NCBI GenBank assembly: GCA_937997485.1
Contig: CALKTH010000042.1
Location: forward strand, 1 to 64,000
DNA: 64,000 bases
DNA from: an uncultured Acidimicrobiales bacterium
GTDB lineage: Bacteria; Actinomycetota; Acidimicrobiia; Acidimicrobiales; SZUA-35
Direction: 5' to 3'
Made by a program: the position numbers and the translations under genes. The notes below the pieces were generated by a model. That model worked only from the letters and a program-made list of their open reading frames with translations. It did not search any database and was not told where the DNA came from. Below, piece by piece: positions 1 through 64,000 of the stretch (position 1 is the stretch's first letter; each line of letters begins with the position of its first letter).

Positions 1-2
1 CG

Positions 3-998
3 ACGGAGACGCCGTCAGCGTTTGTCGATCGCATGCTGGCCGCTCGCCCGCAGATCTTCATCCCCGGTCCGCCCTTGATGCATTCGACCGGGCTCTCGAC
101 TGCGCTGCGGGCACTCATCTCGGGAGGTTGCGTGATCACGATGCCCGGCACGTTTGACGCCGGCCGCTTGTGGGATCAGGCGATCCAACACGGGGCCACA
201 GGTATCAGCATCGTCGGCGATGCGTTCGCTCGGCCGCTGTTGACCGAGCTGACGCCCGAGCGTGCCTCAAGCCTCACGAAGTTGGGCACCGTCATCTCGG
301 CCGGCGTGATGTGGAGCCGTGACGTCAAGCTCGAGATGCTCGACTGCCTGCCCCACGTGTCGCTGATCGACACCTTCGGTTCATCGGAGGGATCGGGCCT
401 CGGGCGCAGTGTGATGAGCAGTCGAGGCGAGAACGTCGAGACCGGTGCCTTCTCGATTGGTGCCGGCTGCAAGGTCTTCACTGCCGACCACGTCGAGGTC
501 GAACCGGGCAGCGGTGTGCCCGGCATGATCGCCAAGTCCGGCACGATCCCTCTCGGTTACTACAAGGACCCCGAGCGAAGTGCGGTGACCTTCCCTGTGA
601 TCGATGGCGTCCGCTACTCGATTCCCGGAGACTGGTGCACGGTGGCCGCGGATGGCTCGATCTCGCTTCTCGGACGCGGCAGCAACTGCATCAATACCGG
701 CGGTGAAAAGGTCTTCCCCGAAGAGGTCGAAGAGGAGCTGAAGTCGATTGATGGCGTCGAGGATGCGCTGGTCTTCGGAACGCCTGATGAGCGTTGGGGC
801 CAGGCCGTCACGGCGCTGGCATCGTGCGCGGCGGGAGGAAGCTCCGAGGTCACCGAAGCATCGGTGCGGGCGAGCATGAAGGGACGCTTGGCCGGTTACA
901 AGGTGCCCAAGCGCGTCGTCTTTGTGGAAGAGGTGCCCCGAAAGATCAACGGCAAAGCGGACTACGCACGGGCACGGAGCCTTGCCGCGAGTCGATGA
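3..998 (+). CDS. Acyl-CoA synthetase (AMP-binding), C-terminal part
   Basis: The reading frame is already open at base 3, so the 5' end, including the usual P-loop Ser/Thr/Gly motif, lies outside the window. What remains is the second half of an ANL-superfamily ligase, which activates a carboxylic acid as acyl-AMP and transfers it to CoA. Visible are the DTFGSSEG segment at the adenine-binding position, the hinge around GRGSNCINTGGEKVFPEEVE, and the C-terminal PRKINGKADY segment with the catalytic lysine. The substrate cannot be read from the sequence; a fatty or cyclic acid is usual for such actinobacterial enzymes. It is followed at 37 nt by a mycothiol-type isomerase fold protein. Confidence 0.9.
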   Translation, partial: TETPSAFVDRMLAARPQIFIPGPPLMHSTGLSTALRALISGGCVITMPGTFDAGRLWDQAIQHGATGISIVGDAFARPLLTELTPERASSLTKLGTVISAGVMWSRDVKLEMLDCLPHVSLIDTFGSSEGSGLGRSVMSSRGENVETGAFSIGAGCKVFTADHVEVEPGSGVPGMIAKSGTIPLGYYKDPERSAVTFPVIDGVRYSIPGDWCTVAADGSISLLGRGSNCINTGGEKVFPEEVEEELKSIDGVEDALVFGTPDERWGQAVTALASCAAGGSSEVTEASVRASMKGRLAGYKVPKRVVFVEEVPRKINGKADYARARSLAASR

Positions 999-1035
999 GG
1001 CTCACCAGGCAACGAGGGGCAACTACGCTCACGCC

Positions 1036-1728
1036 GTGATCGCCAACGACCCGTGGATCCTGTACCGAGACCTGCGAGATGAGTTCGTTGAACTCGCGAC
1101 GTCGCTTTCAACCGAGGAGCTCCATGCACCCGTGGCTCTCACGCCAGGGTGGACCGGTGCACAGATGCTGGCTCACGTGTGCGGGCTCAACGTTGAGGTC
1201 GTCGGCGGGGCTCGGGAAGGACTCGGAACAGACGAGGCGACGAGCAGGCAAGTTGCCATGCGCGCTCACCTGAGCCTTGAAGAGATCGCAGCGGAATGGA
1301 TGGCCCATGGGGACGGGCTCAAGGCGATCGTCGCCGAGCTGCCGGTGCTTGGCTTTCGGCTCTCGGCCGACCTGGTGGTGCACCTGCACGATCTTCAGCA
1401 CAGCGTGGGTCGCTCGATTGACAGCGCGAGCCCCGGCTCGATGAGCGGCGGCAACACCTACGCCTCGCGCATCGTCGACCCACTGGCTGAGACAGCGGGT
1501 GTTGCCCTGACAATCGAGCTGAGCGACGGGAACACGTACTCGCCGAGCGGTGGGAGCGCGAGGCAAGAGCTCTCGCTGCGCTGCACGCCCTACGACGCCC
1601 TGCGATCCATCACTGGGCGCAGGAGCTATCGAGAAGTGGAAGCCCTCGATTGGTCCGCCCCGCCTGGTGCGCTGCTTGACGCGCTGTGCCCATATGGCCC
1701 GCTTCGAAGCGAAGACGCCGGGGTGTAG
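1036..1728 (+). CDS. Maleylpyruvate isomerase family mycothiol-dependent protein
   Basis: A DinB-fold protein of about 230 residues of the TIGR03083 type. Members use mycothiol as cofactor and bind a divalent metal through histidines. Candidate ligands are H47 in the MLAHVCG segment and H118/H122 in the HLHDLQHS segment. I start it at GTG 1036, because the longer frame back to 922 would overlap the preceding ligase by about 75 bases and adds sequence that does not look like the family. The substrate is unknown; many actinobacterial paralogues are not true maleylpyruvate isomerases. Confidence 0.8.
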   Translation: MIANDPWILYRDLRDEFVELATSLSTEELHAPVALTPGWTGAQMLAHVCGLNVEVVGGAREGLGTDEATSRQVAMRAHLSLEEIAAEWMAHGDGLKAIVAELPVLGFRLSADLVVHLHDLQHSVGRSIDSASPGSMSGGNTYASRIVDPLAETAGVALTIELSDGNTYSPSGGSARQELSLRCTPYDALRSITGRRSYREVEALDWSAPPGALLDALCPYGPLRSEDAGV

Positions 1729-1746
1729 CCGCAGGGCTGGGAGGCG

Positions 1747-2148
1747 CTACTCCTGGGCGACGGCGTGGACTTCGCCCAGGTCAACCCAGGGCTGTTTCTC
1801 GTCGCACCACACCTGAACGACGGGCTGCACGTCGCTGCGATCATCGAGCGTTCCTGCTTTGACCGCCACGATCTCTGGCCGGCCGAGGAGCTCTGAAACG
1901 ATGGGCGAGCCGCAGTTGCGACAGAACTTGCGCAGCACGTACACGTCATCGCCCGTACGGCCACGGTCCTCATACGTGGCGATGTCGCCCTCGACCGTCA
2001 ACTGGTCGGGGCCGACCACCACGTTGGTTGAGAACGCTCCGCCGCTCTGGCGTTGGCAGTGATCGCAGTGGCAGACCGCCACGGCCATCACGTCACCCTC
2101 GATCGAATAGCTGATATCGCCGCAGAGGCATCGTCCGGTTCGCGTCAT
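1747..2148 (-). CDS. GFA family zinc protein
   Basis: A 133-residue protein of the glutathione-dependent formaldehyde-activating enzyme (GFA/CENP-V) fold. The zinc cysteines of the family are present: C7 and C9 in CLCG, C26, C28 and C31 in CHCDHC, and a later FCRNCGS pair. The biochemical role of most GFA-fold proteins is not established; binding of small thiol adducts is the family expectation. It is convergent with the preceding plus-strand gene and lies downstream of the Rieske oxygenase on the same strand, with a 47-nt gap. Confidence 0.85.
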   Translation of the reverse strand: MTRTGRCLCGDISYSIEGDVMAVAVCHCDHCQRQSGGAFSTNVVVGPDQLTVEGDIATYEDRGRTGDDVYVLRKFCRNCGSPIVSELLGRPEIVAVKAGTLDDRSDVQPVVQVWCDEKQPWVDLGEVHAVAQE

Positions 2149-2195
2149 GCAGCGAAGCTAGCTGAGGCGACGACCACGAGCCCGTGGGACGAGCG

Positions 2196-3350
2196 CTAGA
2201 TCGTGATCTCTCCGGCGAGCGCGTCGTCGATCGCCTTCTGTCCGAAGTGCAGGCCGCACTCGTACGTGCCGAAGGTGAAGTGCTCGTTCGCGCCCGACTC
2301 GAATCCCTTCTGGATGCCCTCGCCAATGGCGAAGTCCTCGTCAAACACGACGCGGACCACGTCGTAGTTCGCCTGCCAATATCGGGCGGCCTTGTCGTTC
2401 TCCGGTGTCTCCGGCACGAGCATCATGCAATGAAAGGCGCAGGTGCCTTGACCGGTGGGAATGATCGTGTGGATATAGACATGGTCGGTCATGACTTGGA
2501 CGAAGTTGGCCGGGAAGACGTAGTTCTGCGTCATGAAGTTCGGACGGAAGGTCCAGTCGTCCTCTGGCGTGTCTCGCAGCTCGAGAATCTTGGGCAGAGG
2601 CACCGAGTGTCGGACGTGGGGTCGGTAGTTCTGCCACAGGCTCTGGTTGTCCAGGTAGTTCGAGCACGCCGTTTCCCGGTGCGCAGAGCAGAAGTGGTAG
2701 CTCTCGTGGAAGCCCTCCAGGGCGAGCCGCCAGCTCATGTCCTTGTGGAGGGCCCACTTCTCGAAGATGACGTGGCCTCCGAGATCGAGGCCGTCGAGCT
2801 GATCCTTCAGCGGCGCGAGCCACGCATCGATATCGACGGCTTGCTCCTGGGGCGAAGGGACCACCCAGATCAAACCGAATCGCTCGAACGCTGGCAGCTG
2901 CACGAGCCCGTGCTCGGAGCGGTCCATCGTGTCGAAGCCGACCGGTTGCGGCATGCCTCGGAGCTGGCCCTCGAGGTCGTACGTCCACGAGTGGTAAGGA
3001 CAGGTGAAGCGACGAGCGGTGCCGCACGGCTCGTTCTCGACCCGGGCGCCACGGTGCCGGCAGACGTTGAGAAAGGCCTTCACACCTCCGTCGTCGGCTC
3101 GAGTGACAAGGATGGGAACTCCGGTGTCGTCGTGAGTCAGGAAGTCTCCGACCTCGGCCAACTCGGAAACGTGGGCAACCACGATTGGGAAGTTTCGGAA
3201 CAGGATGTCGATCTCCTGCCGAAGCTGCTCAGGGTCCGTGTACTTCGTGACCGGATTGTCCATCACCTCCGGAAGCATGTGCGTCGTCTCGCCCGCATGC
3301 AGCTCCAGGATCTGGTGAATGATGTCCCGCTCTTCGTCTGTCACGGCCAT
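2196..3350 (-). CDS. Rieske non-heme iron oxygenase, alpha subunit
   Basis: A 384-residue aromatic-ring-hydroxylating oxygenase large subunit. The Rieske [2Fe-2S] site is C97-x-H99 and C117-x2-H120 (NVCRHRG and CPYHSW). The catalytic domain carries the EGFHESYHFCSAH segment, which supplies the histidines of the mononuclear Fe(II) site. Such enzymes hydroxylate or demethylate aromatic or steroid substrates with O2 and need a separate reductase; none is encoded nearby. It starts at ATG 3350 and diverges from the LLM gene at 3439, sharing an 88-nt promoter region. Confidence 0.92.
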   Translation of the reverse strand: MAVTDEERDIIHQILELHAGETTHMLPEVMDNPVTKYTDPEQLRQEIDILFRNFPIVVAHVSELAEVGDFLTHDDTGVPILVTRADDGGVKAFLNVCRHRGARVENEPCGTARRFTCPYHSWTYDLEGQLRGMPQPVGFDTMDRSEHGLVQLPAFERFGLIWVVPSPQEQAVDIDAWLAPLKDQLDGLDLGGHVIFEKWALHKDMSWRLALEGFHESYHFCSAHRETACSNYLDNQSLWQNYRPHVRHSVPLPKILELRDTPEDDWTFRPNFMTQNYVFPANFVQVMTDHVYIHTIIPTGQGTCAFHCMMLVPETPENDKAARYWQANYDVVRVVFDEDFAIGEGIQKGFESGANEHFTFGTYECGLHFGQKAIDDALAGEITI

Positions 3351-3438
3351 GGCGGCAGAGTAATCGTGGCCTCGTGCAGGTGCAGTATCTTCCTGCCGTG
3401 CGCAGCGAAGCGACCGAACCTAGACAGCGAGGGCGAAC

Positions 3439-4332
3439 ATGACGGCAGTGAGTGTGGGCATCGGTCTCTCACCCGACATCCTCCGCCTCGAGCGATCGAG
3501 GCTGCTCGAGCTTGTTGACCGCATCAACGACAGCGCGATCGATCATGTCGTGGTGACAGACCACGTGAGCTTCCGCGGCGGTCGGGGCCAAGATGGGCTC
3601 ACGGCGCTGCACTATCTCGCCGGCCTCGGGGTCGAGCGAGCCCTGCACACGGGAGTCCTGCTTCTGCCGCTGCGCCACCCGACGACCGTGGCCCGCCAGC
3701 TGCTGGATCTCGCGGACGTGCACCCTCCCGGTGTCGTCGCTGGTGTGGGAGTCGGCGGCGACGACCCCGCCGAGTTCTCGATGGTTGGCATGTCGACACG
3801 AGAGCGAGGTCGCCGAATGGACGAGGCCCTCACGCTTCTGGTGGAGCTGTTGGCTGCACCAGGTGCTGTAGCCCACGATGGCTACTACCCAGCTGAGGGA
3901 CCTGGCCTGTTGCGGGGCACGGGCGGGCGCGTCGAAGTACTGGTCGGTGGCGGCGTTGAAGCCGCGCACGAACGGGCCGCTCGAACCGACGGCTGGCTTG
4001 GCGTGTTCTCGTCGGTGGGCCGTTTCGCCCGAGGGGCGGAGCAGGTGAGGACGCTCGCACCATCGGCAACGCTTGGCTATCAGGCGTGGGTCGGCGTTGG
4101 CCCGGACGCCCGGGCGAGGGCTGACGCCCAGATTCGCCGCTTCTACGGGTTGGATCCCGCCCACTTCGAGCGCTACGTACCCACAGGCAACGGGGAAGAT
4201 CTGCTCGATCACTTTCAGCCCTACGTGGATGCTGGCGCTACGTTGCTGAACCTGTTTCCCGCGGGCGATCCCGAACTCGGCATCGACGAGTTGTCGGCCC
4301 TCGCATCGGCACTGCACAGCCAATCAGCCTGA
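3439..4332 (+). CDS. LLM class oxidoreductase, probably F420-dependent
   Basis: A 297-residue luciferase-like (beta/alpha)8 barrel. The pattern VVVTDHVSFRGG near the N-terminus, followed by the GVLLLPLRHPTTVARQ segment and the GVGVGGDDPAEF loop, is characteristic of actinobacterial LLM enzymes, many of which use coenzyme F420 as hydride carrier rather than FMN. The substrate is unknown. It is the first gene of a plus-strand set (LLM, NmrA-like reductase, amidohydrolase, TauD-like oxygenase) that together look like a small-molecule degradation module. Confidence 0.85.
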   Translation: MTAVSVGIGLSPDILRLERSRLLELVDRINDSAIDHVVVTDHVSFRGGRGQDGLTALHYLAGLGVERALHTGVLLLPLRHPTTVARQLLDLADVHPPGVVAGVGVGGDDPAEFSMVGMSTRERGRRMDEALTLLVELLAAPGAVAHDGYYPAEGPGLLRGTGGRVEVLVGGGVEAAHERAARTDGWLGVFSSVGRFARGAEQVRTLAPSATLGYQAWVGVGPDARARADAQIRRFYGLDPAHFERYVPTGNGEDLLDHFQPYVDAGATLLNLFPAGDPELGIDELSALASALHSQSA

Positions 4333-4394
4333 ACCGTTTCCAGAGCCCAGCCTTCTCCTAGGCTCCGGAGTCCCTCACTCGAGCTGGAGCATCT

Positions 4395-5375
4395 GTGTCT
4401 TCACCTGTTGTCCTCATCACGTCCGCCTCTGGCCGCATCGGCAAGGAGCTCGTTGCCCTTCTTGCTCGCGAGGACGGCATGACCGTCCGTGCCTGCTCGT
4501 TCAACCCGGACAACCGCGACATGCTCATCGCTCTCGGAGCCGACGAGGTGGTGCCGTTCGATCTGAACGATGCAACGACCTGGAGCGCCGCACTCGACGG
4601 GGTGACGGCGGTGTACTCCGCCTCGCTCGACCCGATGTTGGAAGGACACCTGGCGTTCTGCGAAGAGCTCGGACGTCGCGCCGATCAGATCAGCCATGTC
4701 GTACGAGTGAGCTGCATGGGAGCAGACACAAACACTGCTTCGTACGACGCCACGAAGCACTCCTCCCGCGTCGGAGCCGGCATTCCGTTGATGCTGCAGC
4801 ACTACTGGTGGGGCGAGAAGGCGCTGATCGACGCCGGGCTGACCGTCACTGTTCTCCGCAACAACTTCTTCATGAACCATCTGCTGAAGACGGACAGTGA
4901 ATCGATCGCCAAGGACGGGTGGTTCAGCAATCCGCTGGGCAACGCTCGCAACTCGTTCGTGGCTACCCGTGACATCGCGGAGGCGGCCGCTGTTGTGCTG
5001 CGCGAGGGCCCGGAGAAGCACGGCGACAAGTTCTATGACCTCACCGGTCCCGAGCCCCAGACGATGGCCGAAATCGCCGAGGACCTCGGCCAGGCAATGG
5101 GTAAGGCCCTCGAGTACCGGCCGCAGACCATGGAGGATTTCGAGCGTGACTTCGGCAGCACTCGGGCCGAGTTCTTCGAGTACCTGTCCAACGGCTTCTA
5201 CTGCCGTTGCAGCCCAGACTTCTACAACCTGACTGGCCACAAGCCCACGTCGTATATCGACTACCTCACGACACCCGGTGCGTCCGGAGAGACCGGCCTC
5301 GACGAGTTGTGGCAGGGCAACCTCTGGAAGAAGGGCGAAGACGCCATGAAGGACGCCGCCGAGGTCACCCAGTAG
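4395..5375 (+). CDS. NmrA-like / NAD(P)H-binding atypical SDR
   Basis: A 326-residue Rossmann protein starting at GTG 4395. The N-terminal ITSASGRIGKELV is the glycine-rich nucleotide-binding turn of NmrA-like atypical short-chain dehydrogenases (TSAxGxxG). Middle segments such as VTVLRNNFFMNHLL and FVATRDIAEAAAVVL match NmrA/azoreductase-type family members. These are either NAD(P)H-dependent reductases or redox-sensing proteins; the catalytic role here is unknown. It follows the LLM gene by 62 nt. Confidence 0.8.
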   Translation: MSSPVVLITSASGRIGKELVALLAREDGMTVRACSFNPDNRDMLIALGADEVVPFDLNDATTWSAALDGVTAVYSASLDPMLEGHLAFCEELGRRADQISHVVRVSCMGADTNTASYDATKHSSRVGAGIPLMLQHYWWGEKALIDAGLTVTVLRNNFFMNHLLKTDSESIAKDGWFSNPLGNARNSFVATRDIAEAAAVVLREGPEKHGDKFYDLTGPEPQTMAEIAEDLGQAMGKALEYRPQTMEDFERDFGSTRAEFFEYLSNGFYCRCSPDFYNLTGHKPTSYIDYLTTPGASGETGLDELWQGNLWKKGEDAMKDAAEVTQ

Positions 5376-5465
5376 CGAAAGACCCACCCGAACGCTGCCG
5401 AGTCGTGACCTTGCTCGGCCGGGCCCCAGCGTGACCGTGGGCACACGCGTGCGCGAGACTGCTGC

Positions 5466-7190
5466 ATGGCTGAGCACGACCTGGTGATTCGCAACGGAAC
5501 GGTGATCGACGGCAACGGCGGCACGCGTCAACGGGCCGACGTCGCGGTTTCTGATGGGATCGTCACTGAGGTCGGCGATGTTGCTGGCTCAGGGCGACGA
5601 GAACTCGATGCCGACAGCCGGTTGGTGGCGCCCGGGTTCGTCGATGTGCACACCCACTACGACGGGCAGGCGACGTGGGAGGCGACCATGCAGCCCTCGT
5701 CCTGGCACGGGGTCACCACCGTTGTCTTCGGCAACTGCGGCGTCGGCTTCGCTCCGGTGCACGATGTCGACCACGAACGTCTCGTCCAGCTCATGGAGGG
5801 CGTCGAGGACATCCCCGGCACGGCCCTCCACGAGGGCTTGTCCTGGAACTGGAATTCGCTGCCCGAGTACCTGGATGCACTGGGTGGCCCGAAGGACATG
5901 GACATCGCGGCGCAGGTGCCGCACGCCGCCCTGCGGTTGCATGTGATGGGGGAGCGCGGCGCCAAGGGCGAGGATGCCCTGCCCGACGACATCGCCGAGA
6001 TGGGGCGCCTGGCTGCCGAGGGCGTGGAGGCTGGCTTCCTCGGCTTCACGACGAGTCGCACCCAGAACCACAAGACCTCGCTGGGAGAACCCACACCCAC
6101 GCTCACAGCGGCCCGCGAGGAATTGGTCGGCATCGCTGAGGCCATCGGAGCGACAGGCAAGGGCGTGCTCCAGCTCGTGAGCGACTTCACCGACATCGAC
6201 GGCGAATTCGCCATCGTCCGAGCGATGACTGAATCATCGGGCCGGCCGATCAGCTTCACGCTCGTCGAGTCGCCGAGGGGCTACGAGTATCACCGGTCGA
6301 TTCTCGGCCACATCGAGGCGGCCCGAGCCGACGGCCTCGAGGTCACGGGTCAGACGGCGGTTCGCCCCATCGGCGTGCTCCTTGGCTTTGAGTGCACGTT
6401 GAACCCCTTCTTGGTGAATCCGGTGTACCGAGAGGCGGCCCATCTCGGAAAGGCCGAGCGGACCGCAGTGCTACGAGACCCCTCGTTCCGGGCACGGCTG
6501 CTGGAAGCCGCTGGCGGCAAGGACATGCAAGCGGTGGGCGGGCGGCTCATCGAGAAATACGAGGTGATGTTCCCGCTCGGAACCTCGCCGAACTACGAGC
6601 CCGACATGGCGAATTCCATCGCCTCCATCGCCGCTCGGGCTGGCAAGACACCCGCCGAAGTCGCCCTCGACGCGATGCTCGAGAACGATGGCACCGCCAT
6701 GCTCTGGGTGCCGTTCTCCAACTTCGGAAAGGGCAACCTCGATGGCACGAGAGAGCTCTTGACGCATGACTACACCGTGCCGGCACTCTCCGATGGCGGC
6801 GCCCACGTCGGAACGATTTGTGATGGATCCTTCCCCACGACCTTGCTCCAGCATTGGGGCCGGGATCGCTCGCACGACCGAATCGATGTGGAGTTCCTGA
6901 TTCAGCGCCAGTGCCGAGACACGGCCCGCCTGCTCGGACTCCACGATCGCGGTGTGCTCGCTCCGGGCTACCGGGCTGACATCAATGTCATCGACTTCGG
7001 CCGGCTTCGAGTCCACCAGCCAGAGCTTCTGTACGACCTTCCCGCTGGCGGCCGCCGCATCGTGCAACGGGCCGATGGCTACGCCCACACCTTCGTAGCG
7101 GGCGTCGAGACATACACCGAAGGCGAAGCAACGGGGGAGCTGCCCGGTCGTCTGGTCCGCAGCGGCCAGCCAGCGCCGGTAGGAGCCTGA
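5466..7190 (+). CDS. D-aminoacylase / N-acyl-D-amino-acid deacylase family amidohydrolase
   Basis: A 574-residue amidohydrolase-superfamily protein. The HxH metal motif is H62 and H64 (DVHTHYDGQ), with the family cysteine in FGNCGVGFAP (C91) and a late catalytic aspartate in LSDGGAHVG. The C-terminal beta-sandwich segment (GYRADINVIDF) is typical. Family members hydrolyse N-acyl-D-amino acids or related amides; actinobacterial homologues are often annotated simply as amidohydrolases and the substrate is unknown. It is separated by a single base from the next gene, so the two are likely cotranscribed and coupled. Confidence 0.9.
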   Translation: MAEHDLVIRNGTVIDGNGGTRQRADVAVSDGIVTEVGDVAGSGRRELDADSRLVAPGFVDVHTHYDGQATWEATMQPSSWHGVTTVVFGNCGVGFAPVHDVDHERLVQLMEGVEDIPGTALHEGLSWNWNSLPEYLDALGGPKDMDIAAQVPHAALRLHVMGERGAKGEDALPDDIAEMGRLAAEGVEAGFLGFTTSRTQNHKTSLGEPTPTLTAAREELVGIAEAIGATGKGVLQLVSDFTDIDGEFAIVRAMTESSGRPISFTLVESPRGYEYHRSILGHIEAARADGLEVTGQTAVRPIGVLLGFECTLNPFLVNPVYREAAHLGKAERTAVLRDPSFRARLLEAAGGKDMQAVGGRLIEKYEVMFPLGTSPNYEPDMANSIASIAARAGKTPAEVALDAMLENDGTAMLWVPFSNFGKGNLDGTRELLTHDYTVPALSDGGAHVGTICDGSFPTTLLQHWGRDRSHDRIDVEFLIQRQCRDTARLLGLHDRGVLAPGYRADINVIDFGRLRVHQPELLYDLPAGGRRIVQRADGYAHTFVAGVETYTEGEATGELPGRLVRSGQPAPVGA

Positions 7191-7191
7191 C

Positions 7192-8226
7192 ATGAGCGAC
7201 ACGTTGACGAGCACGGAGGTCGCGCCGCTGGAGCGCCAGGCGGAATGGCGAGCCTCCGACGTCGCAGATCCCACGGTCTGGACGCATCAACTCTCTGTCG
7301 TAGAGATCGCGGAGCTCGAGGAGGCGCTGGCCGAAGCCCGCACCCATACCGACGAACTCCTGGATGTCGAGAAGGAACACTTCCCCCTTCCGACGCTCAG
7401 TCACGTGCTTGCCGGCCTGGCCGACGAGCTGATCAACGGTCGAGGCTTTCAGCGCATCTCCGGACTGCCCGTCGATCGGCTGGGGTCAGAGGATGCGTCG
7501 TGGATCTATTGGGGGATCGGACTTCACCTCGGCGTGCCCTGGCCCCAGAACCACAAGGGCCACCTGCTTGGCGACGTGAAGGATCAAGGCAAGGCGCTCG
7601 ACGATCCAACGGCACGGGGTAACGAGATCGGCGGTGCGGGCCTCGGCTTTCATTCCGATGGGTCGGACCTGGTCGGTCTGCTCTGCCTGGACCCGGGCGT
7701 GTCCGGAGGAGCGAGTCTGATCTCCAACGCGCTCCTGTGTCACAACTTGCTCGTCGAATCTGAGCCTGAGCTTGCTGCGATCCTGTATTCGGGGCTGCCC
7801 TACGACTATCGAGGGGAGCAGGCCGCAGGCGACAAGCCGTACTACCACGTGCCGGCGTTCAGCCGGAAGGGCGACCGCTTGTTCGTTCGCTACATCCCAC
7901 AATTCGTTCTCGCCTCACAACGGCACGAGGCAGCACCTCGACTCACCGAACAACAGCGCGCTGCAATGAAGGCTTACACCGCGCTGGTGGAGGACCCTGA
8001 CCATCGAGTGGAGATGACGTTCGAGCCGGGCGACATGCAGTTCGTGAACAACTATCACGTCCTCCATGGGCGCAAGCCCTACACCGATAGCGCGGCCGAG
8101 GGTCGAGTGCGCTGGCTCAAGCGGCTCTGGCTCGCCACTGAGGTCCTGAGCGAGGACGACCGCCCCGATCGCTTTCGGGCCAGAGGCGCACTTGCTCACT
8201 GGGCGTCCAAGCGAACCCGCGCCTGA
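7192..8226 (+). CDS. TauD/TfdA family Fe(II)/2-oxoglutarate dioxygenase
   Basis: A 344-residue non-heme iron oxygenase. The HxD pair is H154 and D156 (GFHSDGSD), the distal histidine is in NNYHVLHGRKPY (H292 most likely), and the 2-oxoglutarate-binding arginine is in RVRWLKRLWL. The fold and motifs fit TauD/TfdA enzymes that hydroxylate small acids, sulfonates or amino-acid derivatives; the substrate cannot be inferred. It begins one base after the amidohydrolase, suggesting sequential action on the same compound. Confidence 0.88.
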   Translation: MSDTLTSTEVAPLERQAEWRASDVADPTVWTHQLSVVEIAELEEALAEARTHTDELLDVEKEHFPLPTLSHVLAGLADELINGRGFQRISGLPVDRLGSEDASWIYWGIGLHLGVPWPQNHKGHLLGDVKDQGKALDDPTARGNEIGGAGLGFHSDGSDLVGLLCLDPGVSGGASLISNALLCHNLLVESEPELAAILYSGLPYDYRGEQAAGDKPYYHVPAFSRKGDRLFVRYIPQFVLASQRHEAAPRLTEQQRAAMKAYTALVEDPDHRVEMTFEPGDMQFVNNYHVLHGRKPYTDSAAEGRVRWLKRLWLATEVLSEDDRPDRFRARGALAHWASKRTRA

Positions 8227-8235
8227 CCAGCACAG

Positions 8236-8249
8236 CGGGCGAGCGCCCG
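8236..8249. terminator. GC-rich hairpin between convergent genes
   Basis: CGGGCG-AG-CGCCCG forms a short perfect dyad 10 bases after the stop of the TauD-like gene and just before the end of the convergent sulfurtransferase gene. No T-tract follows on either strand, so termination is only a possibility suggested by position. Confidence 0.35.
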
Positions 8250-8254
8250 ACCTC

Positions 8255-9160
8255 CTACACCGCGCTTGGGTCGGTCATCGGAAGGTCGGCGTCTGCCGTC
8301 CACTCCATCAAGCTGCCGTCGTAGACCGAGACCTCGCGGCGCCCGAACAGGGCAAGGGCGAAGGCGTTGACGGTCGCAGCGATTGCCCCGCCGCAGTATG
8401 TGATGACCTTCGGTGCATCCATCAGCCCAGCGTCGGTGAGCGCGGTGTGCATCCGGCTGGCGTCGACAAACGCCGCCGTCTCACCATCAATGAGCGTCCG
8501 GAAGGGCACGTTGATGGCGCCGGTGATATGGCCGGAACGGGGCCCGAACGCCGGACCCGTCCCATCGAAGCTGTCGGACCCGAGCGCATCGACGAGGCAG
8601 GCGCCACCACCACTCTCCAAGAGGGCGAGCACGTCATCCTTCGTTGCTCGGGCGTGATCGGGGGCGGCTGTGGGCTCGAAGGGCACCTCGACGTCGGGAA
8701 CCGGAGATGGGTCGGCCGTGAGCGGCCGCCCCTCTCGCTCCCATTGCTCGAGGCCGCCAGCGAGGATTGCCACGTCGACTCCCGAGTGATGCAAGGTCCA
8801 CCACGCCCGAGTGCACCACATCGTGCCTGAATCGATGCCGTCACGCGGCGTACGGGCCACGAGCACGACACGAGTTTGCGCACCCACGCCGACTGCGGCA
8901 AGCGACGCCGCAATCTGTTCTGGCGACGGCCACATCCACGGCAACGTGGCGCCAGGGTCGGAGAGAACGCCCTTTCCCGAAGCCACGTCGAAGAAGAGCG
9001 AACCCGGAATGTGCGCATCCCGGTAGCACTCGTCTCCAGCGCGGTTCACCAGGCTGCTCGTGAGCTTGGCCGTCACGTCCAGCACACGGACGGACGGATC
9101 ATCGAGGTGCTCGGCCAGCCAATCGGTGGACACCAGATATTCGGGGTGGTGGAACTCCAT
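8255..9160 (-). CDS. Sulfurtransferase, two-domain rhodanese (thiosulfate/3-mercaptopyruvate type)
   Basis: A 301-residue protein with tandem rhodanese domains. The N-terminal domain begins with VSTDWLAEHLDDPSVRVLDV. The C-terminal active loop is YCGGAIAA with the catalytic cysteine; a CG-start loop is more like mercaptopyruvate sulfurtransferase than the CRKG loop of thiosulfate sulfurtransferase. It moves a sulfane sulfur to a thiol or cyanide acceptor via a cysteine persulfide. The gene is convergent with the TauD-like oxygenase. Confidence 0.9.
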   Translation of the reverse strand: MEFHHPEYLVSTDWLAEHLDDPSVRVLDVTAKLTSSLVNRAGDECYRDAHIPGSLFFDVASGKGVLSDPGATLPWMWPSPEQIAASLAAVGVGAQTRVVLVARTPRDGIDSGTMWCTRAWWTLHHSGVDVAILAGGLEQWEREGRPLTADPSPVPDVEVPFEPTAAPDHARATKDDVLALLESGGGACLVDALGSDSFDGTGPAFGPRSGHITGAINVPFRTLIDGETAAFVDASRMHTALTDAGLMDAPKVITYCGGAIAATVNAFALALFGRREVSVYDGSLMEWTADADLPMTDPSAV

Positions 9161-9245
9161 GCGCAGTGTCTACCGCATCACCGAGAGCAGAGTGAAGCGC
9201 CGCCCGATCCCCAGCGTTCATTCCATGCCAACTCTCCAGCTCTGC

Positions 9246-9331
9246 GTGCTGTGGGTGCCCGTGCTGTGGGTGCCTGACCCCCAGCATCACTGATCCCGTG
9301 GCGTGCTGTGGGTGCCTGACCCCCAGCATCA
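9246..9331. repeat. Short interspersed direct repeats with internal hairpin
   Basis: The unit GTGCTGTGGGTGCC occurs three times, at 9246-9259, 9261-9274 and 9303-9316. In the last two copies it is followed by TGACCCCCAGCATCA, making a 29-base near-identical unit (9261-9289 and 9303-9331). Within each full unit TGCTGTGGGT pairs with ACCCCCAGCA (one mismatch) around a 5-base loop, so each copy can fold as a hairpin. The repeats fill the gap between two minus-strand genes. They resemble REP-type elements; no associated transposase is present in the window. Confidence 0.75.
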
Positions 9332-9342
9332 GTGGTCTCGAG

Positions 9343-10245
9343 TCAGCCAGCTGCCCGTTTGAAGACGTCGGGCGGAAAGGCCTTCGCCTCGATGCAGCGC
9401 TGAGACCACGCTTCGAGATCAGAAACGACGGCGTCGAACGAGTCCCCGAGCGCATCGACGATCGGTTGTTCGAGTGCATCAGTTTTCGCTTCGAGTGACG
9501 TTCGAAATTCCTGTCCGTCAGGGCTGAGCGCCTCACCGACCATCAATCCTCGGCTCTCCAGATCGGCGGCGGTGGCGGCGATGTCCTCGGGGGCCCAGCC
9601 CCGTGTTGCCGTGTAGCTCCCCAGCGGCATGCCAACCCAGAGTTCGGTCAGGATGTTCATCTCGATCGGCGTGAGCCCCTCGGCGACACACACGGCGACA
9701 TGACTGTCACCTCGGTGCTCTCGGGCCAGCTCGCACGCCCTCCACATCTGACCGACGGGATCCTCCGGCCAGTCCTGACCGATCAGGCCGGCGAAGAGCG
9801 GACGGCCGACGAGGGACGCCCCGTTGATCGCTCGTTGCAGCGCATCAGCGACGGGACCAGTCTCGGCACCATCCAGAACAGCGCTGAGACTCGCCACCGT
9901 TGCTGTTGTTCGGGTGGCCCAGAGTTCGTCTCGGTCAACGAGCTGACGGGCGGACTCGTACACGCCTTGCACGAGTCCGGGCTCAAAGACAGCGAAGGCT
10001 CCAGCGACCACTCCGGCTTCCGGCCGACCCATCAGCGACGCTCGTCCCATGACGTAGCCGCTCATGAAGTCCAAACCCAACGCTGCCTGCGCCTCGTTGG
10101 TCGTTCGCGACCACACCGAGTGCATCGCGATCGGCTCGATCGCGTCGCGGAAACGGCGCGCCGGTGAGGCGTCCCGAGTCGGACCAGCCTCCGCTCCATC
10201 AGCAGATGGTTGGAAGAAGGCGGCGATGACGTCGTCGTACTGCAC
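9343..10245 (-). CDS. SCO6745 family protein
   Basis: A 300-residue, mostly helical protein. The pattern of an N-terminal MHSVWSRTTNEAQAALG stretch, then MSGYVMGRASLMGRPEAGVV and AGAFAVFEPGLVQ, fits the actinobacterial SCO6745-like family (a helix-turn-helix-fold family of unknown function). The C-terminal half, from about LTPIEMNILTELWVG, resembles a winged-helix domain, so DNA binding is possible but unproven. It stands alone on the minus strand between the repeats and the acyl-CoA ligase. Confidence 0.7.
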   Translation of the reverse strand: MQYDDVIAAFFQPSADGAEAGPTRDASPARRFRDAIEPIAMHSVWSRTTNEAQAALGLDFMSGYVMGRASLMGRPEAGVVAGAFAVFEPGLVQGVYESARQLVDRDELWATRTTATVASLSAVLDGAETGPVADALQRAINGASLVGRPLFAGLIGQDWPEDPVGQMWRACELAREHRGDSHVAVCVAEGLTPIEMNILTELWVGMPLGSYTATRGWAPEDIAATAADLESRGLMVGEALSPDGQEFRTSLEAKTDALEQPIVDALGDSFDAVVSDLEAWSQRCIEAKAFPPDVFKRAAG

Positions 10246-10289
10246 GGCCGGACCCTAGTCCGCGGACTTCCTCCGCTTCCGCTCCGTGC

Positions 10290-11891
10290 CTAGTTGACGC
10301 CCTTGGAGACGTCGGCCCAGAACGGATCGCGCAAGTCACGCTTGAGGATCTTGCCGGCCCCGGACTTGGGGAGTGGCTGATCGGGCGGTTGGATCGTGAC
10401 CGACCGGGGGAGCTTGTAGCCGGCGATGCGCGTGCGGCAGTGCTCGACGAGTTCATCCTCGGCAAGGGCTTCGTTCGGTTTGGTCACGACAACGACGTGA
10501 ACCGTTTCGCCCCATTGCTCGCTGGGGATGCCGAAGGCAGCCGCCTCGAGCACCGACGGGTGTGAGTAGACGGCGTTCTCTACCTCCGTGGTGTAGATGT
10601 TCTCTCCGCCAGAAATGATCATGTCCTTCGCCCGGTCCACGATGAACAGGTAGCCGCCCTCATCGGCGTACGCGACGTCGCCCGAGCGGTACCAACCGTC
10701 GACCAGGGCGTGAGTCGTTTCGTCGTTTCGGTTCCAGTAGCCAGCCATCACGTTCGGCCCCTGCACATAGATCTCGCCCGGCTCACCGGGCGCACAGATG
10801 CTGCCATCCTCCCGCCGCACCTCGGCCCGCACCCCAGCAACGGGAGAACCGGCGGAGCCGAGGCGAGCGTCCCACGGTGCCTCGCCGGCCAGGCCACGTC
10901 GGTGGGCTTCCTGACTCAAGACTGTGACCAGCGGCGACGCCTCGGTCATGCCGTAGGCCTGCACGAAGACCGGGCCGAAGGCCTCGATGGCTCGCTTCTG
11001 CACCGAGCTGGGCATCGGCGACGCGCCGTACATCACCTTCCGAAGAGATGACACGTCTGCGGTCTCCAACGCTGGATGCTGCAGCGCCATGTTCACCATC
11101 GTGGGAACCATGAGGGTCGCGGTGATGCGCTCCGCTTCGAACGCCGACAGGGTTGCTGCCGGCTCGAACGCTGGAATGAAGACGTGAACGCCTCCCATCC
11201 AAGTGACGGCGTAGGCGAAGGCGCCGTCGGCCAGGTGGAATTGCGGGCCGCAGTGCAGGTAACGGTCGGTGTCGTTCAGCCCGAGCGAGGCGGTGATGTG
11301 GAAGGCGTTCGACGTCAGGTTGCGGTGCGTGAGCATGGCCCCTTTCGGAAGTCCCGTCGTACCGCCGGTGTAGAAGATGGCAGCGACGTCATCACCACTC
11401 GACCCGATGTCGTCGAAGTCGCGGGCGGGTGTTGCCGCCAGCGCGTCGTACGCCAACATTCCTTCCGCCGCCTCGTCGCCAACGGTGATGTGCACCAGAG
11501 TTGTGAGCTCCGGACAACGAGCTTGCATCTCCCGAGCCACATCGAGGAACGAGTCATCAACGAAGAGCACCCTGACGTCGGAGTCTGTCGCGATGAACAC
11601 CAGCTCGTCGATGGCAAGTCGGTAGTTGAGGTCGTTCATGATCAGGCCGGCCTCGGGAATGGCAAACCAAAGCTCGAGGTGTCGAGCGGAGTTGAGCGCG
11701 AGCACACCAACGCGGTCCCCTGCATCGAGGCCGAGGTCGCGCAGTCCCGTAGCGACTGCCCGTACGCGAAGATGCGTCTCGGCCCAGGTCCGCCGTTCAC
11801 CGGTCCCCAGATCGACGGTCGCCTCTGCACCCGCGTATTGCGTGGCAGGTCGCTCAATCACCCAGCTCAGGCGAGGTTCGGACGCGTTCAT
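10290..11891 (-). CDS. Long-chain-type acyl-CoA synthetase (AMP-binding)
   Basis: A complete ANL ligase of 533 residues. The P-loop is FYTGGTTGLPKG, the adenine/Mg region includes QAYGMTEASP, the hinge has VDRAKDMIISGGENIYTTEVE, and the C-terminal lysine motif is LPKSGAGKILKRDLR. It would activate a fatty or related acid to its CoA thioester. I start it at ATG 11891; the frame stays open upstream to 12275 but that would overlap the divergent MFS gene. A 7-bp inverted repeat sits 31 bases upstream of the start. Confidence 0.9.
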   Translation of the reverse strand: MNASEPRLSWVIERPATQYAGAEATVDLGTGERRTWAETHLRVRAVATGLRDLGLDAGDRVGVLALNSARHLELWFAIPEAGLIMNDLNYRLAIDELVFIATDSDVRVLFVDDSFLDVAREMQARCPELTTLVHITVGDEAAEGMLAYDALAATPARDFDDIGSSGDDVAAIFYTGGTTGLPKGAMLTHRNLTSNAFHITASLGLNDTDRYLHCGPQFHLADGAFAYAVTWMGGVHVFIPAFEPAATLSAFEAERITATLMVPTMVNMALQHPALETADVSSLRKVMYGASPMPSSVQKRAIEAFGPVFVQAYGMTEASPLVTVLSQEAHRRGLAGEAPWDARLGSAGSPVAGVRAEVRREDGSICAPGEPGEIYVQGPNVMAGYWNRNDETTHALVDGWYRSGDVAYADEGGYLFIVDRAKDMIISGGENIYTTEVENAVYSHPSVLEAAAFGIPSEQWGETVHVVVVTKPNEALAEDELVEHCRTRIAGYKLPRSVTIQPPDQPLPKSGAGKILKRDLRDPFWADVSKGVN

Positions 11892-11921
11892 GTATTCATT
11901 CCCTTGGTCACCGCTTCGCCC

Positions 11922-11940
11922 CCCGAAGCGTGGGCTCACC
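11922..11940. promoter_or_regulatory. Inverted repeat in divergent promoter region
   Basis: CGCTTCG-ccccc-CGAAGCG is a perfect 7-bp inverted repeat in the 112-nt region between the minus-strand acyl-CoA ligase (start 11891) and the plus-strand MFS gene (start 12004). It could be an operator or a leader hairpin for the ligase transcript; no nearby regulator gene identifies the binding protein. Confidence 0.4.
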
Positions 11941-12003
11941 CTATGTACCCGCTCACTTTCTGTCCAAGGCCCCGCCCCGCTCGGTCGACAGTAGCCTCGC
12001 CCC

Positions 12004-13176
12004 GTGAGCGTCGGACGATCACCACTCGTCCGCCTCACGGTAGGCAAGGCAGTCACAACAACAGCCGTGCGTTGGCTGCCGTTCTTTCTGCCGACCTTGG
12101 CAGGCGCGTTCGCCACCACCACGAGCCGCCTCACGACGATTCTGGGCTTCGGCGAAATGGCAGGGCTGTCCACCCTGTTCATCGGCCGCCAGCTCGATGC
12201 GGGGGAAGAACGAAGATTCATGCTGCGAGCGCTGGCCCTCGTTGGGGTGTCGTCGGCGCTCGCCCTCGTCGGCAACCTTTGGTTGTTCGGGATCTCCTAC
12301 GTCCTTCTCATCGTTGGCGCCTCGGCCTACACGGTGAGCGGCCACACCTACTTCAGTCGACGAATTCCCTTCGAGCGTCGAGCTCGAACGATTGGTTTGT
12401 TTGAAACGTCCTGGGCCGCGGCGCTCTTGGTGGGCGCTCCACTCGTTGCGTTGTTGATCACGTCGCTCGGATGGCGGGCCCCGTTTCTCGCCGTGTTGAT
12501 CCTGGCGGCTGGCGCAAGCTTGCTCGTGGCTGGCGGACCGGAGGACGCACCGCCCATGCTCGACGCAGGGTCGACGGGAGCGCGGGAGCGCCTGAACACC
12601 GATGCATGGATCGTGATCGGCGCCGCAGCAGGCATCTCAGTAGCTGGCCTCACGACAATCGTCATTGCCGGAACGTGGCTGGACGATGCGCTCGGGGTTT
12701 CCACGGGTGGGGTCGGCTTGGTCGCCATGGCCTTTGGGGCAGCCGAGCTCACGGCGTCCATGAGTTCTGCCGCGGTTGCGGATCGCATCGGACCGATTCC
12801 GTCCACGCAGGCGGCCCTGCTCACCGTCCTCGTCGGTCTCGGCATCATGACCCAAGCGGGCTCATCGCTTGCCATCGGTGCACTGGGCTTGCTGTTCTTC
12901 TTCCTCGGCTTCGAGTACTCGATCGTCACGTCCTTCTCGGTCGTGAGCGAAGCAATGCCCTCGGCTCGGGGCCGTGTGCTCGCCGTGAACAATGCGGTGT
13001 CCACGGTGACGCGAGGCTCGGGCGTGGTCCTGAGTGGGGTGCTCTACGAGTCTTACGGGATCAACGGCCCGGTCGCGGTGTCTGCTGCGGCGGCGGTCGC
13101 CGCAATTGCGCTCCTCACGGTTCGCAGACGGCGGGCCACCTCGGGGGCGGCAGCGGTCAGGATTCCGTCAGGCTGA
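12004..13176 (+). CDS. MFS transporter
   Basis: A 390-residue multi-spanning membrane protein with a GTG start at 12004. Hydrophobic segments recur throughout (for example LALVGVSSALALVGNLWLF and LLIVGASAYTV), consistent with about 12 transmembrane helices in two halves. A basic loop (SRRIPFERRARTIGLFETSW) follows helix 4, as in drug/proton antiporters. The substrate is unknown. Its 3' end overlaps the convergent DUF2855 gene by 20 bases. Confidence 0.82.
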   Translation: MSVGRSPLVRLTVGKAVTTTAVRWLPFFLPTLAGAFATTTSRLTTILGFGEMAGLSTLFIGRQLDAGEERRFMLRALALVGVSSALALVGNLWLFGISYVLLIVGASAYTVSGHTYFSRRIPFERRARTIGLFETSWAAALLVGAPLVALLITSLGWRAPFLAVLILAAGASLLVAGGPEDAPPMLDAGSTGARERLNTDAWIVIGAAAGISVAGLTTIVIAGTWLDDALGVSTGGVGLVAMAFGAAELTASMSSAAVADRIGPIPSTQAALLTVLVGLGIMTQAGSSLAIGALGLLFFFLGFEYSIVTSFSVVSEAMPSARGRVLAVNNAVSTVTRGSGVVLSGVLYESYGINGPVAVSAAAAVAAIALLTVRRRRATSGAAAVRIPSG

Positions 13177-14251
13177 CGACGGTGCCGACGGCGGGCGAGG
13201 CCAATCCTGCTTGGGCCGTTTGCCAGGCGGCGCATGCTTCGATCGACCCCACGCGGTTGAGGGCCAACCATGAGCGACTGCCGTCGACGAAGTCGGACAG
13301 CGCCGCAGCGGCCCGTTGATCGAACTCCGCCGGTCCCCACAGCGCAGTTCGTCGCTCGATCTCGGTTGGAGCTGCGAAGAAGGTCGGCTCTGGGCCTCGG
13401 AACCGATGGTCGGCGGGGAGGGGCTGCGCGTCGTGGTGGCTGATGCCAATGAGCATGCTGTGCCGCAACCGATCTCCGAAGTGATCGTGCACCGTGGAGA
13501 GCAGCTGCGGGTTCCCGGCAACATCCACACAGACGGTGGGGGATGCCGAATCCAGGGCGGCGACGTCGTCGTAGGTCACCACGGTCTCGTACCAGGGGAG
13601 CGTCGCAACGAAGTCCCGGTTGCGCGGCGAGGTTGCACCGATGACACGCAGACCCCGTGCCGACGCCCGCTGCGCGAAGCCGATGGCGGTCTTGGCCGAC
13701 GCCGAGAGCACCAGGACGGTTTGGGCCCCGAAGTAGGGATCGTTGCCTTCCGCCGGGTCAGCCAGAAACTCGTCGGCGAGAAACGACGTCAGGAAGAGGC
13801 CTCGGAGGAGTGACTGCCGCTCTTCACTTCCCTCTCTGGCGTCGTAGAGCGGGTCCGAGCTCGTTTCCACGAATGCCCGGTAGATCGCTGCATGACCTGC
13901 TCGGTGCTCGCCAATGTCGACGAAGCCGTCAGCGGAGGACTCCACCTTGATGTCGACGGTGTCGGCCATTGGGTACCAGCCGAAGTAGCGAGAACCTGTC
14001 ACCAGGTCCGAGTGTGTCGATTCGATGATCTCGGCCCATCCCATGGCGGGGACTCGACCCCAGGGGGTGGCGGTCGGGAAGAAGTTCCAATAGCCGATGC
14101 GGTCGCCATAGACCGCGTAACTGACGTTGTTCGCTGTGATGGCGAAGTAATCGATGCGGAGGCGAACCGAACCTTTGGCCAGTGACCCAGTCGGTTCATC
14201 CGAGAGGCGGGCTTCACGATGATCGTCCCGTCGTACTTCAACAACCCTCAT
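13157..14251 (-). CDS. DUF2855 family protein
   Basis: A 364-residue protein of PF11017. The N-terminal stretch ITANNVSYAVYGDRIGYWNFF and the later VLVLSASAKTAIGFAQ segment are typical; the latter sits where medium-chain dehydrogenases bind NAD(P), and the whole protein looks like a zinc-less MDR relative. No reaction is established for the family. Its start overlaps the stop of the TetR gene by four bases (ATGA), so the regulator and this protein are translated together, and it probably works on the same compound as the divergent operon at 14926. Confidence 0.82.
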   Translation of the reverse strand: MRVVEVRRDDHREARLSDEPTGSLAKGSVRLRIDYFAITANNVSYAVYGDRIGYWNFFPTATPWGRVPAMGWAEIIESTHSDLVTGSRYFGWYPMADTVDIKVESSADGFVDIGEHRAGHAAIYRAFVETSSDPLYDAREGSEERQSLLRGLFLTSFLADEFLADPAEGNDPYFGAQTVLVLSASAKTAIGFAQRASARGLRVIGATSPRNRDFVATLPWYETVVTYDDVAALDSASPTVCVDVAGNPQLLSTVHDHFGDRLRHSMLIGISHHDAQPLPADHRFRGPEPTFFAAPTEIERRTALWGPAEFDQRAAAALSDFVDGSRSWLALNRVGSIEACAAWQTAQAGLASPAVGTVVSLTES

Positions 14252-14820
14252 GTCGTGATGTCCTTCGCCACGGTCTGAGCGAGACCGTTGAGGCGTTTGC
14301 GGTAGACAGCGATCGTTGGATCGTCGTACCGGAAGCCGATGGGCGAGAGAATGAGAAGGTCGGACCAGCTCTTCAGGGTCGAGCGGCTCGTTCCCTCGGG
14401 ACTTACTGACTGGAGGTACTTGTTGAGACCTCGCCGTACCTTCTTGGCGTTGTCAGCTGCGATTGGCTTGGCGTGACCGGCCTTCGCTTCGATGAGGTCA
14501 GCTCCGTGTCGGGTGGAGAGCGCCCACACAGCCGGATCTCCGAAACCTCGTTGGAGGTAGCCGTCGAGTTGTGACTCGACGGTGCCGTCCTCGGCCAATG
14601 CGTTGGCGGCCGCCGTGCGAGCATCGGTGAGAATCGTCTCGAGCATCGCCCGGTAGATCGCTTCCTTGTTCTCGAAATGCAGATAGAGGCCGGGTCGGGA
14701 GATGTGGGCAGCTTCGGCGATGTCGGTCACCGAGGCTCGAGCGAAGCCATACGACGTGAACACGTCAAGCGCGGCAGCGAGGATCTGCTGTCGTCGTTCG
14801 CTCTCTGTGTGCTCGGCCAC
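14248..14820 (-). CDS. TetR/AcrR family transcriptional regulator
   Basis: A 190-residue repressor. The N-terminal DNA-binding domain shows RRQQILAAALDVFTSYGF, ASVTDIAEAAHISRPGLY and LHFENKEAIYRAML, the classic TetR helix-turn-helix. The C-terminal ligand domain is unclassified. The GTG at 14820 is the start because it directly precedes the conserved helix; the frame is open further upstream into the divergent nitroreductase but that part is not TetR-like. It is coupled to DUF2855 and diverges from the operon starting at 14926, which it probably represses. Confidence 0.9.
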   Translation of the reverse strand: MAEHTESERRQQILAAALDVFTSYGFARASVTDIAEAAHISRPGLYLHFENKEAIYRAMLETILTDARTAAANALAEDGTVESQLDGYLQRGFGDPAVWALSTRHGADLIEAKAGHAKPIAADNAKKVRRGLNKYLQSVSPEGTSRSTLKSWSDLLILSPIGFRYDDPTIAVYRKRLNGLAQTVAKDITT

Positions 14821-14875
14821 GGCGGAAAGCGTGCCACAAGTCAGGCCTCGAACGCCACATATGCGCCCTGACGTC

Positions 14876-14904
14876 TTGACATTTGTTGTGCGGTTTGTAA
14901 TGTC
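14876..14904. promoter_or_regulatory. Divergent promoter with dyad operator (probable TetR site)
   Basis: GACATT (14878-14883) and AATGTC (14899-14904) form a perfect 6-bp inverted repeat spaced by 15 bases. It overlaps a TTGACA -35-like hexamer at 14876-14881. The site lies between the TetR start (14820) and the nitroreductase start (14926), so binding there would block the operon. The -10 element is weak (TAATGT at 14898-14903, 16-base spacing). Confidence 0.5.
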
Positions 14905-14925
14905 GGCCGGAGTGAAGGGGACCTC

Positions 14926-15618
14926 ATGACTCACGACGTACCAGACGGGTACACGCGGCTCGACCTCAGTGCGGACGATCTGTTGACAACAACACGCACC
15001 GTGCGCAAGCGGCTGGACTTCGACCGTGGTGTCGAACGCTCGTTGATCACGGAGTGTCTCGAGATCGCGTTCCAAGCGCCGAACGGCGGCAACATGAACA
15101 ACTGGCGTTGGATCGTGATCGATGATCCCGAACTCATCGGCAAGGTTGCCGACGTGTATCGAGCAGCCGCCCTCGACTTCGAGGCATCGTTCGGTGAAGC
15201 CGGATACCCCGGAGCCAACGTCGAAGGTGCGGATCGGATCGAATCGTCGACCGACCACTTGCGGGCGAACCTCCATCGGGTTCCAGCGCTCCTTCTTCCT
15301 CTCTTTGCCGGCCGGACCGAAGCGGCCCCGAACTTCCTGCAAGCCACCCAGTGGGGATCCATCCTTCCGTCGGTCTGGAGCTTCATGCTCGCCCTACGAG
15401 ACCGAGGCCTCGGCTCGGCGTGGACGACGGCGCACCTGTGGCGTGAACAGGAGGTCGCTGATCTCCTCGGCATCCGTGCTGATCGATACACCCAGGTCGG
15501 ACTGTTCCCCATCGCCTACACGATCGGTACGGATTTCAAGAAGGCCCAACGACGGCCGGCGGAAGCTGTCATCGGTTTCAACGGACTACCTGCCCGACCC
15601 GCCAAGCCCAAGGACTGA
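14926..15618 (+). CDS. Nitroreductase family protein
   Basis: A 230-residue FMN-dependent nitroreductase fold protein. The N-terminal TTTRTVRKRLDF motif and the QAPNGGNMNNWRWIV segment are the phosphate- and flavin-binding regions; LRDRGLGSAWTT near the C-terminus is also typical. Homologues reduce nitro groups, enones or quinones using NAD(P)H. It is the first gene of a plus-strand operon and is followed 3 nt later by an SDR gene. Confidence 0.88.
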   Translation: MTHDVPDGYTRLDLSADDLLTTTRTVRKRLDFDRGVERSLITECLEIAFQAPNGGNMNNWRWIVIDDPELIGKVADVYRAAALDFEASFGEAGYPGANVEGADRIESSTDHLRANLHRVPALLLPLFAGRTEAAPNFLQATQWGSILPSVWSFMLALRDRGLGSAWTTAHLWREQEVADLLGIRADRYTQVGLFPIAYTIGTDFKKAQRRPAEAVIGFNGLPARPAKPKD

Positions 15619-15621
15619 ACC

Positions 15622-16425
15622 ATGTCAAGAGATCTCGTTCTGCCATTCTCCGGTACGACGGCGCTTGTCACCGGTGCTGCCTCCGGCATCGGTGCCGCGG
15701 TCGTCGACACCTTGGTCGCGCAGGGCATCACCGAGCTTGTCCTCGTCGACATCAACGAAGAGCAGCTCGATGCCACGGCAGCCCGCTTCGGGGAAACCAA
15801 CGTTGACGTTCTGGTCTCGGCGTTCGATATCGCTGATGAGCGTCGGTGGGCCGATCTGCGAGCCCAGATCACGGAGCGTTTCGGTGGTCTCGACTACGCA
15901 GTGGCAAACGCCGGAATCTCGGGCGCGGAGAGAATCGCCGACACCACGCTGGACGGCTTGCACAAGGTCATGGGCGTCAACGTCGATGGCGCATTCTTGA
16001 CGGTGCAGACCGCGATGGGATTGATGCGGGAGCATGAGCGCCCCGGCTCGATCGTTGTCGTCGCATCCACCGCAGCGCTGTCACCGTTGTCCCTCATGCT
16101 CTCCTACGCCGTGTCCAAGTCGGCGGCGCTGCAGCTGGCGCAGGTTGCGGCGAAGGATGGCGCCTCCGACGGCATTCGGGTGAACGCGATCCTGCCGGGC
16201 GGGGTCGAGACCCCGATCTGGCAGAGCCTGCCAGCCTTCGTTGCCCGGGCAGCCAAGACCAGTGAGGAAGAGGCTTTCGAGTACTTCGCCGCCCGGAGCG
16301 GCGGACCAACTGGCCACTTCGCCAAGCCGACCGCCATCGCAGAGCAGATCTCGTTTCTCCTTTCCGATACCGCAACCAACATCGTCGGAGCAGCACTCGT
16401 CTCCGATGGCGGTTTCTCCCTTTGA
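15622..16425 (+). CDS. SDR family NAD(P)-dependent oxidoreductase
   Basis: A 267-residue classical short-chain dehydrogenase. The cofactor motif is TGAASGIG, the structural motif is ANAGIS, and the active site is YAVSK with an upstream serine. A C-terminal GAALVSDGGFSL completes the family pattern. It oxidises a hydroxyl or reduces a ketone of an unknown substrate. It is three bases downstream of the nitroreductase and 60 upstream of the enoyl-CoA hydratase. Confidence 0.9.
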   Translation: MSRDLVLPFSGTTALVTGAASGIGAAVVDTLVAQGITELVLVDINEEQLDATAARFGETNVDVLVSAFDIADERRWADLRAQITERFGGLDYAVANAGISGAERIADTTLDGLHKVMGVNVDGAFLTVQTAMGLMREHERPGSIVVVASTAALSPLSLMLSYAVSKSAALQLAQVAAKDGASDGIRVNAILPGGVETPIWQSLPAFVARAAKTSEEEAFEYFAARSGGPTGHFAKPTAIAEQISFLLSDTATNIVGAALVSDGGFSL

Positions 16426-16485
16426 TCACCACGCTGGGCACCCCGTCATCCTCTCGCCTTGCTTCACCTCGTCAGGAAGTCAGCT

Positions 16486-17268
16486 ATGCAGGTCACCACT
16501 GAACGCCACGGCGCTACTGAGGTCATTCGCTACGAGAACCCGCCAAAGTCGTTCCTGACCCTTGCCGGATGCGACGACCTGCTCGCTGCGTTCCGAGCGG
16601 CTGAGGCCGACGACGAGGTACGTGTCATCGTCTTCACCGGCGCCGGCCCTGGCGCCTTCATCCGACATGTAGACGTCGAGCTCATCATTGGCGTTGGCGA
16701 GTTGTTGTCCGCGGGAAAGGTTGGCCCGGAGATCTTGGACAGCGGCGGCGGCGGGTTTGCCGGTTTGCTCCTCGGTGTGTCCTCTTGTCCGAAGCCGGTC
16801 ATCGCCGCGATCACCGGTACGTGCATGGGCGGTGGACTTGAACTCTCGCTGGCCTGCGATCTTCGAGTGATCGGGACGTACGTAGATGAGATCGGTATGC
16901 CAGAGGTCAAGGTCGGAATCTGCGGCGGTACCCAACGTCTGCCACTCATCGTCGGAATGGCGAAAGCTCTTGACCTCATCCTCACCGGGCGACTGCTCGA
17001 CGCTCAGCAAGCCGTTGACATCGGCTTGGTCAACGAGGCTGCTGATGATCCCGTTTCCCGGGCGCTCGAACTTGGAGCCCACCTCGAAACGATGGCACCC
17101 GAGGTCATCAGCGCCATCAAGAGCTCGGTGCGCCGAGCCTCAGAGGCAGCACTCGAGCCCGGCTACGACTACGAGCGCGAGCAGTTCGCGGAGTTGCTCA
17201 CGAGTGGCCCAACCCTCAACCTCCTCAAGCGCTATCGAGACGTTGACACCGACCTCGATCGACTCTGA
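16486..17268 (+). CDS. Enoyl-CoA hydratase/isomerase family protein
   Basis: A crotonase-fold protein of 260 residues. Both catalytic glutamates of true hydratases are present: E119 in GGGLELSLACDLR and E140 in GMPEVKVGICGGTQR. The start at ATG 16486 is preferred over 16459 because AGGAAG lies a few bases upstream. The enzyme would hydrate or isomerise an unsaturated acyl-CoA, fitting the AMP ligase at the end of the operon, which would supply the CoA ester. Confidence 0.88.
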   Translation: MQVTTERHGATEVIRYENPPKSFLTLAGCDDLLAAFRAAEADDEVRVIVFTGAGPGAFIRHVDVELIIGVGELLSAGKVGPEILDSGGGGFAGLLLGVSSCPKPVIAAITGTCMGGGLELSLACDLRVIGTYVDEIGMPEVKVGICGGTQRLPLIVGMAKALDLILTGRLLDAQQAVDIGLVNEAADDPVSRALELGAHLETMAPEVISAIKSSVRRASEAALEPGYDYEREQFAELLTSGPTLNLLKRYRDVDTDLDRL

Positions 17269-17281
17269 ACGGACCCGACAG

Positions 17282-17926
17282 ATGTTCCTCCTTCTCCACA
17301 AATTCCGGCTCGAGCCGGCAACACCGGCGGCCCGGGATGCGTTCGTCGAAGTCCAACGATCGCTGCTTGACGCACAGGGCCCAGAGGACGGGCAGCTCAT
17401 CGGGGCGTGGTTCACCAATGCCGAGTGGTACTCCGAGATTGTGCATCTGACGCGCTTTGCTGACATGAACGCCTTCATGCATGCAACCGCGCGACGCGAC
17501 GCCGCCGGCGCTCCGGTCGGGCAAGCAGCGCACGCCCTCAACCAGCTTGCTCCAACCCAGTCCTCAGAGCTTCTGGCGGATCTCGGGCCCGTTGCTTCGG
17601 AGAAGCTTGACGCTGCGATCGAAGCATCCTCCGAGAAACCGGCAGGCGTGTACACGTTCGCCCTGCTCGACGTGCCACTTCCCAAGCGAGCGGCCTTCAG
17701 TGACCTCTTTGCTGCGGTAGGCGAGGGGCTTCCCATCATCGGGTGCTGGAGCAGTCTGATCGGTGACCACAACACCATCATCGACCTGTGGTCCGGCGAT
17801 ACCGAACGATTCGGCTTCCAACCGACATCTCCTGCCCTCGACGCGTTCTTCACGCCATTGCGTGAGATCGCTCCCCGCGAGCGCGTGCAGCGGATGCACC
17901 CCCTCCCGTACTCACCACTTCAGTAA
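17282..17926 (+). CDS. NIPSNAP-like alpha/beta-barrel protein
   Basis: A 214-residue protein whose N-terminal half (MFLLLHKFRLEPAT, then AWFTNAEWYSEIVHLTRFADMNAFM) and C-terminal half (GVYTFALLDVPLPKRAAFSDLF, then GCWSSLIGDHNTIIDLW) look like two copies of a ferredoxin-like dimeric alpha/beta barrel as in NIPSNAP proteins. No catalytic residues can be assigned. It is 13 nt after the enoyl-CoA hydratase, so a role in the same pathway is likely. Confidence 0.55.
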   Translation: MFLLLHKFRLEPATPAARDAFVEVQRSLLDAQGPEDGQLIGAWFTNAEWYSEIVHLTRFADMNAFMHATARRDAAGAPVGQAAHALNQLAPTQSSELLADLGPVASEKLDAAIEASSEKPAGVYTFALLDVPLPKRAAFSDLFAAVGEGLPIIGCWSSLIGDHNTIIDLWSGDTERFGFQPTSPALDAFFTPLREIAPRERVQRMHPLPYSPLQ

Positions 17927-17962
17927 GACCCGACCAACAACGATCAGAATCGGAAGACACCA

Positions 17963-18682
17963 ATGACCAGAACAGCCATTGTCACCGGCGCGTCCAGCGG
18001 CATCGGAGGTGCCGTTGCTCGCAAGCTTGTGGCCGACGGGTACAACGTCATGATGGCGGCCCGGCGAGCCGACCGTCTCGAGGCGCTGGCCGCCGAATTG
18101 GGAGACAGCGCCGCCTACTACGCAGCGGATGTGACGAACCCTGACGACCTCAAAGCGCTGGTCGCAGCGACCGATGCCGCCTTCGGCCAGACGGATGTGT
18201 TGATCAACAACGCCGGGATCATGCCGCTCTCACCGATGTCCGGTCGCCGGACGGAGGACTGGGACCACATGATCGACGTGAACGTTCGTGGCGTACTGCA
18301 CGGCATCGACGCCGTGCTCCCGCAGATGATGGAGCGCAAGGACGGTCACATCATCAACATCTCGTCTGTCGCCGGCCTCTCCGCCACACCGATCTCCGCG
18401 GTGTACTCCGCCACCAAGTTCGGGGTTCGGGCCATCTCTGACGGCTTGCGCCAAGAAATGACCAATCACAACGTGCGAGTCACGGTCGTGTCACCCGGTG
18501 GCGTGAACACTGAGCTCGCTGACTCCATCACGGATCAGAACTTGCGTGCCGCACTGGAATCCCACCTCACCTTCGACTTCATGGAGCCGGAGAACATCGC
18601 CGATGCCGTCGCGTACGTACTTGAACAGCCGGCATCGGTCTGCGTGGGAGAGATCGTCATCCGCCCCACAGGCCAGGCCTGA
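17963..18682 (+). CDS. SDR family oxidoreductase
   Basis: A 239-residue classical short-chain dehydrogenase. Visible motifs are TGASSGIG (cofactor), NNAGIMPLSPM, a catalytic serine in INISSVAGL and YSATK at the active site. It resembles the NADP-dependent YdfG/clavaldehyde-type group, with an arginine pair (ARRADRLEAL) that favours NADP. The substrate is unknown. It lies 36 nt after the NIPSNAP-like gene in the same operon. Confidence 0.9.
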   Translation: MTRTAIVTGASSGIGGAVARKLVADGYNVMMAARRADRLEALAAELGDSAAYYAADVTNPDDLKALVAATDAAFGQTDVLINNAGIMPLSPMSGRRTEDWDHMIDVNVRGVLHGIDAVLPQMMERKDGHIINISSVAGLSATPISAVYSATKFGVRAISDGLRQEMTNHNVRVTVVSPGGVNTELADSITDQNLRAALESHLTFDFMEPENIADAVAYVLEQPASVCVGEIVIRPTGQA

Positions 18683-18723
18683 GCTCCTGACAACTGCACC
18701 CTCCCACGAACTGGATTGATTCG

Positions 18724-19578
18724 ATGAACGAGAACGACATTCGCAACGGCTACCGAGAGCACGGAGCGCTGGCCCAGCTCTATCGCTGGTGGCAGTGGTA
18801 CGAACACCCCGACTCGCCGTTGGTGAATCAGCTCGACATCATGACATCGGACATTCGCATCGATGCCCCGTCGGGTTTGGTCGAATCCCGCGATGCCTAT
18901 GCCGAGGTTGCTGCTGTTTTCCCAGTGATGCAAAACGCGCACATCCCTGAATCGATCGAACTCACGATGGGCGACGGGGAGATCTCGGGTACGGCGGACA
19001 TCACGTACCTGAACATCGGTGCGCAACCCGACGGCGCGCTCACCGCCATGAAGATTCACTACGAGCTCGGGCTGAAGGAACAGGCCAGCACGCCGCTGCC
19101 ATTGTTCAACAGCATTGCGATCACCATGCCCGGCGCCGCCGAGGGCGAATCTGAATTCCGTGACGCCTACGCCGTGAGCCGGTCGCGGAGCCTCGTGCAC
19201 TACTACTTGGCGTTGCTGGAAGATCCGAATCGCACGCTGGAACCCTTCGGTGAGATCTTTGCCGAGGACGTTTCCCTCAGCTTCGGCCCGGAGCCACTCA
19301 CCGGCCTCGATGACTTCAGCGGCTTCCTCGAGCGCTCGGCCGCCACCGTCGTGGCCTCCAACCACGTCATCACCGACTTCGCTGCCGCTGACAACGGCGA
19401 CAACACACTGACCGCCACGATCGACTTCGATTGGTTTGGGATCCTTCCCGATGGCGGGCAGATGACGGCGGCGACCCGCCACACCTGGCTGATCAACGAT
19501 GACCCCACCGCAAGGTTTGCCAAGATCCAGCGGGCGGACGTGGAACACATTCGACCATTCGTGCGAACGGACAGCTGA
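18724..19578 (+). CDS. NTF2-like (SnoaL-type) two-domain protein
   Basis: A 284-residue protein with two apparent NTF2-fold repeats. The first contains QLYRWWQWYEHPDSPLVNQ and the second begins near SRSLVHYYLALLEDPN. Such domains form cone-shaped pockets in SnoaL-like cyclases, ring hydroxylases' small subunits and ketosteroid isomerases. No catalytic pair can be assigned with certainty. The position between an SDR and an AMP ligase suggests handling of a cyclic or polar intermediate in the same pathway. Confidence 0.6.
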   Translation: MNENDIRNGYREHGALAQLYRWWQWYEHPDSPLVNQLDIMTSDIRIDAPSGLVESRDAYAEVAAVFPVMQNAHIPESIELTMGDGEISGTADITYLNIGAQPDGALTAMKIHYELGLKEQASTPLPLFNSIAITMPGAAEGESEFRDAYAVSRSRSLVHYYLALLEDPNRTLEPFGEIFAEDVSLSFGPEPLTGLDDFSGFLERSAATVVASNHVITDFAAADNGDNTLTATIDFDWFGILPDGGQMTAATRHTWLINDDPTARFAKIQRADVEHIRPFVRTDS

Positions 19579-19658
19579 CTGAGTCAGCGGGACACCCGAT
19601 CAGGTAGCTCTCAGCAACCCCGTTCGGGAGACAAAGCGCGGTGTGACAAGCTGCGTCG

Positions 19659-21239
19659 ATGATCGATCAGATGGTGAGAGCAGCGGCGGCCGAACGACCG
19701 GATGAGCTTGCGCTCGCAGATGCTCCCAACCGACGAGAGATTTTGGAAGGCGCGCCGCAGCGTTTGACGTGGGCCGAGCTCGACTACGCCATCGACAACT
19801 TGAGTGCAAGGCTTCGCGAGTTGGGAGTCGTGGAGGGAACCGGCGTCGCGATCCAGCTGCCGAATGTGGCCGAGCTGGTCGTGACGATCCTGGCCACGCT
19901 GCGCCTCGGTGCCGTGGCCGTTCCGTTCCCGATTCAGCACCGTGCACACGAACTCCGGCACGGTTTCACCACGGCGCAGGTTGGGCTGGTCGTCACCGCC
20001 GCTCGTCCCGATCGGCCAGATCAACTGGAAACGGTCGCGGGCGTCATGTCCGAGCTCCTCCCCGACGCACCCCTGGCTGTTTTCGGCGACACCGGGACTC
20101 CGGAGGCCGTCCCAGTGGTCCTTCACACCAGCGCACCAGTCGACGCCGCTGGTGAGGTGGTTCATCCGTCCGGCGATCTCGCCACCGTTTGTTGGACTTC
20201 CGGCACGACCGGGACTCCGAAGGGCGTACCTCGCACGAACGCAATGTGGATGGCCTCGGGAACGTTCCAGGTCGAACAGCTCGGAATCACGGCCGATGAC
20301 CGGATTCTGTGCCCGTTCCCGCTCGTCAACATGGCGGGCATCGGCGGCATGTTGGTGCCGTGGGCCATCGCTGGCGCGGCGCTGCATCTCCACCAGCCGA
20401 TGAGCCTTCCCGTGTTTCTCGGGCAGCTGGCCGGCGAGAAGATCACCTACACGGTCGCCCCGCCGCCGCTGCTCAACATGCTGCTCGCCGACGAGTCGAT
20501 TCTCGCCGACGCCGACCTCTCGCATCTCCGCAAGATCTCGTCGGGCTCTGCCCCACTCGACCCCTGGATGGTGACGGGCTGGCAGGAGAAGGGCGTCGAG
20601 ATCGTCAATGTTTTCGGCTCGAACGAGGGCGCAGCGATGCTCTCGACGATGGCGTCGGTGCCCGATCCGGCCGAACGGGCCCGCTTCTTCCCCGAGCCCG
20701 AACGGGAGGGGGTGCAGATCCGACTCGTTGATCTCGACACCGGGGAAGTCATCGACCAGTCAGGCCGTATTGGCGAGCTTCGCTTCAGCGGCCCCACGGT
20801 GTTCTCGGGCTACTTGGGCTCCTCCGGGGAAGAGTTCGACGACGACGGCTACTACCGAACGGGTGACCTCTTCGAGTGGGTCGAAGGAGATGGTGAGCCC
20901 CGCCTCCTGCGCTTCGTGGACCGGGCAAAAGACATCATCATCCGCGGAGGCATGAACGTCTCAGCGGCCGAGGTTGAGGGCCTCGTCTCGAGCCACGGGA
21001 GCGTTGCCGAGTGCGCCGCTGTTTCGTTCCCGGACTCGGTGATGGGGGAGAAGGTCGGCGTATTCGCAGTCGCAACCGCTGGCGAGGCGCCAACGCTCGA
21101 CGACATCACCTCCCACCTCCGCTCACTCGAGGTTGCAAGCTACAAACACCCCGAACGCCTCGAGATCATCGAGGCCCTGCCCCGAAACCCGCTGGGAAAG
21201 GTCACCAAGTCTGAGTTGCGGGATCGTTGGCGAGGCTGA
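19659..21239 (+). CDS. Class I adenylate-forming acyl-CoA ligase
   Basis: A 526-residue ANL ligase, with a likely start at ATG 19659. P-loop WTSGTTGTPKGVPRT, adenine region NVFGSNEG, hinge VDRAKDIIIRGGMNVSAAEVE and C-terminal NPLGKVTKSELR with the catalytic lysine are all present. It resembles aryl-acid ligases in spacing, but the substrate is not determinable. It ends the plus-strand operon begun at 14926, and would activate the acid that the enoyl-CoA hydratase then processes. Confidence 0.88.
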   Translation: MIDQMVRAAAAERPDELALADAPNRREILEGAPQRLTWAELDYAIDNLSARLRELGVVEGTGVAIQLPNVAELVVTILATLRLGAVAVPFPIQHRAHELRHGFTTAQVGLVVTAARPDRPDQLETVAGVMSELLPDAPLAVFGDTGTPEAVPVVLHTSAPVDAAGEVVHPSGDLATVCWTSGTTGTPKGVPRTNAMWMASGTFQVEQLGITADDRILCPFPLVNMAGIGGMLVPWAIAGAALHLHQPMSLPVFLGQLAGEKITYTVAPPPLLNMLLADESILADADLSHLRKISSGSAPLDPWMVTGWQEKGVEIVNVFGSNEGAAMLSTMASVPDPAERARFFPEPEREGVQIRLVDLDTGEVIDQSGRIGELRFSGPTVFSGYLGSSGEEFDDDGYYRTGDLFEWVEGDGEPRLLRFVDRAKDIIIRGGMNVSAAEVEGLVSSHGSVAECAAVSFPDSVMGEKVGVFAVATAGEAPTLDDITSHLRSLEVASYKHPERLEIIEALPRNPLGKVTKSELRDRWRG

Positions 21240-21264
21240 CGCGCTGACGGGCCGGCACGCTCAA

Positions 21265-21930
21265 TCAGTCGTCGTCGGCACCACCGGCGCCGGCCAGGCG
21301 ACTGGCTTCGGTTGCTGGCGCGTACGTTCGGTGAGCGAACGCTCGCAGTTGCTCGAAGACGGCCTCGTCGAGCACAACCCGCAGGACCCGCTCGGGCCGC
21401 GCCGGGGCGGTTTCCATGCGAGTCGGGCGCGAGATCAAGACATCGACCGGGCCGTCGAGTGGCGACATTGTTACCGAAGGCGAGATCTCTAGGAGCGAGC
21501 CGTTTGGTGCGATCGAGCAGCTTCTGTTTGACCACTCGACGAGGTAGCCCCGGCCGGTGTCTGGCTCTTGTTCCGTTGTCGCTCGACCAGCCCGAAGGCT
21601 GGATGCCAGAAACGGAGCAATGAGCAACGGCTCGAATGTCGGCCCGATCTCGAGTTGGCTGCATCCTGCTTCGTCCGCGATCGAGACTCCGACGCACACG
21701 GGGCACAAACCGCTCCCGGAGGACCGCCATGTCGAGTCCGGCATGCGCTCTTGCAGCGGCACGCCATCGATCTTGTCCAACAGGCGGACGATGATGTCAC
21801 CCGCAGGCGCCCCCGCCTCAGCGATGCGTCGCGCCGCGAACGCGGCCTCCTCGGTCAAGCCCCAGCTGTAACCGCCGCCTCGAAAGGCCTTGGCGACCAA
21901 TGCCTGGAACTCTCCGAGCGACAGATTCAC
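21265..21930 (-). CDS. DUF3726 family protein
   Basis: A 221-residue protein starting at GTG 21930. LSLGEFQALVAKAFRGGGYSWGLTEEA at the N-terminus is the hallmark of DUF3726. It has several cysteines (SGLCPVCVGVS, GCSQLEIG), but no known catalytic motif. The start overlaps the stop of the preceding gene by four bases (GTGA), showing translational coupling to the 562-residue protein and, through it, to the M19-like gene. Function unknown. Confidence 0.75.
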   Translation of the reverse strand: MNLSLGEFQALVAKAFRGGGYSWGLTEEAAFAARRIAEAGAPAGDIIVRLLDKIDGVPLQERMPDSTWRSSGSGLCPVCVGVSIADEAGCSQLEIGPTFEPLLIAPFLASSLRAGRATTEQEPDTGRGYLVEWSNRSCSIAPNGSLLEISPSVTMSPLDGPVDVLISRPTRMETAPARPERVLRVVLDEAVFEQLRAFAHRTYAPATEASRLAGAGGADDD

Positions 21931-23615
21931 GCCGCGTCTTCGACGGTGGGAGCGCCAACGTCGGGGTAGACCCAGCCGTCGGGGTCGGCGGTGGCGAGTT
22001 CGTTGGGGAATGGAGCGCCCTGGAACATCGTGATGCGCACCCATCGATCGGAGCGAGGATCGAAGCGTGTGGCGCCGAAGAAGCTCAGCTTGGCTCGAAG
22101 TAGATCGATAGGGAGCATCTCGGCATCGATGGTGTTGTCGCGAATCTCGGCGTAGGGAGCAGTGGCCAGGACGGCCAGGCGGCGAGCCGTGTGTCGGTGC
22201 TCGGGGTGCTGGCGAAGAAATACTCCGAGCGTGGTGTCCTCATCGAAGTGTGCGAGATCGCCGAACATGAGCGCCGCATCGCGCCCCGGTTGCAGGGGTT
22301 GTTCATAGTCGGCGATCGGCTCCTCGTAGCGCTCGCCCAAGCGCGGCTCGAGCTTCTCCTCGGACACGTACCAGGCTCGGGCCGTCGCCCGTTGTTCTGA
22401 CCAGGCGGTACCAAGCGCCCAGGCGTAGTCGCGCTCGAGTTGTTTGCGCACAGCGGCAACAGTCCGAGAACCATCGATGGGCGCCGGTGCCGCCTCGTCG
22501 GCGTGCATGTCGCTCGTGAGCTCGTCAACGAGATGCCCGTAGGGTTCGAGGAGAAGCGAGACGACCAATTCTTGGCCCTCGACGGAGAGATGTGCCTCGC
22601 ACCAAGTCACGAGCTGATCCCACGCCCAGGCTGCCGTCAGGTCGGTGTTCGCCAGGTGAAATTCGATCTGGTCGAGATCCGCCATGAGGCTGGCAATCTT
22701 CTCCTGCTGGAGTTCATGCGCCGAGTGCCACGTCTCGACGCTCCGACGTGACCGGCGAACGAACGAACGGAACAGCGCGGCATCTTCGGCCGCCGGATTG
22801 GCCACCGAGCGAACTCGCATCAGCGCTTCTTCTCGAGCAGCGATCCAGTTGTTGATGAGCCGAGGATGGGTCATCAGAAACGGTGCCATGCCGAGGCCGG
22901 TCGAGTTGCCGATGCCGAAGCACCGGCGAAGGTCAGCATCGAGGATCGCCGCAGCCGGGTTCTGTTGACGAGCCATGTGCTCCACCAGATCCATCACGAA
23001 GGTGCGAATCAGGTACACCGTCAACATCTCGGCCTGGAATGGACCGAGGAGTTCGGGCCGATCCGCAACGGAGGCTCGATCGGCGGCTCCGAATTTGCCG
23101 CTGCCGTAGACGGCCGTTGTCCGCATGAGGTAGCCGACGTTCTCAATCGTGTCTCGGTCCGGCTGGGCGCCGCTGGCCAGACAATCGATCACCGTGGACC
23201 AAAGGCGAGTCGAGCGATTCGCCCTTGAGAGGGTGAGTTCCTTGCCGGAGACGCGGCCGGCTTCCTGCAGCGGCACGTTCGCTCCGAGGCGCTGAATATC
23301 TGCTTCGGTGGGAACGCCATCGTGCAGAGCAAAGGTGGTGTCCCACGCTGTTGCGATGACTCGATCCGATCGCATGTCATCCGGAAGGTCGTGAGCGAAG
23401 GCCACGAGGGTGTAGGTCCGTTCTGGCGTTGTGGCGGTGTAGAGGGCGACGCCGACACCGCGTTCGTCGATCTCGAATCGAGGGCGGTCGAAGGTCCACT
23501 CTTCGCTTTTCATTCGCCTCAGGAGGGTGCGCATGAACGACAGGCGGCTCTGGTGGAACGAGCCCATGCGTTCCAACCGCATCACCACGTCCGGCGAACG
23601 AAGGCTGATGCTCAT
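21927..23615 (-). CDS. Conserved protein of unknown function, 562 residues
   Basis: I do not recognise the family. The frame is open upstream to 23876 but the start is taken at ATG 23615, where it overlaps the stop of the M19-like gene as ATGA; the upstream part does not look like protein. It is soluble, mixed helical, with notable segments YGSGKFGAADR and GIGNSTGLGMAPFLMTHPRLINNW, and an acidic, Trp-rich C-terminal half. No signal peptide or membrane helices are seen. It is sandwiched between the M19-like protein and DUF3726 by four-base overlaps, so all three probably form one functional unit. Confidence 0.8.
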   Translation of the reverse strand: MSISLRSPDVVMRLERMGSFHQSRLSFMRTLLRRMKSEEWTFDRPRFEIDERGVGVALYTATTPERTYTLVAFAHDLPDDMRSDRVIATAWDTTFALHDGVPTEADIQRLGANVPLQEAGRVSGKELTLSRANRSTRLWSTVIDCLASGAQPDRDTIENVGYLMRTTAVYGSGKFGAADRASVADRPELLGPFQAEMLTVYLIRTFVMDLVEHMARQQNPAAAILDADLRRCFGIGNSTGLGMAPFLMTHPRLINNWIAAREEALMRVRSVANPAAEDAALFRSFVRRSRRSVETWHSAHELQQEKIASLMADLDQIEFHLANTDLTAAWAWDQLVTWCEAHLSVEGQELVVSLLLEPYGHLVDELTSDMHADEAAPAPIDGSRTVAAVRKQLERDYAWALGTAWSEQRATARAWYVSEEKLEPRLGERYEEPIADYEQPLQPGRDAALMFGDLAHFDEDTTLGVFLRQHPEHRHTARRLAVLATAPYAEIRDNTIDAEMLPIDLLRAKLSFFGATRFDPRSDRWVRITMFQGAPFPNELATADPDGWVYPDVGAPTVEDAA

Positions 23616-24601
23616 GCCGACACATCCGATCTCGGGCCGAAGTTCGCATCGAAGAAGCGGTACCAGTTGTCGCCCATGAGCGACTGGACCTCGGCCTGAT
23701 CGAAGCCGACGGCGGCGAGGCCCGCTTCGATGTTTCCGAAGTCCCTGTTGGACTCGAACCAAGACGGCTGTGGCGGAAAGCCGGGAGCCGCTGCAGATCC
23801 TTCGCCGTAGTCCATGGCTTTGGTCCAGCGGCCGACTCGCATCCATTCCACGATGCTGTCTGGCTGGTCTTGGCACAGATCGCTGCCGATGCCGAAGTGC
23901 TCAACGCCGTAGGTCTGGGCGGCATCGGCGACCATCTGGCAGAAGCTCTCCAGCGTGCAGTCTGTCTTGTCCTTCAGATGGTGGGGATACAGGGAGAAGC
24001 CCATCATGCCGCCGTTGTCGGTCACGGCGCGGATCACGGCGTCTCGTTTGTTCCGAAGTGCGGGGTGCCAGACGTGAGGATTGGCATGCGTGATGGCGAT
24101 GGGCCGTTCGGACAACTCCGCTGCCTCGATCGTCGAACGATCGGCCGAGTGGCTCATGTCGACGACCATCCCCACCCGGTTCATCTCACGAATGACCTCC
24201 TTGCCCATTCGGGTGATGCCGGGATCTTCGGCTTCGTAGCAGCCCGTCGCGAGAAGCGATTGATTGTTGTAGCTCAGCTGCATGAACCGGGCGCCCAGCG
24301 TGTGCAGGATCTCGACGAGGTCGATATCAGCCTCGATGGGCGAAGGGTTCTGAAATCCGAAGAAGATCGCTGTCCGGTCTGAGGCCTTTGCCCGGTCGAT
24401 GTCAGCTGCGGTGCGGCCGTGCACGATGAGGTCGGAGAACCGGTCGAACATCCGGTTCCACTTCGACATCTCGGCAACCGTCTCCCGGAAGGTCTCGTGG
24501 TAGACGATCGTGACGTGCACGGCGTCCACGTCGCCGTCTCGCATTTCGCGAAAAATCGATTCCGACCAGTTCGCAAATTGGAGGCAATCAATTCGGTACA
24601 T
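23612..24601 (-). CDS. M19 (membrane dipeptidase)-like protein with altered metal site
   Basis: A 329-residue homologue of renal-type dipeptidases. The second part of the zinc site is conserved: H151 in VVDMSHS, H172 in ITHANP and D241 in GIGSDLC. The usual N-terminal HxD motif is absent; the corresponding segment reads IDCLQFANW. The bridging glutamate position appears to be glutamine (Q84 in FFGFQNPS). It may therefore bind one metal, or act on a different bond than M19 enzymes. No signal peptide is seen. It is the first gene of a coupled three-gene operon. Confidence 0.82.
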   Translation of the reverse strand: MYRIDCLQFANWSESIFREMRDGDVDAVHVTIVYHETFRETVAEMSKWNRMFDRFSDLIVHGRTAADIDRAKASDRTAIFFGFQNPSPIEADIDLVEILHTLGARFMQLSYNNQSLLATGCYEAEDPGITRMGKEVIREMNRVGMVVDMSHSADRSTIEAAELSERPIAITHANPHVWHPALRNKRDAVIRAVTDNGGMMGFSLYPHHLKDKTDCTLESFCQMVADAAQTYGVEHFGIGSDLCQDQPDSIVEWMRVGRWTKAMDYGEGSAAAPGFPPQPSWFESNRDFGNIEAGLAAVGFDQAEVQSLMGDNWYRFFDANFGPRSDVSA

Positions 24602-24679
24602 CGCGCTTGGCTCTCCTCGGTTCTGGCGGAGAGAGTAGGCCCATTTGTTCGCCGGTGGAGACCCACGCCAAGTTGAGCG

Positions 24680-24997
24680 TCAGGTGTCGCTCGGACGCGT
24701 TCGAGCGGCGATCACATGCGAGGCCAGTTCAGAGATGAACAGCACCAAAACGCCAATACCGACGAACACGTAGACCATCGTAAAGACCTTTCCGGCAGCG
24801 GTCTGCGGCGAAAGATCGCCGTAGCCGACGGTGGTGAGTGTGATCACGGTGAAGTACAGGCTGTCCAACCACGAGAACTTCTCGACCAGCCGGTAGAAGA
24901 CCGTGCCGCCGCCGATCAGCGAGGCGGTGACGGCGATCAGGCCTTGGGTGGATTGGTCGGTCGCAAAGCTGCGGAGGCCAGGAAAGATGTGCTTCAC
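24680..24997 (-). CDS. Two-helix potassium channel (ion channel family 2)
   Basis: A 105-residue membrane protein starting at GTG 24997. TM1 spans about residues 18-36, the pore loop carries the potassium selectivity filter TVGYGD (56-61), and TM2 covers about 70-92. This is the minimal KcsA-like pore without any regulatory domain. It would assemble as a tetramer in the cytoplasmic membrane. A longer upstream frame exists, but it overlaps the divergent gene at 25052 and is not channel-like. Confidence 0.85.
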   Translation of the reverse strand: MKHIFPGLRSFATDQSTQGLIAVTASLIGGGTVFYRLVEKFSWLDSLYFTVITLTTVGYGDLSPQTAAGKVFTMVYVFVGIGVLVLFISELASHVIAARTRPSDT

Positions 24998-25051
24998 GGC
25001 GGCGACACTACAACGGCGGATCGACGCTGGCAGCTGGAGTACCGTGCGCCC

Positions 25052-25696
25052 ATGAGCGCTGAAGTCGACGCAGATGTCTCGGTCGTGCGAGGCATGCTCG
25101 AGCAACGACCCAACACCGACTCGGTGGCCCGCTTCGTTGCGAGCGAACACATCATCCGACTCGGGTTGACCTTCGACATCGAGCAGCTTCGCTCAGCGTC
25201 TGACGAGATGTTGGGTTCGTTCCACGACCAAGGCTCCGGTTTCTCCTCGAAGCAGGTGACCGTCAGGCCAGGCGCGACGGAGGTCACCCAGGCGGATCTC
25301 TCTGGCCGCTACTGGCTGCGGCCAAGTGACTCCTACGAGGAGGAGCCTCGAGAAGACGTCGTGGATGAGGCCTCGTACTCCGAACTCCACCCGGACTTCA
25401 CCGGCACGTACTTCGAGATCGTGCATCGAGAGCTCTCCAGCCGCTTCACCCTCGGCCGCATGCGGCTTCTGATGAAGGGCAGCTACAACTGCAATTCTTG
25501 GCATCGCGACCCCGAGCCTCGTCTTCACATCCCGATCTACAGCAACCCCGGATCCCTCTTCGTGGTCAACCATCACTGCACACATCTGCCAGCCGACGGT
25601 TCCGTGTACTTCACGGACACGCGCGGCTATCACACAGCAATGAATGGGGGAGAGGACCGTCGACTTCATCTTGTGGCCGCGCTGGTCTCGGCCTGA
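25052..25696 (+). CDS. Aspartyl/asparaginyl beta-hydroxylase-like oxygenase
   Basis: A 214-residue protein. The C-terminal half has the iron ligands of Asp/Asn beta-hydroxylase-type Fe(II)/2-oxoglutarate enzymes: H151 and D153 in SWHRDPEPRLHIP, H194 in TRGYHTAMN, and an arginine (R203/R204) for 2-oxoglutarate. The N-terminal half is unclassified. The start ATG 25052 is the only good one after the divergent channel gene. The target, protein or free amino acid, is unknown. Confidence 0.7.
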   Translation: MSAEVDADVSVVRGMLEQRPNTDSVARFVASEHIIRLGLTFDIEQLRSASDEMLGSFHDQGSGFSSKQVTVRPGATEVTQADLSGRYWLRPSDSYEEEPREDVVDEASYSELHPDFTGTYFEIVHRELSSRFTLGRMRLLMKGSYNCNSWHRDPEPRLHIPIYSNPGSLFVVNHHCTHLPADGSVYFTDTRGYHTAMNGGEDRRLHLVAALVSA

Positions 25697-25707
25697 CCGC
25701 CAGCTGC

Positions 25708-26430
25708 TCAGACGGGGAGGCGCTTCAACGGGGGCCCGTTGGCCTCGGTGTCCCCCCAGTACTCGGGCAAGCGCAGGTAGCCAACTCTTGGGAGTTCGAC
25801 GACGAGTGGAAGGCCTTGCTCTCGCTTCAGACGCTGAATGGTCCGGATGTGAGCGAGTTGCTCGTAGAACACCATCCAGAGCGAACCTTCGAGGTCGTAC
25901 CGAATGAAGTTGGGCCGATCGGGATCGGAACTGGCTCCTCGCGGGAGTGTCGTGATCACGTACGCCCAGAACTCCGTTCCTCTGATCGTGGTCGTCTCCT
26001 CTCGGAGGTGCTCGATCGGCTGTTCTCGCACGACTCGTTGGAGCCACCCGATCCCGATCTTCATCTTGGCGATCAGATCGGGCATCTCCCAGAAGAGGTC
26101 TTCGTCGAGGAGGCGGTCGAACTTCATGTCCGGCCCGAGGTGGTGGTGCTTCCAGACGATGGGCTCCGGGTCGTCGCCTTCTGTCCACAAGAGCGAGCTG
26201 CACCGACGGTGAGTGAACACCAGAGCGTCCCACGCGATGTGAGAGACCTGCCGCCGAATGGACCACCACATCCACTCCCGGTCCGGACTGGTGTCATCGA
26301 AATCGAGCTGCTCGGTCGTGAGACCTTCGACTTCAGCTCGCAGCCATTCGACCAGACGTTCATACGGCGGCATTGCGCCGAGAGCGGGGTCTTCCGGCAT
26401 CTCGACGATGTCGCGGTCTACGAAGGCCAT
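25708..26430 (-). CDS. DinB-like four-helix protein
   Basis: About 240 residues. The pattern of histidines, SHIAWDALVFTHRR in the second helix and QLAHIRTIQRLKREQG in the last, matches the DinB/YfiT metal-binding helical bundle. ATG 26430 is preferred over the upstream ATG at 26469 because GAGGAG lies 7 bases before it. DinB-fold proteins include thiol transferases and proteins of unknown role; no substrate is evident. It is convergent with the oxygenase at 25052. Confidence 0.65.
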   Translation of the reverse strand: MAFVDRDIVEMPEDPALGAMPPYERLVEWLRAEVEGLTTEQLDFDDTSPDREWMWWSIRRQVSHIAWDALVFTHRRCSSLLWTEGDDPEPIVWKHHHLGPDMKFDRLLDEDLFWEMPDLIAKMKIGIGWLQRVVREQPIEHLREETTTIRGTEFWAYVITTLPRGASSDPDRPNFIRYDLEGSLWMVFYEQLAHIRTIQRLKREQGLPLVVELPRVGYLRLPEYWGDTEANGPPLKRLPV

Positions 26431-26462
26431 GTGGGTTCTCCTCGTTGCGGGCGCTTCGGAGG

Positions 26463-26490
26463 TTGACACGCCAACGTGCAGCAGGACAAT
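26463..26490 (+). promoter_or_regulatory. Candidate sigma70-type promoter
   Basis: TTGACA at 26463-26468 and GACAAT at 26485-26490 are separated by 16 bases. It would drive the small lysine-rich gene at 26617, leaving a leader of about 120 bases that contains a tandem duplication of CGACCCATG. Only the -35 box is a perfect match. Confidence 0.4.
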
Positions 26491-26616
26491 CGCAGCTCGC
26501 GACCCATGCGACCCATGCGATCCGTCCGCATCAACGCCGCAATGCTCTGCAGTCCAGGCAACGATGTGGGAGGGTGCTGTCTGGCCAAGCGTCCGTTTGG
26601 TCGGAGAGAGGCCTCC

Positions 26617-26736
26617 ATGGCCGGCAAAGACAAGGGTGGGCGCAGCGCAAAGACGCCCGCCTCCAAGACAGCCAAAGAAAAGCGCCAGGCAAAGAAGGAA
26701 AAGAAGGGCGGAAAGTCAACCGCCCTCGGTTCCTAG
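26617..26736 (+). CDS. Small lysine-rich basic protein
   Basis: A 39-residue protein of nearly only K, G, A, S, T and E residues (KDKGGRSAKTPASKTAKE, then KRQAKKEKKGGKS). The frame opens earlier at 26476, but GGAGAGAGG just upstream of ATG 26617 and the low-complexity basic composition from there on decide the start. Tiny Lys-rich proteins of this type occur in many actinobacteria and are of unknown function; nucleic-acid or ribosome association is a guess from charge. Confidence 0.6.
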   Translation: MAGKDKGGRSAKTPASKTAKEKRQAKKEKKGGKSTALGS

Positions 26737-26805
26737 TGCGTGAGTGAGCTGGAACGATCTCGTCCCGGAGCGCCGGGGCGAGGGTCGTTTCGGGGCGAGC
26801 CAGGT

Positions 26806-27807
26806 TCAGACTTCGAAGGTCCGGCCGATGGCTTCTTCACTCTTCGACCACAGCAGATCCCGCGTCTCGGCGTTGTCGTAGAAGGCCTCAAGCGCAAAGG
26901 GCTTTGCCTCGCCCCGCATGGCGAACGGTCCGCTGCCAGGCCCGTAGAACTGTCCCGACGTCGCCTCAGGAAGGCACATGCAACTGAGCAGGCCCATCGC
27001 CCCGTCTTCCGGGCTTTGGCTGGTCCTCATGAACATGTCGGTGAAGAAGCTGCCCATTCCGCCCTCTTTGACCGAGGTCTTCTGCAGGTGCGTGTTGGCC
27101 AATCCCGGGTGTGCGACGAGGGCCTTGACCCTCGATCCGGTGGCCTGAAGCCGCTGATGAAGAGCTGCAGTAAAGGCGGCGTTCGCCAGCTTCGACTGGT
27201 TGTATCGCCGCCAACGCGGGCCGCGGAACATGAGATTGTCGAGCTTGGAGCCATCGCCTCCTAGGTGCCCGCCTCGTGGTTCGAGGTAGTCAGCGCGCAG
27301 CGTCTTGCTCGGACTCATCCGGGCCACGCTCGAGTGGTTCACCACCCGAGCATCGCCGCTCGATTCCGCTGCTCGCTCGAGCAACGGCATCAGCTCTCGT
27401 GTGAGCAGGAAGTGCGAGAGGTGGTTTGTCTGCATCTGGACGTCGAAGCCGTCCTTCGTGGCGGTGTCGGACAGCGCCATGACCCCGGCGTTGTTGGCCA
27501 GCACGTGGACGCCTTCAGGGCAGAGTTCAGCGACACGTGCGGCCGCCGCACTGACGGAGTCGAAGGACTGGAGATCGCACTCGACCTGCTCGATGTGAGC
27601 CTCGGGGTTGGTAGCCGCGAGCTCTCTGCCACTGTTCACGGACCGCTCTGAGTTCCGGTTGAGTATCAGGACCTTTGCCCCAAGCCCTGCGGTTGTCATT
27701 GCTGCGATCTGGCCGGTCCCCGACGTGGTTCCGGTAATGACTACTGTCTTCCCGGCCATCGACGGGAGGGAAGCCTTGAACGATGGGAAGTGCTTGGAGT
27801 TCGGCAT
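26806..27807 (-). CDS. SDR family oxidoreductase (protochlorophyllide-reductase-like group)
   Basis: A 333-residue short-chain dehydrogenase of the longer retinol dehydrogenase/POR-like group. The cofactor turn is TGTTSGTGQ, followed by LNRNSER (NADP-type arginine), NNAGVMAL, a serine in VNHSSVA and YNQSK at the active site. The C-terminal extension (LPEATSGQFYGPGS) is usual for this group. The substrate is unknown. It diverges from the iron-ADH remnant, with a 20-bp hairpin in between. Confidence 0.88.
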   Translation of the reverse strand: MPNSKHFPSFKASLPSMAGKTVVITGTTSGTGQIAAMTTAGLGAKVLILNRNSERSVNSGRELAATNPEAHIEQVECDLQSFDSVSAAAARVAELCPEGVHVLANNAGVMALSDTATKDGFDVQMQTNHLSHFLLTRELMPLLERAAESSGDARVVNHSSVARMSPSKTLRADYLEPRGGHLGGDGSKLDNLMFRGPRWRRYNQSKLANAAFTAALHQRLQATGSRVKALVAHPGLANTHLQKTSVKEGGMGSFFTDMFMRTSQSPEDGAMGLLSCMCLPEATSGQFYGPGSGPFAMRGEAKPFALEAFYDNAETRDLLWSKSEEAIGRTFEV

Positions 27808-27864
27808 TCGGGACCCTTTGGGTGGGGGACAAGCATTGGGAGACGACTGACCCTATTCCCGTTC

Positions 27865-27908
27865 GTGGCACCGTTACTTGTCGCTCTGGCGACAAGTAAC
27901 GGTGCCAC
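27865..27908. repeat. Perfect 20-bp inverted repeat (hairpin element)
   Basis: The left arm GTGGCACCGTTACTTGTCGC (27865-27884) is exactly complementary to the right arm at 27889-27908, with a TCTG loop. No T-run follows on either strand and the site lies upstream of a minus-strand gene, so it is not placed like a terminator. It directly abuts the broken end of an iron-ADH remnant, which suggests a mobile or REP-like palindrome or a deletion hot spot. Confidence 0.85.
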
Positions 27909-28220
27909 CACGCATCATGGGCTCACCAACGCTGTTCTTCTGCCCCCGTGCTCGAGTTCAACCGAGACGTTCTGGAAGGAAAGACCTCGGTGATGTCTCG
28001 GGCAATGGCGCTCAAAGACACGAGCCACGCGTCGTTTGCTCATGCGATCGGAGAGATGCTGGAGCGGTTGTCGATTCCGACCCACCTTCGAGAGCTCGGG
28101 GTGGGGGACGATCGCCTGCAGGAGTTGGCCATGAAGTCCTCGCTCGACGTCGCCGCGGCCACGAATCCTCGAGTCGCGTCGATCGCCGAGATTGAAGCGA
28201 TGCTTCGAGCTCGGCTTTGA
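27907..28220 (+). pseudogene. Iron-containing alcohol dehydrogenase, C-terminal remnant with frameshift
   Basis: The sequence encodes THHGLTNAVLLP in one frame and then VLEFNRDVLEGKTS in another, starting at 27948. In intact enzymes these are contiguous (HHGLxNAVLLPHVLEFN), so one base is missing near 27943-27948. The rest reads through to a normal C-terminus (IPTHLRELGVGDDRLQELA, then ATNPRVASIAEIEAML). About 270 N-terminal residues, including the NAD-binding region, are absent. The left edge of homology meets the hairpin at 27865-27908. The downstream part could still be translated as an 80-90 residue fragment. Confidence 0.65.
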
Positions 28221-28281
28221 CGCATCCCGACCTTCGATGCGGTTGCGTCATACTGTCGCCGAGTTGCGTGATGAGACCGAG

Positions 28282-29127
28282 ATGGGGTGGAGCGACGTGA
28301 TCACAAATGACGACAAGGAGACGTATCACCGCGACGGGGTGGTGTGTCTCCGTTCCATGTTCGGGTTGGAGTGGCTCGACCTCCTGCGGGACGGTCTCGC
28401 GAGCCATCTGGAGGCTCCCACTCACCGGGCCCGCGTCTGGGATCGTGACGAAGCGGGCCGCACGATGATGTGGGACAGCCAGGCGTGGCGGAGCGTTGGG
28501 CAGTACGAGCGCTTTGTTCGCGAGTCGCCAGCCGCTGAACTCGCCAAGACCGTCATGGGGTCCTCGGCCGTCAACTTCTTCTTTGATGCGGTCTTCGTTC
28601 GCTCCGCCGGAAGCCAGTTCCGGACCCCATGGCATCAGGATGAGCCGTATTGGTCGGTTTCCGGATACGACACCTGCACCGTGTGGATGCCGCTGGTTCC
28701 GGTGAAGGCGGAGAATGCCCTTGCCTTCGTTCCGGGTTCGCATGCCGGTCGTGCGGTCTACGAGCACTACGACTTTGGTTTGCTCAACCCGGATGGAAAG
28801 ACGGAGGTGGACCGTTCCGACTTCTCGAGCGTTGCCGATCAGCCGGTCCCCGACATCGACGCCGATCCTGAGGCGTACGGCGTCGTGAGTTGGGACATGG
28901 AGCCCGGCGATTGCGTGGTCTTCAACAGCCGGATCATGCACGGCGGCAGCGGCCAGCTCCCGAGGGACACCGGGCTGAGCGTGTTCACCACCAAATGGCT
29001 CGGCGACGACGTGAGGATCGCGTTCCGAGCGGAAGGCATGGATCCCGACTTCAGCGAGGTAATGAGAGAGCATGGGCTCGCACCCGGCGATCGCCCAGGA
29101 ACAGAACTGTTGCCCCGCATCTGCTGA
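28282..29127 (+). CDS. Phytanoyl-CoA dioxygenase (PhyH) family protein
   Basis: A 281-residue Fe(II)/2-oxoglutarate oxygenase. The HxD pair is H118 and D120 (TPWHQDEPYW) and the distal histidine H220 is in SRIMHGGSG. The typical opening, in which ITNDDKETYHRDGVVCL is preceded by only a few residues, argues for a start near here: ATG 28282, or GTG 28297, which has GGTGGAG before it. ATG 28237 is also possible. The frame overlaps the ADH remnant if taken further upstream. The substrate is unknown; not all PhyH proteins act on CoA esters. Confidence 0.85.
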   Translation: MGWSDVITNDDKETYHRDGVVCLRSMFGLEWLDLLRDGLASHLEAPTHRARVWDRDEAGRTMMWDSQAWRSVGQYERFVRESPAAELAKTVMGSSAVNFFFDAVFVRSAGSQFRTPWHQDEPYWSVSGYDTCTVWMPLVPVKAENALAFVPGSHAGRAVYEHYDFGLLNPDGKTEVDRSDFSSVADQPVPDIDADPEAYGVVSWDMEPGDCVVFNSRIMHGGSGQLPRDTGLSVFTTKWLGDDVRIAFRAEGMDPDFSEVMREHGLAPGDRPGTELLPRIC

Positions 29128-29173
29128 GGGCAGCGGCGTTGCCCCTTCCCTGTTCCTGTGCAAGCGTGGCGAG

Positions 29174-30316
29174 ATGACTGCCACCCACGTCACGACGGAC
29201 AGCGACGCCGACACGATGGAGCAGTACTTCGCCGATGGTGAACGCCGAGCGCTCGAGCTTCCGAACCGCGGGCCCATTCGTTTCGTAGGTGACGGAGCCC
29301 TTCATCCCGACATCGTTGCGGCGTACTGGGAGTACGGCTTCTATGTCTTCGAAGGTGTCTTCGGGTCCGATGAGTTGGCGGACATGGAGGCGGATCTCGC
29401 CGCACTTCGGCGTCGATTCCCCACACATCGAGGATCAGCGGTCGACCTCGACGGCAACCCTCCCATCGGAACGGGCCTGAAGGCGCAAAACGTCATTTGG
29501 GCAAAGTCACTGTCCGACCCGGTCGGTGGGAGCCGGCGAGCCCATGGACGGCACCCGGTGAAGATGCATGAGCCAGAGGCTGCCGCTGACGCTCCCGACG
29601 AGGTCGTGTTCGTTGTACATGGGTCCTTGCAATTCAGTGATGCGTGCCTCAGGGCGTACGGTCATCCTGGTTTGCTCGGCGTGGCCGCGGCGCTGAACGG
29701 CGACGACTTCACACCGTTCAACGAGGTGCTCTTCTTGAAGGATCCCGGCGTTGGCCCCTCTGTTGCCTGGCATCGTGACGGTGTCACGCACTGGGACTCA
29801 CCGAACTGGGACCAAGGCTCACACGGCTTCAACTTCATGGGTCAAGTCTTTGGGTGCACGCCGGAGAACGGCGTATGGGTGGTGCCTGGCACGCACAAGA
29901 TGCGAGATGTCGACATCCCGGGCATGGTCGCCGAGGCAGGTTCGGACCGGCTTCCTCATGCGGTGCCGTTGGTGTGCCAACCGGGCGACGTCGCCGTCAC
30001 GAACCGTCAAGCTGTGCACGGATCATTCGCCAACACCAGTCCGCAGGCACGGGTCACGATCAACATGGGTTTCCATCGACGAGCGTCAGTCATTGGCCAA
30101 ATGGGAAGCGGCATCCACGGCACGGTCGGTCTTCTTGATCACGATCGCATCACCGAACGCTCGAAGGTCATAGGCATTGCGATTGAGGCCCGGAAGCAGC
30201 GCTACCCCGAAGAGACGCCGTTCGACTACCGACCGCTTGCTGGCCAGAACTTCTCCTTCGACGACCAGGCCCGTTCGGCGCTGGCGGACTACAACGCACT
30301 CGACCTCAGCGTCTGA
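29174..30316 (+). CDS. Phytanoyl-CoA dioxygenase-like oxygenase
   Basis: A 380-residue Fe(II)/2-oxoglutarate enzyme, longer than its neighbour. The HxD motif is H200 and D202 (VAWHRDGVTHWDSP), the distal histidine is H282 (AVHGSFANTSP) and R293 can bind 2-oxoglutarate. The strand order and WVVPGTHK segment match the PhyH group. It starts 46 nt after the other PhyH gene but is clearly not a recent duplicate. The two, together with the split-barrel protein 27 nt downstream, form an oxidative operon with unknown substrate. Confidence 0.82.
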   Translation: MTATHVTTDSDADTMEQYFADGERRALELPNRGPIRFVGDGALHPDIVAAYWEYGFYVFEGVFGSDELADMEADLAALRRRFPTHRGSAVDLDGNPPIGTGLKAQNVIWAKSLSDPVGGSRRAHGRHPVKMHEPEAAADAPDEVVFVVHGSLQFSDACLRAYGHPGLLGVAAALNGDDFTPFNEVLFLKDPGVGPSVAWHRDGVTHWDSPNWDQGSHGFNFMGQVFGCTPENGVWVVPGTHKMRDVDIPGMVAEAGSDRLPHAVPLVCQPGDVAVTNRQAVHGSFANTSPQARVTINMGFHRRASVIGQMGSGIHGTVGLLDHDRITERSKVIGIAIEARKQRYPEETPFDYRPLAGQNFSFDDQARSALADYNALDLSV

Positions 30317-30343
30317 GGCAGAACCCGAACCGAGGATCACCGC

Positions 30344-30784
30344 ATGGAAGTGAAGCCAATTGCACTCTCAGATGGCCTGGCCTTCGCGGCCGATGTCCGA
30401 GAGGGAACCCTCATCACGATTCGCCGCGACGGCCGACCCCAATCGTCCGATGTCCACCACGCGGTGACTGACGGATTGATTGTCTTCTCCGTCTTGCCTG
30501 ATCGGGCCAAGGTCTACAACATCGAGCGCGACCCTCGAGTCGTGTATCACGTGAGTCACGAGGGCAGCTACTTGAGCTTCGACGGCACGGCGGAGGTGAG
30601 TCCGATTGCAACTGAGACGCATGGGCCGAACATGGACACGCTCATCAACGCCTTCCGAGCGGTGGCCGGCAAAGAGCACCCTGACTGGGACGAGTTCCGC
30701 GACGCCATGGTGACAGAGCGCCGACGGGTGATCACCGTCACGCCAACGTCGGTCATCGGATTGATACGGCCCGTTTGGCGCTGA
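30344..30784 (+). CDS. PPOX/FDOR split-barrel protein, probably F420-dependent
   Basis: A 146-residue flavin/deazaflavin reductase of the split beta-barrel fold. GTLITIRRDGRPQSSDVHHAV and the following KVYNIERDPRVVYHV segment are typical of the TIGR03618-type enzymes of actinobacteria, several of which use F420. The family reduces enones, quinones or biliverdin. It is 27 nt downstream of the PhyH gene and convergent with a second split-barrel gene 14 nt away. Confidence 0.82.
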   Translation: MEVKPIALSDGLAFAADVREGTLITIRRDGRPQSSDVHHAVTDGLIVFSVLPDRAKVYNIERDPRVVYHVSHEGSYLSFDGTAEVSPIATETHGPNMDTLINAFRAVAGKEHPDWDEFRDAMVTERRRVITVTPTSVIGLIRPVWR

Positions 30785-30798
30785 GGCGCACCGGACTG

Positions 30799-31194
30799 TC
30801 AGCGACGGCCAACAGTGTTGATCCGCTCGGGCCGGATGGTGACGATCCAGCGGTGATCGTCGGGGCCATCAGATGGGGGTCCTTCCGCTCCGTACTGCTG
30901 ACGGACTCGCGAGACGAAGACCTTGTCCGGGTCCGGTTCGAACTCGGCACGGCCTCTGACTTCGATCGTGTCTCCCATGTTCTTGGGGTTCATGAGAAAG
31001 AAGGTGCACGCCGAGTTCTTCCGAAGGTTGCGGTACTTGCGCCGATGTTCCAGCAACGAGAAACGGATCGCGCCGTCTTCGAAGAGGAACCACATCGCCG
31101 TTGACTGCGCGAGGCCGCTGGGAGTGATGGTCGTGATCACACACCCCAGGGGTTGAGAGACAAGATCGATGTGAGACTCGGGAATCGGCTGCAT
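30799..31194 (-). CDS. PPOX/FDOR split-barrel protein
   Basis: A 131-residue split beta-barrel protein. GCVITTITPSGLAQSTAMWFL, then EHRRKYRNLRKNSACTFFLMNP, give the phosphate-binding lysine/arginine pattern of the PPOX/F420 FDOR-A/B superfamily. It is only distantly similar to the neighbour at 30344, so it is not a tandem duplicate. It lies 11 nt upstream of the EamA transporter's stop on the same strand. Confidence 0.8.
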   Translation of the reverse strand: MQPIPESHIDLVSQPLGCVITTITPSGLAQSTAMWFLFEDGAIRFSLLEHRRKYRNLRKNSACTFFLMNPKNMGDTIEVRGRAEFEPDPDKVFVSRVRQQYGAEGPPSDGPDDHRWIVTIRPERINTVGRR

Positions 31195-31205
31195 GCCCGG
31201 CGAAG

Positions 31206-32039
31206 CTACTGGAGCCCGGGCACCGGCTCACGTTCGATCGTGACTGGCGGTCGGCTGATCACGGCGGCGACTGCGCCAAGGATGACGACGCCTCCGGTCA
31301 TTTGGATCAACGTGAGCGGCTCATCGTGAATGAGCCATGCCGAAACGATGACCACCGGATGCATCAGCAACAGATACAGCGATGATCGAGTTGCATCGAC
31401 GAAGCGATGCACCCACGTCATCAGGATGTGGCCGAGACCACCCGTGAAGACGATGATGAGGGCCAGCCAGAGCCAGTCGTAGCCATCGATGGCCCGGTAG
31501 TCCTGCGCCGAAGACGTCGCCAGCGCCCACGGCGTCACGGCCAACGCAGCGAAGAGGACAACGCCGAACATCCATTGGATGGGATCGATGTCGTGCGCGC
31601 TGCGAACGCGCTTGGTGAGCAAGAAGTAGGCAGTGAAGAACAGTTGGGCGGCAAGGGCGTACACGACGGCAATCGGAGTGACGTCGAACTCGGAGCCACC
31701 GCCGAGCACAACGATGGCGGTGCCGCTCATGCCGATCACCGTCCACGCGATGTGCCAGCGTGTTGGGCGTTCGCCGAGAAAGGGGCCAGCGAACAGCAGG
31801 ATGAAGCCAGGCTGGAGGGCCACCACCGCGCTGAGCACGGCGACGGCTGCTTCGTTGATGGCGAGGAAGACGAAAACAAGGTTGATGCCGAACGCAGCTC
31901 CAGCCCACCCAGCGCGGCGTATCGAGGCCATCGTCGGTTGGCTGCCGGTGGCTGTCGCCAGGACCCACATCAGCGGGACCGACATCCAGAAGCGGTAGAG
32001 CACGCTGATGACCGACGGCGCGTCGATCAGTTTCGACAC
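31206..32039 (-). CDS. EamA/DMT family transporter (start uncertain)
   Basis: A drug/metabolite-type transporter with about 10 predicted helices in two EamA repeats. From the first standard start codon (GTG 32039) the protein has 277 residues, but this cuts through helix 1. The frame continues upstream with a clear hydrophobic helix, LAGIILFWGLGPTVSKL, preceded by HPPQAAALGP, up to an in-frame stop at 32145-32147. Between that stop and 32039 there is no ATG, GTG or TTG in frame. The true start may be non-standard (ACG or ATC about 32126-32135), or there is a frameshift near 32110-32143. The transported compound is unknown. Confidence 0.82.
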   Translation of the reverse strand: MSKLIDAPSVISVLYRFWMSVPLMWVLATATGSQPTMASIRRAGWAGAAFGINLVFVFLAINEAAVAVLSAVVALQPGFILLFAGPFLGERPTRWHIAWTVIGMSGTAIVVLGGGSEFDVTPIAVVYALAAQLFFTAYFLLTKRVRSAHDIDPIQWMFGVVLFAALAVTPWALATSSAQDYRAIDGYDWLWLALIIVFTGGLGHILMTWVHRFVDATRSSLYLLLMHPVVIVSAWLIHDEPLTLIQMTGGVVILGAVAAVISRPPVTIEREPVPGLQ

Positions 32040-32276
32040 CGTCGGTCCCAGCCCCCAAAAGAGGATGATGCCAGCAAGTGCAGCGGCGGGACCGAGCGCG
32101 GCGGCCTGGGGCGGATGTGTGTCGATGGTGGTCGTGGCCGCACCTTACGCCCCAACCGTCTCGGCCTCGAACCAACTGCTCCGCTCCGTCGCACGTAAGT
32201 TTTGGAACAGGGAGTTGTCACTGACGCGACACGGCCCCTGAACACGCAGTTCAGAATCACGCTTCATGCTGCGAAC

Positions 32277-34472
32277 GTGTTCGAATCCGTCGACCCCTTC
32301 ATCGGTACTGGAGTCACGGATCTTCCCGATCCCGAAGGCCTTGCGGCGACGTGGTGGTGGCCGAAGCCTCACGTAGGAAACACACATCCGGGAGCGACGT
32401 ACCCCCACGGGATGGTGTCGGCATGTGCGTACTCAGGCGCCTACCCGACCGGCTATGGCCGCTTCGACAAAGGCACCGAGGGCGTGCCGGTGTCGCTGCA
32501 CGACAACATCGTGGCGTCCGGCTTTACGCACTTCCAGCAGTCCGGCACTGGGGCGATTCGCAAGTACTACAACTACATCCGCGTCACGCCAATGTTGGGC
32601 CCGCTCGACGAGTTGGGCACGACCTGGGCGCTGCGCGACGAACAAGCCGAGCCCGGCTATTACCGCGCCTCCCTGGGCGACGGTCTCGGATGCGAAATCA
32701 CGGTTGGCCCCAAATCTGCCATTCACCGGTATCGCTTTCCCCGGAGCAAGGACGCCCGGATCGTCATCGACCTCTCCAGCGGCGGCCTGGGAATCGAGCA
32801 TGGCAGAACCGTGCCGATGAGAGCTCATCTCGAAACGGTTGCCCCCGGCATCGCCCAAGGTGAAGTCGTCGTGGAGGGCGTGCCCCTTGCCGTCTACATC
32901 GAGTGCGATGCGCCGAATTGGCGTCAGATGCTCTGGTACGACCGTCGACTCATGGCCGGCGGAAGCCGGCTGGACTTCGACTCGATCCGTCCGACCACGC
33001 TCCGCTCCTTCGGACTGCTGCACCGCGGTCCGACCGAGTCTGGCGAGGCGGTCGAAGTCCGGATCGGCTTCTCACTCAGGGGTGTCGAGCAAGCCCGGCG
33101 AAACCTGATCGAGGACTGCTCGGAGCGTCGGCCTTCGTTCGACCAGCGGCGGGCGACGACTCGGAAGGCATGGACGGAAGCGCTCGATCTGGTTCGGGTC
33201 GAAGGAGGATCGTCGGAACGACGGCAGGTCTTCGCGACATCGCTCTACCACTCGGCGATCAAGCCCTGTTTCGCCGCAGATGAAAGCCCATTCTGGCCCA
33301 GTGATGGTCCCTTCGTCTTCGACATCGCAACGATGTGGGACATCTACAAGACACAGCTCCCGCTCTTGTTGACCACTCAGCCGGCACGGGCAGCGGAGCT
33401 GGTGAACGCTCTCCTGTTGGTTGCTGAGGAAGAGGGCAACCTTCCCATCGGCTATCGGATGGCTCGAGGCACGGACCGCTTCTTCCGTCAGGCGAGTGCG
33501 CTGGCCCACACATTCTTTGCTGACGTCGCTGCAATCGGCGTCTCCGGTGTTGATTGGGACTGGGCTCTTCTGCACCTTCACACCGACCTCAGGCGAAACT
33601 ACGGCGAGGAGTACGTGGAGAAGGGCGTCGCCCATCCGATCAGCCACACGCTCGATCTGGCCTACGGCTACTACTGCACCGCCAACGTCGCTCGACACGT
33701 CGGAGATGTGCGCCTCGCCGACGAGCTCGACGCGCTCGCGGAGCAGTGGACGCACGCGTTCGATCCCCGCACCGGGCTCCTGATCGACTCCACGTTCTAC
33801 GAAGGCGGACGTTGGAACTACTCCTTCAGACTCATGCACGACATGCGGAAACGCATCGACCTCGCGGGTGGAGACGAGGCCTTCGTTGCGTTGCTCGATC
33901 AGTTCTTCGGCTACGGCGCTCCACCCGTCAAGCAGCTGGGAGAGCCGCCGTTCGGCCAGGCGCTCGAAGCCGGGTACGCGCTCAACCGATTCGAGGGTCT
34001 CAACAACGAACCGGACATGGAAGCGCCGTGGGCGTATCACTATGCGGGACGCCCGGACCGAACAGCAGAGGTCGTGCACTCGGCGGTGCACAACCAATTC
34101 GGTGTAGGCCGTGGAGGACTGCCGGGAAACGACGACTCGGGCGGCCTCAGCTCCTGGTTCGTCTGGGCCTCTCTCGGACTCTTTCCCGTCGCCGGTCAGA
34201 ACACGTTCCTTCTCAGTTCGCCAGCCTTTGCGTACGGCTCAATCACGACCGGCGAGACCGAGACGGTGATCGAGACGACCGGCTTTAGCGAACCGGGCCC
34301 AGACACTCCGCCCAGCTATGTCCAGTCGGTCCAGATCGACGACGTCTCTGTCGACCAAGCGTGGCTCTCCGGCAACGAGCTCCACCGGGCCAAGCGCATC
34401 CACGTAGAGCTCGGTCCGGCACCTTCCGCGTGGGGCACAACGGTCCGCCCTCCGAACATTCCCCGCTCCTGA
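32277..34472 (+). CDS. GH92 family alpha-mannosidase
   Basis: About 731 residues of a GH92 exo-alpha-mannosidase (calcium-dependent). The N-terminal beta domain opens with VDPFIGTG, includes GNTHPGATYPHGMVSACAYS and the FTHFQQSGTGA segment. The catalytic (alpha/alpha)6 domain shows YEGGRWNYSF with the probable acid glutamate and GNDDSGGLSSWFVWASLGLFPV with the catalytic aspartates. GTG 32277 lies just before the conserved opening; TTG 32202 would add 25 unlike residues. There is no signal peptide, so it acts in the cytoplasm, unlike the many secreted GH92 enzymes. A GT4 glycosyltransferase follows 76 nt later. Confidence 0.9.
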   Translation: MFESVDPFIGTGVTDLPDPEGLAATWWWPKPHVGNTHPGATYPHGMVSACAYSGAYPTGYGRFDKGTEGVPVSLHDNIVASGFTHFQQSGTGAIRKYYNYIRVTPMLGPLDELGTTWALRDEQAEPGYYRASLGDGLGCEITVGPKSAIHRYRFPRSKDARIVIDLSSGGLGIEHGRTVPMRAHLETVAPGIAQGEVVVEGVPLAVYIECDAPNWRQMLWYDRRLMAGGSRLDFDSIRPTTLRSFGLLHRGPTESGEAVEVRIGFSLRGVEQARRNLIEDCSERRPSFDQRRATTRKAWTEALDLVRVEGGSSERRQVFATSLYHSAIKPCFAADESPFWPSDGPFVFDIATMWDIYKTQLPLLLTTQPARAAELVNALLLVAEEEGNLPIGYRMARGTDRFFRQASALAHTFFADVAAIGVSGVDWDWALLHLHTDLRRNYGEEYVEKGVAHPISHTLDLAYGYYCTANVARHVGDVRLADELDALAEQWTHAFDPRTGLLIDSTFYEGGRWNYSFRLMHDMRKRIDLAGGDEAFVALLDQFFGYGAPPVKQLGEPPFGQALEAGYALNRFEGLNNEPDMEAPWAYHYAGRPDRTAEVVHSAVHNQFGVGRGGLPGNDDSGGLSSWFVWASLGLFPVAGQNTFLLSSPAFAYGSITTGETETVIETTGFSEPGPDTPPSYVQSVQIDDVSVDQAWLSGNELHRAKRIHVELGPAPSAWGTTVRPPNIPRS

Positions 34473-34548
34473 CCCCACGCCGCTGCCACCAGCTCTGATT
34501 GCTCGCACTCCTCACCCATTCACCTGCACACCTGACCCGGAGAACGCC

Positions 34549-35895
34549 ATGACACTGCTCGATGACCCGACGTTGCTGAACGGCACGCCAACCACACCGC
34601 GGGATGCTGGCTCCTCACCGACCAGACGGTTGGTGATCATCGTGCGGGCCGACCCGGTGGTGTGCGGGCACTCCGGCGAGGCGCGCAATCTCGCCGAGGC
34701 TGCACTCCTCCGTGGCTTCGACGATGTGCGGATCGTGACGTGGCCGCTCGAGGTCCTCCAGCAGTTCCCGCTGAAACCGTTGGATTCGGTCCTCCCGTAC
34801 TCAGCAGGAATCACCGTGGAGCGTCCGGATCCGGTGGGCGACTACAAGGTGCCGGATGGTCGCTTTCTCGCTGGGATGGTGGGACGCCTGGTTGAGCTCT
34901 TCGCCGAAGGCATCCCAACCGTGTGCCTCTCCCTCTATCTCACACCTCACGCGAACGCGGCGATGGAGGCCCTCCGAGTTACGGAGTCACTCGGCGTGCC
35001 GTTCGACGTCACGACCATGGCGGAGGCAGTCGGTTCGGACATCACGAATGTCGTGCGATCAACACTCGAGACCGGCAATGTGGGAGCTGCCGCCCAGGTC
35101 TTTGCGACCTTCCTCGCCCACGATCACTGCGTTGCGGTTTCGGAGTACACGAAGAGTCTCATCGTGGCGTCGGCTCGTGAGGTGGACAAGGTGATGAACA
35201 CCAACTTCGTCGCTCAATGCCGGCGAAGGATTCGGATCTCATATCCGGCGGTGAATAGTGCGACGTTCACGGAGGTCTCTGACCGTGAGATCGAGGCGTC
35301 GCTCGCGGCGCGCTGCCTGGAACGAGACCGATACATCTTGTTCCTTTCCCGAATCACCCCTGCGAAAGGGGTCGAGGACTTGATCGATGGCTATGTGCGG
35401 TCCCGAAGCTACGGATCGACTCGCCTGGTCATCGCCGGGACCGGACCGATTGTCGACGACATGAAGGCTCGAGCGGACGAGCTCGGCGCAGCGGATCACA
35501 TCGACTTCCTGAGCGACGTGAGCGACGACGAGAAGCGGTTCCTCATGGCAGGATGCGCGGCCTATGCCTTGCCGAGCAAGCCGCAGCCGGAGTTCGTGGA
35601 AACCTTCGGGATCGCGCTCGTCGAGAAGATGCTGGCTGGTGGGGGACCGGTCATCACGACGGCAACCGGAGGGATTCCCGAAGCGGTGGGCGAGCACGCC
35701 ATCGTGGTGCCCACGAGCGACCCAGACGCCCTTGCTGCGGCGCTGGATCGGGCGGTACTCGAGACGAGTCGCGACGAGCGTGCCACCTGGGAGCTGGCCG
35801 CCCGCGGGTACGCCATGGAGTTTGATCGCCTCAACGTTTTCGACCGCCTCATAGGACCAGTCCCTGCTCCCCAGCTTGGTTCCCTGGCCTCCTAG
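34549..35895 (+). CDS. GT4 family glycosyltransferase
   Basis: A 448-residue GT-B glycosyltransferase. The N-terminal domain has CGHSGEARNLAEAALLRG, and the C-terminal domain contains LFLSRITPAKGVEDLIDGY, VIAGTGP and FVETFGIALVEKML, the latter being the E-x7-E-like nucleotide-sugar motif of GT4 enzymes. CCGGAGAACGCC precedes ATG 34549. It retains the anomeric configuration and uses a nucleotide sugar. The pairing with GH92 suggests that mannosides are both made and turned over in the cytoplasm. Confidence 0.88.
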   Translation: MTLLDDPTLLNGTPTTPRDAGSSPTRRLVIIVRADPVVCGHSGEARNLAEAALLRGFDDVRIVTWPLEVLQQFPLKPLDSVLPYSAGITVERPDPVGDYKVPDGRFLAGMVGRLVELFAEGIPTVCLSLYLTPHANAAMEALRVTESLGVPFDVTTMAEAVGSDITNVVRSTLETGNVGAAAQVFATFLAHDHCVAVSEYTKSLIVASAREVDKVMNTNFVAQCRRRIRISYPAVNSATFTEVSDREIEASLAARCLERDRYILFLSRITPAKGVEDLIDGYVRSRSYGSTRLVIAGTGPIVDDMKARADELGAADHIDFLSDVSDDEKRFLMAGCAAYALPSKPQPEFVETFGIALVEKMLAGGGPVITTATGGIPEAVGEHAIVVPTSDPDALAAALDRAVLETSRDERATWELAARGYAMEFDRLNVFDRLIGPVPAPQLGSLAS

Positions 35896-35947
35896 CGGCG
35901 GGGGCCCGGGCCGGGCAGCGTGGCTCGGCTCGGGCCGGGACTGTTTC

Positions 35948-35970
35948 GCAGACTGACCTTCGGCGTCTGC
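35948..35970. terminator. Possible hairpin after the glycosyltransferase gene
   Basis: GCAGAC (35948-35953) and GTCTGC (35965-35970) form a 6-bp inverted repeat with an 11-base loop, 53 bases after the GT4 stop and before the iGluR-like gene. It has only a weak T content downstream, so termination is tentative. Confidence 0.3.
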
Positions 35971-36026
35971 TGATTGTTGCGCACTCCCTCAGCCCTCCCA
36001 CTGGAGCCAGCAACTACGTTGTCCGG

Positions 36027-37145
36027 GTGCTTTCCCTCCAGCGGCTGCAGCGCTCTCTTCGTGGAGTGCTTGGCCTCGCCTGCCTCATCCTCCTCTTCAC
36101 GTTCGCCGCTCCTGCCTCCGCCCAGAACGGCGACCGGATTGCGTCGGACGTGGAGGGTCAAACGCTGGTCGTAGCGACCAAGCCTCTACCGCCCATGGTG
36201 TTCGTCGACGACGCTGCACTGCGGGGCTTCAGCATCGACTATTGGAATGAGGTCTCAGAGCGTCTCGGGACCGAAACGCAGTGGGTGGAGTACGAAACGG
36301 TCGCCGAGATCATCGACGCGGTGGAAGCGGGCGACGCTGATGTGGCCATCGCCGGTATCTCGATCACGAGGGATCGAGAAGCGAGAATCGACTTTTCACA
36401 GCCCTACTACAGCTCGGGCTTTCAGCTCGTTACCCGTCAGGGCGACTCGGGAACGTTTCGGGCGCTCCTGAGCTTGATTGGAAGCGGAACGTTCCTCGTG
36501 CCACTCCTCATTTTGGTGGCGCTGATCCTCGTGGTTTCGCATCTCGTGTGGCTCGTCGAGCGACACCACGGATCCGATGACTTCCCACAGAGCTACCGCG
36601 AAGGTCTCCCGGAAGCATTGTGGTGGTCGACGGTGAGCGTGATCACCGGTGGTGAGGCCGTGAAGAACATCAACCGAGGGCTGAGCCGTGTGATCGCGAT
36701 TTTCTGGATGCTCGTCGGGCTCTTTCTCCTGGCCTTCGTCACGGCGCGGGCGACGTCGGTGCTCACGGTCTCCGAGCTTCAGAGCGACATCAGCACGTTG
36801 GAGGACCTGGGCGGTCGCTCAGTGGGAACGGTCCAGGAGACCTCATCGGTGACCTTCCTCGACCAAGAAGGCGGGATCACGGCCCGCGAGTACGCGACGA
36901 TCAATGACGCACTCAACGCACTCAACAACGAGGAGATCGACGCTGTGGTCTTCGATGCCCCGGTCATCTCTTATGCCGCACTCGACTACCCCGACCTTCG
37001 GGTCGTCGACGCGCTACTCAGTCGTGATCCCTATGGCATCGCTGTTCCGCAGCGCAGCGATCTGCTGGAGCCGGTGAACACCGCCGTCATCAGCATCGGA
37101 CGAGATGGCACCCTTGACGAGCTTCTCGAGGAGTGGTTTGGCTGA
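36027..37145 (+). CDS. Prokaryotic ionotropic glutamate receptor-like channel
   Basis: A 372-residue protein with a GTG start, signal peptide (cleavage near ASA-QNG, residue 33) and a periplasmic solute-binding (SBP_bac_3) domain split by a channel. S1 is about 45-145, with the ligand-type arginine in TRDREARIDFSQPYY. TM1 is about 155-177, a re-entrant pore segment about 195-212, and TM2 about 220-245. S2 resumes at LEDLGGRSVGTV. The pore reads STVSVITGGEAVKN and lacks the GYGD filter of GluR0. The end of TM2 (AFVTARATSVLTVSEL) aligns in character with the SYTANLAAFLTV stretch of animal receptors. It should be an amino-acid-gated membrane channel. Confidence 0.85.
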   Translation: MLSLQRLQRSLRGVLGLACLILLFTFAAPASAQNGDRIASDVEGQTLVVATKPLPPMVFVDDAALRGFSIDYWNEVSERLGTETQWVEYETVAEIIDAVEAGDADVAIAGISITRDREARIDFSQPYYSSGFQLVTRQGDSGTFRALLSLIGSGTFLVPLLILVALILVVSHLVWLVERHHGSDDFPQSYREGLPEALWWSTVSVITGGEAVKNINRGLSRVIAIFWMLVGLFLLAFVTARATSVLTVSELQSDISTLEDLGGRSVGTVQETSSVTFLDQEGGITAREYATINDALNALNNEEIDAVVFDAPVISYAALDYPDLRVVDALLSRDPYGIAVPQRSDLLEPVNTAVISIGRDGTLDELLEEWFG

Positions 37146-37181
37146 CCGCTGACCCGAGTTGATCGCTCTTCGAGCACCTCG

Positions 37182-38366
37182 CTAGTCAAGCGCAGCAACC
37201 ATCGCTCGGATTTCCACTTCATGGGCGCGGAGCGCCCCGTCTGTTGTGCCGAATTGCGACGCTTGGTCCAACGGAGCGATCGCCTGCTCGGACTGTCCAC
37301 TGCGGTGGAGCGCCCATGCCAGCGCGTGGGCGGCCTTGATGTTCGATGGTCGTTCCTCGTAGATGATCTCGGCGATCCTCAGCCCCATTGCCGGGTCGCC
37401 CCACGAACTGACCGCGAGCGCGGCGCTGGGATCTACTCCGAATCCGGCCGCATGCTCGTCAAGTGCATCTTGGCCCACGGTGTGCGCGGCGAGGGCCGAC
37501 GTTGCAAGGTCGCCCTCGGCAGCCGCCAGCTCGGCCAGCAGAATCAACGCAGCCGTCTCGCCTGGCTCGTCGGCCAGAACTCCGTCGACGATGGCCCGCG
37601 CCGTGCCGACTTCCCCTCGACGGAAGGCAACGGCCGCCCCGCCGATCACAGCATCAATGCGAGAGGGGTCGGCGTTGATCGCCTTTTGATAGGCGGATTC
37701 GGCAGCATCGAGATCGCCCAGGGCGAAGTAGATCTCGCCGAGCAGCGTGTCGACGCGAGCCCCCTCGGCCGCGAGGCCGCCAGCGTTGTTGCGACTCATG
37801 ATCATGGCCTGGACGGCGCCGGAGTCGTCGCCTGTCAGCTGGCGAAGATAGGAGAGGCGACTGAAGGCCTCGAGGCCCGGTCGTGCTGCGAGCAATCGGT
37901 CAAGAGCTTGCGCTGCCTGCTCGTAGTGGCCGAGCTCGATGTGGGCGTCGACGAGAGCGGCCAGCGCCACGTGGTCATCGGGGCGAAGGTCGACCGCGGC
38001 CGTGGCTCCTTCGAGCGCGAGATCGAACCGGTGGAGGCCAAGGTCTGCGATGGCGGCACCGCGAAGCGCCTCCGCTGAGGGGGCTTCGCTTTGATCAGAG
38101 GCGCTGAGGTAGAGCGCATGGGCCTGAGCGAAGAGCTCGGTGTCGTCTGCCCGAAGGGCGTCAACGAGCAAAAGGTCAGCTTCGGAGATGAGGGCTGCCG
38201 GGTCCTCAGTAGGACGCTGCCCGAGAAGGGACCAGCCGACGGCGAGGCCCGCGATGAGACAAACAATGACGAGGCCGGGCATGTACCCGGGGAACGAACG
38301 ACGGACGCCCGTTCCCCGGATGAGCCCCGGCTGGTGCTGGTGTGGCACCGAACCGAGAGTGGTCAT
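37182..38366 (-). CDS. Membrane-anchored TPR protein
   Basis: A 394-residue protein with a short cytoplasmic N-terminus, one transmembrane helix (about residues 31-50, LVIVCLIAGLAVGWSLL) and then tetratricopeptide repeats over the remaining length. Recognisable repeats include HRFDLALEGATAAVDLRPDD, GHYEQAAQALDRLLAARP and GDLDAAESAYQKAINADPS. It probably faces the outside as a protein-interaction scaffold. It begins only 6 bases after the stop of the DUF4331 gene, so the two are an operon and likely partners. Confidence 0.85.
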   Translation of the reverse strand: MTTLGSVPHQHQPGLIRGTGVRRSFPGYMPGLVIVCLIAGLAVGWSLLGQRPTEDPAALISEADLLLVDALRADDTELFAQAHALYLSASDQSEAPSAEALRGAAIADLGLHRFDLALEGATAAVDLRPDDHVALAALVDAHIELGHYEQAAQALDRLLAARPGLEAFSRLSYLRQLTGDDSGAVQAMIMSRNNAGGLAAEGARVDTLLGEIYFALGDLDAAESAYQKAINADPSRIDAVIGGAAVAFRRGEVGTARAIVDGVLADEPGETAALILLAELAAAEGDLATSALAAHTVGQDALDEHAAGFGVDPSAALAVSSWGDPAMGLRIAEIIYEERPSNIKAAHALAWALHRSGQSEQAIAPLDQASQFGTTDGALRAHEVEIRAMVAALD

Positions 38367-38371
38367 GACGT

Positions 38372-40150
38372 TCAGCTGACCTGGGAAATGAACTCAGGGG
38401 AGTTGCTGAAGTTGAGCATCATCTGGCCACGGGTCATGCCGTTGTCCAGCTGGCTGAGCCAGAAGGCCTTGCCGCTGGCGTCGCTCGGACGTCCAAGCAC
38501 GTTGTTGTAGACGAGCTCGACGAACGCTGCGTCGTCCAGCGCCCCGTAGCGATCCGTGAACTCCTGCGAGCGAGCGAAGAACTCGCTGACAGCGGCAAGC
38601 GACCGGTCGTCTTCAACCCAGAAGTTGATGCCAGCACGGTCCGAGGGACGCAGGAAATAGGCCAGGTACAGCCGTTCCAGCTGGTCGGTCCGACTGGATG
38701 TGGTGGGATCGTCGGCCTCGGTGTGATCGTGCTCGTGATCGAAGCCCTGGTGCGGATCGGGCATGTACGGGAACTCGGTCAGGTAACCGCGATCGTTCCC
38801 GACGACGCCGTCGCCGAGCGCGTTGTTGGGCGACACGCCAGCGCATTCGCCAACGGGAGTCGCGCCGGCAACTGCCTGGAGTTCGATGTCGACGACATCA
38901 TCGCCGAGACGGCGCCCGTTCGGGAAGCCGTCGGCCTGTCCGGCCAGCAGGCCGAGCGGGAGCTGTTGATCGAACGGCGTCGGGGTGACGCTGGTGTTCA
39001 GCCGCAGCTGTTCCGATGGGACCACATCGGCCGGCTGGTTCACGCCGGGGATACCGGTGAGGAAGATCGTCACCAAGTCGTTGCGAGGCGTCGTCGGGTA
39101 GCAGGCATCGAAGGCACCGGGATAGAGCACGGGCAAGAGTTGTCCGATGCGAGGATCCTGCACGATCGGCAGGAACGCAGCGTCTCCGGCACCGAGCGGG
39201 GCTCCGTTGAAGGTGTCCTTTGCCGCGAGCGGCACGACCACTTCGTTGACCAGCGGCATGCCGAGTCGAGAGATCTGGACCCAGTCACCCGATATCACAG
39301 GATTCGGATTGTCGGCTGAGCGCACCGTGCTGGCCCGGCGAGACGTCGTCGAGTGAATGCCGAGAACCTCTTCACCTTCCACGAGTCGGGCCTTGGGGAC
39401 CTGGATCGCAATGGAGTGCACGTTGAAGCCCGTTGTCGCGTTCACACCGTTGCCGGTGTCCATCGGGAGCAGGTGCACGGTGTTCAGCGAACGCAGCGCC
39501 CCAAGGTCGAAGATGGAACCCAGATCGACGGGGAAGACCTCGTCGCGCGGTCCGGCAAAGACGTTCATCGTGCCATCGGCGCCGAGGTCGACCTCGGTGA
39601 CCGCATTGGCGGACAGTGTTCGGTAGTTCGGTGTGGAACGAGGGCCGATGTTCGGCGGCGGCACCGGCACGCCGGACGCCAGCTCCGTCGCGACTCCGTC
39701 GTTGACTTCAGTGATGGTGTATGTCTGGCGAACGTTCAGCCCTTCGTACTGGCCACCGCTGAACGAAATCGGTGCCTCGTTGATGAGGGGCGTGTTGCCG
39801 TCGACGATCTCTGTGGAGAAGCGGAACTGGTAGCGAAGATCGGTCTCGGCGTTCCCGTCGTTGTCGACGTTGATCTCATACAGGACGTCGTCGCCGAAGT
39901 TGTGGAAGTTCGGGCCGCCCGCAGGCTCCTGCAGCGGGATGAAGTTGCTGATGATCGTGACGTGGTCCGGCGCATCAGGAGCGATGAATGCGTACACGTC
40001 GGTGTTGTCTGCCACCGGGTCTTGGGCGATGAGCGGTGCATCTCGGTGACTCGATGCCCCACTTCCTGTTGTCATGGCGAGGGTCGAGGCGCCCATCAGC
40101 ATGCAGCCGACGACGGCGATCGTCCTCTTGGGTAGTGACCGTTTGGTCAT
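38372..40150 (-). CDS. Secreted DUF4331 protein with C-terminal DUF4214 repeats
   Basis: A 592-residue exported protein. The signal peptide covers about residues 1-32 (TIAVVGCMLMGASTLAM core). The DUF4331 domain opens with SSHRDAPLIAQDPVADNTDVYAF and extends to about residue 470. A His/Asp-rich linker (FDHEHDHTEADD) leads to two DUF4214 units (LERLYLAYFLRPSDRAGINFW and ELVYNNVLGRPSDASGKAFW). GGAAGGAAT precedes ATG 40150. DUF4214 is often found in surface-layer or secreted adhesion proteins. The function of DUF4331 is not established. Confidence 0.88.
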   Translation of the reverse strand: MTKRSLPKRTIAVVGCMLMGASTLAMTTGSGASSHRDAPLIAQDPVADNTDVYAFIAPDAPDHVTIISNFIPLQEPAGGPNFHNFGDDVLYEINVDNDGNAETDLRYQFRFSTEIVDGNTPLINEAPISFSGGQYEGLNVRQTYTITEVNDGVATELASGVPVPPPNIGPRSTPNYRTLSANAVTEVDLGADGTMNVFAGPRDEVFPVDLGSIFDLGALRSLNTVHLLPMDTGNGVNATTGFNVHSIAIQVPKARLVEGEEVLGIHSTTSRRASTVRSADNPNPVISGDWVQISRLGMPLVNEVVVPLAAKDTFNGAPLGAGDAAFLPIVQDPRIGQLLPVLYPGAFDACYPTTPRNDLVTIFLTGIPGVNQPADVVPSEQLRLNTSVTPTPFDQQLPLGLLAGQADGFPNGRRLGDDVVDIELQAVAGATPVGECAGVSPNNALGDGVVGNDRGYLTEFPYMPDPHQGFDHEHDHTEADDPTTSSRTDQLERLYLAYFLRPSDRAGINFWVEDDRSLAAVSEFFARSQEFTDRYGALDDAAFVELVYNNVLGRPSDASGKAFWLSQLDNGMTRGQMMLNFSNSPEFISQVS

Positions 40151-40232
40151 GTTGGGTATTCCTTCCGTTGTTGCGGATTGCGGAGCGGCCCGCGGGAATC
40201 GCGCCGGTGTTGCGGAGGCCAGAAGGTCGCGT

Positions 40233-41063
40233 TCAGGACGTGGTGAAGGCGTCGATCACGATCCACTCGTTGCCGAGTGCAACGAGGAGCACATCCGTGC
40301 CCGAAGCAAGAGGAACCAGTCGGGCCCACGTTGAGGGGTCACCGCCGTAGGTGATCGCCAAGTCGGCGGCCAGCGCGCCGGAGACTGGCTCTGAGGAGTG
40401 CTGAGCGAGGCGGCCACCGAGCAGGCACAGTTCGGCGAATGCCGGTGAGGTCTTGTTGCGGCTCAGTGGGGTTGCGGCGCGAGCGCATCGCTCCGGATCG
40501 GCGAGCCAGCTTGAAGCGGTCTCGACCGCTTCTTGCGCATCCGGAACGACGTCTTCTTTCAGGCTGTCAGCGAGCGAGACGCGCCAGCCTTCGTCTTCCT
40601 GGGTCGCCCAATCGACATAGATGGCAGCGGGGGTCCATCCCTTGTTCGGACTCAGACCCGACTCCAACGAGATACGGGTTCGAAGCGACGAGGAGTCCAC
40701 CCATTCCCACGACTGCACGTTGCCGAGCGCTCCGTCGCGTCGAGCTGCCCACTGCGCAGCGGACCCGAACCCGAGACGATCCTGATCGCTCAACAGCTCG
40801 AACGAGCGGGCTGGATCGTCAGATTGTTCGGCTTCGAGAAACGCAGTGACAGCCAGCCGACCGCTTGGTTCGCCGGCAGGTACTGGAGGTGCGGCGAACT
40901 CGATTGCCGGTTGCTGAGTGGGAGTCGAGCCGGGGTCGCCCGGAAGCAGAGACCGAAAAGAAAGGCCTCCGACGACGAAGGCAAGACCGATACCGAGCGC
41001 CATCGCGAGCGCTGCGATGCCTGCATCCACCACGATTCGACGTCCCACTGCAGCTCTCCCCAT
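40233..41063 (-). CDS. Membrane-anchored protein of unknown function
   Basis: A 276-residue protein. A single N-terminal helix (about residues 12-36, AGIAALAMALGIGLAFVVGGL) is followed by a Pro/Thr-rich spacer and an extracytoplasmic domain. The segment LAVTAFLEAEQSDDPARSFELL suggests an NTF2-like or cystatin-like fold, and VALGNEWIVIDAF closes the protein. I recognise no specific family. It lies 82 nt upstream of the DUF4331 gene on the same strand and so may be part of the same envelope-protein operon. Confidence 0.75.
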   Translation of the reverse strand: MGRAAVGRRIVVDAGIAALAMALGIGLAFVVGGLSFRSLLPGDPGSTPTQQPAIEFAAPPVPAGEPSGRLAVTAFLEAEQSDDPARSFELLSDQDRLGFGSAAQWAARRDGALGNVQSWEWVDSSSLRTRISLESGLSPNKGWTPAAIYVDWATQEDEGWRVSLADSLKEDVVPDAQEAVETASSWLADPERCARAATPLSRNKTSPAFAELCLLGGRLAQHSSEPVSGALAADLAITYGGDPSTWARLVPLASGTDVLLVALGNEWIVIDAFTTS

Positions 41064-41428
41064 GCATGTTCTGACGGAGCGAACGCAAAGTGGGATCCGT
41101 TTTTCGTTCGAGCGGCGCCGAGACCAACCACCCGCATCGACGTGAGAGAAGAATGTTCGGGCACCCCCGTTGCGGGTACAACTGTGGAGTGCGCCGACGA
41201 GTGACCAAGCGATCGCTCTCTGAGCCTCGCCAATTGAGACTCTTCCGCGCTGGTCGTCCGAACGCGCAGGAACGCCAGCGAGGTCTCCGGCACATCAAGC
41301 AACTCCGTGCCATTCTGAACGGCGACCGGACCGATCAGCCCGCTGACGAAGACGTTCCTTCCGAGCCGGCCGATCCGTCCCAATCCGAACAACGTCGATC
41401 CTTCCGTCGCTCAACCTGAGAGGAACCC
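41064..41428. other. Gene-poor stretch with possible small ORF
   Basis: A 365-base gap between the anchored protein (starting at 41063, minus) and the ATP-grasp remnant. A plus-strand frame from GTG 41189 to 41419 could encode a 76-residue basic, Arg/Gln-rich protein (KRSLSEPRQLRLFRAGRP near its start), but there is no convincing ribosome site or recognisable domain. A minus-strand frame across 40790-41392 also looks non-coding. No RNA gene is seen. Confidence 0.5.
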
Positions 41429-41620
41429 ACGGGTTCGCTTTTCGACCACTACGCACCTGCCCTCGGCTTCGACGAAGCCTTCGGAGGTAACGGTCTGAGT
41501 AGAGCGGGGTACGAGAAGGTCACGGAGCGATTCGGTCGTCTCGATGGCGACGACCTCCTACGAATGCAGGCCATCATCGATCACGAGTTTCGGCGCCAGG
41601 GCATCACGTTCACCGCTGCG
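41429..41620 (+). pseudogene. Circularly permuted ATP-grasp protein, N-terminal remnant
   Basis: The frame encodes GSLFDHYAPALGFDEAF, then RAGYEKVTERFGRLDGDDL and MQAIIDHEFRRQGITFT, which is the conserved opening of the circularly permuted ATP-grasp (DUF404/403) proteins. Homology stops after ITFT near 41620, so more than 80% of the gene is gone. The codon before GSLFD, where ATG is expected, is ACG (41429-41431), and AGAGGA sits 4 bases before it. No other standard start exists between the upstream in-frame stop (41417) and residue 45. A decayed gene is the simplest reading. Confidence 0.55.
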
Positions 41621-41850
41621 CCGACCCGAACGAGTTTTTGCCGCCCAGCAGCAGCAACAGCAACAGCTGCGGTGCCGGTTGTACTTGCCTCCGTTGGTCA
41701 CAGCAGGTCGACCGCACCATGCTCGCCGCTGGTGGGGCGACACGACCGATTTCTCGGCCGGTGCGTCCCAACGACCGGCCACCTGCAAGGGTCGAGGTTT
41801 GAGACCTCGGCCCTTCGGGCACGTCGTCTCCCATCACGGAAGCCTCTGTG

Positions 41851-42270
41851 ATGCAAATGACGGGAACCAAGATGCAAAACACAACGCAGGCCGTCGGCAA
41901 GATCGCACAGACCGTCGCAGCCCTTTGGATCTACAACGTCTGGTTCAATCGGTTCAACAAGGACACCGGATACCGGGGCGGCAACGCGGCGAATATGAAG
42001 GAAGAGTTTGCCGAATACGGCTTGTCCGAGAAGGCGATGTTCGCCACCGGCGCAACCAAGGTTGGACTGGCGACGGCGATGCTGGTGGGACACGCTGTTC
42101 CCAAGCTTGTCGTTCCCGCATCGGCTGGGCTCGCCTCGATGATGGTGGGTGCGCTCGGCGCTCACGCCAAGGTTGGCGATCCCGCCAAACGGTCCGTTCC
42201 TGCTGCCTCGGTTCTGACCGCAGCCGTGCTCGCTGCCGTCCTGCACGCCAAGGGCGACCGCAGCAGTTGA
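41851..42270 (+). CDS. DoxX-like membrane protein
   Basis: About 139 residues with several hydrophobic helices. The pattern TGYRGGNAANMKEEFAEYGL, followed by helices ATKVGLATAMLVGHAV and SAGLASMMVGALGAHAKVGD, fits the DoxX_2-like group of four-helix membrane proteins. Start choice is open among ATG 41851, 41857 and 41872. DoxX-like proteins relate to quinone or thiosulfate redox chemistry in some organisms, but most have no known function. It is convergent with another DoxX-like gene 9 nt away. Confidence 0.65.
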   Translation: MQMTGTKMQNTTQAVGKIAQTVAALWIYNVWFNRFNKDTGYRGGNAANMKEEFAEYGLSEKAMFATGATKVGLATAMLVGHAVPKLVVPASAGLASMMVGALGAHAKVGDPAKRSVPAASVLTAAVLAAVLHAKGDRSS

Positions 42271-42279
42271 GTAGCGGCC

Positions 42280-42627
42280 TCAGAGCACGTGCAGCATCAC
42301 GATGGCGCCATTCACGCATGCCAACGACGCCGCCGGGACCATGAGCCGAGGCGCGTCCCGAATCCGGTAGCGCACGAAGAGTCCGAGCGTCATCATGATG
42401 AACAGTCCCATCGCAGCCACGATGCCGACGGGTCGGACAACGAGCCCGAGAAGGACCCCGGCCGCCCCGAACATCTGGGCAGCGCCGACGAACACTCGCA
42501 CACCCGACATTCCGTACCGCTCGTACTCTCCCCGAGGCGGAAACGTGAAGACCGTTTCGTACCCGTAGAAGGCGAACGCAGCCGCTGAGATCACGGAGAG
42601 TATGACGAGTGCGGTGGCGATGCTCAT
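42280..42627 (-). CDS. DoxX-like membrane protein
   Basis: 115 residues starting at ATG 42627. Four hydrophobic helices are evident: ALVILSVISAAAFAFYGY, VFVGAAQMFGAAGVLLGLV, IVAAMGLFIMMTLGLFVRY and MVPAASLACVNGAIVML. PPRGEYERYGMSG between the first two is the family loop. It is divergent from a TetR regulator whose likely operator (42753-42772) lies between them, so its expression may be controlled by that regulator. Confidence 0.75.
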   Translation of the reverse strand: MSIATALVILSVISAAAFAFYGYETVFTFPPRGEYERYGMSGVRVFVGAAQMFGAAGVLLGLVVRPVGIVAAMGLFIMMTLGLFVRYRIRDAPRLMVPAASLACVNGAIVMLHVL

Positions 42628-42752
42628 GCGTTCTCGATCGGGTCGACGTCGCCGGCAGCTACCACGAGAGCGGAGCATCCCTCGACGTTGGATCGAGCGG
42701 GCGGCTGACCAGCGTGGCCGGTGCACCGAGAAGAAGCCGAGTCGAGCCACAA

Positions 42753-42772
42753 AGAAAGTTCCGCGACTTTCT
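42753..42772. promoter_or_regulatory. Palindromic operator candidate upstream of tetR
   Basis: AGAAAGT-tccgcg-ACTTTCT is a perfect 7-bp inverted repeat 52 bases before the TetR-family start (42825) and in the region shared with the divergent DoxX-like gene. Size and symmetry are usual for TetR-family sites; autoregulation is inferred from position. Confidence 0.5.
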
Positions 42773-42824
42773 GACGTCCGGTGCGTCGAACTCGTTCGAC
42801 ATCGTTTTCGGTGAGGAAGCCCAG

Positions 42825-43478
42825 ATGAGCGCTACCAACGACGAGATCCAGCCGCCTGGCTCGCGTCTGCGTCCCAACAAGCAGAAACTTCGTTCGGAGC
42901 GCTCGTCGACAGCGCTGCTGGACGCTGCGTGCGACATCGTGCTGGCGGATGGCATCATCGGTCTGACCTTCGCGGCAATCGGAGAGCGCTCGGGCTACAG
43001 CCGAGGCATGGTCACGGCCCGATTCGGGAACAAGGACGGGCTGATCGAGGCGCTCATCGCACGCAGTGTGGACGCCTGGAGCCATGAACGTCTGGTGCCG
43101 GTCGAGCAGGGCCGCTCCGGTCTTGCCAGCGTCCTGGCACTGATCGACGCCATACGTACGCAGGCGTCGTCCGACGCTCGAGGGCTGCACGTGTTCTACT
43201 CGTTGATGTTCAGCTCGGTCGGTACAGATGAGTCGATGCGAATCAAGTTCGCGGCGTTCCATGAGACGATGCGATCTGATCTCACTGCGTGGATCACCCA
43301 GGGTCAGAATGACGGCACAGTTCGCCCCGATCTGGCTCCCGAGCGCGAAGCAGAGCTTCTCGTGGCAGCCCTCAGGGGCATCGGTTTCCAATGGCTCTTG
43401 GACCGGGACGCATTCGATCCCCTCGGCGCTATCGACTATCTCCGCCTCACGTGCGCAGACCGCTTAGTGCGGTCGTGA
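42825..43478 (+). CDS. TetR/AcrR family transcriptional regulator
   Basis: 217 residues from ATG 42825, which has GAGGAAG a few bases upstream. The DNA-binding domain covers about residues 25-70: STALLDAACDIVLADGIIG, FAAIGERSGYSRGMV and ARFGNKDGLIEALI. The C-terminal domain (FYSLMFSSVGTDESMRIKF) matches the TetR_C group that senses unknown small ligands. The frame runs further upstream, to 42609, but without family similarity. It diverges from the DoxX-like gene. Confidence 0.9.
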   Translation: MSATNDEIQPPGSRLRPNKQKLRSERSSTALLDAACDIVLADGIIGLTFAAIGERSGYSRGMVTARFGNKDGLIEALIARSVDAWSHERLVPVEQGRSGLASVLALIDAIRTQASSDARGLHVFYSLMFSSVGTDESMRIKFAAFHETMRSDLTAWITQGQNDGTVRPDLAPEREAELLVAALRGIGFQWLLDRDAFDPLGAIDYLRLTCADRLVRS

Positions 43479-43549
43479 CCGCCCGCTGACTCGGCTGGTT
43501 CAGAAACGAATCAGCCCGGCGCGAACGTTCGGCTCTGAACCGGAGCATC

Positions 43550-45106
43550 ATGTGCGACATGAGCACCTCGGAACGTGTGTCAGCGACAGAGCGAGCGGTG
43601 ATCGAAGGCATCGTCGAACGTGCGACGCAGTTCGTTGTCGACCCTCCGTCTGGCGATGATCCTGTCATCACTCTGGCCTCGCCAGCGATGTTGGCTCAGG
43701 TGTTTGGGGCGAACGTTGGTTTGGCCTTCGACGACCGAGCGATGGCCCACGACGACGTCGCCGTGCTCGATGCCGTCGAAGAGATCATTCGCTATTCGAT
43801 GCACACGAGTCACCCCAGGTTCGTGAACCAGAACTTTGCGGGGCCAGATCCGATTTCGGTCGTGGGGGACTGGTTGGGGGCGGCGCTGAACACTACGGGC
43901 GCAACGTTCGAGGTCGCTCCGGTCTTCACTCTCATGGAGAGCGCGGTCTTGGGCAAACTCGGCCGCATCGCTGGCTACCTCCCGGCCAATGCTGACCCCC
44001 TGCCTGTGCTGCCTCCCGGTTTGTTTTGTGCCGGTGGATCCATGGGCACGCTGCTGGCGTTGCAGCTGGCGCGGCATCGGCATCAACCGGACGTTGCCGT
44101 CAAAGGTTCAAACGGTGACCGCCTTGCTTTGTTCGTGTCCGAGAGTGGACACTACGCGGCCGGCAAATCAGCAGCCCTGTTGGGAATCGGGACCGACGGG
44201 GTGGTGAAGGTCCCATGTGATCGAGACGGCGCCATGATTCCCGAGGCGCTCGAGGCGGCCATCGACGACTCCGTCCGGCAAGGCTCGGTCCCGTTTGCGG
44301 TCATCGGGACGGCCGGGACAACCGTCACCTCTGCCTTTGACGACCTCGGAGCGCTGGCCGACATCTGCGAGGAGCGAGGTCTCTGGCTCCATGTCGACGG
44401 CTGCTACGGAGGCTCGGCGTTGTTCTCAGCTGACCATGAGGGACGGCTCCAAGGTGTTGAACGCTCCGACTCCTTCGTATGGAACCTGCACAAGATGATG
44501 GGCATGACCCAGCAGTGCACGGCGCTGTTGGTCAAGGATCCCCACCAACTCGCGCCGTGTTTCGCAGCAAAGGCCGACTACCTGTTCCAGACCGACAAGC
44601 TCTACGGCGAGTACGACTCGGGAGATCGCACGTTCCAGTGCGCCCGCCGCATCGACGTGCTGAAACTGTGGCTCTCCTGGAAGGTCCGAGGCGACGAGGC
44701 CTTTCGAGAGCGGATCGATCACGCCGTGGCAATGGCCAGTCACGCCCGGGCTTCCATCGCCGCCAGCAATGGAGCGTTCGTTCCCGTGGTGTCGGGTGAC
44801 TTCACCAACGTGGTGTTCACCTGGGTGCCACCTGATCTGCGCGTCGCAGTTGCGGCGGCGGAAACCACCGCCGATGGCGACCTTCGAGTCGAAGATCTAT
44901 CGGCCGAACTCCGGTCTGCGCTCCACGGCTGCCCTCCTCTGATCAAGGCGCAGATGCAGGAACAGGGCAGCGGAATGATCGGGTTTCAACCCGTCCACGG
45001 AATGAACACGTTCCGCATGATCTGTATGAGTACCAGCCTGCAACGAGACGATGTCGATGCGTTGCTCGCTGCAATCGACGGCGGTGGACGAAGCGCTTGT
45101 TCATAG
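43550..45106 (+). CDS. PLP-dependent group II amino acid decarboxylase
   Basis: A 518-residue pyridoxal-phosphate enzyme of the glutamate/aromatic/cysteine-sulfinate decarboxylase group. The PLP lysine is K315 in WNLHKMMGM, the ring-stacking histidine is H201 in SESGHYAAGK, and D283 in HVDGCYGGS contacts the pyridine nitrogen. The MHTSHPRFVNQNFAGPDP stretch (84-101) is the substrate loop of the group. It would release CO2 from an amino acid to give an amine such as taurine precursors, beta-alanine or GABA; which one is not decided. The start could also be ATG 43559. Confidence 0.9.
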   Translation: MCDMSTSERVSATERAVIEGIVERATQFVVDPPSGDDPVITLASPAMLAQVFGANVGLAFDDRAMAHDDVAVLDAVEEIIRYSMHTSHPRFVNQNFAGPDPISVVGDWLGAALNTTGATFEVAPVFTLMESAVLGKLGRIAGYLPANADPLPVLPPGLFCAGGSMGTLLALQLARHRHQPDVAVKGSNGDRLALFVSESGHYAAGKSAALLGIGTDGVVKVPCDRDGAMIPEALEAAIDDSVRQGSVPFAVIGTAGTTVTSAFDDLGALADICEERGLWLHVDGCYGGSALFSADHEGRLQGVERSDSFVWNLHKMMGMTQQCTALLVKDPHQLAPCFAAKADYLFQTDKLYGEYDSGDRTFQCARRIDVLKLWLSWKVRGDEAFRERIDHAVAMASHARASIAASNGAFVPVVSGDFTNVVFTWVPPDLRVAVAAAETTADGDLRVEDLSAELRSALHGCPPLIKAQMQEQGSGMIGFQPVHGMNTFRMICMSTSLQRDDVDALLAAIDGGGRSACS

Positions 45107-45135
45107 CGACATAACATGGTAGTAATCTCGCTATG
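45097..45135. promoter_or_regulatory. Operator dyad and leaderless promoter of arsR-type gene
   Basis: CATAGCGA (45102-45109) and TCGCTATG (45128-45135) form a perfect 8-bp inverted repeat spaced 18 bases. The right arm contains the ATG of the ArsR gene (45133). TTGTTC (45097-45102) and AGTAAT (45121-45126), spaced 18 bases, would place the transcript start about at the ATG, and no ribosome site precedes it, so the message looks leaderless and autorepressed. Confidence 0.5.
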
Positions 45136-45459
45136 TCGGTGTCATCGCTTGCGCAAGAGGTCGATCTCGAAGCAGCGCTGAAGGCGTTGGCCAGCGAGCG
45201 GCGGCTGCTGATCCTGGACTGGCTGCGAGACCCCGTCGCCAACTTCCCGCCCCAAGAACACGGGGATCCCCAGATTCATGGCGGCTGCAATCAGTTCATC
45301 GTCGAGAAGCTCGGCGTGAGCCAGCCTGCGGGCTCTCGCCACCTCAAGGTCCTGGTGGATGCCGGGCTCGTCATTCCCACCCGCCGCAAAGGCTGGACCT
45401 ACTACCGGCGCAACGAAGAGATGCTGAGCGCGGTCGCCGCACGCGTTGCCCAGATCTGA
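45133..45459 (+). CDS. ArsR family winged-helix regulator
   Basis: A 108-residue regulator. ALKALASERRLLILDWL is the first helix pair of ArsR proteins; NQFIVEKLGVSQPAGSRHLKVLVDAGLV is the helix-turn-helix, and RRKGWTYYRRNEE is the wing. An insertion (NFPPQEHGDPQIHGGC) separates the helices and contains a single cysteine, so a metal-thiolate sensor of the classical type is not evident. It lies 35 nt upstream of the FAD oxidoreductase and most likely controls that operon. Confidence 0.88.
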   Translation: MSVSSLAQEVDLEAALKALASERRLLILDWLRDPVANFPPQEHGDPQIHGGCNQFIVEKLGVSQPAGSRHLKVLVDAGLVIPTRRKGWTYYRRNEEMLSAVAARVAQI

Positions 45460-45494
45460 CCCATGACCCCTCCCGACAACAAGGCACATCGCTC

Positions 45495-46718
45495 GTGACT
45501 CTCCAACCCATCATTTCCGAACCCCGCCAGACCGCATACGACGTGATCATCGTCGGCGGCGCCATCATGGGCTCCTCTGCCGCCTGGTTCCTTTCCGACA
45601 AAATGCGCACGGGTGACTTCGACGGCTCCGTACTCGTGGTCGAGAAGGACCCGAGCTACGAGAAGTCCTCGACGGCAGCCACCAATAGCTGCATGCGCCA
45701 GCAATTCTCCAACGAACTCAACGTGAAGATCTCGCGATTCGCCGCCGACTATGTGCGGAACTTCCAGGAGTACACGGGCAATGACCCCGAGATCCCGGAG
45801 CTGGCAGTCAACCACTACGGCTACATGTACCTGGCGGGGGACGAGACCTTCGCCGAGACGTTGCGCACCAACCAAGCAACGCAGGCCCGGCTCGGAGCGG
45901 GAACCAAGATCATGTCGCCAGAGGAGATCAAGGCGGCCTATCCCTTCTACAACGTCGACGACATCATCTGCGGTAGTCACAACCTCATCGACGAGGGCTA
46001 CTTCGACAGCGGCACGATGTTCGACTGGTGGCGCAAACAGGCTCGCCAGCGAGGCGTTGAGTATCTGACCAACGAAGTCGTCTCCGTCGGACGCGACGGA
46101 GATCGCATCACGAGCGTGAGCCTGGCCTCCGGTGAGGTGATCGGGTGCGACACCCTCATCAATGCGGCTGGTCCGCGGGCTTCGCTCGTGGCCGACATGG
46201 CCGGGCTGCACCTGCCCGTGGAGCCGCGCAAGCGCTTCACCTACATCTTCGATTGTGCCGAGGAGCTCGGCATGGACCTGCCGCTCACCATCGACCCATC
46301 CGGCATTCACGTTCGGACAGAAGGCACCGCGTATATGACCGGTTGCACGCCGAATCCGGATCCTGCGGTCGATCCCGATGATCTCGTGATGGACAAAGAG
46401 ATCTTCGAGCAGCGCGTCTGGCCCGTCTTGGCGCACCGCATCCCGGCCTTTGAGCGGATCAAGATCCAGACGCAGTGGGCCGGTCACTACTCACACAACA
46501 CGCTCGATCACAACGTGATCGTTGGCCCTCACACCGAGGTCGAGAACTTCATCTTCGCCAACGGCTTCTCTGGCCACGGGCTTCAGCAGTCCCCGGCCAT
46601 CGGTCGTGGTGTGGCGGAGTTGGTCGCTCACGGTGAGTACCGAGCGCTTGATCTGAATCCGCTTGGCTACCACCGAGTCGTGAGCGGCGAACCGTTCATC
46701 GAGACCGCAATCATCTAG
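45495..46718 (+). CDS. FAD-dependent oxidoreductase (DAO/FOXRED1-like)
   Basis: A 407-residue flavoprotein from GTG 45495. The Rossmann FAD motif is DVIIVGGAIMGSSAAWFL. The substrate-domain segments NAAGPRASLVADMAGLHLP and GHYSHNTLDHNVIVGPH, then ANGFSGHGLQQSPAIGRGVAEL, match the DAO superfamily and are close in style to FOXRED1-like proteins. It would oxidise an amine or amino acid to imine with FADH2 formation. It is in an operon with an SDR and an aminotransferase, pointing to amino-compound metabolism. Confidence 0.87.
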   Translation: MTLQPIISEPRQTAYDVIIVGGAIMGSSAAWFLSDKMRTGDFDGSVLVVEKDPSYEKSSTAATNSCMRQQFSNELNVKISRFAADYVRNFQEYTGNDPEIPELAVNHYGYMYLAGDETFAETLRTNQATQARLGAGTKIMSPEEIKAAYPFYNVDDIICGSHNLIDEGYFDSGTMFDWWRKQARQRGVEYLTNEVVSVGRDGDRITSVSLASGEVIGCDTLINAAGPRASLVADMAGLHLPVEPRKRFTYIFDCAEELGMDLPLTIDPSGIHVRTEGTAYMTGCTPNPDPAVDPDDLVMDKEIFEQRVWPVLAHRIPAFERIKIQTQWAGHYSHNTLDHNVIVGPHTEVENFIFANGFSGHGLQQSPAIGRGVAELVAHGEYRALDLNPLGYHRVVSGEPFIETAII

Positions 46719-46727
46719 GAGAATTCC

Positions 46728-47432
46728 ATGTCTGAAGCGCCTGTAGCGCTTGTTGTTGCCGGCGGTTCCGGTATCGGTGCCGACGCTGCTCGAAAGCTTG
46801 CAGCGGAGGGCTATCGCGTTGGTGTGATGTCCTCGTCCGGGAAGGGTGAAGCGCTGGGTCGCGAGCTCGGTGGCATTGGGTTCACCGGCTCGAATCTGAA
46901 CGTGACCGATCTGGAAGCGTTCGTTGCGCTTGCGATGAAGGAGTTCGGACGCATCGATGGTGTCGTCAATGGTGCAGGTCACGGCCCGAAGGGTTCGGTG
47001 CTTGAGATCAGCGACGAGGACTGGCACACAGGAATGGACTACTACCTGCTCAACGCGGTGCGCATGACTCGACTGGTCACTCCGATCATGCAGGCTCAGG
47101 GCGGAGGGTCGATCGTGAACGTATCGACGTTCGCCGCCTTTGAGCCCGATCCCGACTTCCCAACGTCCGCTGTCTTCCGGGCCGGGCTGGCCGACTTCGC
47201 CAAGTTGTTCAGCACGAAGTTCGCGGCCGAGAACGTGCGGATGAACAACGTTCTGCCTGGCTTCATCGACAGCTTGCCGGAGACCGAGGCCCGCGTCGCC
47301 CGTATCCCTGCGGGGCGCTACGCCCGCGTCGAGGAGCTTTCGGAGGTGATCGCCTTCTTGATCTCGGACAAGTCGAGCTACATCACGGGTCAGAATCTTC
47401 GCGTTGATGGCGGCCTGACCCATGGCGTCTGA
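46728..47432 (+). CDS. SDR family protein with altered active site
   Basis: A 234-residue short-chain dehydrogenase fold protein. The cofactor turn is VVAGGSGIGADAARKL, and VNGAGHGPKG and a serine in NVSTFAAF follow. Where classical SDRs have YxxxK, this one reads FPTSAVFRAGLADF, so neither the tyrosine nor the lysine is in the usual place. The C-terminus (LISDKSSYITGQNLRVDGGL) is normal. It starts 9 nt after the FAD enzyme and overlaps the aminotransferase gene by 11 nt. Confidence 0.87.
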   Translation: MSEAPVALVVAGGSGIGADAARKLAAEGYRVGVMSSSGKGEALGRELGGIGFTGSNLNVTDLEAFVALAMKEFGRIDGVVNGAGHGPKGSVLEISDEDWHTGMDYYLLNAVRMTRLVTPIMQAQGGGSIVNVSTFAAFEPDPDFPTSAVFRAGLADFAKLFSTKFAAENVRMNNVLPGFIDSLPETEARVARIPAGRYARVEELSEVIAFLISDKSSYITGQNLRVDGGLTHGV

Positions 47433-48516
47433 CACGCCTTCGGGTTTCGATCCACCACCGCATCCCTACGACCGGCTCGACGAGATCAAGGCGCTCGCCG
47501 CCCAGCACCCGCTCGGCTTGCTCAACCTCTCCATCGGGGCACCGCACGATCCGGCGCCACCGCACGTCGTGGCGGCACTCTCACAATCCGACCAAGAGCG
47601 CGGGTACCCGCCAGCTCACGGCACTCCGGCCTACCGGGCGGCGGCGGCAGCGTGGTTGAACCGGGTGGCCGGTACCGACATCGCGGCGGCCGATGTGCTG
47701 GCCACGGTCGGGAGCAAGGAGCTCGTTGCTGGCATTCCACACTGGTTGCGGCTCCAGCAACCTGAGCTCGACACCGTGCTGTACCCAGCAATCAGCTACC
47801 CGACCTACGCCATGGGCGCCATGATGGCGGGCTGCCGAGCCGTGGCCGTGCCGGTGGACTCGGAGTGGCGGATGGATCTCGGCGCCATCGACCCAGACGA
47901 TGCCGCTCGCGCGCTGTGCATCTGGAACGCGTCGCCGGGAAATCCAACCGGTGCCATGGACGACCTCGAGGCGCTGGCCGAGTGGGGCCGCGCCCGCAAC
48001 GTGCCCGTGCTCTCCGACGAGTGCTACATCGAGTTCACGTGGGATCGAGAACCGGAGAGCATTCTCCAGTACGGATTGGACGGCGTCCTTGCCGTCCACT
48101 CGTTGAGCAAGCGGTCCAACTTTGCCGGCGGGCGGGCGGGCTTCATTGCTGGCGACGCACACCTCCTGGAGTTCCTGGGTGCCGTGCGTCAACACAGCGG
48201 ACTGATCATCGCCGGGCCTGTGCAGCACGCGGCGATCGCGGCGTACGAGGACGGCGACCACGTGACTGCGCAGCGCGAGATCTACCGCACACGGATGGAG
48301 GCGATGATCAAACGACTGGCCGAGCTCGGAGTCGATTGCGAGATGCCAAGCGGTGGCTTCTACCTGTGGGCGAAGGCGCCGAACGGTGACGGCTGGGACT
48401 TTGCCCGGACGCTGGCCACTGAGCTTGGCGTGGTGGTGAGCCCCGGTGAGTTCTACGGCAACGTCAGCGACGGATACGTCCGGTTCGCCATGGTCCAGGA
48501 CGTTGACGGCCGCTGA
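47422..48516 (+). CDS. dapC: Class I/II PLP aminotransferase (DapC-like)
   Basis: A 364-residue fold type I aminotransferase. HPLGLLNLSIGAPHDPAP at the N-terminus, NASPGNPTGAMDDLE, the DECYIEF aspartate/tyrosine pair, and VHSLSKRSNFAGGRAGF with the PLP lysine are present; the pattern follows actinobacterial succinyldiaminopimelate aminotransferases (DapC). That would place it in lysine and peptidoglycan precursor synthesis, but the neighbours are catabolic, so another amino acceptor is possible. The 11-nt overlap with the SDR gene shows coupling. Confidence 0.82.
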   Translation: MASDTPSGFDPPPHPYDRLDEIKALAAQHPLGLLNLSIGAPHDPAPPHVVAALSQSDQERGYPPAHGTPAYRAAAAAWLNRVAGTDIAAADVLATVGSKELVAGIPHWLRLQQPELDTVLYPAISYPTYAMGAMMAGCRAVAVPVDSEWRMDLGAIDPDDAARALCIWNASPGNPTGAMDDLEALAEWGRARNVPVLSDECYIEFTWDREPESILQYGLDGVLAVHSLSKRSNFAGGRAGFIAGDAHLLEFLGAVRQHSGLIIAGPVQHAAIAAYEDGDHVTAQREIYRTRMEAMIKRLAELGVDCEMPSGGFYLWAKAPNGDGWDFARTLATELGVVVSPGEFYGNVSDGYVRFAMVQDVDGR

Positions 48517-48554
48517 CGGCGATACACGCTGACGGCGACGTCCGCTGCTGTTGG

Positions 48555-49640
48555 CTAGAGCCGCTCGGCTGTCCAGGTGCCAGGCTCGACAAGCTGGCCC
48601 ATGTTGACGTGGCAGCGGATCGTCTCGCCCTCTGTGACCTCCTCGTCGAGACGAAACAGCCGGTTGCCCCAGCTGGTGACGGGGGCAAGCGGTGAGGTGG
48701 TGAGCGAAATCTGGTCGTCAAAGACTGCCTCGAACCAGACACAGAATCCGTCAACGATGGCTTCGCTCGTAGCCGTGCGCTCGACGACATGATCCAGAGC
48801 GAGTGCTTCGATCGACGGCAGCGTGTGCAGATCGAAATCGAGGATGGGGCTGGGAGTGCCGATCGTGGAAGCCACCGAACCTGGCCGCACCCACAGCTGC
48901 TCGGTCCGTCCGTGATCAAACCGGGCGGCAACGAGCGACTGTTCCATCGGCGCCAGATCGAGATCGGCTGGCAGCTCGATGTTCCAGAAGCGACGAACGC
49001 GCATCGACTCGTGGAACGAAACGGGCTCGACGAAGACCCTGAACTGAGCAGGGAGAATCCTGCCGTTGGGTCCGAGCACACGGTCTCGCAGGTCCAGGAG
49101 GTTCTCCACCATGTTCTCGTTGAAGAGCTCGTCGCCCATCTGCTCGTGCAACACGACATCGACGTTTTCTGGAGGGGTGAACTCCCGGCTATTGGCCTGA
49201 ATGAACTCGATATTGGTGATGTTGTTGATCGCTGCGAGCTCACGGGCCACATCGATGAAGTCCGAGTGTTCGACCGCGTACACCTTGGACGCACCCGCTC
49301 GGCTGGCCATCAGCGCCAACAGACCAGTGCCGGTGCCCACGTCGACCACCACGTCACCGAACTCAATGTTTCGACAGATGGCCTGGTAGTAAGCATCGAC
49401 TCGCACCGAGTCGCTCAGCATTTCCTCGTGCTCGGAGAGTCCAGCGAAGTTCGTCTCGTTCTCGAGGTCGTACATCAAGCCCATGAGCCGGTCGCTGGAA
49501 GCGAGGGCTGAGGCGCCTCGACGCATGCCGGATCGAAGGGCTCGGGTGGCGGCCTGTGCGGCTCGTTGCTTCACGCCACGAGGGTAGGGCCGCTGAATGG
49601 CTGCAACCAGGGCGTCCAGTTCTGCCAGATCAATTGGCAA
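48555..49640 (-). CDS. Protein arginine methyltransferase (PRMT)-like protein
   Basis: A 361-residue SAM-dependent methyltransferase starting at TTG 49640. It follows the PRMT architecture: HEEMLSDSVRVDAYYQAI (71-88) aligns with the HEEMLKDxVRT helix of PRMTs, VVDVGTGTGLLALMASRAGA (98-117) is motif I, VEHS carries the ribose-binding acid, and HEQMGDELFNENM (165-177) has both glutamates of the double-E loop, E166 and E175, at the same spacing of nine. The beta-barrel-like C-terminal half (about 190-361) fits too. The THW loop is not obvious. The substrate is unknown. It diverges from a nitroreductase gene. Confidence 0.85.
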   Translation of the reverse strand: MPIDLAELDALVAAIQRPYPRGVKQRAAQAATRALRSGMRRGASALASSDRLMGLMYDLENETNFAGLSEHEEMLSDSVRVDAYYQAICRNIEFGDVVVDVGTGTGLLALMASRAGASKVYAVEHSDFIDVARELAAINNITNIEFIQANSREFTPPENVDVVLHEQMGDELFNENMVENLLDLRDRVLGPNGRILPAQFRVFVEPVSFHESMRVRRFWNIELPADLDLAPMEQSLVAARFDHGRTEQLWVRPGSVASTIGTPSPILDFDLHTLPSIEALALDHVVERTATSEAIVDGFCVWFEAVFDDQISLTTSPLAPVTSWGNRLFRLDEEVTEGETIRCHVNMGQLVEPGTWTAERL

Positions 49641-49678
49641 TTGGAATCGTCGATGAGGGCGATGTCATCATCTGCGGC

Positions 49679-50368
49679 ATGACGACCGAATCGTTCGAAG
49701 ACCTCGTTGGCCGGCGCCGAAGCACGCGTGGCTACAAGCCAGATCCCGTGCCTCGATCGCTGATGGAAGAGATCATTGCCATTGCCAAGCGGGCGCCGTC
49801 TTCAATGAACACTCAGCCCTGGAACTTTCACGTCGTCACCGGTGACCCCTTGGAGAAAATCCGAGAAGGGAACACCGAGCGAATGATGGCCGGCGCAGCC
49901 GTGGACCGGGAGATCAAGATGGTCGACCACGGATACCAGGGCATCCACCGCGATCGACAGGTCGAGATCGCTGTCCAGCTCTTCGAGGTCATGGGCATCG
50001 AGCGCCACGACAAGGAAAAGCGGCAGGACTGGGTCATGCGCGGATTCCGACAGTTCGATGCGCCGGTGTCCGTCGTGGTGACCGTCGACAAAGAGCTGGC
50101 CGATGACACGATCGCTCACTTCGATTGTGGTGCCGCGACCTACGGCCTTGTTCTGGCTGCCACGTCGAAGGGACTCGGCTGTGTCATCAACGGCCAGGGG
50201 ATCATGCAGTCCAGCGTGGTGCGGGAGTACGCCAACATTCCGGAAGATCAGGTGATCATGACCTGTGTGGCGATGGGCTATCCCGACGATTCGTTCGAGG
50301 CAAATGGCGTTGTCTCCCGTCGCGCCGAGAACGAGGACACCGCCGACTTCATCGGATTCGACGACTGA
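49679..50368 (+). CDS. Nitroreductase family protein
   Basis: A 229-residue FMN-dependent nitroreductase. FEDLVGRRRSTRGYKPDPVP (N-terminal FMN phosphate arginines), KRAPSSMNTQPWNFHVVTG and the C-terminal SKGLGCVINGQGIM segment give the fold. A long helical insertion (DHGYQGIHRDRQVEIAVQLF) resembles those in the larger aromatic nitroreductases. It diverges from the PRMT-like gene. The physiological substrate is unknown. Confidence 0.88.
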   Translation: MTTESFEDLVGRRRSTRGYKPDPVPRSLMEEIIAIAKRAPSSMNTQPWNFHVVTGDPLEKIREGNTERMMAGAAVDREIKMVDHGYQGIHRDRQVEIAVQLFEVMGIERHDKEKRQDWVMRGFRQFDAPVSVVVTVDKELADDTIAHFDCGAATYGLVLAATSKGLGCVINGQGIMQSSVVREYANIPEDQVIMTCVAMGYPDDSFEANGVVSRRAENEDTADFIGFDD

Positions 50369-50469
50369 GCGTGAGGCCACCGGTGATGGCAGTGGAGTGA
50401 ATGGCAAAGAGAGCAGGGGAGAGGGCAAACTGACGGCTTCCCTTTCCACCTCCAACCAGAGGAACCTCT

Positions 50470-51924
50470 GTGCCTGACACACTGCTTGATCGCCGCAACT
50501 TCTACATCAACGGGGCCTGGGTCGCGCCGGCCGTTGCCAACGATTTCGACGTCATCGATCCCTCGACCGAAGAAGCCTGCGCCGTGATCTCGCTTGGGAG
50601 CGAAGCGGACACCAACGCTGCGGTCGCTGCGGCAAAGGCGGCGTTCCCGGCATGGAGCATGACGAGCTTGGACGAGCGCGTGGCCCTGCTCGAAAAGCTG
50701 CTCGAGGTCTACAGCGCCCGGAGCGCGGAGATGGCCGAGGCCATCTCGATGGAGATGGGAGCGCCGATTGCGCTGTCTCAGACCGCTCAGGTCGGTGCAG
50801 GCGCCGGTCACATCAAGAACGTGATCCGGGCGCTCAAGGAATTCGAGTTTGAACGGCCCCTCAACGATCGAGCGCCGGACAACGCCATCCTCTACGAACC
50901 CGTCGGTGTGTGCGCACTCATCACGCCCTGGAACTGGCCCATGAACCAGGTAACCCTGAAGGTGGCGCCGGCTCTCGGGGTCGGCTGCACCATGGTCCTC
51001 AAGCCCAGCGAGGTCGCTCCCTTGAGCTCCGCTCTCTTCGCCGAAATGATCGACGAGGCGGGCTTCCCTGCTGGCGTGTTCAACATGGTGCAGGGCGATG
51101 GCGTGGGTGTCGGCAGCCAGCTGTCCGGCCATGCCGACGTCGACATGGTTTCGTTCACCGGAAGCACCCGGGCGGGCGTAGCGATCACCAAGAACGCGGC
51201 CGACAGCGTCAAGCGGGTTGCGCTCGAGCTGGGCGGCAAGGGCGCGAACATCGTGTTCGCCGATGCCGACCCGAAGGCCGTCGTCCGTGGCGTGCGGCAG
51301 TGCTTCATGAACTCGGGCCAGAGCTGCAACGCTCCGACTCGCATGCTGGTTGAGCGCTCCCGCTACGACGAGGCCTTGGCTTCGGCCCAGGAAGTCGCCG
51401 AGCAGACCGCCGTCGACATCGCCAGCACGGAGGGTCGTCACATTGGCCCCGTCGTGAGCCAGGTGCAGTGGGACAAGATCCAAGGCTTGATCGCCAAGGG
51501 TGAGGAAGAAGGCGCTCGCCTCCTCGCCGGTGGCACCGGACGCCCCGACGGTCACGACAAGGGCTACTTCGTGAAGCCCACCGTCTTCGCTGATGTCGAC
51601 CCCGAGATGACCATCGCTCGGGAGGAGATCTTCGGCCCCGTGCTCTCGATTACACCGTTCGACACCGAGGAAGAGGCAGTGGCGATCGCCAACGACACGC
51701 CCTACGGCCTCACGAACTACGTGCAGACCTCAGACAACGAGAAGGCTCGTCGAGTGGCCCGTCAGCTCCGTTCGGGCATGGTCGAGATGAACGGTCTTCC
51801 TCGAGGCGCGGGCGCCCCCTTCGGAGGCTACGGCCAGTCCGGCAACGGCCGAGAGGGTGGCGAGTGGGGCATCGAGGAGTTCCTCGAGGTCAAGTCCGTC
51901 AGCGGCTGGAATCCCGCCGAGTAA
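50470..51924 (+). CDS. Aldehyde dehydrogenase family protein
   Basis: A 484-residue NAD(P)-dependent aldehyde dehydrogenase, GTG start 50470. The catalytic glutamate is in LELGGKGANIVFADAD and the nucleophilic cysteine in NSGQSCNAPTRML. TPWNWPMNQ is the asparagine oxyanion region. It oxidises an aldehyde to the acid. It leads a plus-strand set with a PhyH oxygenase (12 nt downstream) and a second ALDH; a PhyH-generated hydroxylated product breaking down to an aldehyde is a plausible link. Confidence 0.93.
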   Translation: MPDTLLDRRNFYINGAWVAPAVANDFDVIDPSTEEACAVISLGSEADTNAAVAAAKAAFPAWSMTSLDERVALLEKLLEVYSARSAEMAEAISMEMGAPIALSQTAQVGAGAGHIKNVIRALKEFEFERPLNDRAPDNAILYEPVGVCALITPWNWPMNQVTLKVAPALGVGCTMVLKPSEVAPLSSALFAEMIDEAGFPAGVFNMVQGDGVGVGSQLSGHADVDMVSFTGSTRAGVAITKNAADSVKRVALELGGKGANIVFADADPKAVVRGVRQCFMNSGQSCNAPTRMLVERSRYDEALASAQEVAEQTAVDIASTEGRHIGPVVSQVQWDKIQGLIAKGEEEGARLLAGGTGRPDGHDKGYFVKPTVFADVDPEMTIAREEIFGPVLSITPFDTEEEAVAIANDTPYGLTNYVQTSDNEKARRVARQLRSGMVEMNGLPRGAGAPFGGYGQSGNGREGGEWGIEEFLEVKSVSGWNPAE

Positions 51925-51936
51925 CACGCGCCCGCA

Positions 51937-52815
51937 ATGGTGATCGAGGGCCTCGAGATCGTTGAACCATCCGAGATCGAACGAGCCGTCCGGCTCTTCG
52001 ACCGTGATGGGTTCGTTGTCGTTCGCGAGGCCCTCGACGCGGCGCAATTAGAGCTCCTGAGAGCCGGCGTTCTTGACGCCGTCGAACAGATCGTGGCCTT
52101 GGACCGAGATCAGGCCGGCAACCGGGGCTCGCACCGCTACTCCTTCGGTGGCTCGAGTCTCACGAGAAGCATGCTTCACCTCCCGGCGTGGCAGATGCTG
52201 ATCGATCTCCCAACCGTGTCGCCCATCGTGGAAGCCATCTTCCGATCGCCCGACTACATGGTCCGTTCCGCGAGCGGCGACTTCTGTCTCCCGGGAGCCG
52301 AGGGCTATCAACCCCTGCACAGTGACATGCGTGACCGATCGAGCCGGGACCCGGCCAAGACGCCGTTCAGCTCCTTTCTCGATCCGAGAGGCAAGCTGAC
52401 CGTCCGTGATCTTCCCTGTCCGTACGTCTGCGTGAACTTCTTGCCGTTCGAACAGACGCCGTTCAACGGGCCGACTCGGCAGATCCCGGGCACACAGCAC
52501 TCGCTCGAACGCATTCCGACGCTGGACGAGGAACCCGAGTGGATGCGCCAGAGCACGGTGGCCCCTGCGCCAGCGGGAGCGGTCCAGATTCGGGACGTGC
52601 GAGCGTGGCACGGTGGCACGCCGAACGTTTCGGATCAGGTGCGGGCGATACCCAACATGGAGTACTACGCCCCATGGTTCAGAGAGCCGACCGTGCCGGG
52701 CATTTCCTTTGCCGATCATCAGAAGCTGTCTCCGCGAGAACAGGAACTGACGCGATTCCTCGTCGCCGACTCATCCGAGGAACTGACGACTGGTTTCGAG
52801 GTCCGCCCGCTCTGA
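51937..52815 (+). CDS. Phytanoyl-CoA dioxygenase family protein
   Basis: A 292-residue Fe(II)/2-oxoglutarate oxygenase. The HxD pair is H128 and D130 (LHSDMRDRS), distal H225 is in AWHGGTPN, and R236 is the candidate 2-oxoglutarate arginine. RLFDRDGFVVVREALD is the standard PhyH opening. Between two aldehyde dehydrogenases it may open a substrate to an aldehyde by hydroxylation; the compound itself is not known. Confidence 0.85.
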   Translation: MVIEGLEIVEPSEIERAVRLFDRDGFVVVREALDAAQLELLRAGVLDAVEQIVALDRDQAGNRGSHRYSFGGSSLTRSMLHLPAWQMLIDLPTVSPIVEAIFRSPDYMVRSASGDFCLPGAEGYQPLHSDMRDRSSRDPAKTPFSSFLDPRGKLTVRDLPCPYVCVNFLPFEQTPFNGPTRQIPGTQHSLERIPTLDEEPEWMRQSTVAPAPAGAVQIRDVRAWHGGTPNVSDQVRAIPNMEYYAPWFREPTVPGISFADHQKLSPREQELTRFLVADSSEELTTGFEVRPL

Positions 52816-52872
52816 CCCAGCGAGAGACTGAGGAGAGAGAGGCGACGCAGCGCTGCGCAGCGTTTACCCTCC

Positions 52873-54342
52873 GTGCCCGTGACAACTCTCGACATTGCCC
52901 GTGGCGCCCACTTGATCGGTGGAGAGTGGATTTCCACCGGTGCCACCACGGCCAGCATCAACCCTGCACGACCCGATCAGCCTGTCGGCGAACATGTGGT
53001 CGGAGATGCCAGCACCGCGAGTGATGCGGTTTCGGCTGCGGTCGATGCGCAGCGTGCCTGGCGTGCCGCGGGCTACAAGAAGCGGGCCGAGATTCTCGAA
53101 CGCGCCGCCGTGCTGTTCGAAGAGCGGGCAGACGAGCTGGCCATGATCGGCACGCTCGAAGAGGGCAAGATGCTCGCCGAGATGCACGGCGAAGCCATGC
53201 TGTCGGCTGAGACCTGCCGCTACCAGGCCGCCGTGATCAAGATGCCGACCGAGCGCATCTATCCAACGGCCAAGCCCGGCGAGACCATTCGCACCCTGCG
53301 AGCGCCCCTCGGCGTCGTTGGTGTTGTCACTCCCTGGAACTTCCCGATTCTCATTCCGGTCTGGAAAATCGCTCCCGCGCTGGCCGCTGGGAACACCGTG
53401 GTGTGGAAGACGGCGAGCAATACGCCGCTGGTCTCGGTGGCGATTGCAAAGGTCTTCCATGACGCCGGCGTTCCCGCCGGTGCCCTCAACCTCATCCTTG
53501 GGCCGGGGTCGATGGGTGGAGCGATGGTCGCCGATCCCCGCGTCGACGGTGTCACCTTCACCGGGTCGGTGCCGGTTGGCTTCGGCATTCGCGATCAGGT
53601 GACCGCTCGCAACGGGCGAGTGCAGCTGGAGCTGGGCGGCCACAACCCGGCCATCGTGTTCGACGACGCCGATCTCGACGTCACGGTCCCGCTCGTCGTT
53701 GCTGGTGCCATGGGTTCGACTGGCCAGAAGTGCACGGCCACTCGTCGAGTCATCGCGGTCGGCTCGGTGTACGACGAGCTGGTTGAACGCATGTCATCAG
53801 CGGTGAGCGCGCTCAAGATCGGTGATGGTCTGGATCCCAACGTCGGCATCGGCCCGATCGTGGCTCCTGGCGCCCGAGCTGAAGTGGCTGAAGGCCTGGA
53901 GAAGGCCTTGGCCCAAGGAGCCGAGGTCGTCGCCGCTGCGAGCGCGCCGGACACGAGCGAGTGCTTCTTTGCGCCGACGCTGCTCACCGGCACGACAGAT
54001 CTCGACATCTGGACGGAGGAGATCTTCGGCCCCATCAGCACCGTGGTACGAGCAGCTGACGAGGACGAGGCGTTTGCCCTGGCCAACAACACCGAGTTCG
54101 GCCTCTCCGCTTCGGTGTTCACCACGGATCAGTGGCGAGTGGATCGAGCGGTCAACACCCTCGAGGCAGGCATCATCAAGATCAACGCTCCCACGACAGG
54201 TTCGGAGCTCCATGTTCCGTTCGGTGGCGAGAAGCAGTCCTCGGGACACGCTCCTCGTGAGCAGGGCGATACGGCACACGACTTTTTCACCCGCACTCGG
54301 TCGGTCTACATCAACCCGGGCACACCAAATCCCTACGCCTGA
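52873..54342 (+). CDS. Aldehyde dehydrogenase family protein
   Basis: A 489-residue aldehyde dehydrogenase starting at GTG 52873. The catalytic glutamate lies in LELGGHNPAIVFDDADL, the nucleophile in GSTGQKCTATRRV and the oxyanion asparagine in TPWNFPILIPVW. The GQKCTATRR pattern is usual for ALDHs on semialdehyde or ketoglutarate-type substrates, so a dicarboxylate semialdehyde is possible. It follows the PhyH gene by 57 nt. Confidence 0.93.
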   Translation: MPVTTLDIARGAHLIGGEWISTGATTASINPARPDQPVGEHVVGDASTASDAVSAAVDAQRAWRAAGYKKRAEILERAAVLFEERADELAMIGTLEEGKMLAEMHGEAMLSAETCRYQAAVIKMPTERIYPTAKPGETIRTLRAPLGVVGVVTPWNFPILIPVWKIAPALAAGNTVVWKTASNTPLVSVAIAKVFHDAGVPAGALNLILGPGSMGGAMVADPRVDGVTFTGSVPVGFGIRDQVTARNGRVQLELGGHNPAIVFDDADLDVTVPLVVAGAMGSTGQKCTATRRVIAVGSVYDELVERMSSAVSALKIGDGLDPNVGIGPIVAPGARAEVAEGLEKALAQGAEVVAAASAPDTSECFFAPTLLTGTTDLDIWTEEIFGPISTVVRAADEDEAFALANNTEFGLSASVFTTDQWRVDRAVNTLEAGIIKINAPTTGSELHVPFGGEKQSSGHAPREQGDTAHDFFTRTRSVYINPGTPNPYA

Positions 54343-54375
54343 AATATTCGGAGCGGCTGCTGAGTTCGATCACGC

Positions 54376-54786
54376 ATGACGAACCAGCTGGGCAACGGAC
54401 TGATCGAAACAACCGGGAAGGGCACCGCAGCGGAAGCTGCGGATCGCCTGGCCGCGGCGATCGACGGCAACGAAAAGCTCCGGCTTGTTGCCCGAGTCGA
54501 CCACGGGGCGGGCGCGGCCAGCGTGGGCCTTGAGCTAGCGCCCACGGTCGAGATCCTGTTCGGCAATCCGGCGCTCGGCACGCCGCTCATGCACCTTGCA
54601 CCCACGGTGGCGATCGACCTTCCCCAGAAGATCCTGATCATCGAATCAGAAGCCGGCGTTCGGGTCTTGCACAACGATCCCGGGTATCTCGCTGAGCGTC
54701 ACGGCATCCCGTCTGACACGCCTCAGCTGGCCGTGATCTCGGGAGCGCTTCAGAACCTGGCAAATGTCACGGCTGGGCTGAGCTGA
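54376..54786 (+). CDS. DUF302 family protein
   Basis: A 136-residue DUF302 domain. LVARVDHGAGAASVGLELAPT, then EILFGNPALGTPLMHLAPTVAIDLPQKI and LHNDPGYLAERHGI, are the conserved blocks. DUF302 proteins have a ferredoxin-like fold and no established biochemical role. Its 3' end overlaps the convergent LysR gene by 20 bases. It is placed just after the second ALDH with a 33-nt gap. Confidence 0.85.
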   Translation: MTNQLGNGLIETTGKGTAAEAADRLAAAIDGNEKLRLVARVDHGAGAASVGLELAPTVEILFGNPALGTPLMHLAPTVAIDLPQKILIIESEAGVRVLHNDPGYLAERHGIPSDTPQLAVISGALQNLANVTAGLS

Positions 54787-55612
54787 CGGCCGACTCCAGC
54801 CAGGTCGGGAACCAGTCCCACGCCTCGCTCGCCGCGGTATCGACGATGACGTAGGCCCGACGAGTGAACGTCGGTGCCTCCAGGCGGTGAAGCTGCCCCT
54901 CGGCGAGCGCAGTCTGGCAGAGACGGAGCGGTGCATAGGCCGACCCACCGTGCTCGAGGAGATGGGCGAGGCCCAGCACGGCCGAACCGAAACTGAGTTT
55001 GGCAGTGTCAGCATCGGCGTACGCCGCCGCGTGTTCTCGGCCGAATTCGTCACCTGACTCGACGTAGACGTAGCCGGGATCGAATCGTATGGGGCTGGTG
55101 GCATCGGTCGAGACGAGCACGAGTTGGTCGGAGGGAAGCTCCAGCACCTGCCAACGAGGATGTGTGAGCGGCCAGTAAGTGAAGGCCAGATCCACCAGGC
55201 CGCCGTTCATCCACGCCTGGAGGTCCGCCTGCCCACCATGTGACACCGCGAGGGCGAGGTCAGGTTGCTCCGTTCGCAGCAGCTCGAAAAGGTCGGCGCC
55301 CCGTCCCGGCCAGAGATCGGGATGACACCCGATGTTGCACACCGAGGTCACCGAATTCGGGAGCTGCGTTTCCAGCCGGGCCTGACGCCAGAGCCCCATC
55401 ATCGTCTCCGCGCTTCGTGCGAGCCGGAGGCCAGCAGCGGTGGGAGTCACACCTGACTTGTCGCGGTGCAGGAGCTGCTGGCCGACCTCCCCCTCCAGCG
55501 TCTTGAGTCGAGCGGTCACCGTCGACTGACTGACGTGAAGGCGCTCGGATGCGCGCACGAGGCTGCCCTCGTCGAGGATCGTGATGAATGTTTCCAGCGT
55601 GTGCAGATGCAT
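54767..55612 (-). CDS. LysR family transcriptional regulator
   Basis: A 281-residue LysR-type regulator beginning at ATG 55612, with GAGGAG upstream. The winged helix is MHLHTLETFITILDEGSLVRASERLHVSQ, then STVTARLKTLEGEVGQQLLHRD. The effector domain covers about residues 85-275. It diverges from the ALDH gene at 55713, and two adjacent dyads in the intergenic region look like its binding sites. It probably activates the ALDH-LLM-hydrolase-TPP operon in response to a pathway metabolite. Confidence 0.9.
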   Translation of the reverse strand: MHLHTLETFITILDEGSLVRASERLHVSQSTVTARLKTLEGEVGQQLLHRDKSGVTPTAAGLRLARSAETMMGLWRQARLETQLPNSVTSVCNIGCHPDLWPGRGADLFELLRTEQPDLALAVSHGGQADLQAWMNGGLVDLAFTYWPLTHPRWQVLELPSDQLVLVSTDATSPIRFDPGYVYVESGDEFGREHAAAYADADTAKLSFGSAVLGLAHLLEHGGSAYAPLRLCQTALAEGQLHRLEAPTFTRRAYVIVDTAASEAWDWFPTWLESAVSSAQP

Positions 55613-55642
55613 GAATCTCCTCGACGTGAGGGTGCCACAATT

Positions 55643-55667
55643 CAGCAAAGCTGCATTCAACGTGCAG
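55643..55667. promoter_or_regulatory. LysR-type binding dyads upstream of ALDH operon
   Basis: Two overlapping dyads lie between the LysR start (55612) and the ALDH start (55713): CAGC-AAA-GCTG (55643-55653) and CTGCA-ttcaacg-TGCAG (55651-55667). Such short interrupted palindromes about 50-70 bases before the target gene are typical recognition sites of LysR regulators. Confidence 0.45.
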
Positions 55668-55712
55668 AAAGTTTCGATTTCCGGGATCGACAGTCTGATC
55701 TAGCGTCGTCGC

Positions 55713-57197
55713 ATGGCAGCCGAGATCGCAACACAACACATGCTCATCAACGGTGAGTGGGTCGCCGCATCAGATGGGGCGTTCTTCGAGAGTGTGGACC
55801 CCTCGAGTGGCGAGGTCTGGGCGCAGGTCCCGGAGGCCACCGAGGCGGACGTCGATCGGGCCGTGCGCGCTGCACATACGGCGATGACCGAGGGGCCATG
55901 GGCAGGGCTCACTCCCACCGAGCGGGGTCGTGCCCTCCGCCGGCTCGGTGACCTGATGGCCGAGAACTCCGAGGAGTTGGGACGGGTCGAGACTCGCGAC
56001 ACTGGCAAGCTCTTCAAAGAGACCCGTTGGCAGTCGACCTACATCGCCGAGTACTTCCAGTTCTTTGCTGGTGCGGCCGACAAGGTGGGCGGCGAGACGC
56101 TTCCCATCGACAAACCCGATCTCTTCGTGTTCACCGAACGGGAGCCGGTGGGGGTCGTGGCAGCGGTTGTGCCCTGGAACTCGCAGATGTTCCTGAGTGC
56201 AACGAAGATCGCTCCGGCGCTTGCCGCAGGCAACGCCATCGTGCTCAAGGCCTCCGAACATGCGTCGGCTCCACTCTTGGCCTTCGGTCGATTGGCGGCC
56301 GAGGCCGGTCTCCCGGATGGCGTGATCAACATCATCACCGGACACGGAGAGCCGTGCGGTCGTGCCCTCACCAGCCATCCGCTGGTGGCGAAAATCGCTT
56401 TCACCGGTGGTCCAGCGTCGGCACAGCACGTCATCCACAATTCGGCGGCGAACTTTGCGCAGGTGTCGCTCGAACTCGGAGGAAAGTCGCCGTTCATTGT
56501 GTTCGACGACGCGGACATCGCGAGTGCGGTCAACGGTTCGATTGCCGGGATCTTCGCTGCCTCCGGACAGAGCTGCGTCGCCGGTTCTCGCCTGTATCTG
56601 CATGAAGACATTGCCGAGGAGTTCCTCGAGCGGATGACTGAGCTGGTCGGCAAGATCCGGCTGGGAGACCCGCAAGACGATGACACCGACATGGGGCCTC
56701 TCTGCACCCCAGGCCAGCTGGCTCACATTCAGGAGCAGGTTGCTCTGGCCGAGCAGGAGGGCGCCACGATCGTGGCCGGCGGGGCTCAACCAGCCGAGCT
56801 TGGTGGGCTGTACTTCCAGCCCACCATCATCGATTGTCCTCGTCAGGACCTGACAATCGTGGACACCGAGCTGTTCGGTCCGGTGCTGAGCGTGCAGCGC
56901 TTCCGCACGGAAGACGAAGTCGTCGGACTGGCGAACGATACGAAACACGGATTGGCTGCCGGCATCTTCACTCGCGACAGTGCCCGCTCACTGCGAATGG
57001 CAAAGCGAGTGCGAGCCGGCATTGTCTGGGTCAACACGTATCGCGTGATCTCACCGATCGCAGCGTTCGGTGGCATGAAGAACAGCGGCTACGGGCGGGA
57101 GGCGGGGCTCCAAGCGCTTTACGACTACAGCCGACCGAAGACCGTGTGGATGAACATGTCCGATGTACCCCTGGCCAGCCCGTTCGTGCCCCGCTGA
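55713..57197 (+). CDS. Aldehyde dehydrogenase family protein
   Basis: A 494-residue aldehyde dehydrogenase. LELGGKSPFIVFDDADI provides the catalytic glutamate, ASGQSCVAGSRL the cysteine and VPWNSQMFL the asparagine. MKNSGYGREAGLQALYDY at the C-terminus is usual for broad-specificity ALDHs. It is the first gene of the operon divergent from LysR, followed 11 nt later by an LLM monooxygenase; the monooxygenase product may be its aldehyde. Confidence 0.93.
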   Translation: MAAEIATQHMLINGEWVAASDGAFFESVDPSSGEVWAQVPEATEADVDRAVRAAHTAMTEGPWAGLTPTERGRALRRLGDLMAENSEELGRVETRDTGKLFKETRWQSTYIAEYFQFFAGAADKVGGETLPIDKPDLFVFTEREPVGVVAAVVPWNSQMFLSATKIAPALAAGNAIVLKASEHASAPLLAFGRLAAEAGLPDGVINIITGHGEPCGRALTSHPLVAKIAFTGGPASAQHVIHNSAANFAQVSLELGGKSPFIVFDDADIASAVNGSIAGIFAASGQSCVAGSRLYLHEDIAEEFLERMTELVGKIRLGDPQDDDTDMGPLCTPGQLAHIQEQVALAEQEGATIVAGGAQPAELGGLYFQPTIIDCPRQDLTIVDTELFGPVLSVQRFRTEDEVVGLANDTKHGLAAGIFTRDSARSLRMAKRVRAGIVWVNTYRVISPIAAFGGMKNSGYGREAGLQALYDYSRPKTVWMNMSDVPLASPFVPR

Positions 57198-57208
57198 GGA
57201 GTGCTGCA

Positions 57209-58279
57209 ATGAAGTTTCATCTTGCGGTGAACCTGGAGCGGATGGATGCGGAGACGGATCTACGCGCGGTGCGTGATCACACACTGCGCATGGTCAAGAT
57301 GGCCGATGATGCGGGCTTCGAGATCGCATGGGCGGCGGAACATCACGCCCTGGAAATGACGATCGCTCCCAACCCGTTCCAGCTGCTCACGTGGTGGGGA
57401 GACAACACCAGCCAGATTCGGCTGGGGTGCGGTGTCGTCAACACGGCGTACTGGCATCCCATCAACTTGGCAGGGGAGGCGGCGATGCTGGATTTGCTTT
57501 CCGACGGCCGACTGGAGCTCGGTCTTGGTTCCGGCGCCTATCAGCGGGAGTTCGACCGTATGCGCCCGGGTCTGCTCCAGCCGGAGAGCTATCGGTACCT
57601 GCAGGAGATGCTCCCGCTGATCAAGCAGCTGTGGGCAGGCGACGTCACCCACGACGGAGAGTTCTGGCAGTTCCCCTCGTCGACGTCGTGTCCCAAGCCC
57701 GTCCAAGAAGATGTTCCGCTTTGGGTCGCTGCCCGTTCGCCGATCACGTTCGACTACGCCGTGGCCAACGACTGCAACATCATGTGCTGGCCACTCACGC
57801 TGCCGTTCTCCGAAGCCGAGAAGTACCGCCAGCAGCTCGACGAATCCATCGACAAGGCCGGGGGATCGTTCACCGGTTCGTTCGCCCTCATGCGTCACGC
57901 CGCCGTCTACGACAACGAAGCGGATCGGGCCGCTGCTCTGGGAGCGATCCGTAGCGTGCTTGGCAAGTTCGGCAACCTCATGCTGAAGCGGGGCGACGTG
58001 GTGAACGGATTCCCTGAGGAGGTGCCGCTCGAGGAGCTCGATGGAAACTTCCGCTACGACGCCGACATGCTCGAGGAGAACCTGATGTTCGGAACTCCTG
58101 ACCAAGTGATCGACAAGCTCCGCCGCTACCAATCGATTGGTGTTGACTCGTTCATCTATTACGCCTCGATGGGGTTGGACATGGACGTGCAGATCCGCTC
58201 GTTCCAGCGATTCATCGATCAAGTGGTGCCCGCATTGTCGCCGTCGGACGACAGCGCTCACCATCCGTCGCATGCCTAG
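57209..58279 (+). CDS. LLM class flavin-dependent monooxygenase
   Basis: A 356-residue luciferase-like barrel starting at ATG 57209, with GAGGAG 9 bases upstream. EIAWAAEHHALEMTIAPNPFQLL and LDLLSDGRLELGLGSGAYQREF are the canonical blocks of FMN-dependent LLM monooxygenases (bacterial luciferase alpha/alkanal-type). It needs FMNH2 from a separate reductase. The 8-base overlap with the hydrolase gene shows coupling. The substrate could be an alkane sulfonate, a ketone or an amine. Confidence 0.88.
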   Translation: MKFHLAVNLERMDAETDLRAVRDHTLRMVKMADDAGFEIAWAAEHHALEMTIAPNPFQLLTWWGDNTSQIRLGCGVVNTAYWHPINLAGEAAMLDLLSDGRLELGLGSGAYQREFDRMRPGLLQPESYRYLQEMLPLIKQLWAGDVTHDGEFWQFPSSTSCPKPVQEDVPLWVAARSPITFDYAVANDCNIMCWPLTLPFSEAEKYRQQLDESIDKAGGSFTGSFALMRHAAVYDNEADRAAALGAIRSVLGKFGNLMLKRGDVVNGFPEEVPLEELDGNFRYDADMLEENLMFGTPDQVIDKLRRYQSIGVDSFIYYASMGLDMDVQIRSFQRFIDQVVPALSPSDDSAHHPSHA

Positions 58280-59096
58280 CCGGACCGAAGACGGCACGGC
58301 CTACGACGATTGGCCGGCGTCGACAGGGCAGGGCACGGCACCCGCGATCGTTCTGATCCACGGCCTCGGTCTGAGTCGTCACTTGTGGGCCTCCCACCTC
58401 AAGGCGCTCACCGGGACGCACCGCGTCATCAACTACGACCTTTACGGCCACGGTGAGAGTGCGCCACCACCCGAGGAGGCCTCGCTTCGCGTCTACGCCG
58501 AACAGATCGCCCGGTTGCTCGACGAGCTCGGGGTGGAGGACGCGGCAATTGTCGGCTTCTCGATCGGCGGGATGATCAATCGGCGTTTCGTGCTCGATCA
58601 TCCGGATCGGGCGAGCTCGCTCGTGATTCTCAACTCACCGCACGACAGGGGAGACGAGGGGCAACGCGCCGTGGAGGAGCGGGCCTCCACTGTTCGTTCG
58701 CAGGGCGCCTTGGCCACGATGGATGCTGCGCTGGCCCGATGGTTCACGCCCGAGTATCTGGCCAGCGAGGGTTTGGGCCCAGCACTCGTTCGGCAGTGGC
58801 GCATGGAAGCCGACGCCGAGAGCTACGCCCAGGCGGCCTGGGTACTGGCTGCCGGCGTGCGGGAGCTCACATCGCCCGAGCTCATCTTCGATCTTCCGGC
58901 GTTGGTGATGACAGGCGAGGGCGACACGGGTTCCACGCCGGCAATGGCTCATGCCATCGCCGCTCAGTTCCGAGACGAAGCACGGGCAACGGCGCAAACG
59001 CTCATCGTGCCTCGATTGCAGCATTTGGGCCTGCTCGAGCAGCCGGAACTCTTCACCAACCCCATTCTCGATTTCCTCGACCGGAGCGTTTCATGA
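58272..59096 (+). CDS. Alpha/beta hydrolase
   Basis: A 274-residue hydrolase. The oxyanion HG turn is LIHGLGLSRHLW and the nucleophile elbow is VGFSIGG with S97. The catalytic histidine is probably in RLQHLGLLEQPELF. This architecture fits 3-oxoadipate enol-lactonase-like and lactone/ester hydrolases. Start ATG 58272 overlaps the LLM gene; the stop overlaps the TPP-enzyme start as ATGA. A Baeyer-Villiger-like LLM product (ester or lactone) would be a natural substrate. Confidence 0.87.
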   Translation: MPSRTEDGTAYDDWPASTGQGTAPAIVLIHGLGLSRHLWASHLKALTGTHRVINYDLYGHGESAPPPEEASLRVYAEQIARLLDELGVEDAAIVGFSIGGMINRRFVLDHPDRASSLVILNSPHDRGDEGQRAVEERASTVRSQGALATMDAALARWFTPEYLASEGLGPALVRQWRMEADAESYAQAAWVLAAGVRELTSPELIFDLPALVMTGEGDTGSTPAMAHAIAAQFRDEARATAQTLIVPRLQHLGLLEQPELFTNPILDFLDRSVS

Positions 59097-60796
59097 CCGA
59101 CCCGAAGACGACTGACATGTCTGGCGGCCAGGCTGCTATTGCCGCGTTGCAGGCGGAGGAGGTCAGCCACGTCTTTGGGCTGATCGGATCAGCCACGATG
59201 GAGATGTTCGACGCGCTCTACGACGCCAAGGACATTCAGTTCATCGGCGTGCATGACGAGCGCACTGGCACCCACATGGCTGACGGCTTCGCCCGAGCGT
59301 CTGGGCATGCCGGAGTGATCCTGGCCGGGCAGAACGGACCCGGCTCGACAAACCTGGTCACCGGTCTGGCCCAAGCCAAGGCCGCGTACTCGCCGGTTGT
59401 GTCCATCGCCGGTGCGCTCTCCTCGGGACACGTCTACCGAGATGCGTTCCAGGAAGTGGATCAGCAAGCGATCTTCACGCCGATCACGAAGAAAACGTGG
59501 ACCGTTCCGTCCACCGACCGGGTACCAGAGCTGATGAGGGAAGCCTTTCGTGTGGCGCTTTCGCCGCGCCGTGGGCCAGTACAGGTGAATCTGCCCCGAG
59601 ACGTCTTGTCCGGCCGTGCTGACTTCGGGTCGATGCCCTCACCCCGCACGTATCGAAACCACAGCGTTCCTGCGGCGCACCCTAATGCGGTGGCCGAAGC
59701 AGCGGCGCTGCTGCTGGGTGCCGAGCGACCCGTCATCGTCGCCGGCGGTGGCATCAAGGACACGGGCGCCCACGCGGCGGCGGTCGAACTGGCCGAGGCG
59801 TTGCAGTGTCCAATCGCAACCTCCCCTGGACATGGTGACGCCATTCCGTTCGGGCACCCGTTGAACGCTGGCCAGATGGGTCCGAGAGGCAATCCTGTGG
59901 CGTCTCGCCTGGTGAAAGAGGCCGATGTCATCCTGGCCCTCGGCACCAGGTTGGGCTTCAACTCGACCTTCTACTCCTACGACAACGTCAATGCCGATGC
60001 CGCGATCATCCAGATCGAGATCGAGCCCACGGCGATCGGCCGGTTCTTTCCCGTCGAGGTCGGTATCTGGGCCGATGCCCCGACGGCGGCAGCCCAGCTC
60101 ACGAAGGCGATCACTGCTGGCCGGCGGAGAGCCGACGCGGTTCGATGGACGGAAGTGTTCCAGGCCGAGCGCCGAGACTTCCTCGCCCGACGAGATACCG
60201 ATGCGGTGGAGACACATCCCATCCAGCCTTCGGGCTTGTTCAAGGCGTTGCGTCGTGTCATTCCGCGCGAGGCAGCGGTGACGCTCGACGCGGGCACGAT
60301 GTGCCTGCAAGCCACCGATGCCCTCGACTATCACCGTTCGAAGAGTCTGTTCTCACCGCTCGACTTCGGCCTTGTCGGCTTCTCATTCGCGGCAGGCCTC
60401 GGCGTCAAGCTCGCGATGCCTGAGCGGCCGGTCGTCAGCCTGATGGGCGATGGCGGCTTTGGGATGACCATGTCGGAGCTCTCTACCGCGGTCGACCACG
60501 GCATCAACACCGTCACCGTCGTGATGAACAATCAGTGCTGGGGAGCGGAGAAGTCGTACCAGAAGGACTTCTTCGACGGGCGCTACATCGGCGCTGATGT
60601 TTCGAGTCCGCCGTTCGATCGCGTCGCCGAACTCTATGGCGCTCGTGGATTCCGGGCGGATTCACTGGACGAGGTTGCAGGAGCGGTGGAGGCCGCGCTG
60701 GCGTGTGGTGCGCCCGCCGTGGTTGACGTGGCGGTCGATCCTGATGCGCTCTACAGCTTCCGAAAGGACAGCTTCACGCACCGGCCACAATCGTGA
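59093..60796 (+). CDS. ThDP-dependent enzyme, sulfoacetaldehyde acetyltransferase/acetolactate synthase-like
   Basis: A 567-residue thiamine-diphosphate enzyme. E56 in GVHDERTGTHMADGFARASG is the catalytic glutamate, and GDGGFGMTMSELSTAVDHG with MNNQCWG is the ThDP/Mg motif (GDG to NN). VFGLIGSATMEMFDALYD and AFQEVDQQAIFTPITKK resemble sulfoacetaldehyde acetyltransferase (Xsc) more than anabolic acetolactate synthase, but specificity cannot be fixed. It is the last gene of the LysR-regulated operon, coupled to the hydrolase by ATGA. Confidence 0.85.
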   Translation: MTDPKTTDMSGGQAAIAALQAEEVSHVFGLIGSATMEMFDALYDAKDIQFIGVHDERTGTHMADGFARASGHAGVILAGQNGPGSTNLVTGLAQAKAAYSPVVSIAGALSSGHVYRDAFQEVDQQAIFTPITKKTWTVPSTDRVPELMREAFRVALSPRRGPVQVNLPRDVLSGRADFGSMPSPRTYRNHSVPAAHPNAVAEAAALLLGAERPVIVAGGGIKDTGAHAAAVELAEALQCPIATSPGHGDAIPFGHPLNAGQMGPRGNPVASRLVKEADVILALGTRLGFNSTFYSYDNVNADAAIIQIEIEPTAIGRFFPVEVGIWADAPTAAAQLTKAITAGRRRADAVRWTEVFQAERRDFLARRDTDAVETHPIQPSGLFKALRRVIPREAAVTLDAGTMCLQATDALDYHRSKSLFSPLDFGLVGFSFAAGLGVKLAMPERPVVSLMGDGGFGMTMSELSTAVDHGINTVTVVMNNQCWGAEKSYQKDFFDGRYIGADVSSPPFDRVAELYGARGFRADSLDEVAGAVEAALACGAPAVVDVAVDPDALYSFRKDSFTHRPQS

Positions 60797-60827
60797 GCCC
60801 TCGATCGGATGGTGAGGCTGGCCACGA

Positions 60828-61448
60828 TCAGCGCTGTCCGTCGTCCCCAGCTGCCTCGTCGATCGAGAAGCCACCGATTCGATGATTGGGGCGTTGCCCA
60901 GTCGACATGACGAGGGCGTAGACAACCTCATCGGGTCGGGGCCCGTCCGGCACGACCACGGCGTGTGCGTCGTAATGGCTCCGGGCGTAGCTGGCGTGCA
61001 GGTACACCAGCGGGATGTCGAGCTGGCTGCCCAAGGCGCCGACCTTCTTCGAAGAAGGCACCTGAGCCTTGGGGCCACCAAGGCTCTCTCGTAGTCCGAT
61101 ACCAGCCGGTACATGCCACGCGGCAGCAATCTCCATTTCGCCACCGACGCCAACAATGGCGCCCTTGCCATAGCTTTCGATCGAGTAGCCGGCGCGTTCC
61201 GTATCGGCGGTCAGAGCCTCGCGAAGTTCGACGGAGAGCTCGGTTGCCAACGTCTCGAGGGATGACATCCACGCGCCCAGAGCCTCTTCGTTGGGAACGG
61301 TGCCGGCGAACGGATTGGCGACGACGGCGGCAATCGATCCCGAGCGGTGGGGCCGTTCCAGAGGATGACCGGCACCCGGAGACGAGAGGCCAGCGATGTG
61401 ATCTCGAGAGATCTCGAGCTGGATCTTGCGGACGACCGGGTCTGTCAT
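60828..61448 (-). CDS. Amino acid synthesis (AA_synth, PF06684) family protein
   Basis: 206 residues from ATG 61448. Conserved blocks are RKIQLEISRDHIAGL, SYGKGAIVGVGGEMEIAAAW and MRESLGG-like GIGLRESLGGPKAQVPSSKK. The family is found near amino acid or peptide degradation genes; its reaction is not established. It is convergent with the ThDP operon and diverges from the DUF808 gene. The frame continues further upstream to 61643 but that part overlaps DUF808 and is low complexity. Confidence 0.8.
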   Translation of the reverse strand: MTDPVVRKIQLEISRDHIAGLSSPGAGHPLERPHRSGSIAAVVANPFAGTVPNEEALGAWMSSLETLATELSVELREALTADTERAGYSIESYGKGAIVGVGGEMEIAAAWHVPAGIGLRESLGGPKAQVPSSKKVGALGSQLDIPLVYLHASYARSHYDAHAVVVPDGPRPDEVVYALVMSTGQRPNHRIGGFSIDEAAGDDGQR

Positions 61449-61509
61449 GGCGCTACTTGTAGCAGAGCTGCCATAACGTATGGGCTTCCCGCTGACGAAT
61501 GGATGATTG

Positions 61510-62484
61510 ATGGCTGGTGGACTGGTTGGGTTGCTCGACGACATCGCGGCATTGGCGAAGCTCGCCGCGGCCTCGATCGACGATGTCGGCGCCGCAGCTG
61601 GTCGGGCCAGTGCCAAGGCCGCTGGTGTGGTTGTCGACGACACCGCGGTGACGCCGGCCTACGTGCAGGGCCTTGCCGCCGACCGCGAACTGCCCATCAT
61701 CAAGAAGATCGCCAGCGGCTCGTTGCGAAACAAGCTGCTCTTCATCCTTCCCGCCGCACTGCTGCTCAGCGCGATCGCTCCATTGCTGGTCGAGATCATT
61801 CTCATGATCGGTGGCGCCTATTTGTGCTTCGAGGGAGTCGAGAAGATCTACCACAAGATCAAGGGCGACGATCACAGCCATGACCTGCCGGCCGCCATGA
61901 AAGGTCCGGAGGCCGAGGCGGCCACAATCGCCGGCGCGGTCAGGACCGACTTCATCCTCTCCGCCGAGATCATGGTGATTGCGCTGAAAGAGGTGATCGA
62001 CGAGGGCTTCGTCTCCCGAGCCGTGATCATGGTCGTGGTTGCGCTCTTCATCACTGCGATCGTCTACGGCGTGGTCGCGCTCATCGTGAAGATGGACGAC
62101 ATCGGACTGAAGCTCGCATCTCGGGATGAAGAGTCGTCGCAGAAGTTGGGGCGCCGTCTGGTGGCGGCGATGCCCGTGCTGCTCAAGTGGCTTTCGGTGA
62201 TCGGCACTGCAGCCATGCTGTGGGTTGGCGGCCACATCTTGGTCGTGGGCTTCCACGAGCTGGGCTGGGACCTGCTCTACGACATCGTGCACGATCTCGA
62301 GGAGTCGGTCTCTGGCGTCGGTGGGATTGGCGGCCTGCTGGGTTGGCTGGTCAATACGGCACTCTCGGCCGTCGTTGGCGTCATCGTTGGCTCGATCGTC
62401 GTGGCCGTGGTCTCCCAGTTCCACGGAGGCGACGATCATGGGGATTCCGATGAGGCCCACGGAGCCGGCGCAGCAGCTCACTGA
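61510..62484 (+). CDS. DUF808 family membrane protein
   Basis: A 324-residue inner membrane protein of PF05661 (YedI-like). The opening AGGLVGLLDDIAALAKLAAA, the ELPIIKKIASGSLRNKLLFILPAALLL segment and GGAYLCFEGVEKIYHKI are family blocks. There are about seven hydrophobic segments, plus a histidine/aspartate-rich C-terminus (GGDDHGDSDEAHG) that might bind metal. Function unknown. It is convergent with the DNA polymerase gene, 8 nt apart. Confidence 0.88.
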   Translation: MAGGLVGLLDDIAALAKLAAASIDDVGAAAGRASAKAAGVVVDDTAVTPAYVQGLAADRELPIIKKIASGSLRNKLLFILPAALLLSAIAPLLVEIILMIGGAYLCFEGVEKIYHKIKGDDHSHDLPAAMKGPEAEAATIAGAVRTDFILSAEIMVIALKEVIDEGFVSRAVIMVVVALFITAIVYGVVALIVKMDDIGLKLASRDEESSQKLGRRLVAAMPVLLKWLSVIGTAAMLWVGGHILVVGFHELGWDLLYDIVHDLEESVSGVGGIGGLLGWLVNTALSAVVGVIVGSIVVAVVSQFHGGDDHGDSDEAHGAGAAAH

Positions 62485-62492
62485 GGTTCTGA

Positions 62493-64000
62493 TCAGGGAT
62501 CGATCACGTCGGCGTCGGCGAGTGATCGACGCACATCCACATCGGCCTTGGGCGTGACGTTGGGGCAGAAGCGGAGGGATGCCCGCTCCAGAGCCTCCTG
62601 AACTTCGATGGCAACGTTCTCTGCATCGGCCTGATCGCACTCGACAACGACGGAGTCGTGGACGGTTTGGACCGGGCGGGCGGTGGGAAATTGCCGGAGC
62701 CCGTCATCCAGATAGCCGTAGGCCACGAGCATGATGTCGGCAACGCCGCCCTGAATCGGTGCGTTTCGCCAGGCATTGACCATGGCCGACACGCGTTCCC
62801 GGGCCGAGCGACCTAACAGAGACTCGGCAACCTCTTCCCCCGCTTCGTGAGCAATGGCTTCGACGAACATCCGGCGAAGGTGGCGCTCTTCGAAGTTGCG
62901 GGCGACCTCGCCGTCGGAGATCGGACGGCCGGGAGCGGTGAGGGTGAGATCGTGGGTTCGGGCAAAGTTGTCTCGGATTGCCACGAGAACGGGCGAATCT
63001 GACCGCACCGCGTCGGTCACCACTCCAAGGAAGAGCCGGTCGAGGTGCAGATTGAACTGCTGGCGACGACCCGAGAGCGTGCGGCTGGCGAACGTGAACG
63101 GTTCGCCATTTGCCAGAAGGGCGACGGGAGCGGAGTAGCCGAGGAGCCAGCTGACCTCCCCGACGTCGAGATCTGGTTGCTGCTCCACGATCTCCTCGGC
63201 CGTGGGCCAACGGTTGAGGGACTGCCGTAGTTGCCGCCGGAGTGAACGGACCTCGGGGAAACCGCGGGCAAGACGCATCGAACCGTGCCAGTCGATGGCC
63301 ACGGTGTCCTTCTTGATCTCGGCGATCTCAGCGATGCGCTCCTCGGCCCATGCCGCCGTTCCGGGGTAGGTCCTGCGGTATTGGGCCAGAAGCTCCTTGG
63401 CCTCTTCGAGGGTGGTGGGCGAGCCTTCGGCGGTCAGCGAGCGAGACAGGGCTGCTGCCCCGGTTCCGTAGGCAATGCCGAAGTTCAGCGCCTTGGCGAT
63501 TTGCCGGAGGTGCTTGAGACGGGAGGGATCCTCTCGCTCGAGAGCTACTGGGTCGACATTGAACATGCTGGCTGCGGTGCTGATGTGGACGTCGACACCA
63601 GCGGCGAAGGCGGCTCGGAGCGGCTCGTCGTTGGCGACCTCGGCCAGGAACCTGAGCTCGGCTTGGCTCAAGTCGGCGTGGACGAAGACCCGGTCGGCGA
63701 TGGCCGGCCGCACGTAGGGCTTCATGAGCGGCGTGAAGTTCTGAGCGTTGGGATTCCGGCTCGCCAAGCGACCGGTGTTCGTGCCCACGACTTGGAGATA
63801 TTGCGGGCGAAGGCGTCCGTCTTCATGCAGGTGGTCATGGATAGATTCGCCGTAGGTGCTCAGGATCTTGGTGTGGTTCCGATATTCGAGGAGGGCCGAG
63901 CAGAGCTCACCTCCGATCTCGCGAAGCACGGTGGCATTGACCGAATCGGTGTCGGTCAGGAGGCGATCGGCGCCGTGCCGTGAAGCCATCCAGGCTCGAA
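62493..64000 (-). CDS. Family A DNA polymerase (PolA-like), polymerase domain, N-terminus outside window
   Basis: The frame stays open to the end of the window, so the N-terminal part is missing. Numbering from the Met at 63989: motif A is ADLSQAELR (D106, E111), motif B is RQIAKALNFGIAYG (K166, Y174), and motif C is VHDSVVVEC (H444, D445). Ahead of motif A is TGRLASRNPNAQNF. NAPIQGGVADIM at 409-420 is the pre-motif C helix. The distance from motif B lysine to motif C histidine is 278 residues, against about 120 in E. coli Pol I, and the usual HDE is HDS. This looks like a divergent, possibly accessory, family A polymerase, not the housekeeping PolA. Confidence 0.85.
   Translation of the reverse strand, partial: RAWMASRHGADRLLTDTDSVNATVLREIGGELCSALLEYRNHTKILSTYGESIHDHLHEDGRLRPQYLQVVGTNTGRLASRNPNAQNFTPLMKPYVRPAIADRVFVHADLSQAELRFLAEVANDEPLRAAFAAGVDVHISTAASMFNVDPVALEREDPSRLKHLRQIAKALNFGIAYGTGAAALSRSLTAEGSPTTLEEAKELLAQYRRTYPGTAAWAEERIAEIAEIKKDTVAIDWHGSMRLARGFPEVRSLRRQLRQSLNRWPTAEEIVEQQPDLDVGEVSWLLGYSAPVALLANGEPFTFASRTLSGRRQQFNLHLDRLFLGVVTDAVRSDSPVLVAIRDNFARTHDLTLTAPGRPISDGEVARNFEERHLRRMFVEAIAHEAGEEVAESLLGRSARERVSAMVNAWRNAPIQGGVADIMLVAYGYLDDGLRQFPTARPVQTVHDSVVVECDQADAENVAIEVQEALERASLRFCPNVTPKADVDVRRSLADADVIDP

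Follow-up and report, generated by a model that had tools for sequence, protein, structure and literature searches.

A conserved three-gene set with a remodelled M19 metal site and a probable role in betaine-type catabolism

The 64,000-nucleotide stretch of Acidimicrobiales DNA analysed here (the window) carries three neighbouring genes on the minus strand, which encode an M19-like protein of 329 aa (positions 23612 to 24601), a protein of 562 aa (21927 to 23615) and a DUF3726 protein of 221 aa (21265 to 21930), referred to below as the trio. The stop codon of the M19 gene overlaps the start of the 562-aa gene by four bases in ATGA (23612 to 23615, minus strand), and the stop of the 562-aa gene overlaps the start of the DUF3726 gene by four bases in GTGA (21927 to 21930, minus strand), both as described by the first-pass annotation, which had taken them to imply stoichiometric production. 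In related loci the overlap at the 562–DUF3726 junction is kept in 74 of 92 cases, and that at the M19–562 junction in only 25 of 96. Because the latter is not conserved, because a gap of more than 1 kb separates the M19 and 562-aa genes in 20 of the 96 loci (with a BCCT gene inside where checked), and because the gene order varies (562, DUF3726-like, M19 in S. meliloti), a fixed stoichiometry is not implied for the M19-like protein, and this part of the earlier reading was not borne out. On the minus strand, too, a gene for a small K+-channel-like protein (Ion_trans_2, 3e-22; window 24680 to 25150) lies upstream of the M19 gene, with 78 bases between its end and M19; its position is not conserved in the relatives.

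According to a Pfam search, the 329-aa protein matches PF01244 (5e-72; 243 bits, cut-off 26), and judged from its sequence the M19 fold is certain. In strand 1 the place of the HxD motif, a ligand of the α-metal, is occupied by IDCLQF, with Leu-7, Gln-8 and Phe-9 replacing HxD; the codons of D5-C6-L7-Q8-F9, in the place of the canonical DxHxD, lie at 24575 to 24589 on the minus strand. We aligned a profile of the trio M19 proteins with the characterised dipeptidase 3id7. Gln-84 (codon 24350 to 24352, minus strand) falls on the bridging glutamate of canonical M19 proteins, and two histidines and an aspartate are kept, in the window protein the β-metal pair His-151 and His-172 and the C-terminal Asp-241. 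All these residues are as the first-pass annotation had listed them; reading the 329-aa translation by eye, we saw no HxD anywhere. Asp-5, Leu-7, Gln-8, Gln-84, His-151, His-172 and Asp-241 are invariant in 24 trio-linked M19 sequences (alignment A5), and therefore the remodelled site is neither a sequencing error nor due to chance. Distant trio-linked M19 proteins keep Gln-84, both histidines and the aspartate, and vary at Gln-8 (Glu in locus L216, Ser in L218).

Does this site belong to the trio alone? The nearest solved structure to the trio M19 proteins, PDB 2i5g (“amidohydrolase”), has the same ligand losses, and the lost metal site is also seen in M19 proteins of Azospirillum, Halomonas and Salipiger. 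Three such M19 genes are placed in other operons, with ethanolamine ammonia-lyase, sarcosine oxidase and hydantoinase; those at L219 (4953 to 5936) and L222 (4974 to 5957) adjoin the genes for ethanolamine ammonia-lyase and sarcosine oxidase. Since the site is common to M19 proteins of unrelated operons, the lost-metal-site proteins are, on sequence grounds, a wider uncharacterised M19 subfamily in amine catabolism, and the notion of a trio built around its unusual M19 site finds no support, as other M19 proteins have this site although neither partner gene accompanies them.

Neither a Pfam search nor a comparison of its profile with Pfam placed the 562-aa protein in a family, no NCBIfam model was found for any of the three proteins, and the sequence profiles of the 562-aa and DUF3726 proteins gave only chance matches against the PDB. 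The AlphaFold2 model of the 562-aa protein is confident (pLDDT 90.8, pTM 0.92). It has no match below E 0.27 among PDB folds (probability at most 0.16 among the matches listed) and none below E 0.001 among the viral models of BFVD, which makes the protein a candidate new fold in a comparison with PDB and viral models only. A relation to Ldh_2 was considered and rejected, as profile comparison shows none. Apparent fusions of the 562-aa gene (1100-aa frames in genomes G188 and G210) are artefacts, in which long upstream frames run through the BCCT gene.

The DUF3726 protein matches PF12525 (4.6e-11, 42.9 bits against a cut-off of 22.1) and has a conserved C-terminal YAPATxxSR..GAG region. Its predicted structure (pLDDT 90.6) matches Ldh_2 structures with Foldseek probabilities of 0.92–0.99 for the best matches (E about 0.02), and hhalign places it in register with the Ldh_2 profile over 42 N-terminal residues (E 0.0023, probability only 12%). 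In one distant actinobacterium (L130) an Ldh_2 protein is matched over one and the same stretch by the Pfam models of Ldh_2 and DUF3726, the latter below its cut-off, and in another (L129) the third gene of the set matches Ldh_2 weakly, again below the cut-off. From these results the DUF3726 protein is most simply seen as a shortened Ldh_2 relative, with a predicted fold like that of YiaK and AllD. A literature search on DUF3726 found none.

When the 562-aa protein was used as the query against 84,980 species genomes, 293 relatives were returned, the best 80 of which were kept for locus analysis. In these 80 loci a DUF3726 gene is adjacent every time (80/80) and an M19 gene is present in 74, the full trio being found in Acidimicrobiia and Roseobacters; co-conservation was confirmed across two phyla. 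More distant sets occur in other actinobacteria, rhizobia, Vibrio and SAR11-like genomes. Identity of the 562-aa protein to the window copy is 67–78% in Acidimicrobiales MAGs and 59–65% in Rhodobacteraceae, and falls to 47% in Aminobacter and Pararhizobium, 40% in Vibrio and 31% in Sinorhizobium; the protein is also present in Granulosicoccaceae. It was found in 20 of 61 searched genomes among the window's relatives, in 5 of 296 genomes of the wider phylum and in 53 of 385 sampled alphaproteobacterial genomes, SAR11-like ones included. Several of the positive genomes measure 1.2–1.6 Mb, and the trio is contiguous in four AT-rich SAR11-like alphaproteobacterial genomes of 1.2–1.4 Mb (one of them a draft).

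The gene content of the loci, its conservation and the types of transporter are directly observed, as are the folds at the level of prediction. Outside Acidimicrobiia the trio is usually part of a larger operon of catabolic type. The Roseobacter operon consists of LysR, aldehyde dehydrogenase (ALDH), M19, (BCCT), 562, DUF3726 and Ldh_2, one example being without Ldh_2, and that of Vibrio of LysR, RidA, ALDH, M19, BCCT, 562 and DUF3726. The glycine-betaine ABC genes ProX-ProW-ProV follow the operon in Aminobacter and Pararhizobium. SAR11-like genomes (L214, L215) have ProX-ProW-ProV-ALDH-M19-562-DUF3726 in line, with Ldh_2 divergent. Among distant actinobacteria the arrangement is ALDH-BCCT-562-M19 (L127, L128), ALDH-562-M19-Ldh_2-like-MFS (L129), or ProX-562-M19 together with Ldh_2, an alpha/beta hydrolase, an AA_synth protein and a luciferase-like monooxygenase (L130). 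A RidA gene lies near several trio copies, and genes for a sarcosine-oxidase-like tetramer adjoin some of them; N-methyl amino acid dehydrogenases are among the members of that family. The nearest solved relative of the operon Ldh_2 is delta1-piperideine-2-carboxylate reductase (1wtj, 2.5e-54). Plasmid pPGA1_262 of Phaeobacter inhibens DSM 17395 carries two operon copies (L137, L101), one adjoining the sarcosine-oxidase-like tetramer and the other a DMSP demethylase cluster. On pSymB of S. meliloti, a gene for a RuBisCO-like protein, judged by eye from its translation (L104, 1021 to 2277), lies in the vicinity of the divergent trio.

Acidimicrobiia loci showed no conserved neighbours beyond the trio, and none of their trio copies has an ALDH, Ldh_2 or transporter neighbour. 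The window genome holds one Ldh_2, on another contig, with 41% identity to the Roseobacter Ldh_2 and 69% to the trio-adjacent Ldh_2 of L130; its nearest ALDH reaches only 35%, and a further M19 of this type is absent. The window copy thus represents the minimal core, whose role there is taken from its relatives. Elsewhere in the window, a catabolic island (45495 to 61643) encodes an FAD oxidase, an SDR, an aminotransferase, a nitroreductase, three ALDHs, PhyH, a luciferase-like monooxygenase, an alpha/beta hydrolase, a TPP enzyme and an AA_synth protein; the island monooxygenase, hydrolase and AA_synth protein resemble the trio-adjacent set of L130 (25–33%).

The betaine transporters, the ALDH and an Ldh_2 nearest to delta1-piperideine-2-carboxylate reductase make a betaine-type catabolic operon the best reading, and a role of the trio in such catabolism is probable. 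We favour, with somewhat less assurance, the fuller proposal that a betaine-type N-methylated substrate, most likely homarine, is broken down by a pathway of which the trio forms the conserved core. Homarine is N-methylpicolinate, and its pathway is reportedly described in a preprint as an operon, homABCDER, which combines five genes with a regulator, is found in Rhodobacterales, SAR11 and SAR116, and leads to N-methylglutamate. The trio is present in Rhodobacterales and in the small AT-rich genomes that look like SAR11. Homarine leads as the substrate because a paper of 2026 describes a conserved pathway for it, whose operon reportedly has five genes and a regulator; as a specific assignment it stays tentative, at slightly under even chances. 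The 2026 paper, in Nature Microbiology, concerns a conserved homarine pathway with N-methylglutamate dehydrogenase, according to PMC13390433, which cites it. The sarcosine-oxidase-like tetramer could be a sarcosine oxidase rather than an N-methylglutamate dehydrogenase, which would count against the homarine scheme.

We infer the substrate, the order of steps and every catalytic role as follows. A BCCT or ProXWV-type transporter would import the betaine, whose ring the Ldh_2 of delta1-piperideine-2-carboxylate reductase type would reduce and open together with the trio. The 562-aa protein, as candidate new fold, and the DUF3726 protein, as shrunken Ldh_2 relative, may be the enzyme, or enzyme complex, that opens the ring. 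The aldehyde dehydrogenase would then oxidise the semialdehyde, and the M19-like protein might hydrolyse an amide- or formamide-like intermediate at a reduced His-His-Asp site, either mononuclear or metal-free; the product would be an N-methyl amino acid. More speculatively, all three proteins could be subunits of a single enzyme of a novel kind, a new fold together with two catalytically rebuilt ones, that opens N-methylated heterocyclic betaine rings in abundant marine bacteria; we consider this doubtful.

An operon of the same kind could serve another betaine (stachydrine, hydroxyproline betaine, trigonelline or carnitine) by way of a cyclic imine and a semialdehyde. The transporters are general betaine types, a set of Rieske, ALDH and FAD-oxidoreductase genes adjoins a Phaeobacter copy, and the best NCBIfam model for the operon ALDH, below its cut-off, is 2,5-dioxovalerate dehydrogenase, an enzyme of hydroxyproline-type pathways. 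However, the Rieske set is found only beside Phaeobacter copies, and the SAR11-like and Roseobacter distribution fits that reported for homarine, so that we regard another betaine as rather unlikely.

Against the betaine scheme stand the divergent sets of S. meliloti and Neorhizobium (about 31%), which, like L216, adjoin other ABC transporter genes of spermidine/putrescine-like appearance. Together with the related M19 genes that neighbour those for ethanolamine ammonia-lyase and sarcosine oxidase, they would suit a trio that handles polyamines or another non-betaine amine and has recruited betaine transporters secondarily; but the sets closest to the window have BCCT, glycine-betaine ABC or no adjacent transporter, and we hold this to be improbable. 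Still less credible is a reading in line with the suggestion of the first-pass annotation: a new hydrolase of amides or peptides that has the remodelled M19 site at its centre and no link to betaines. The M19 fold and the invariance of the site in 24 sequences agree with it, whereas the same remodelling is seen in M19 proteins of amine-catabolism operons that lack the partners, and the operon context is one of betaine uptake and oxidation. An amide-processing system as such is not upheld; judged by the operon context, an N-methylated compound of betaine type is what is catabolised.

New here are a confident 562-aa model without PDB or viral match, the likeness of DUF3726 to Ldh_2, and the placing of the remodelled site in a wider M19 subfamily. 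Should the 562-aa protein open a betaine ring by a new fold, this would account for the use of a common algal metabolite by abundant marine bacteria, and a DUF family, an orphan protein and a metal-site-deficient M19 subfamily of several amine-catabolism operons would gain a biochemical role.

In number of genes and in distribution, the set of ALDH, M19, 562-aa, DUF3726 and Ldh_2 genes plus LysR resembles the homarine operon as reported, whereas in the window no more than three of these genes stand side by side. The DUF3726 protein shares the predicted fold and the N-terminal sequence register of the Ldh_2 family (YiaK, AllD, delta1-piperideine-2-carboxylate reductase), but has about 200 aa instead of 335 and is without the N-terminal SHG catalytic histidine motif. 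With the renal and microbial M19 dipeptidases (1itq, 3id7) the trio M19 proteins have in common the fold and the His, His and Asp positions, but they have lost the binuclear site (no HxD, Glu replaced by Gln). We take 2i5g to be P. aeruginosa PA5396, which presumably adjoins dgcAB. In the dimethylglycine clusters of Vibrio natriegens and P. aeruginosa a dipeptidase gene precedes dgcAB (PMC12093977), an association with N-methylamine catabolism. A 562-aa or DUF3726 partner is not reported for 2i5g or for these dipeptidases. At the places where most trio members show their characteristic IDxLQ and HAN, 2i5g reads IDGLIIA and HC, and it is without the WMRxGRW stretch that also marks them; yet both share an M19 fold without HxD, a glutamine (Gln-Asn) for the bridging glutamate, and the retained His/His/Asp set.
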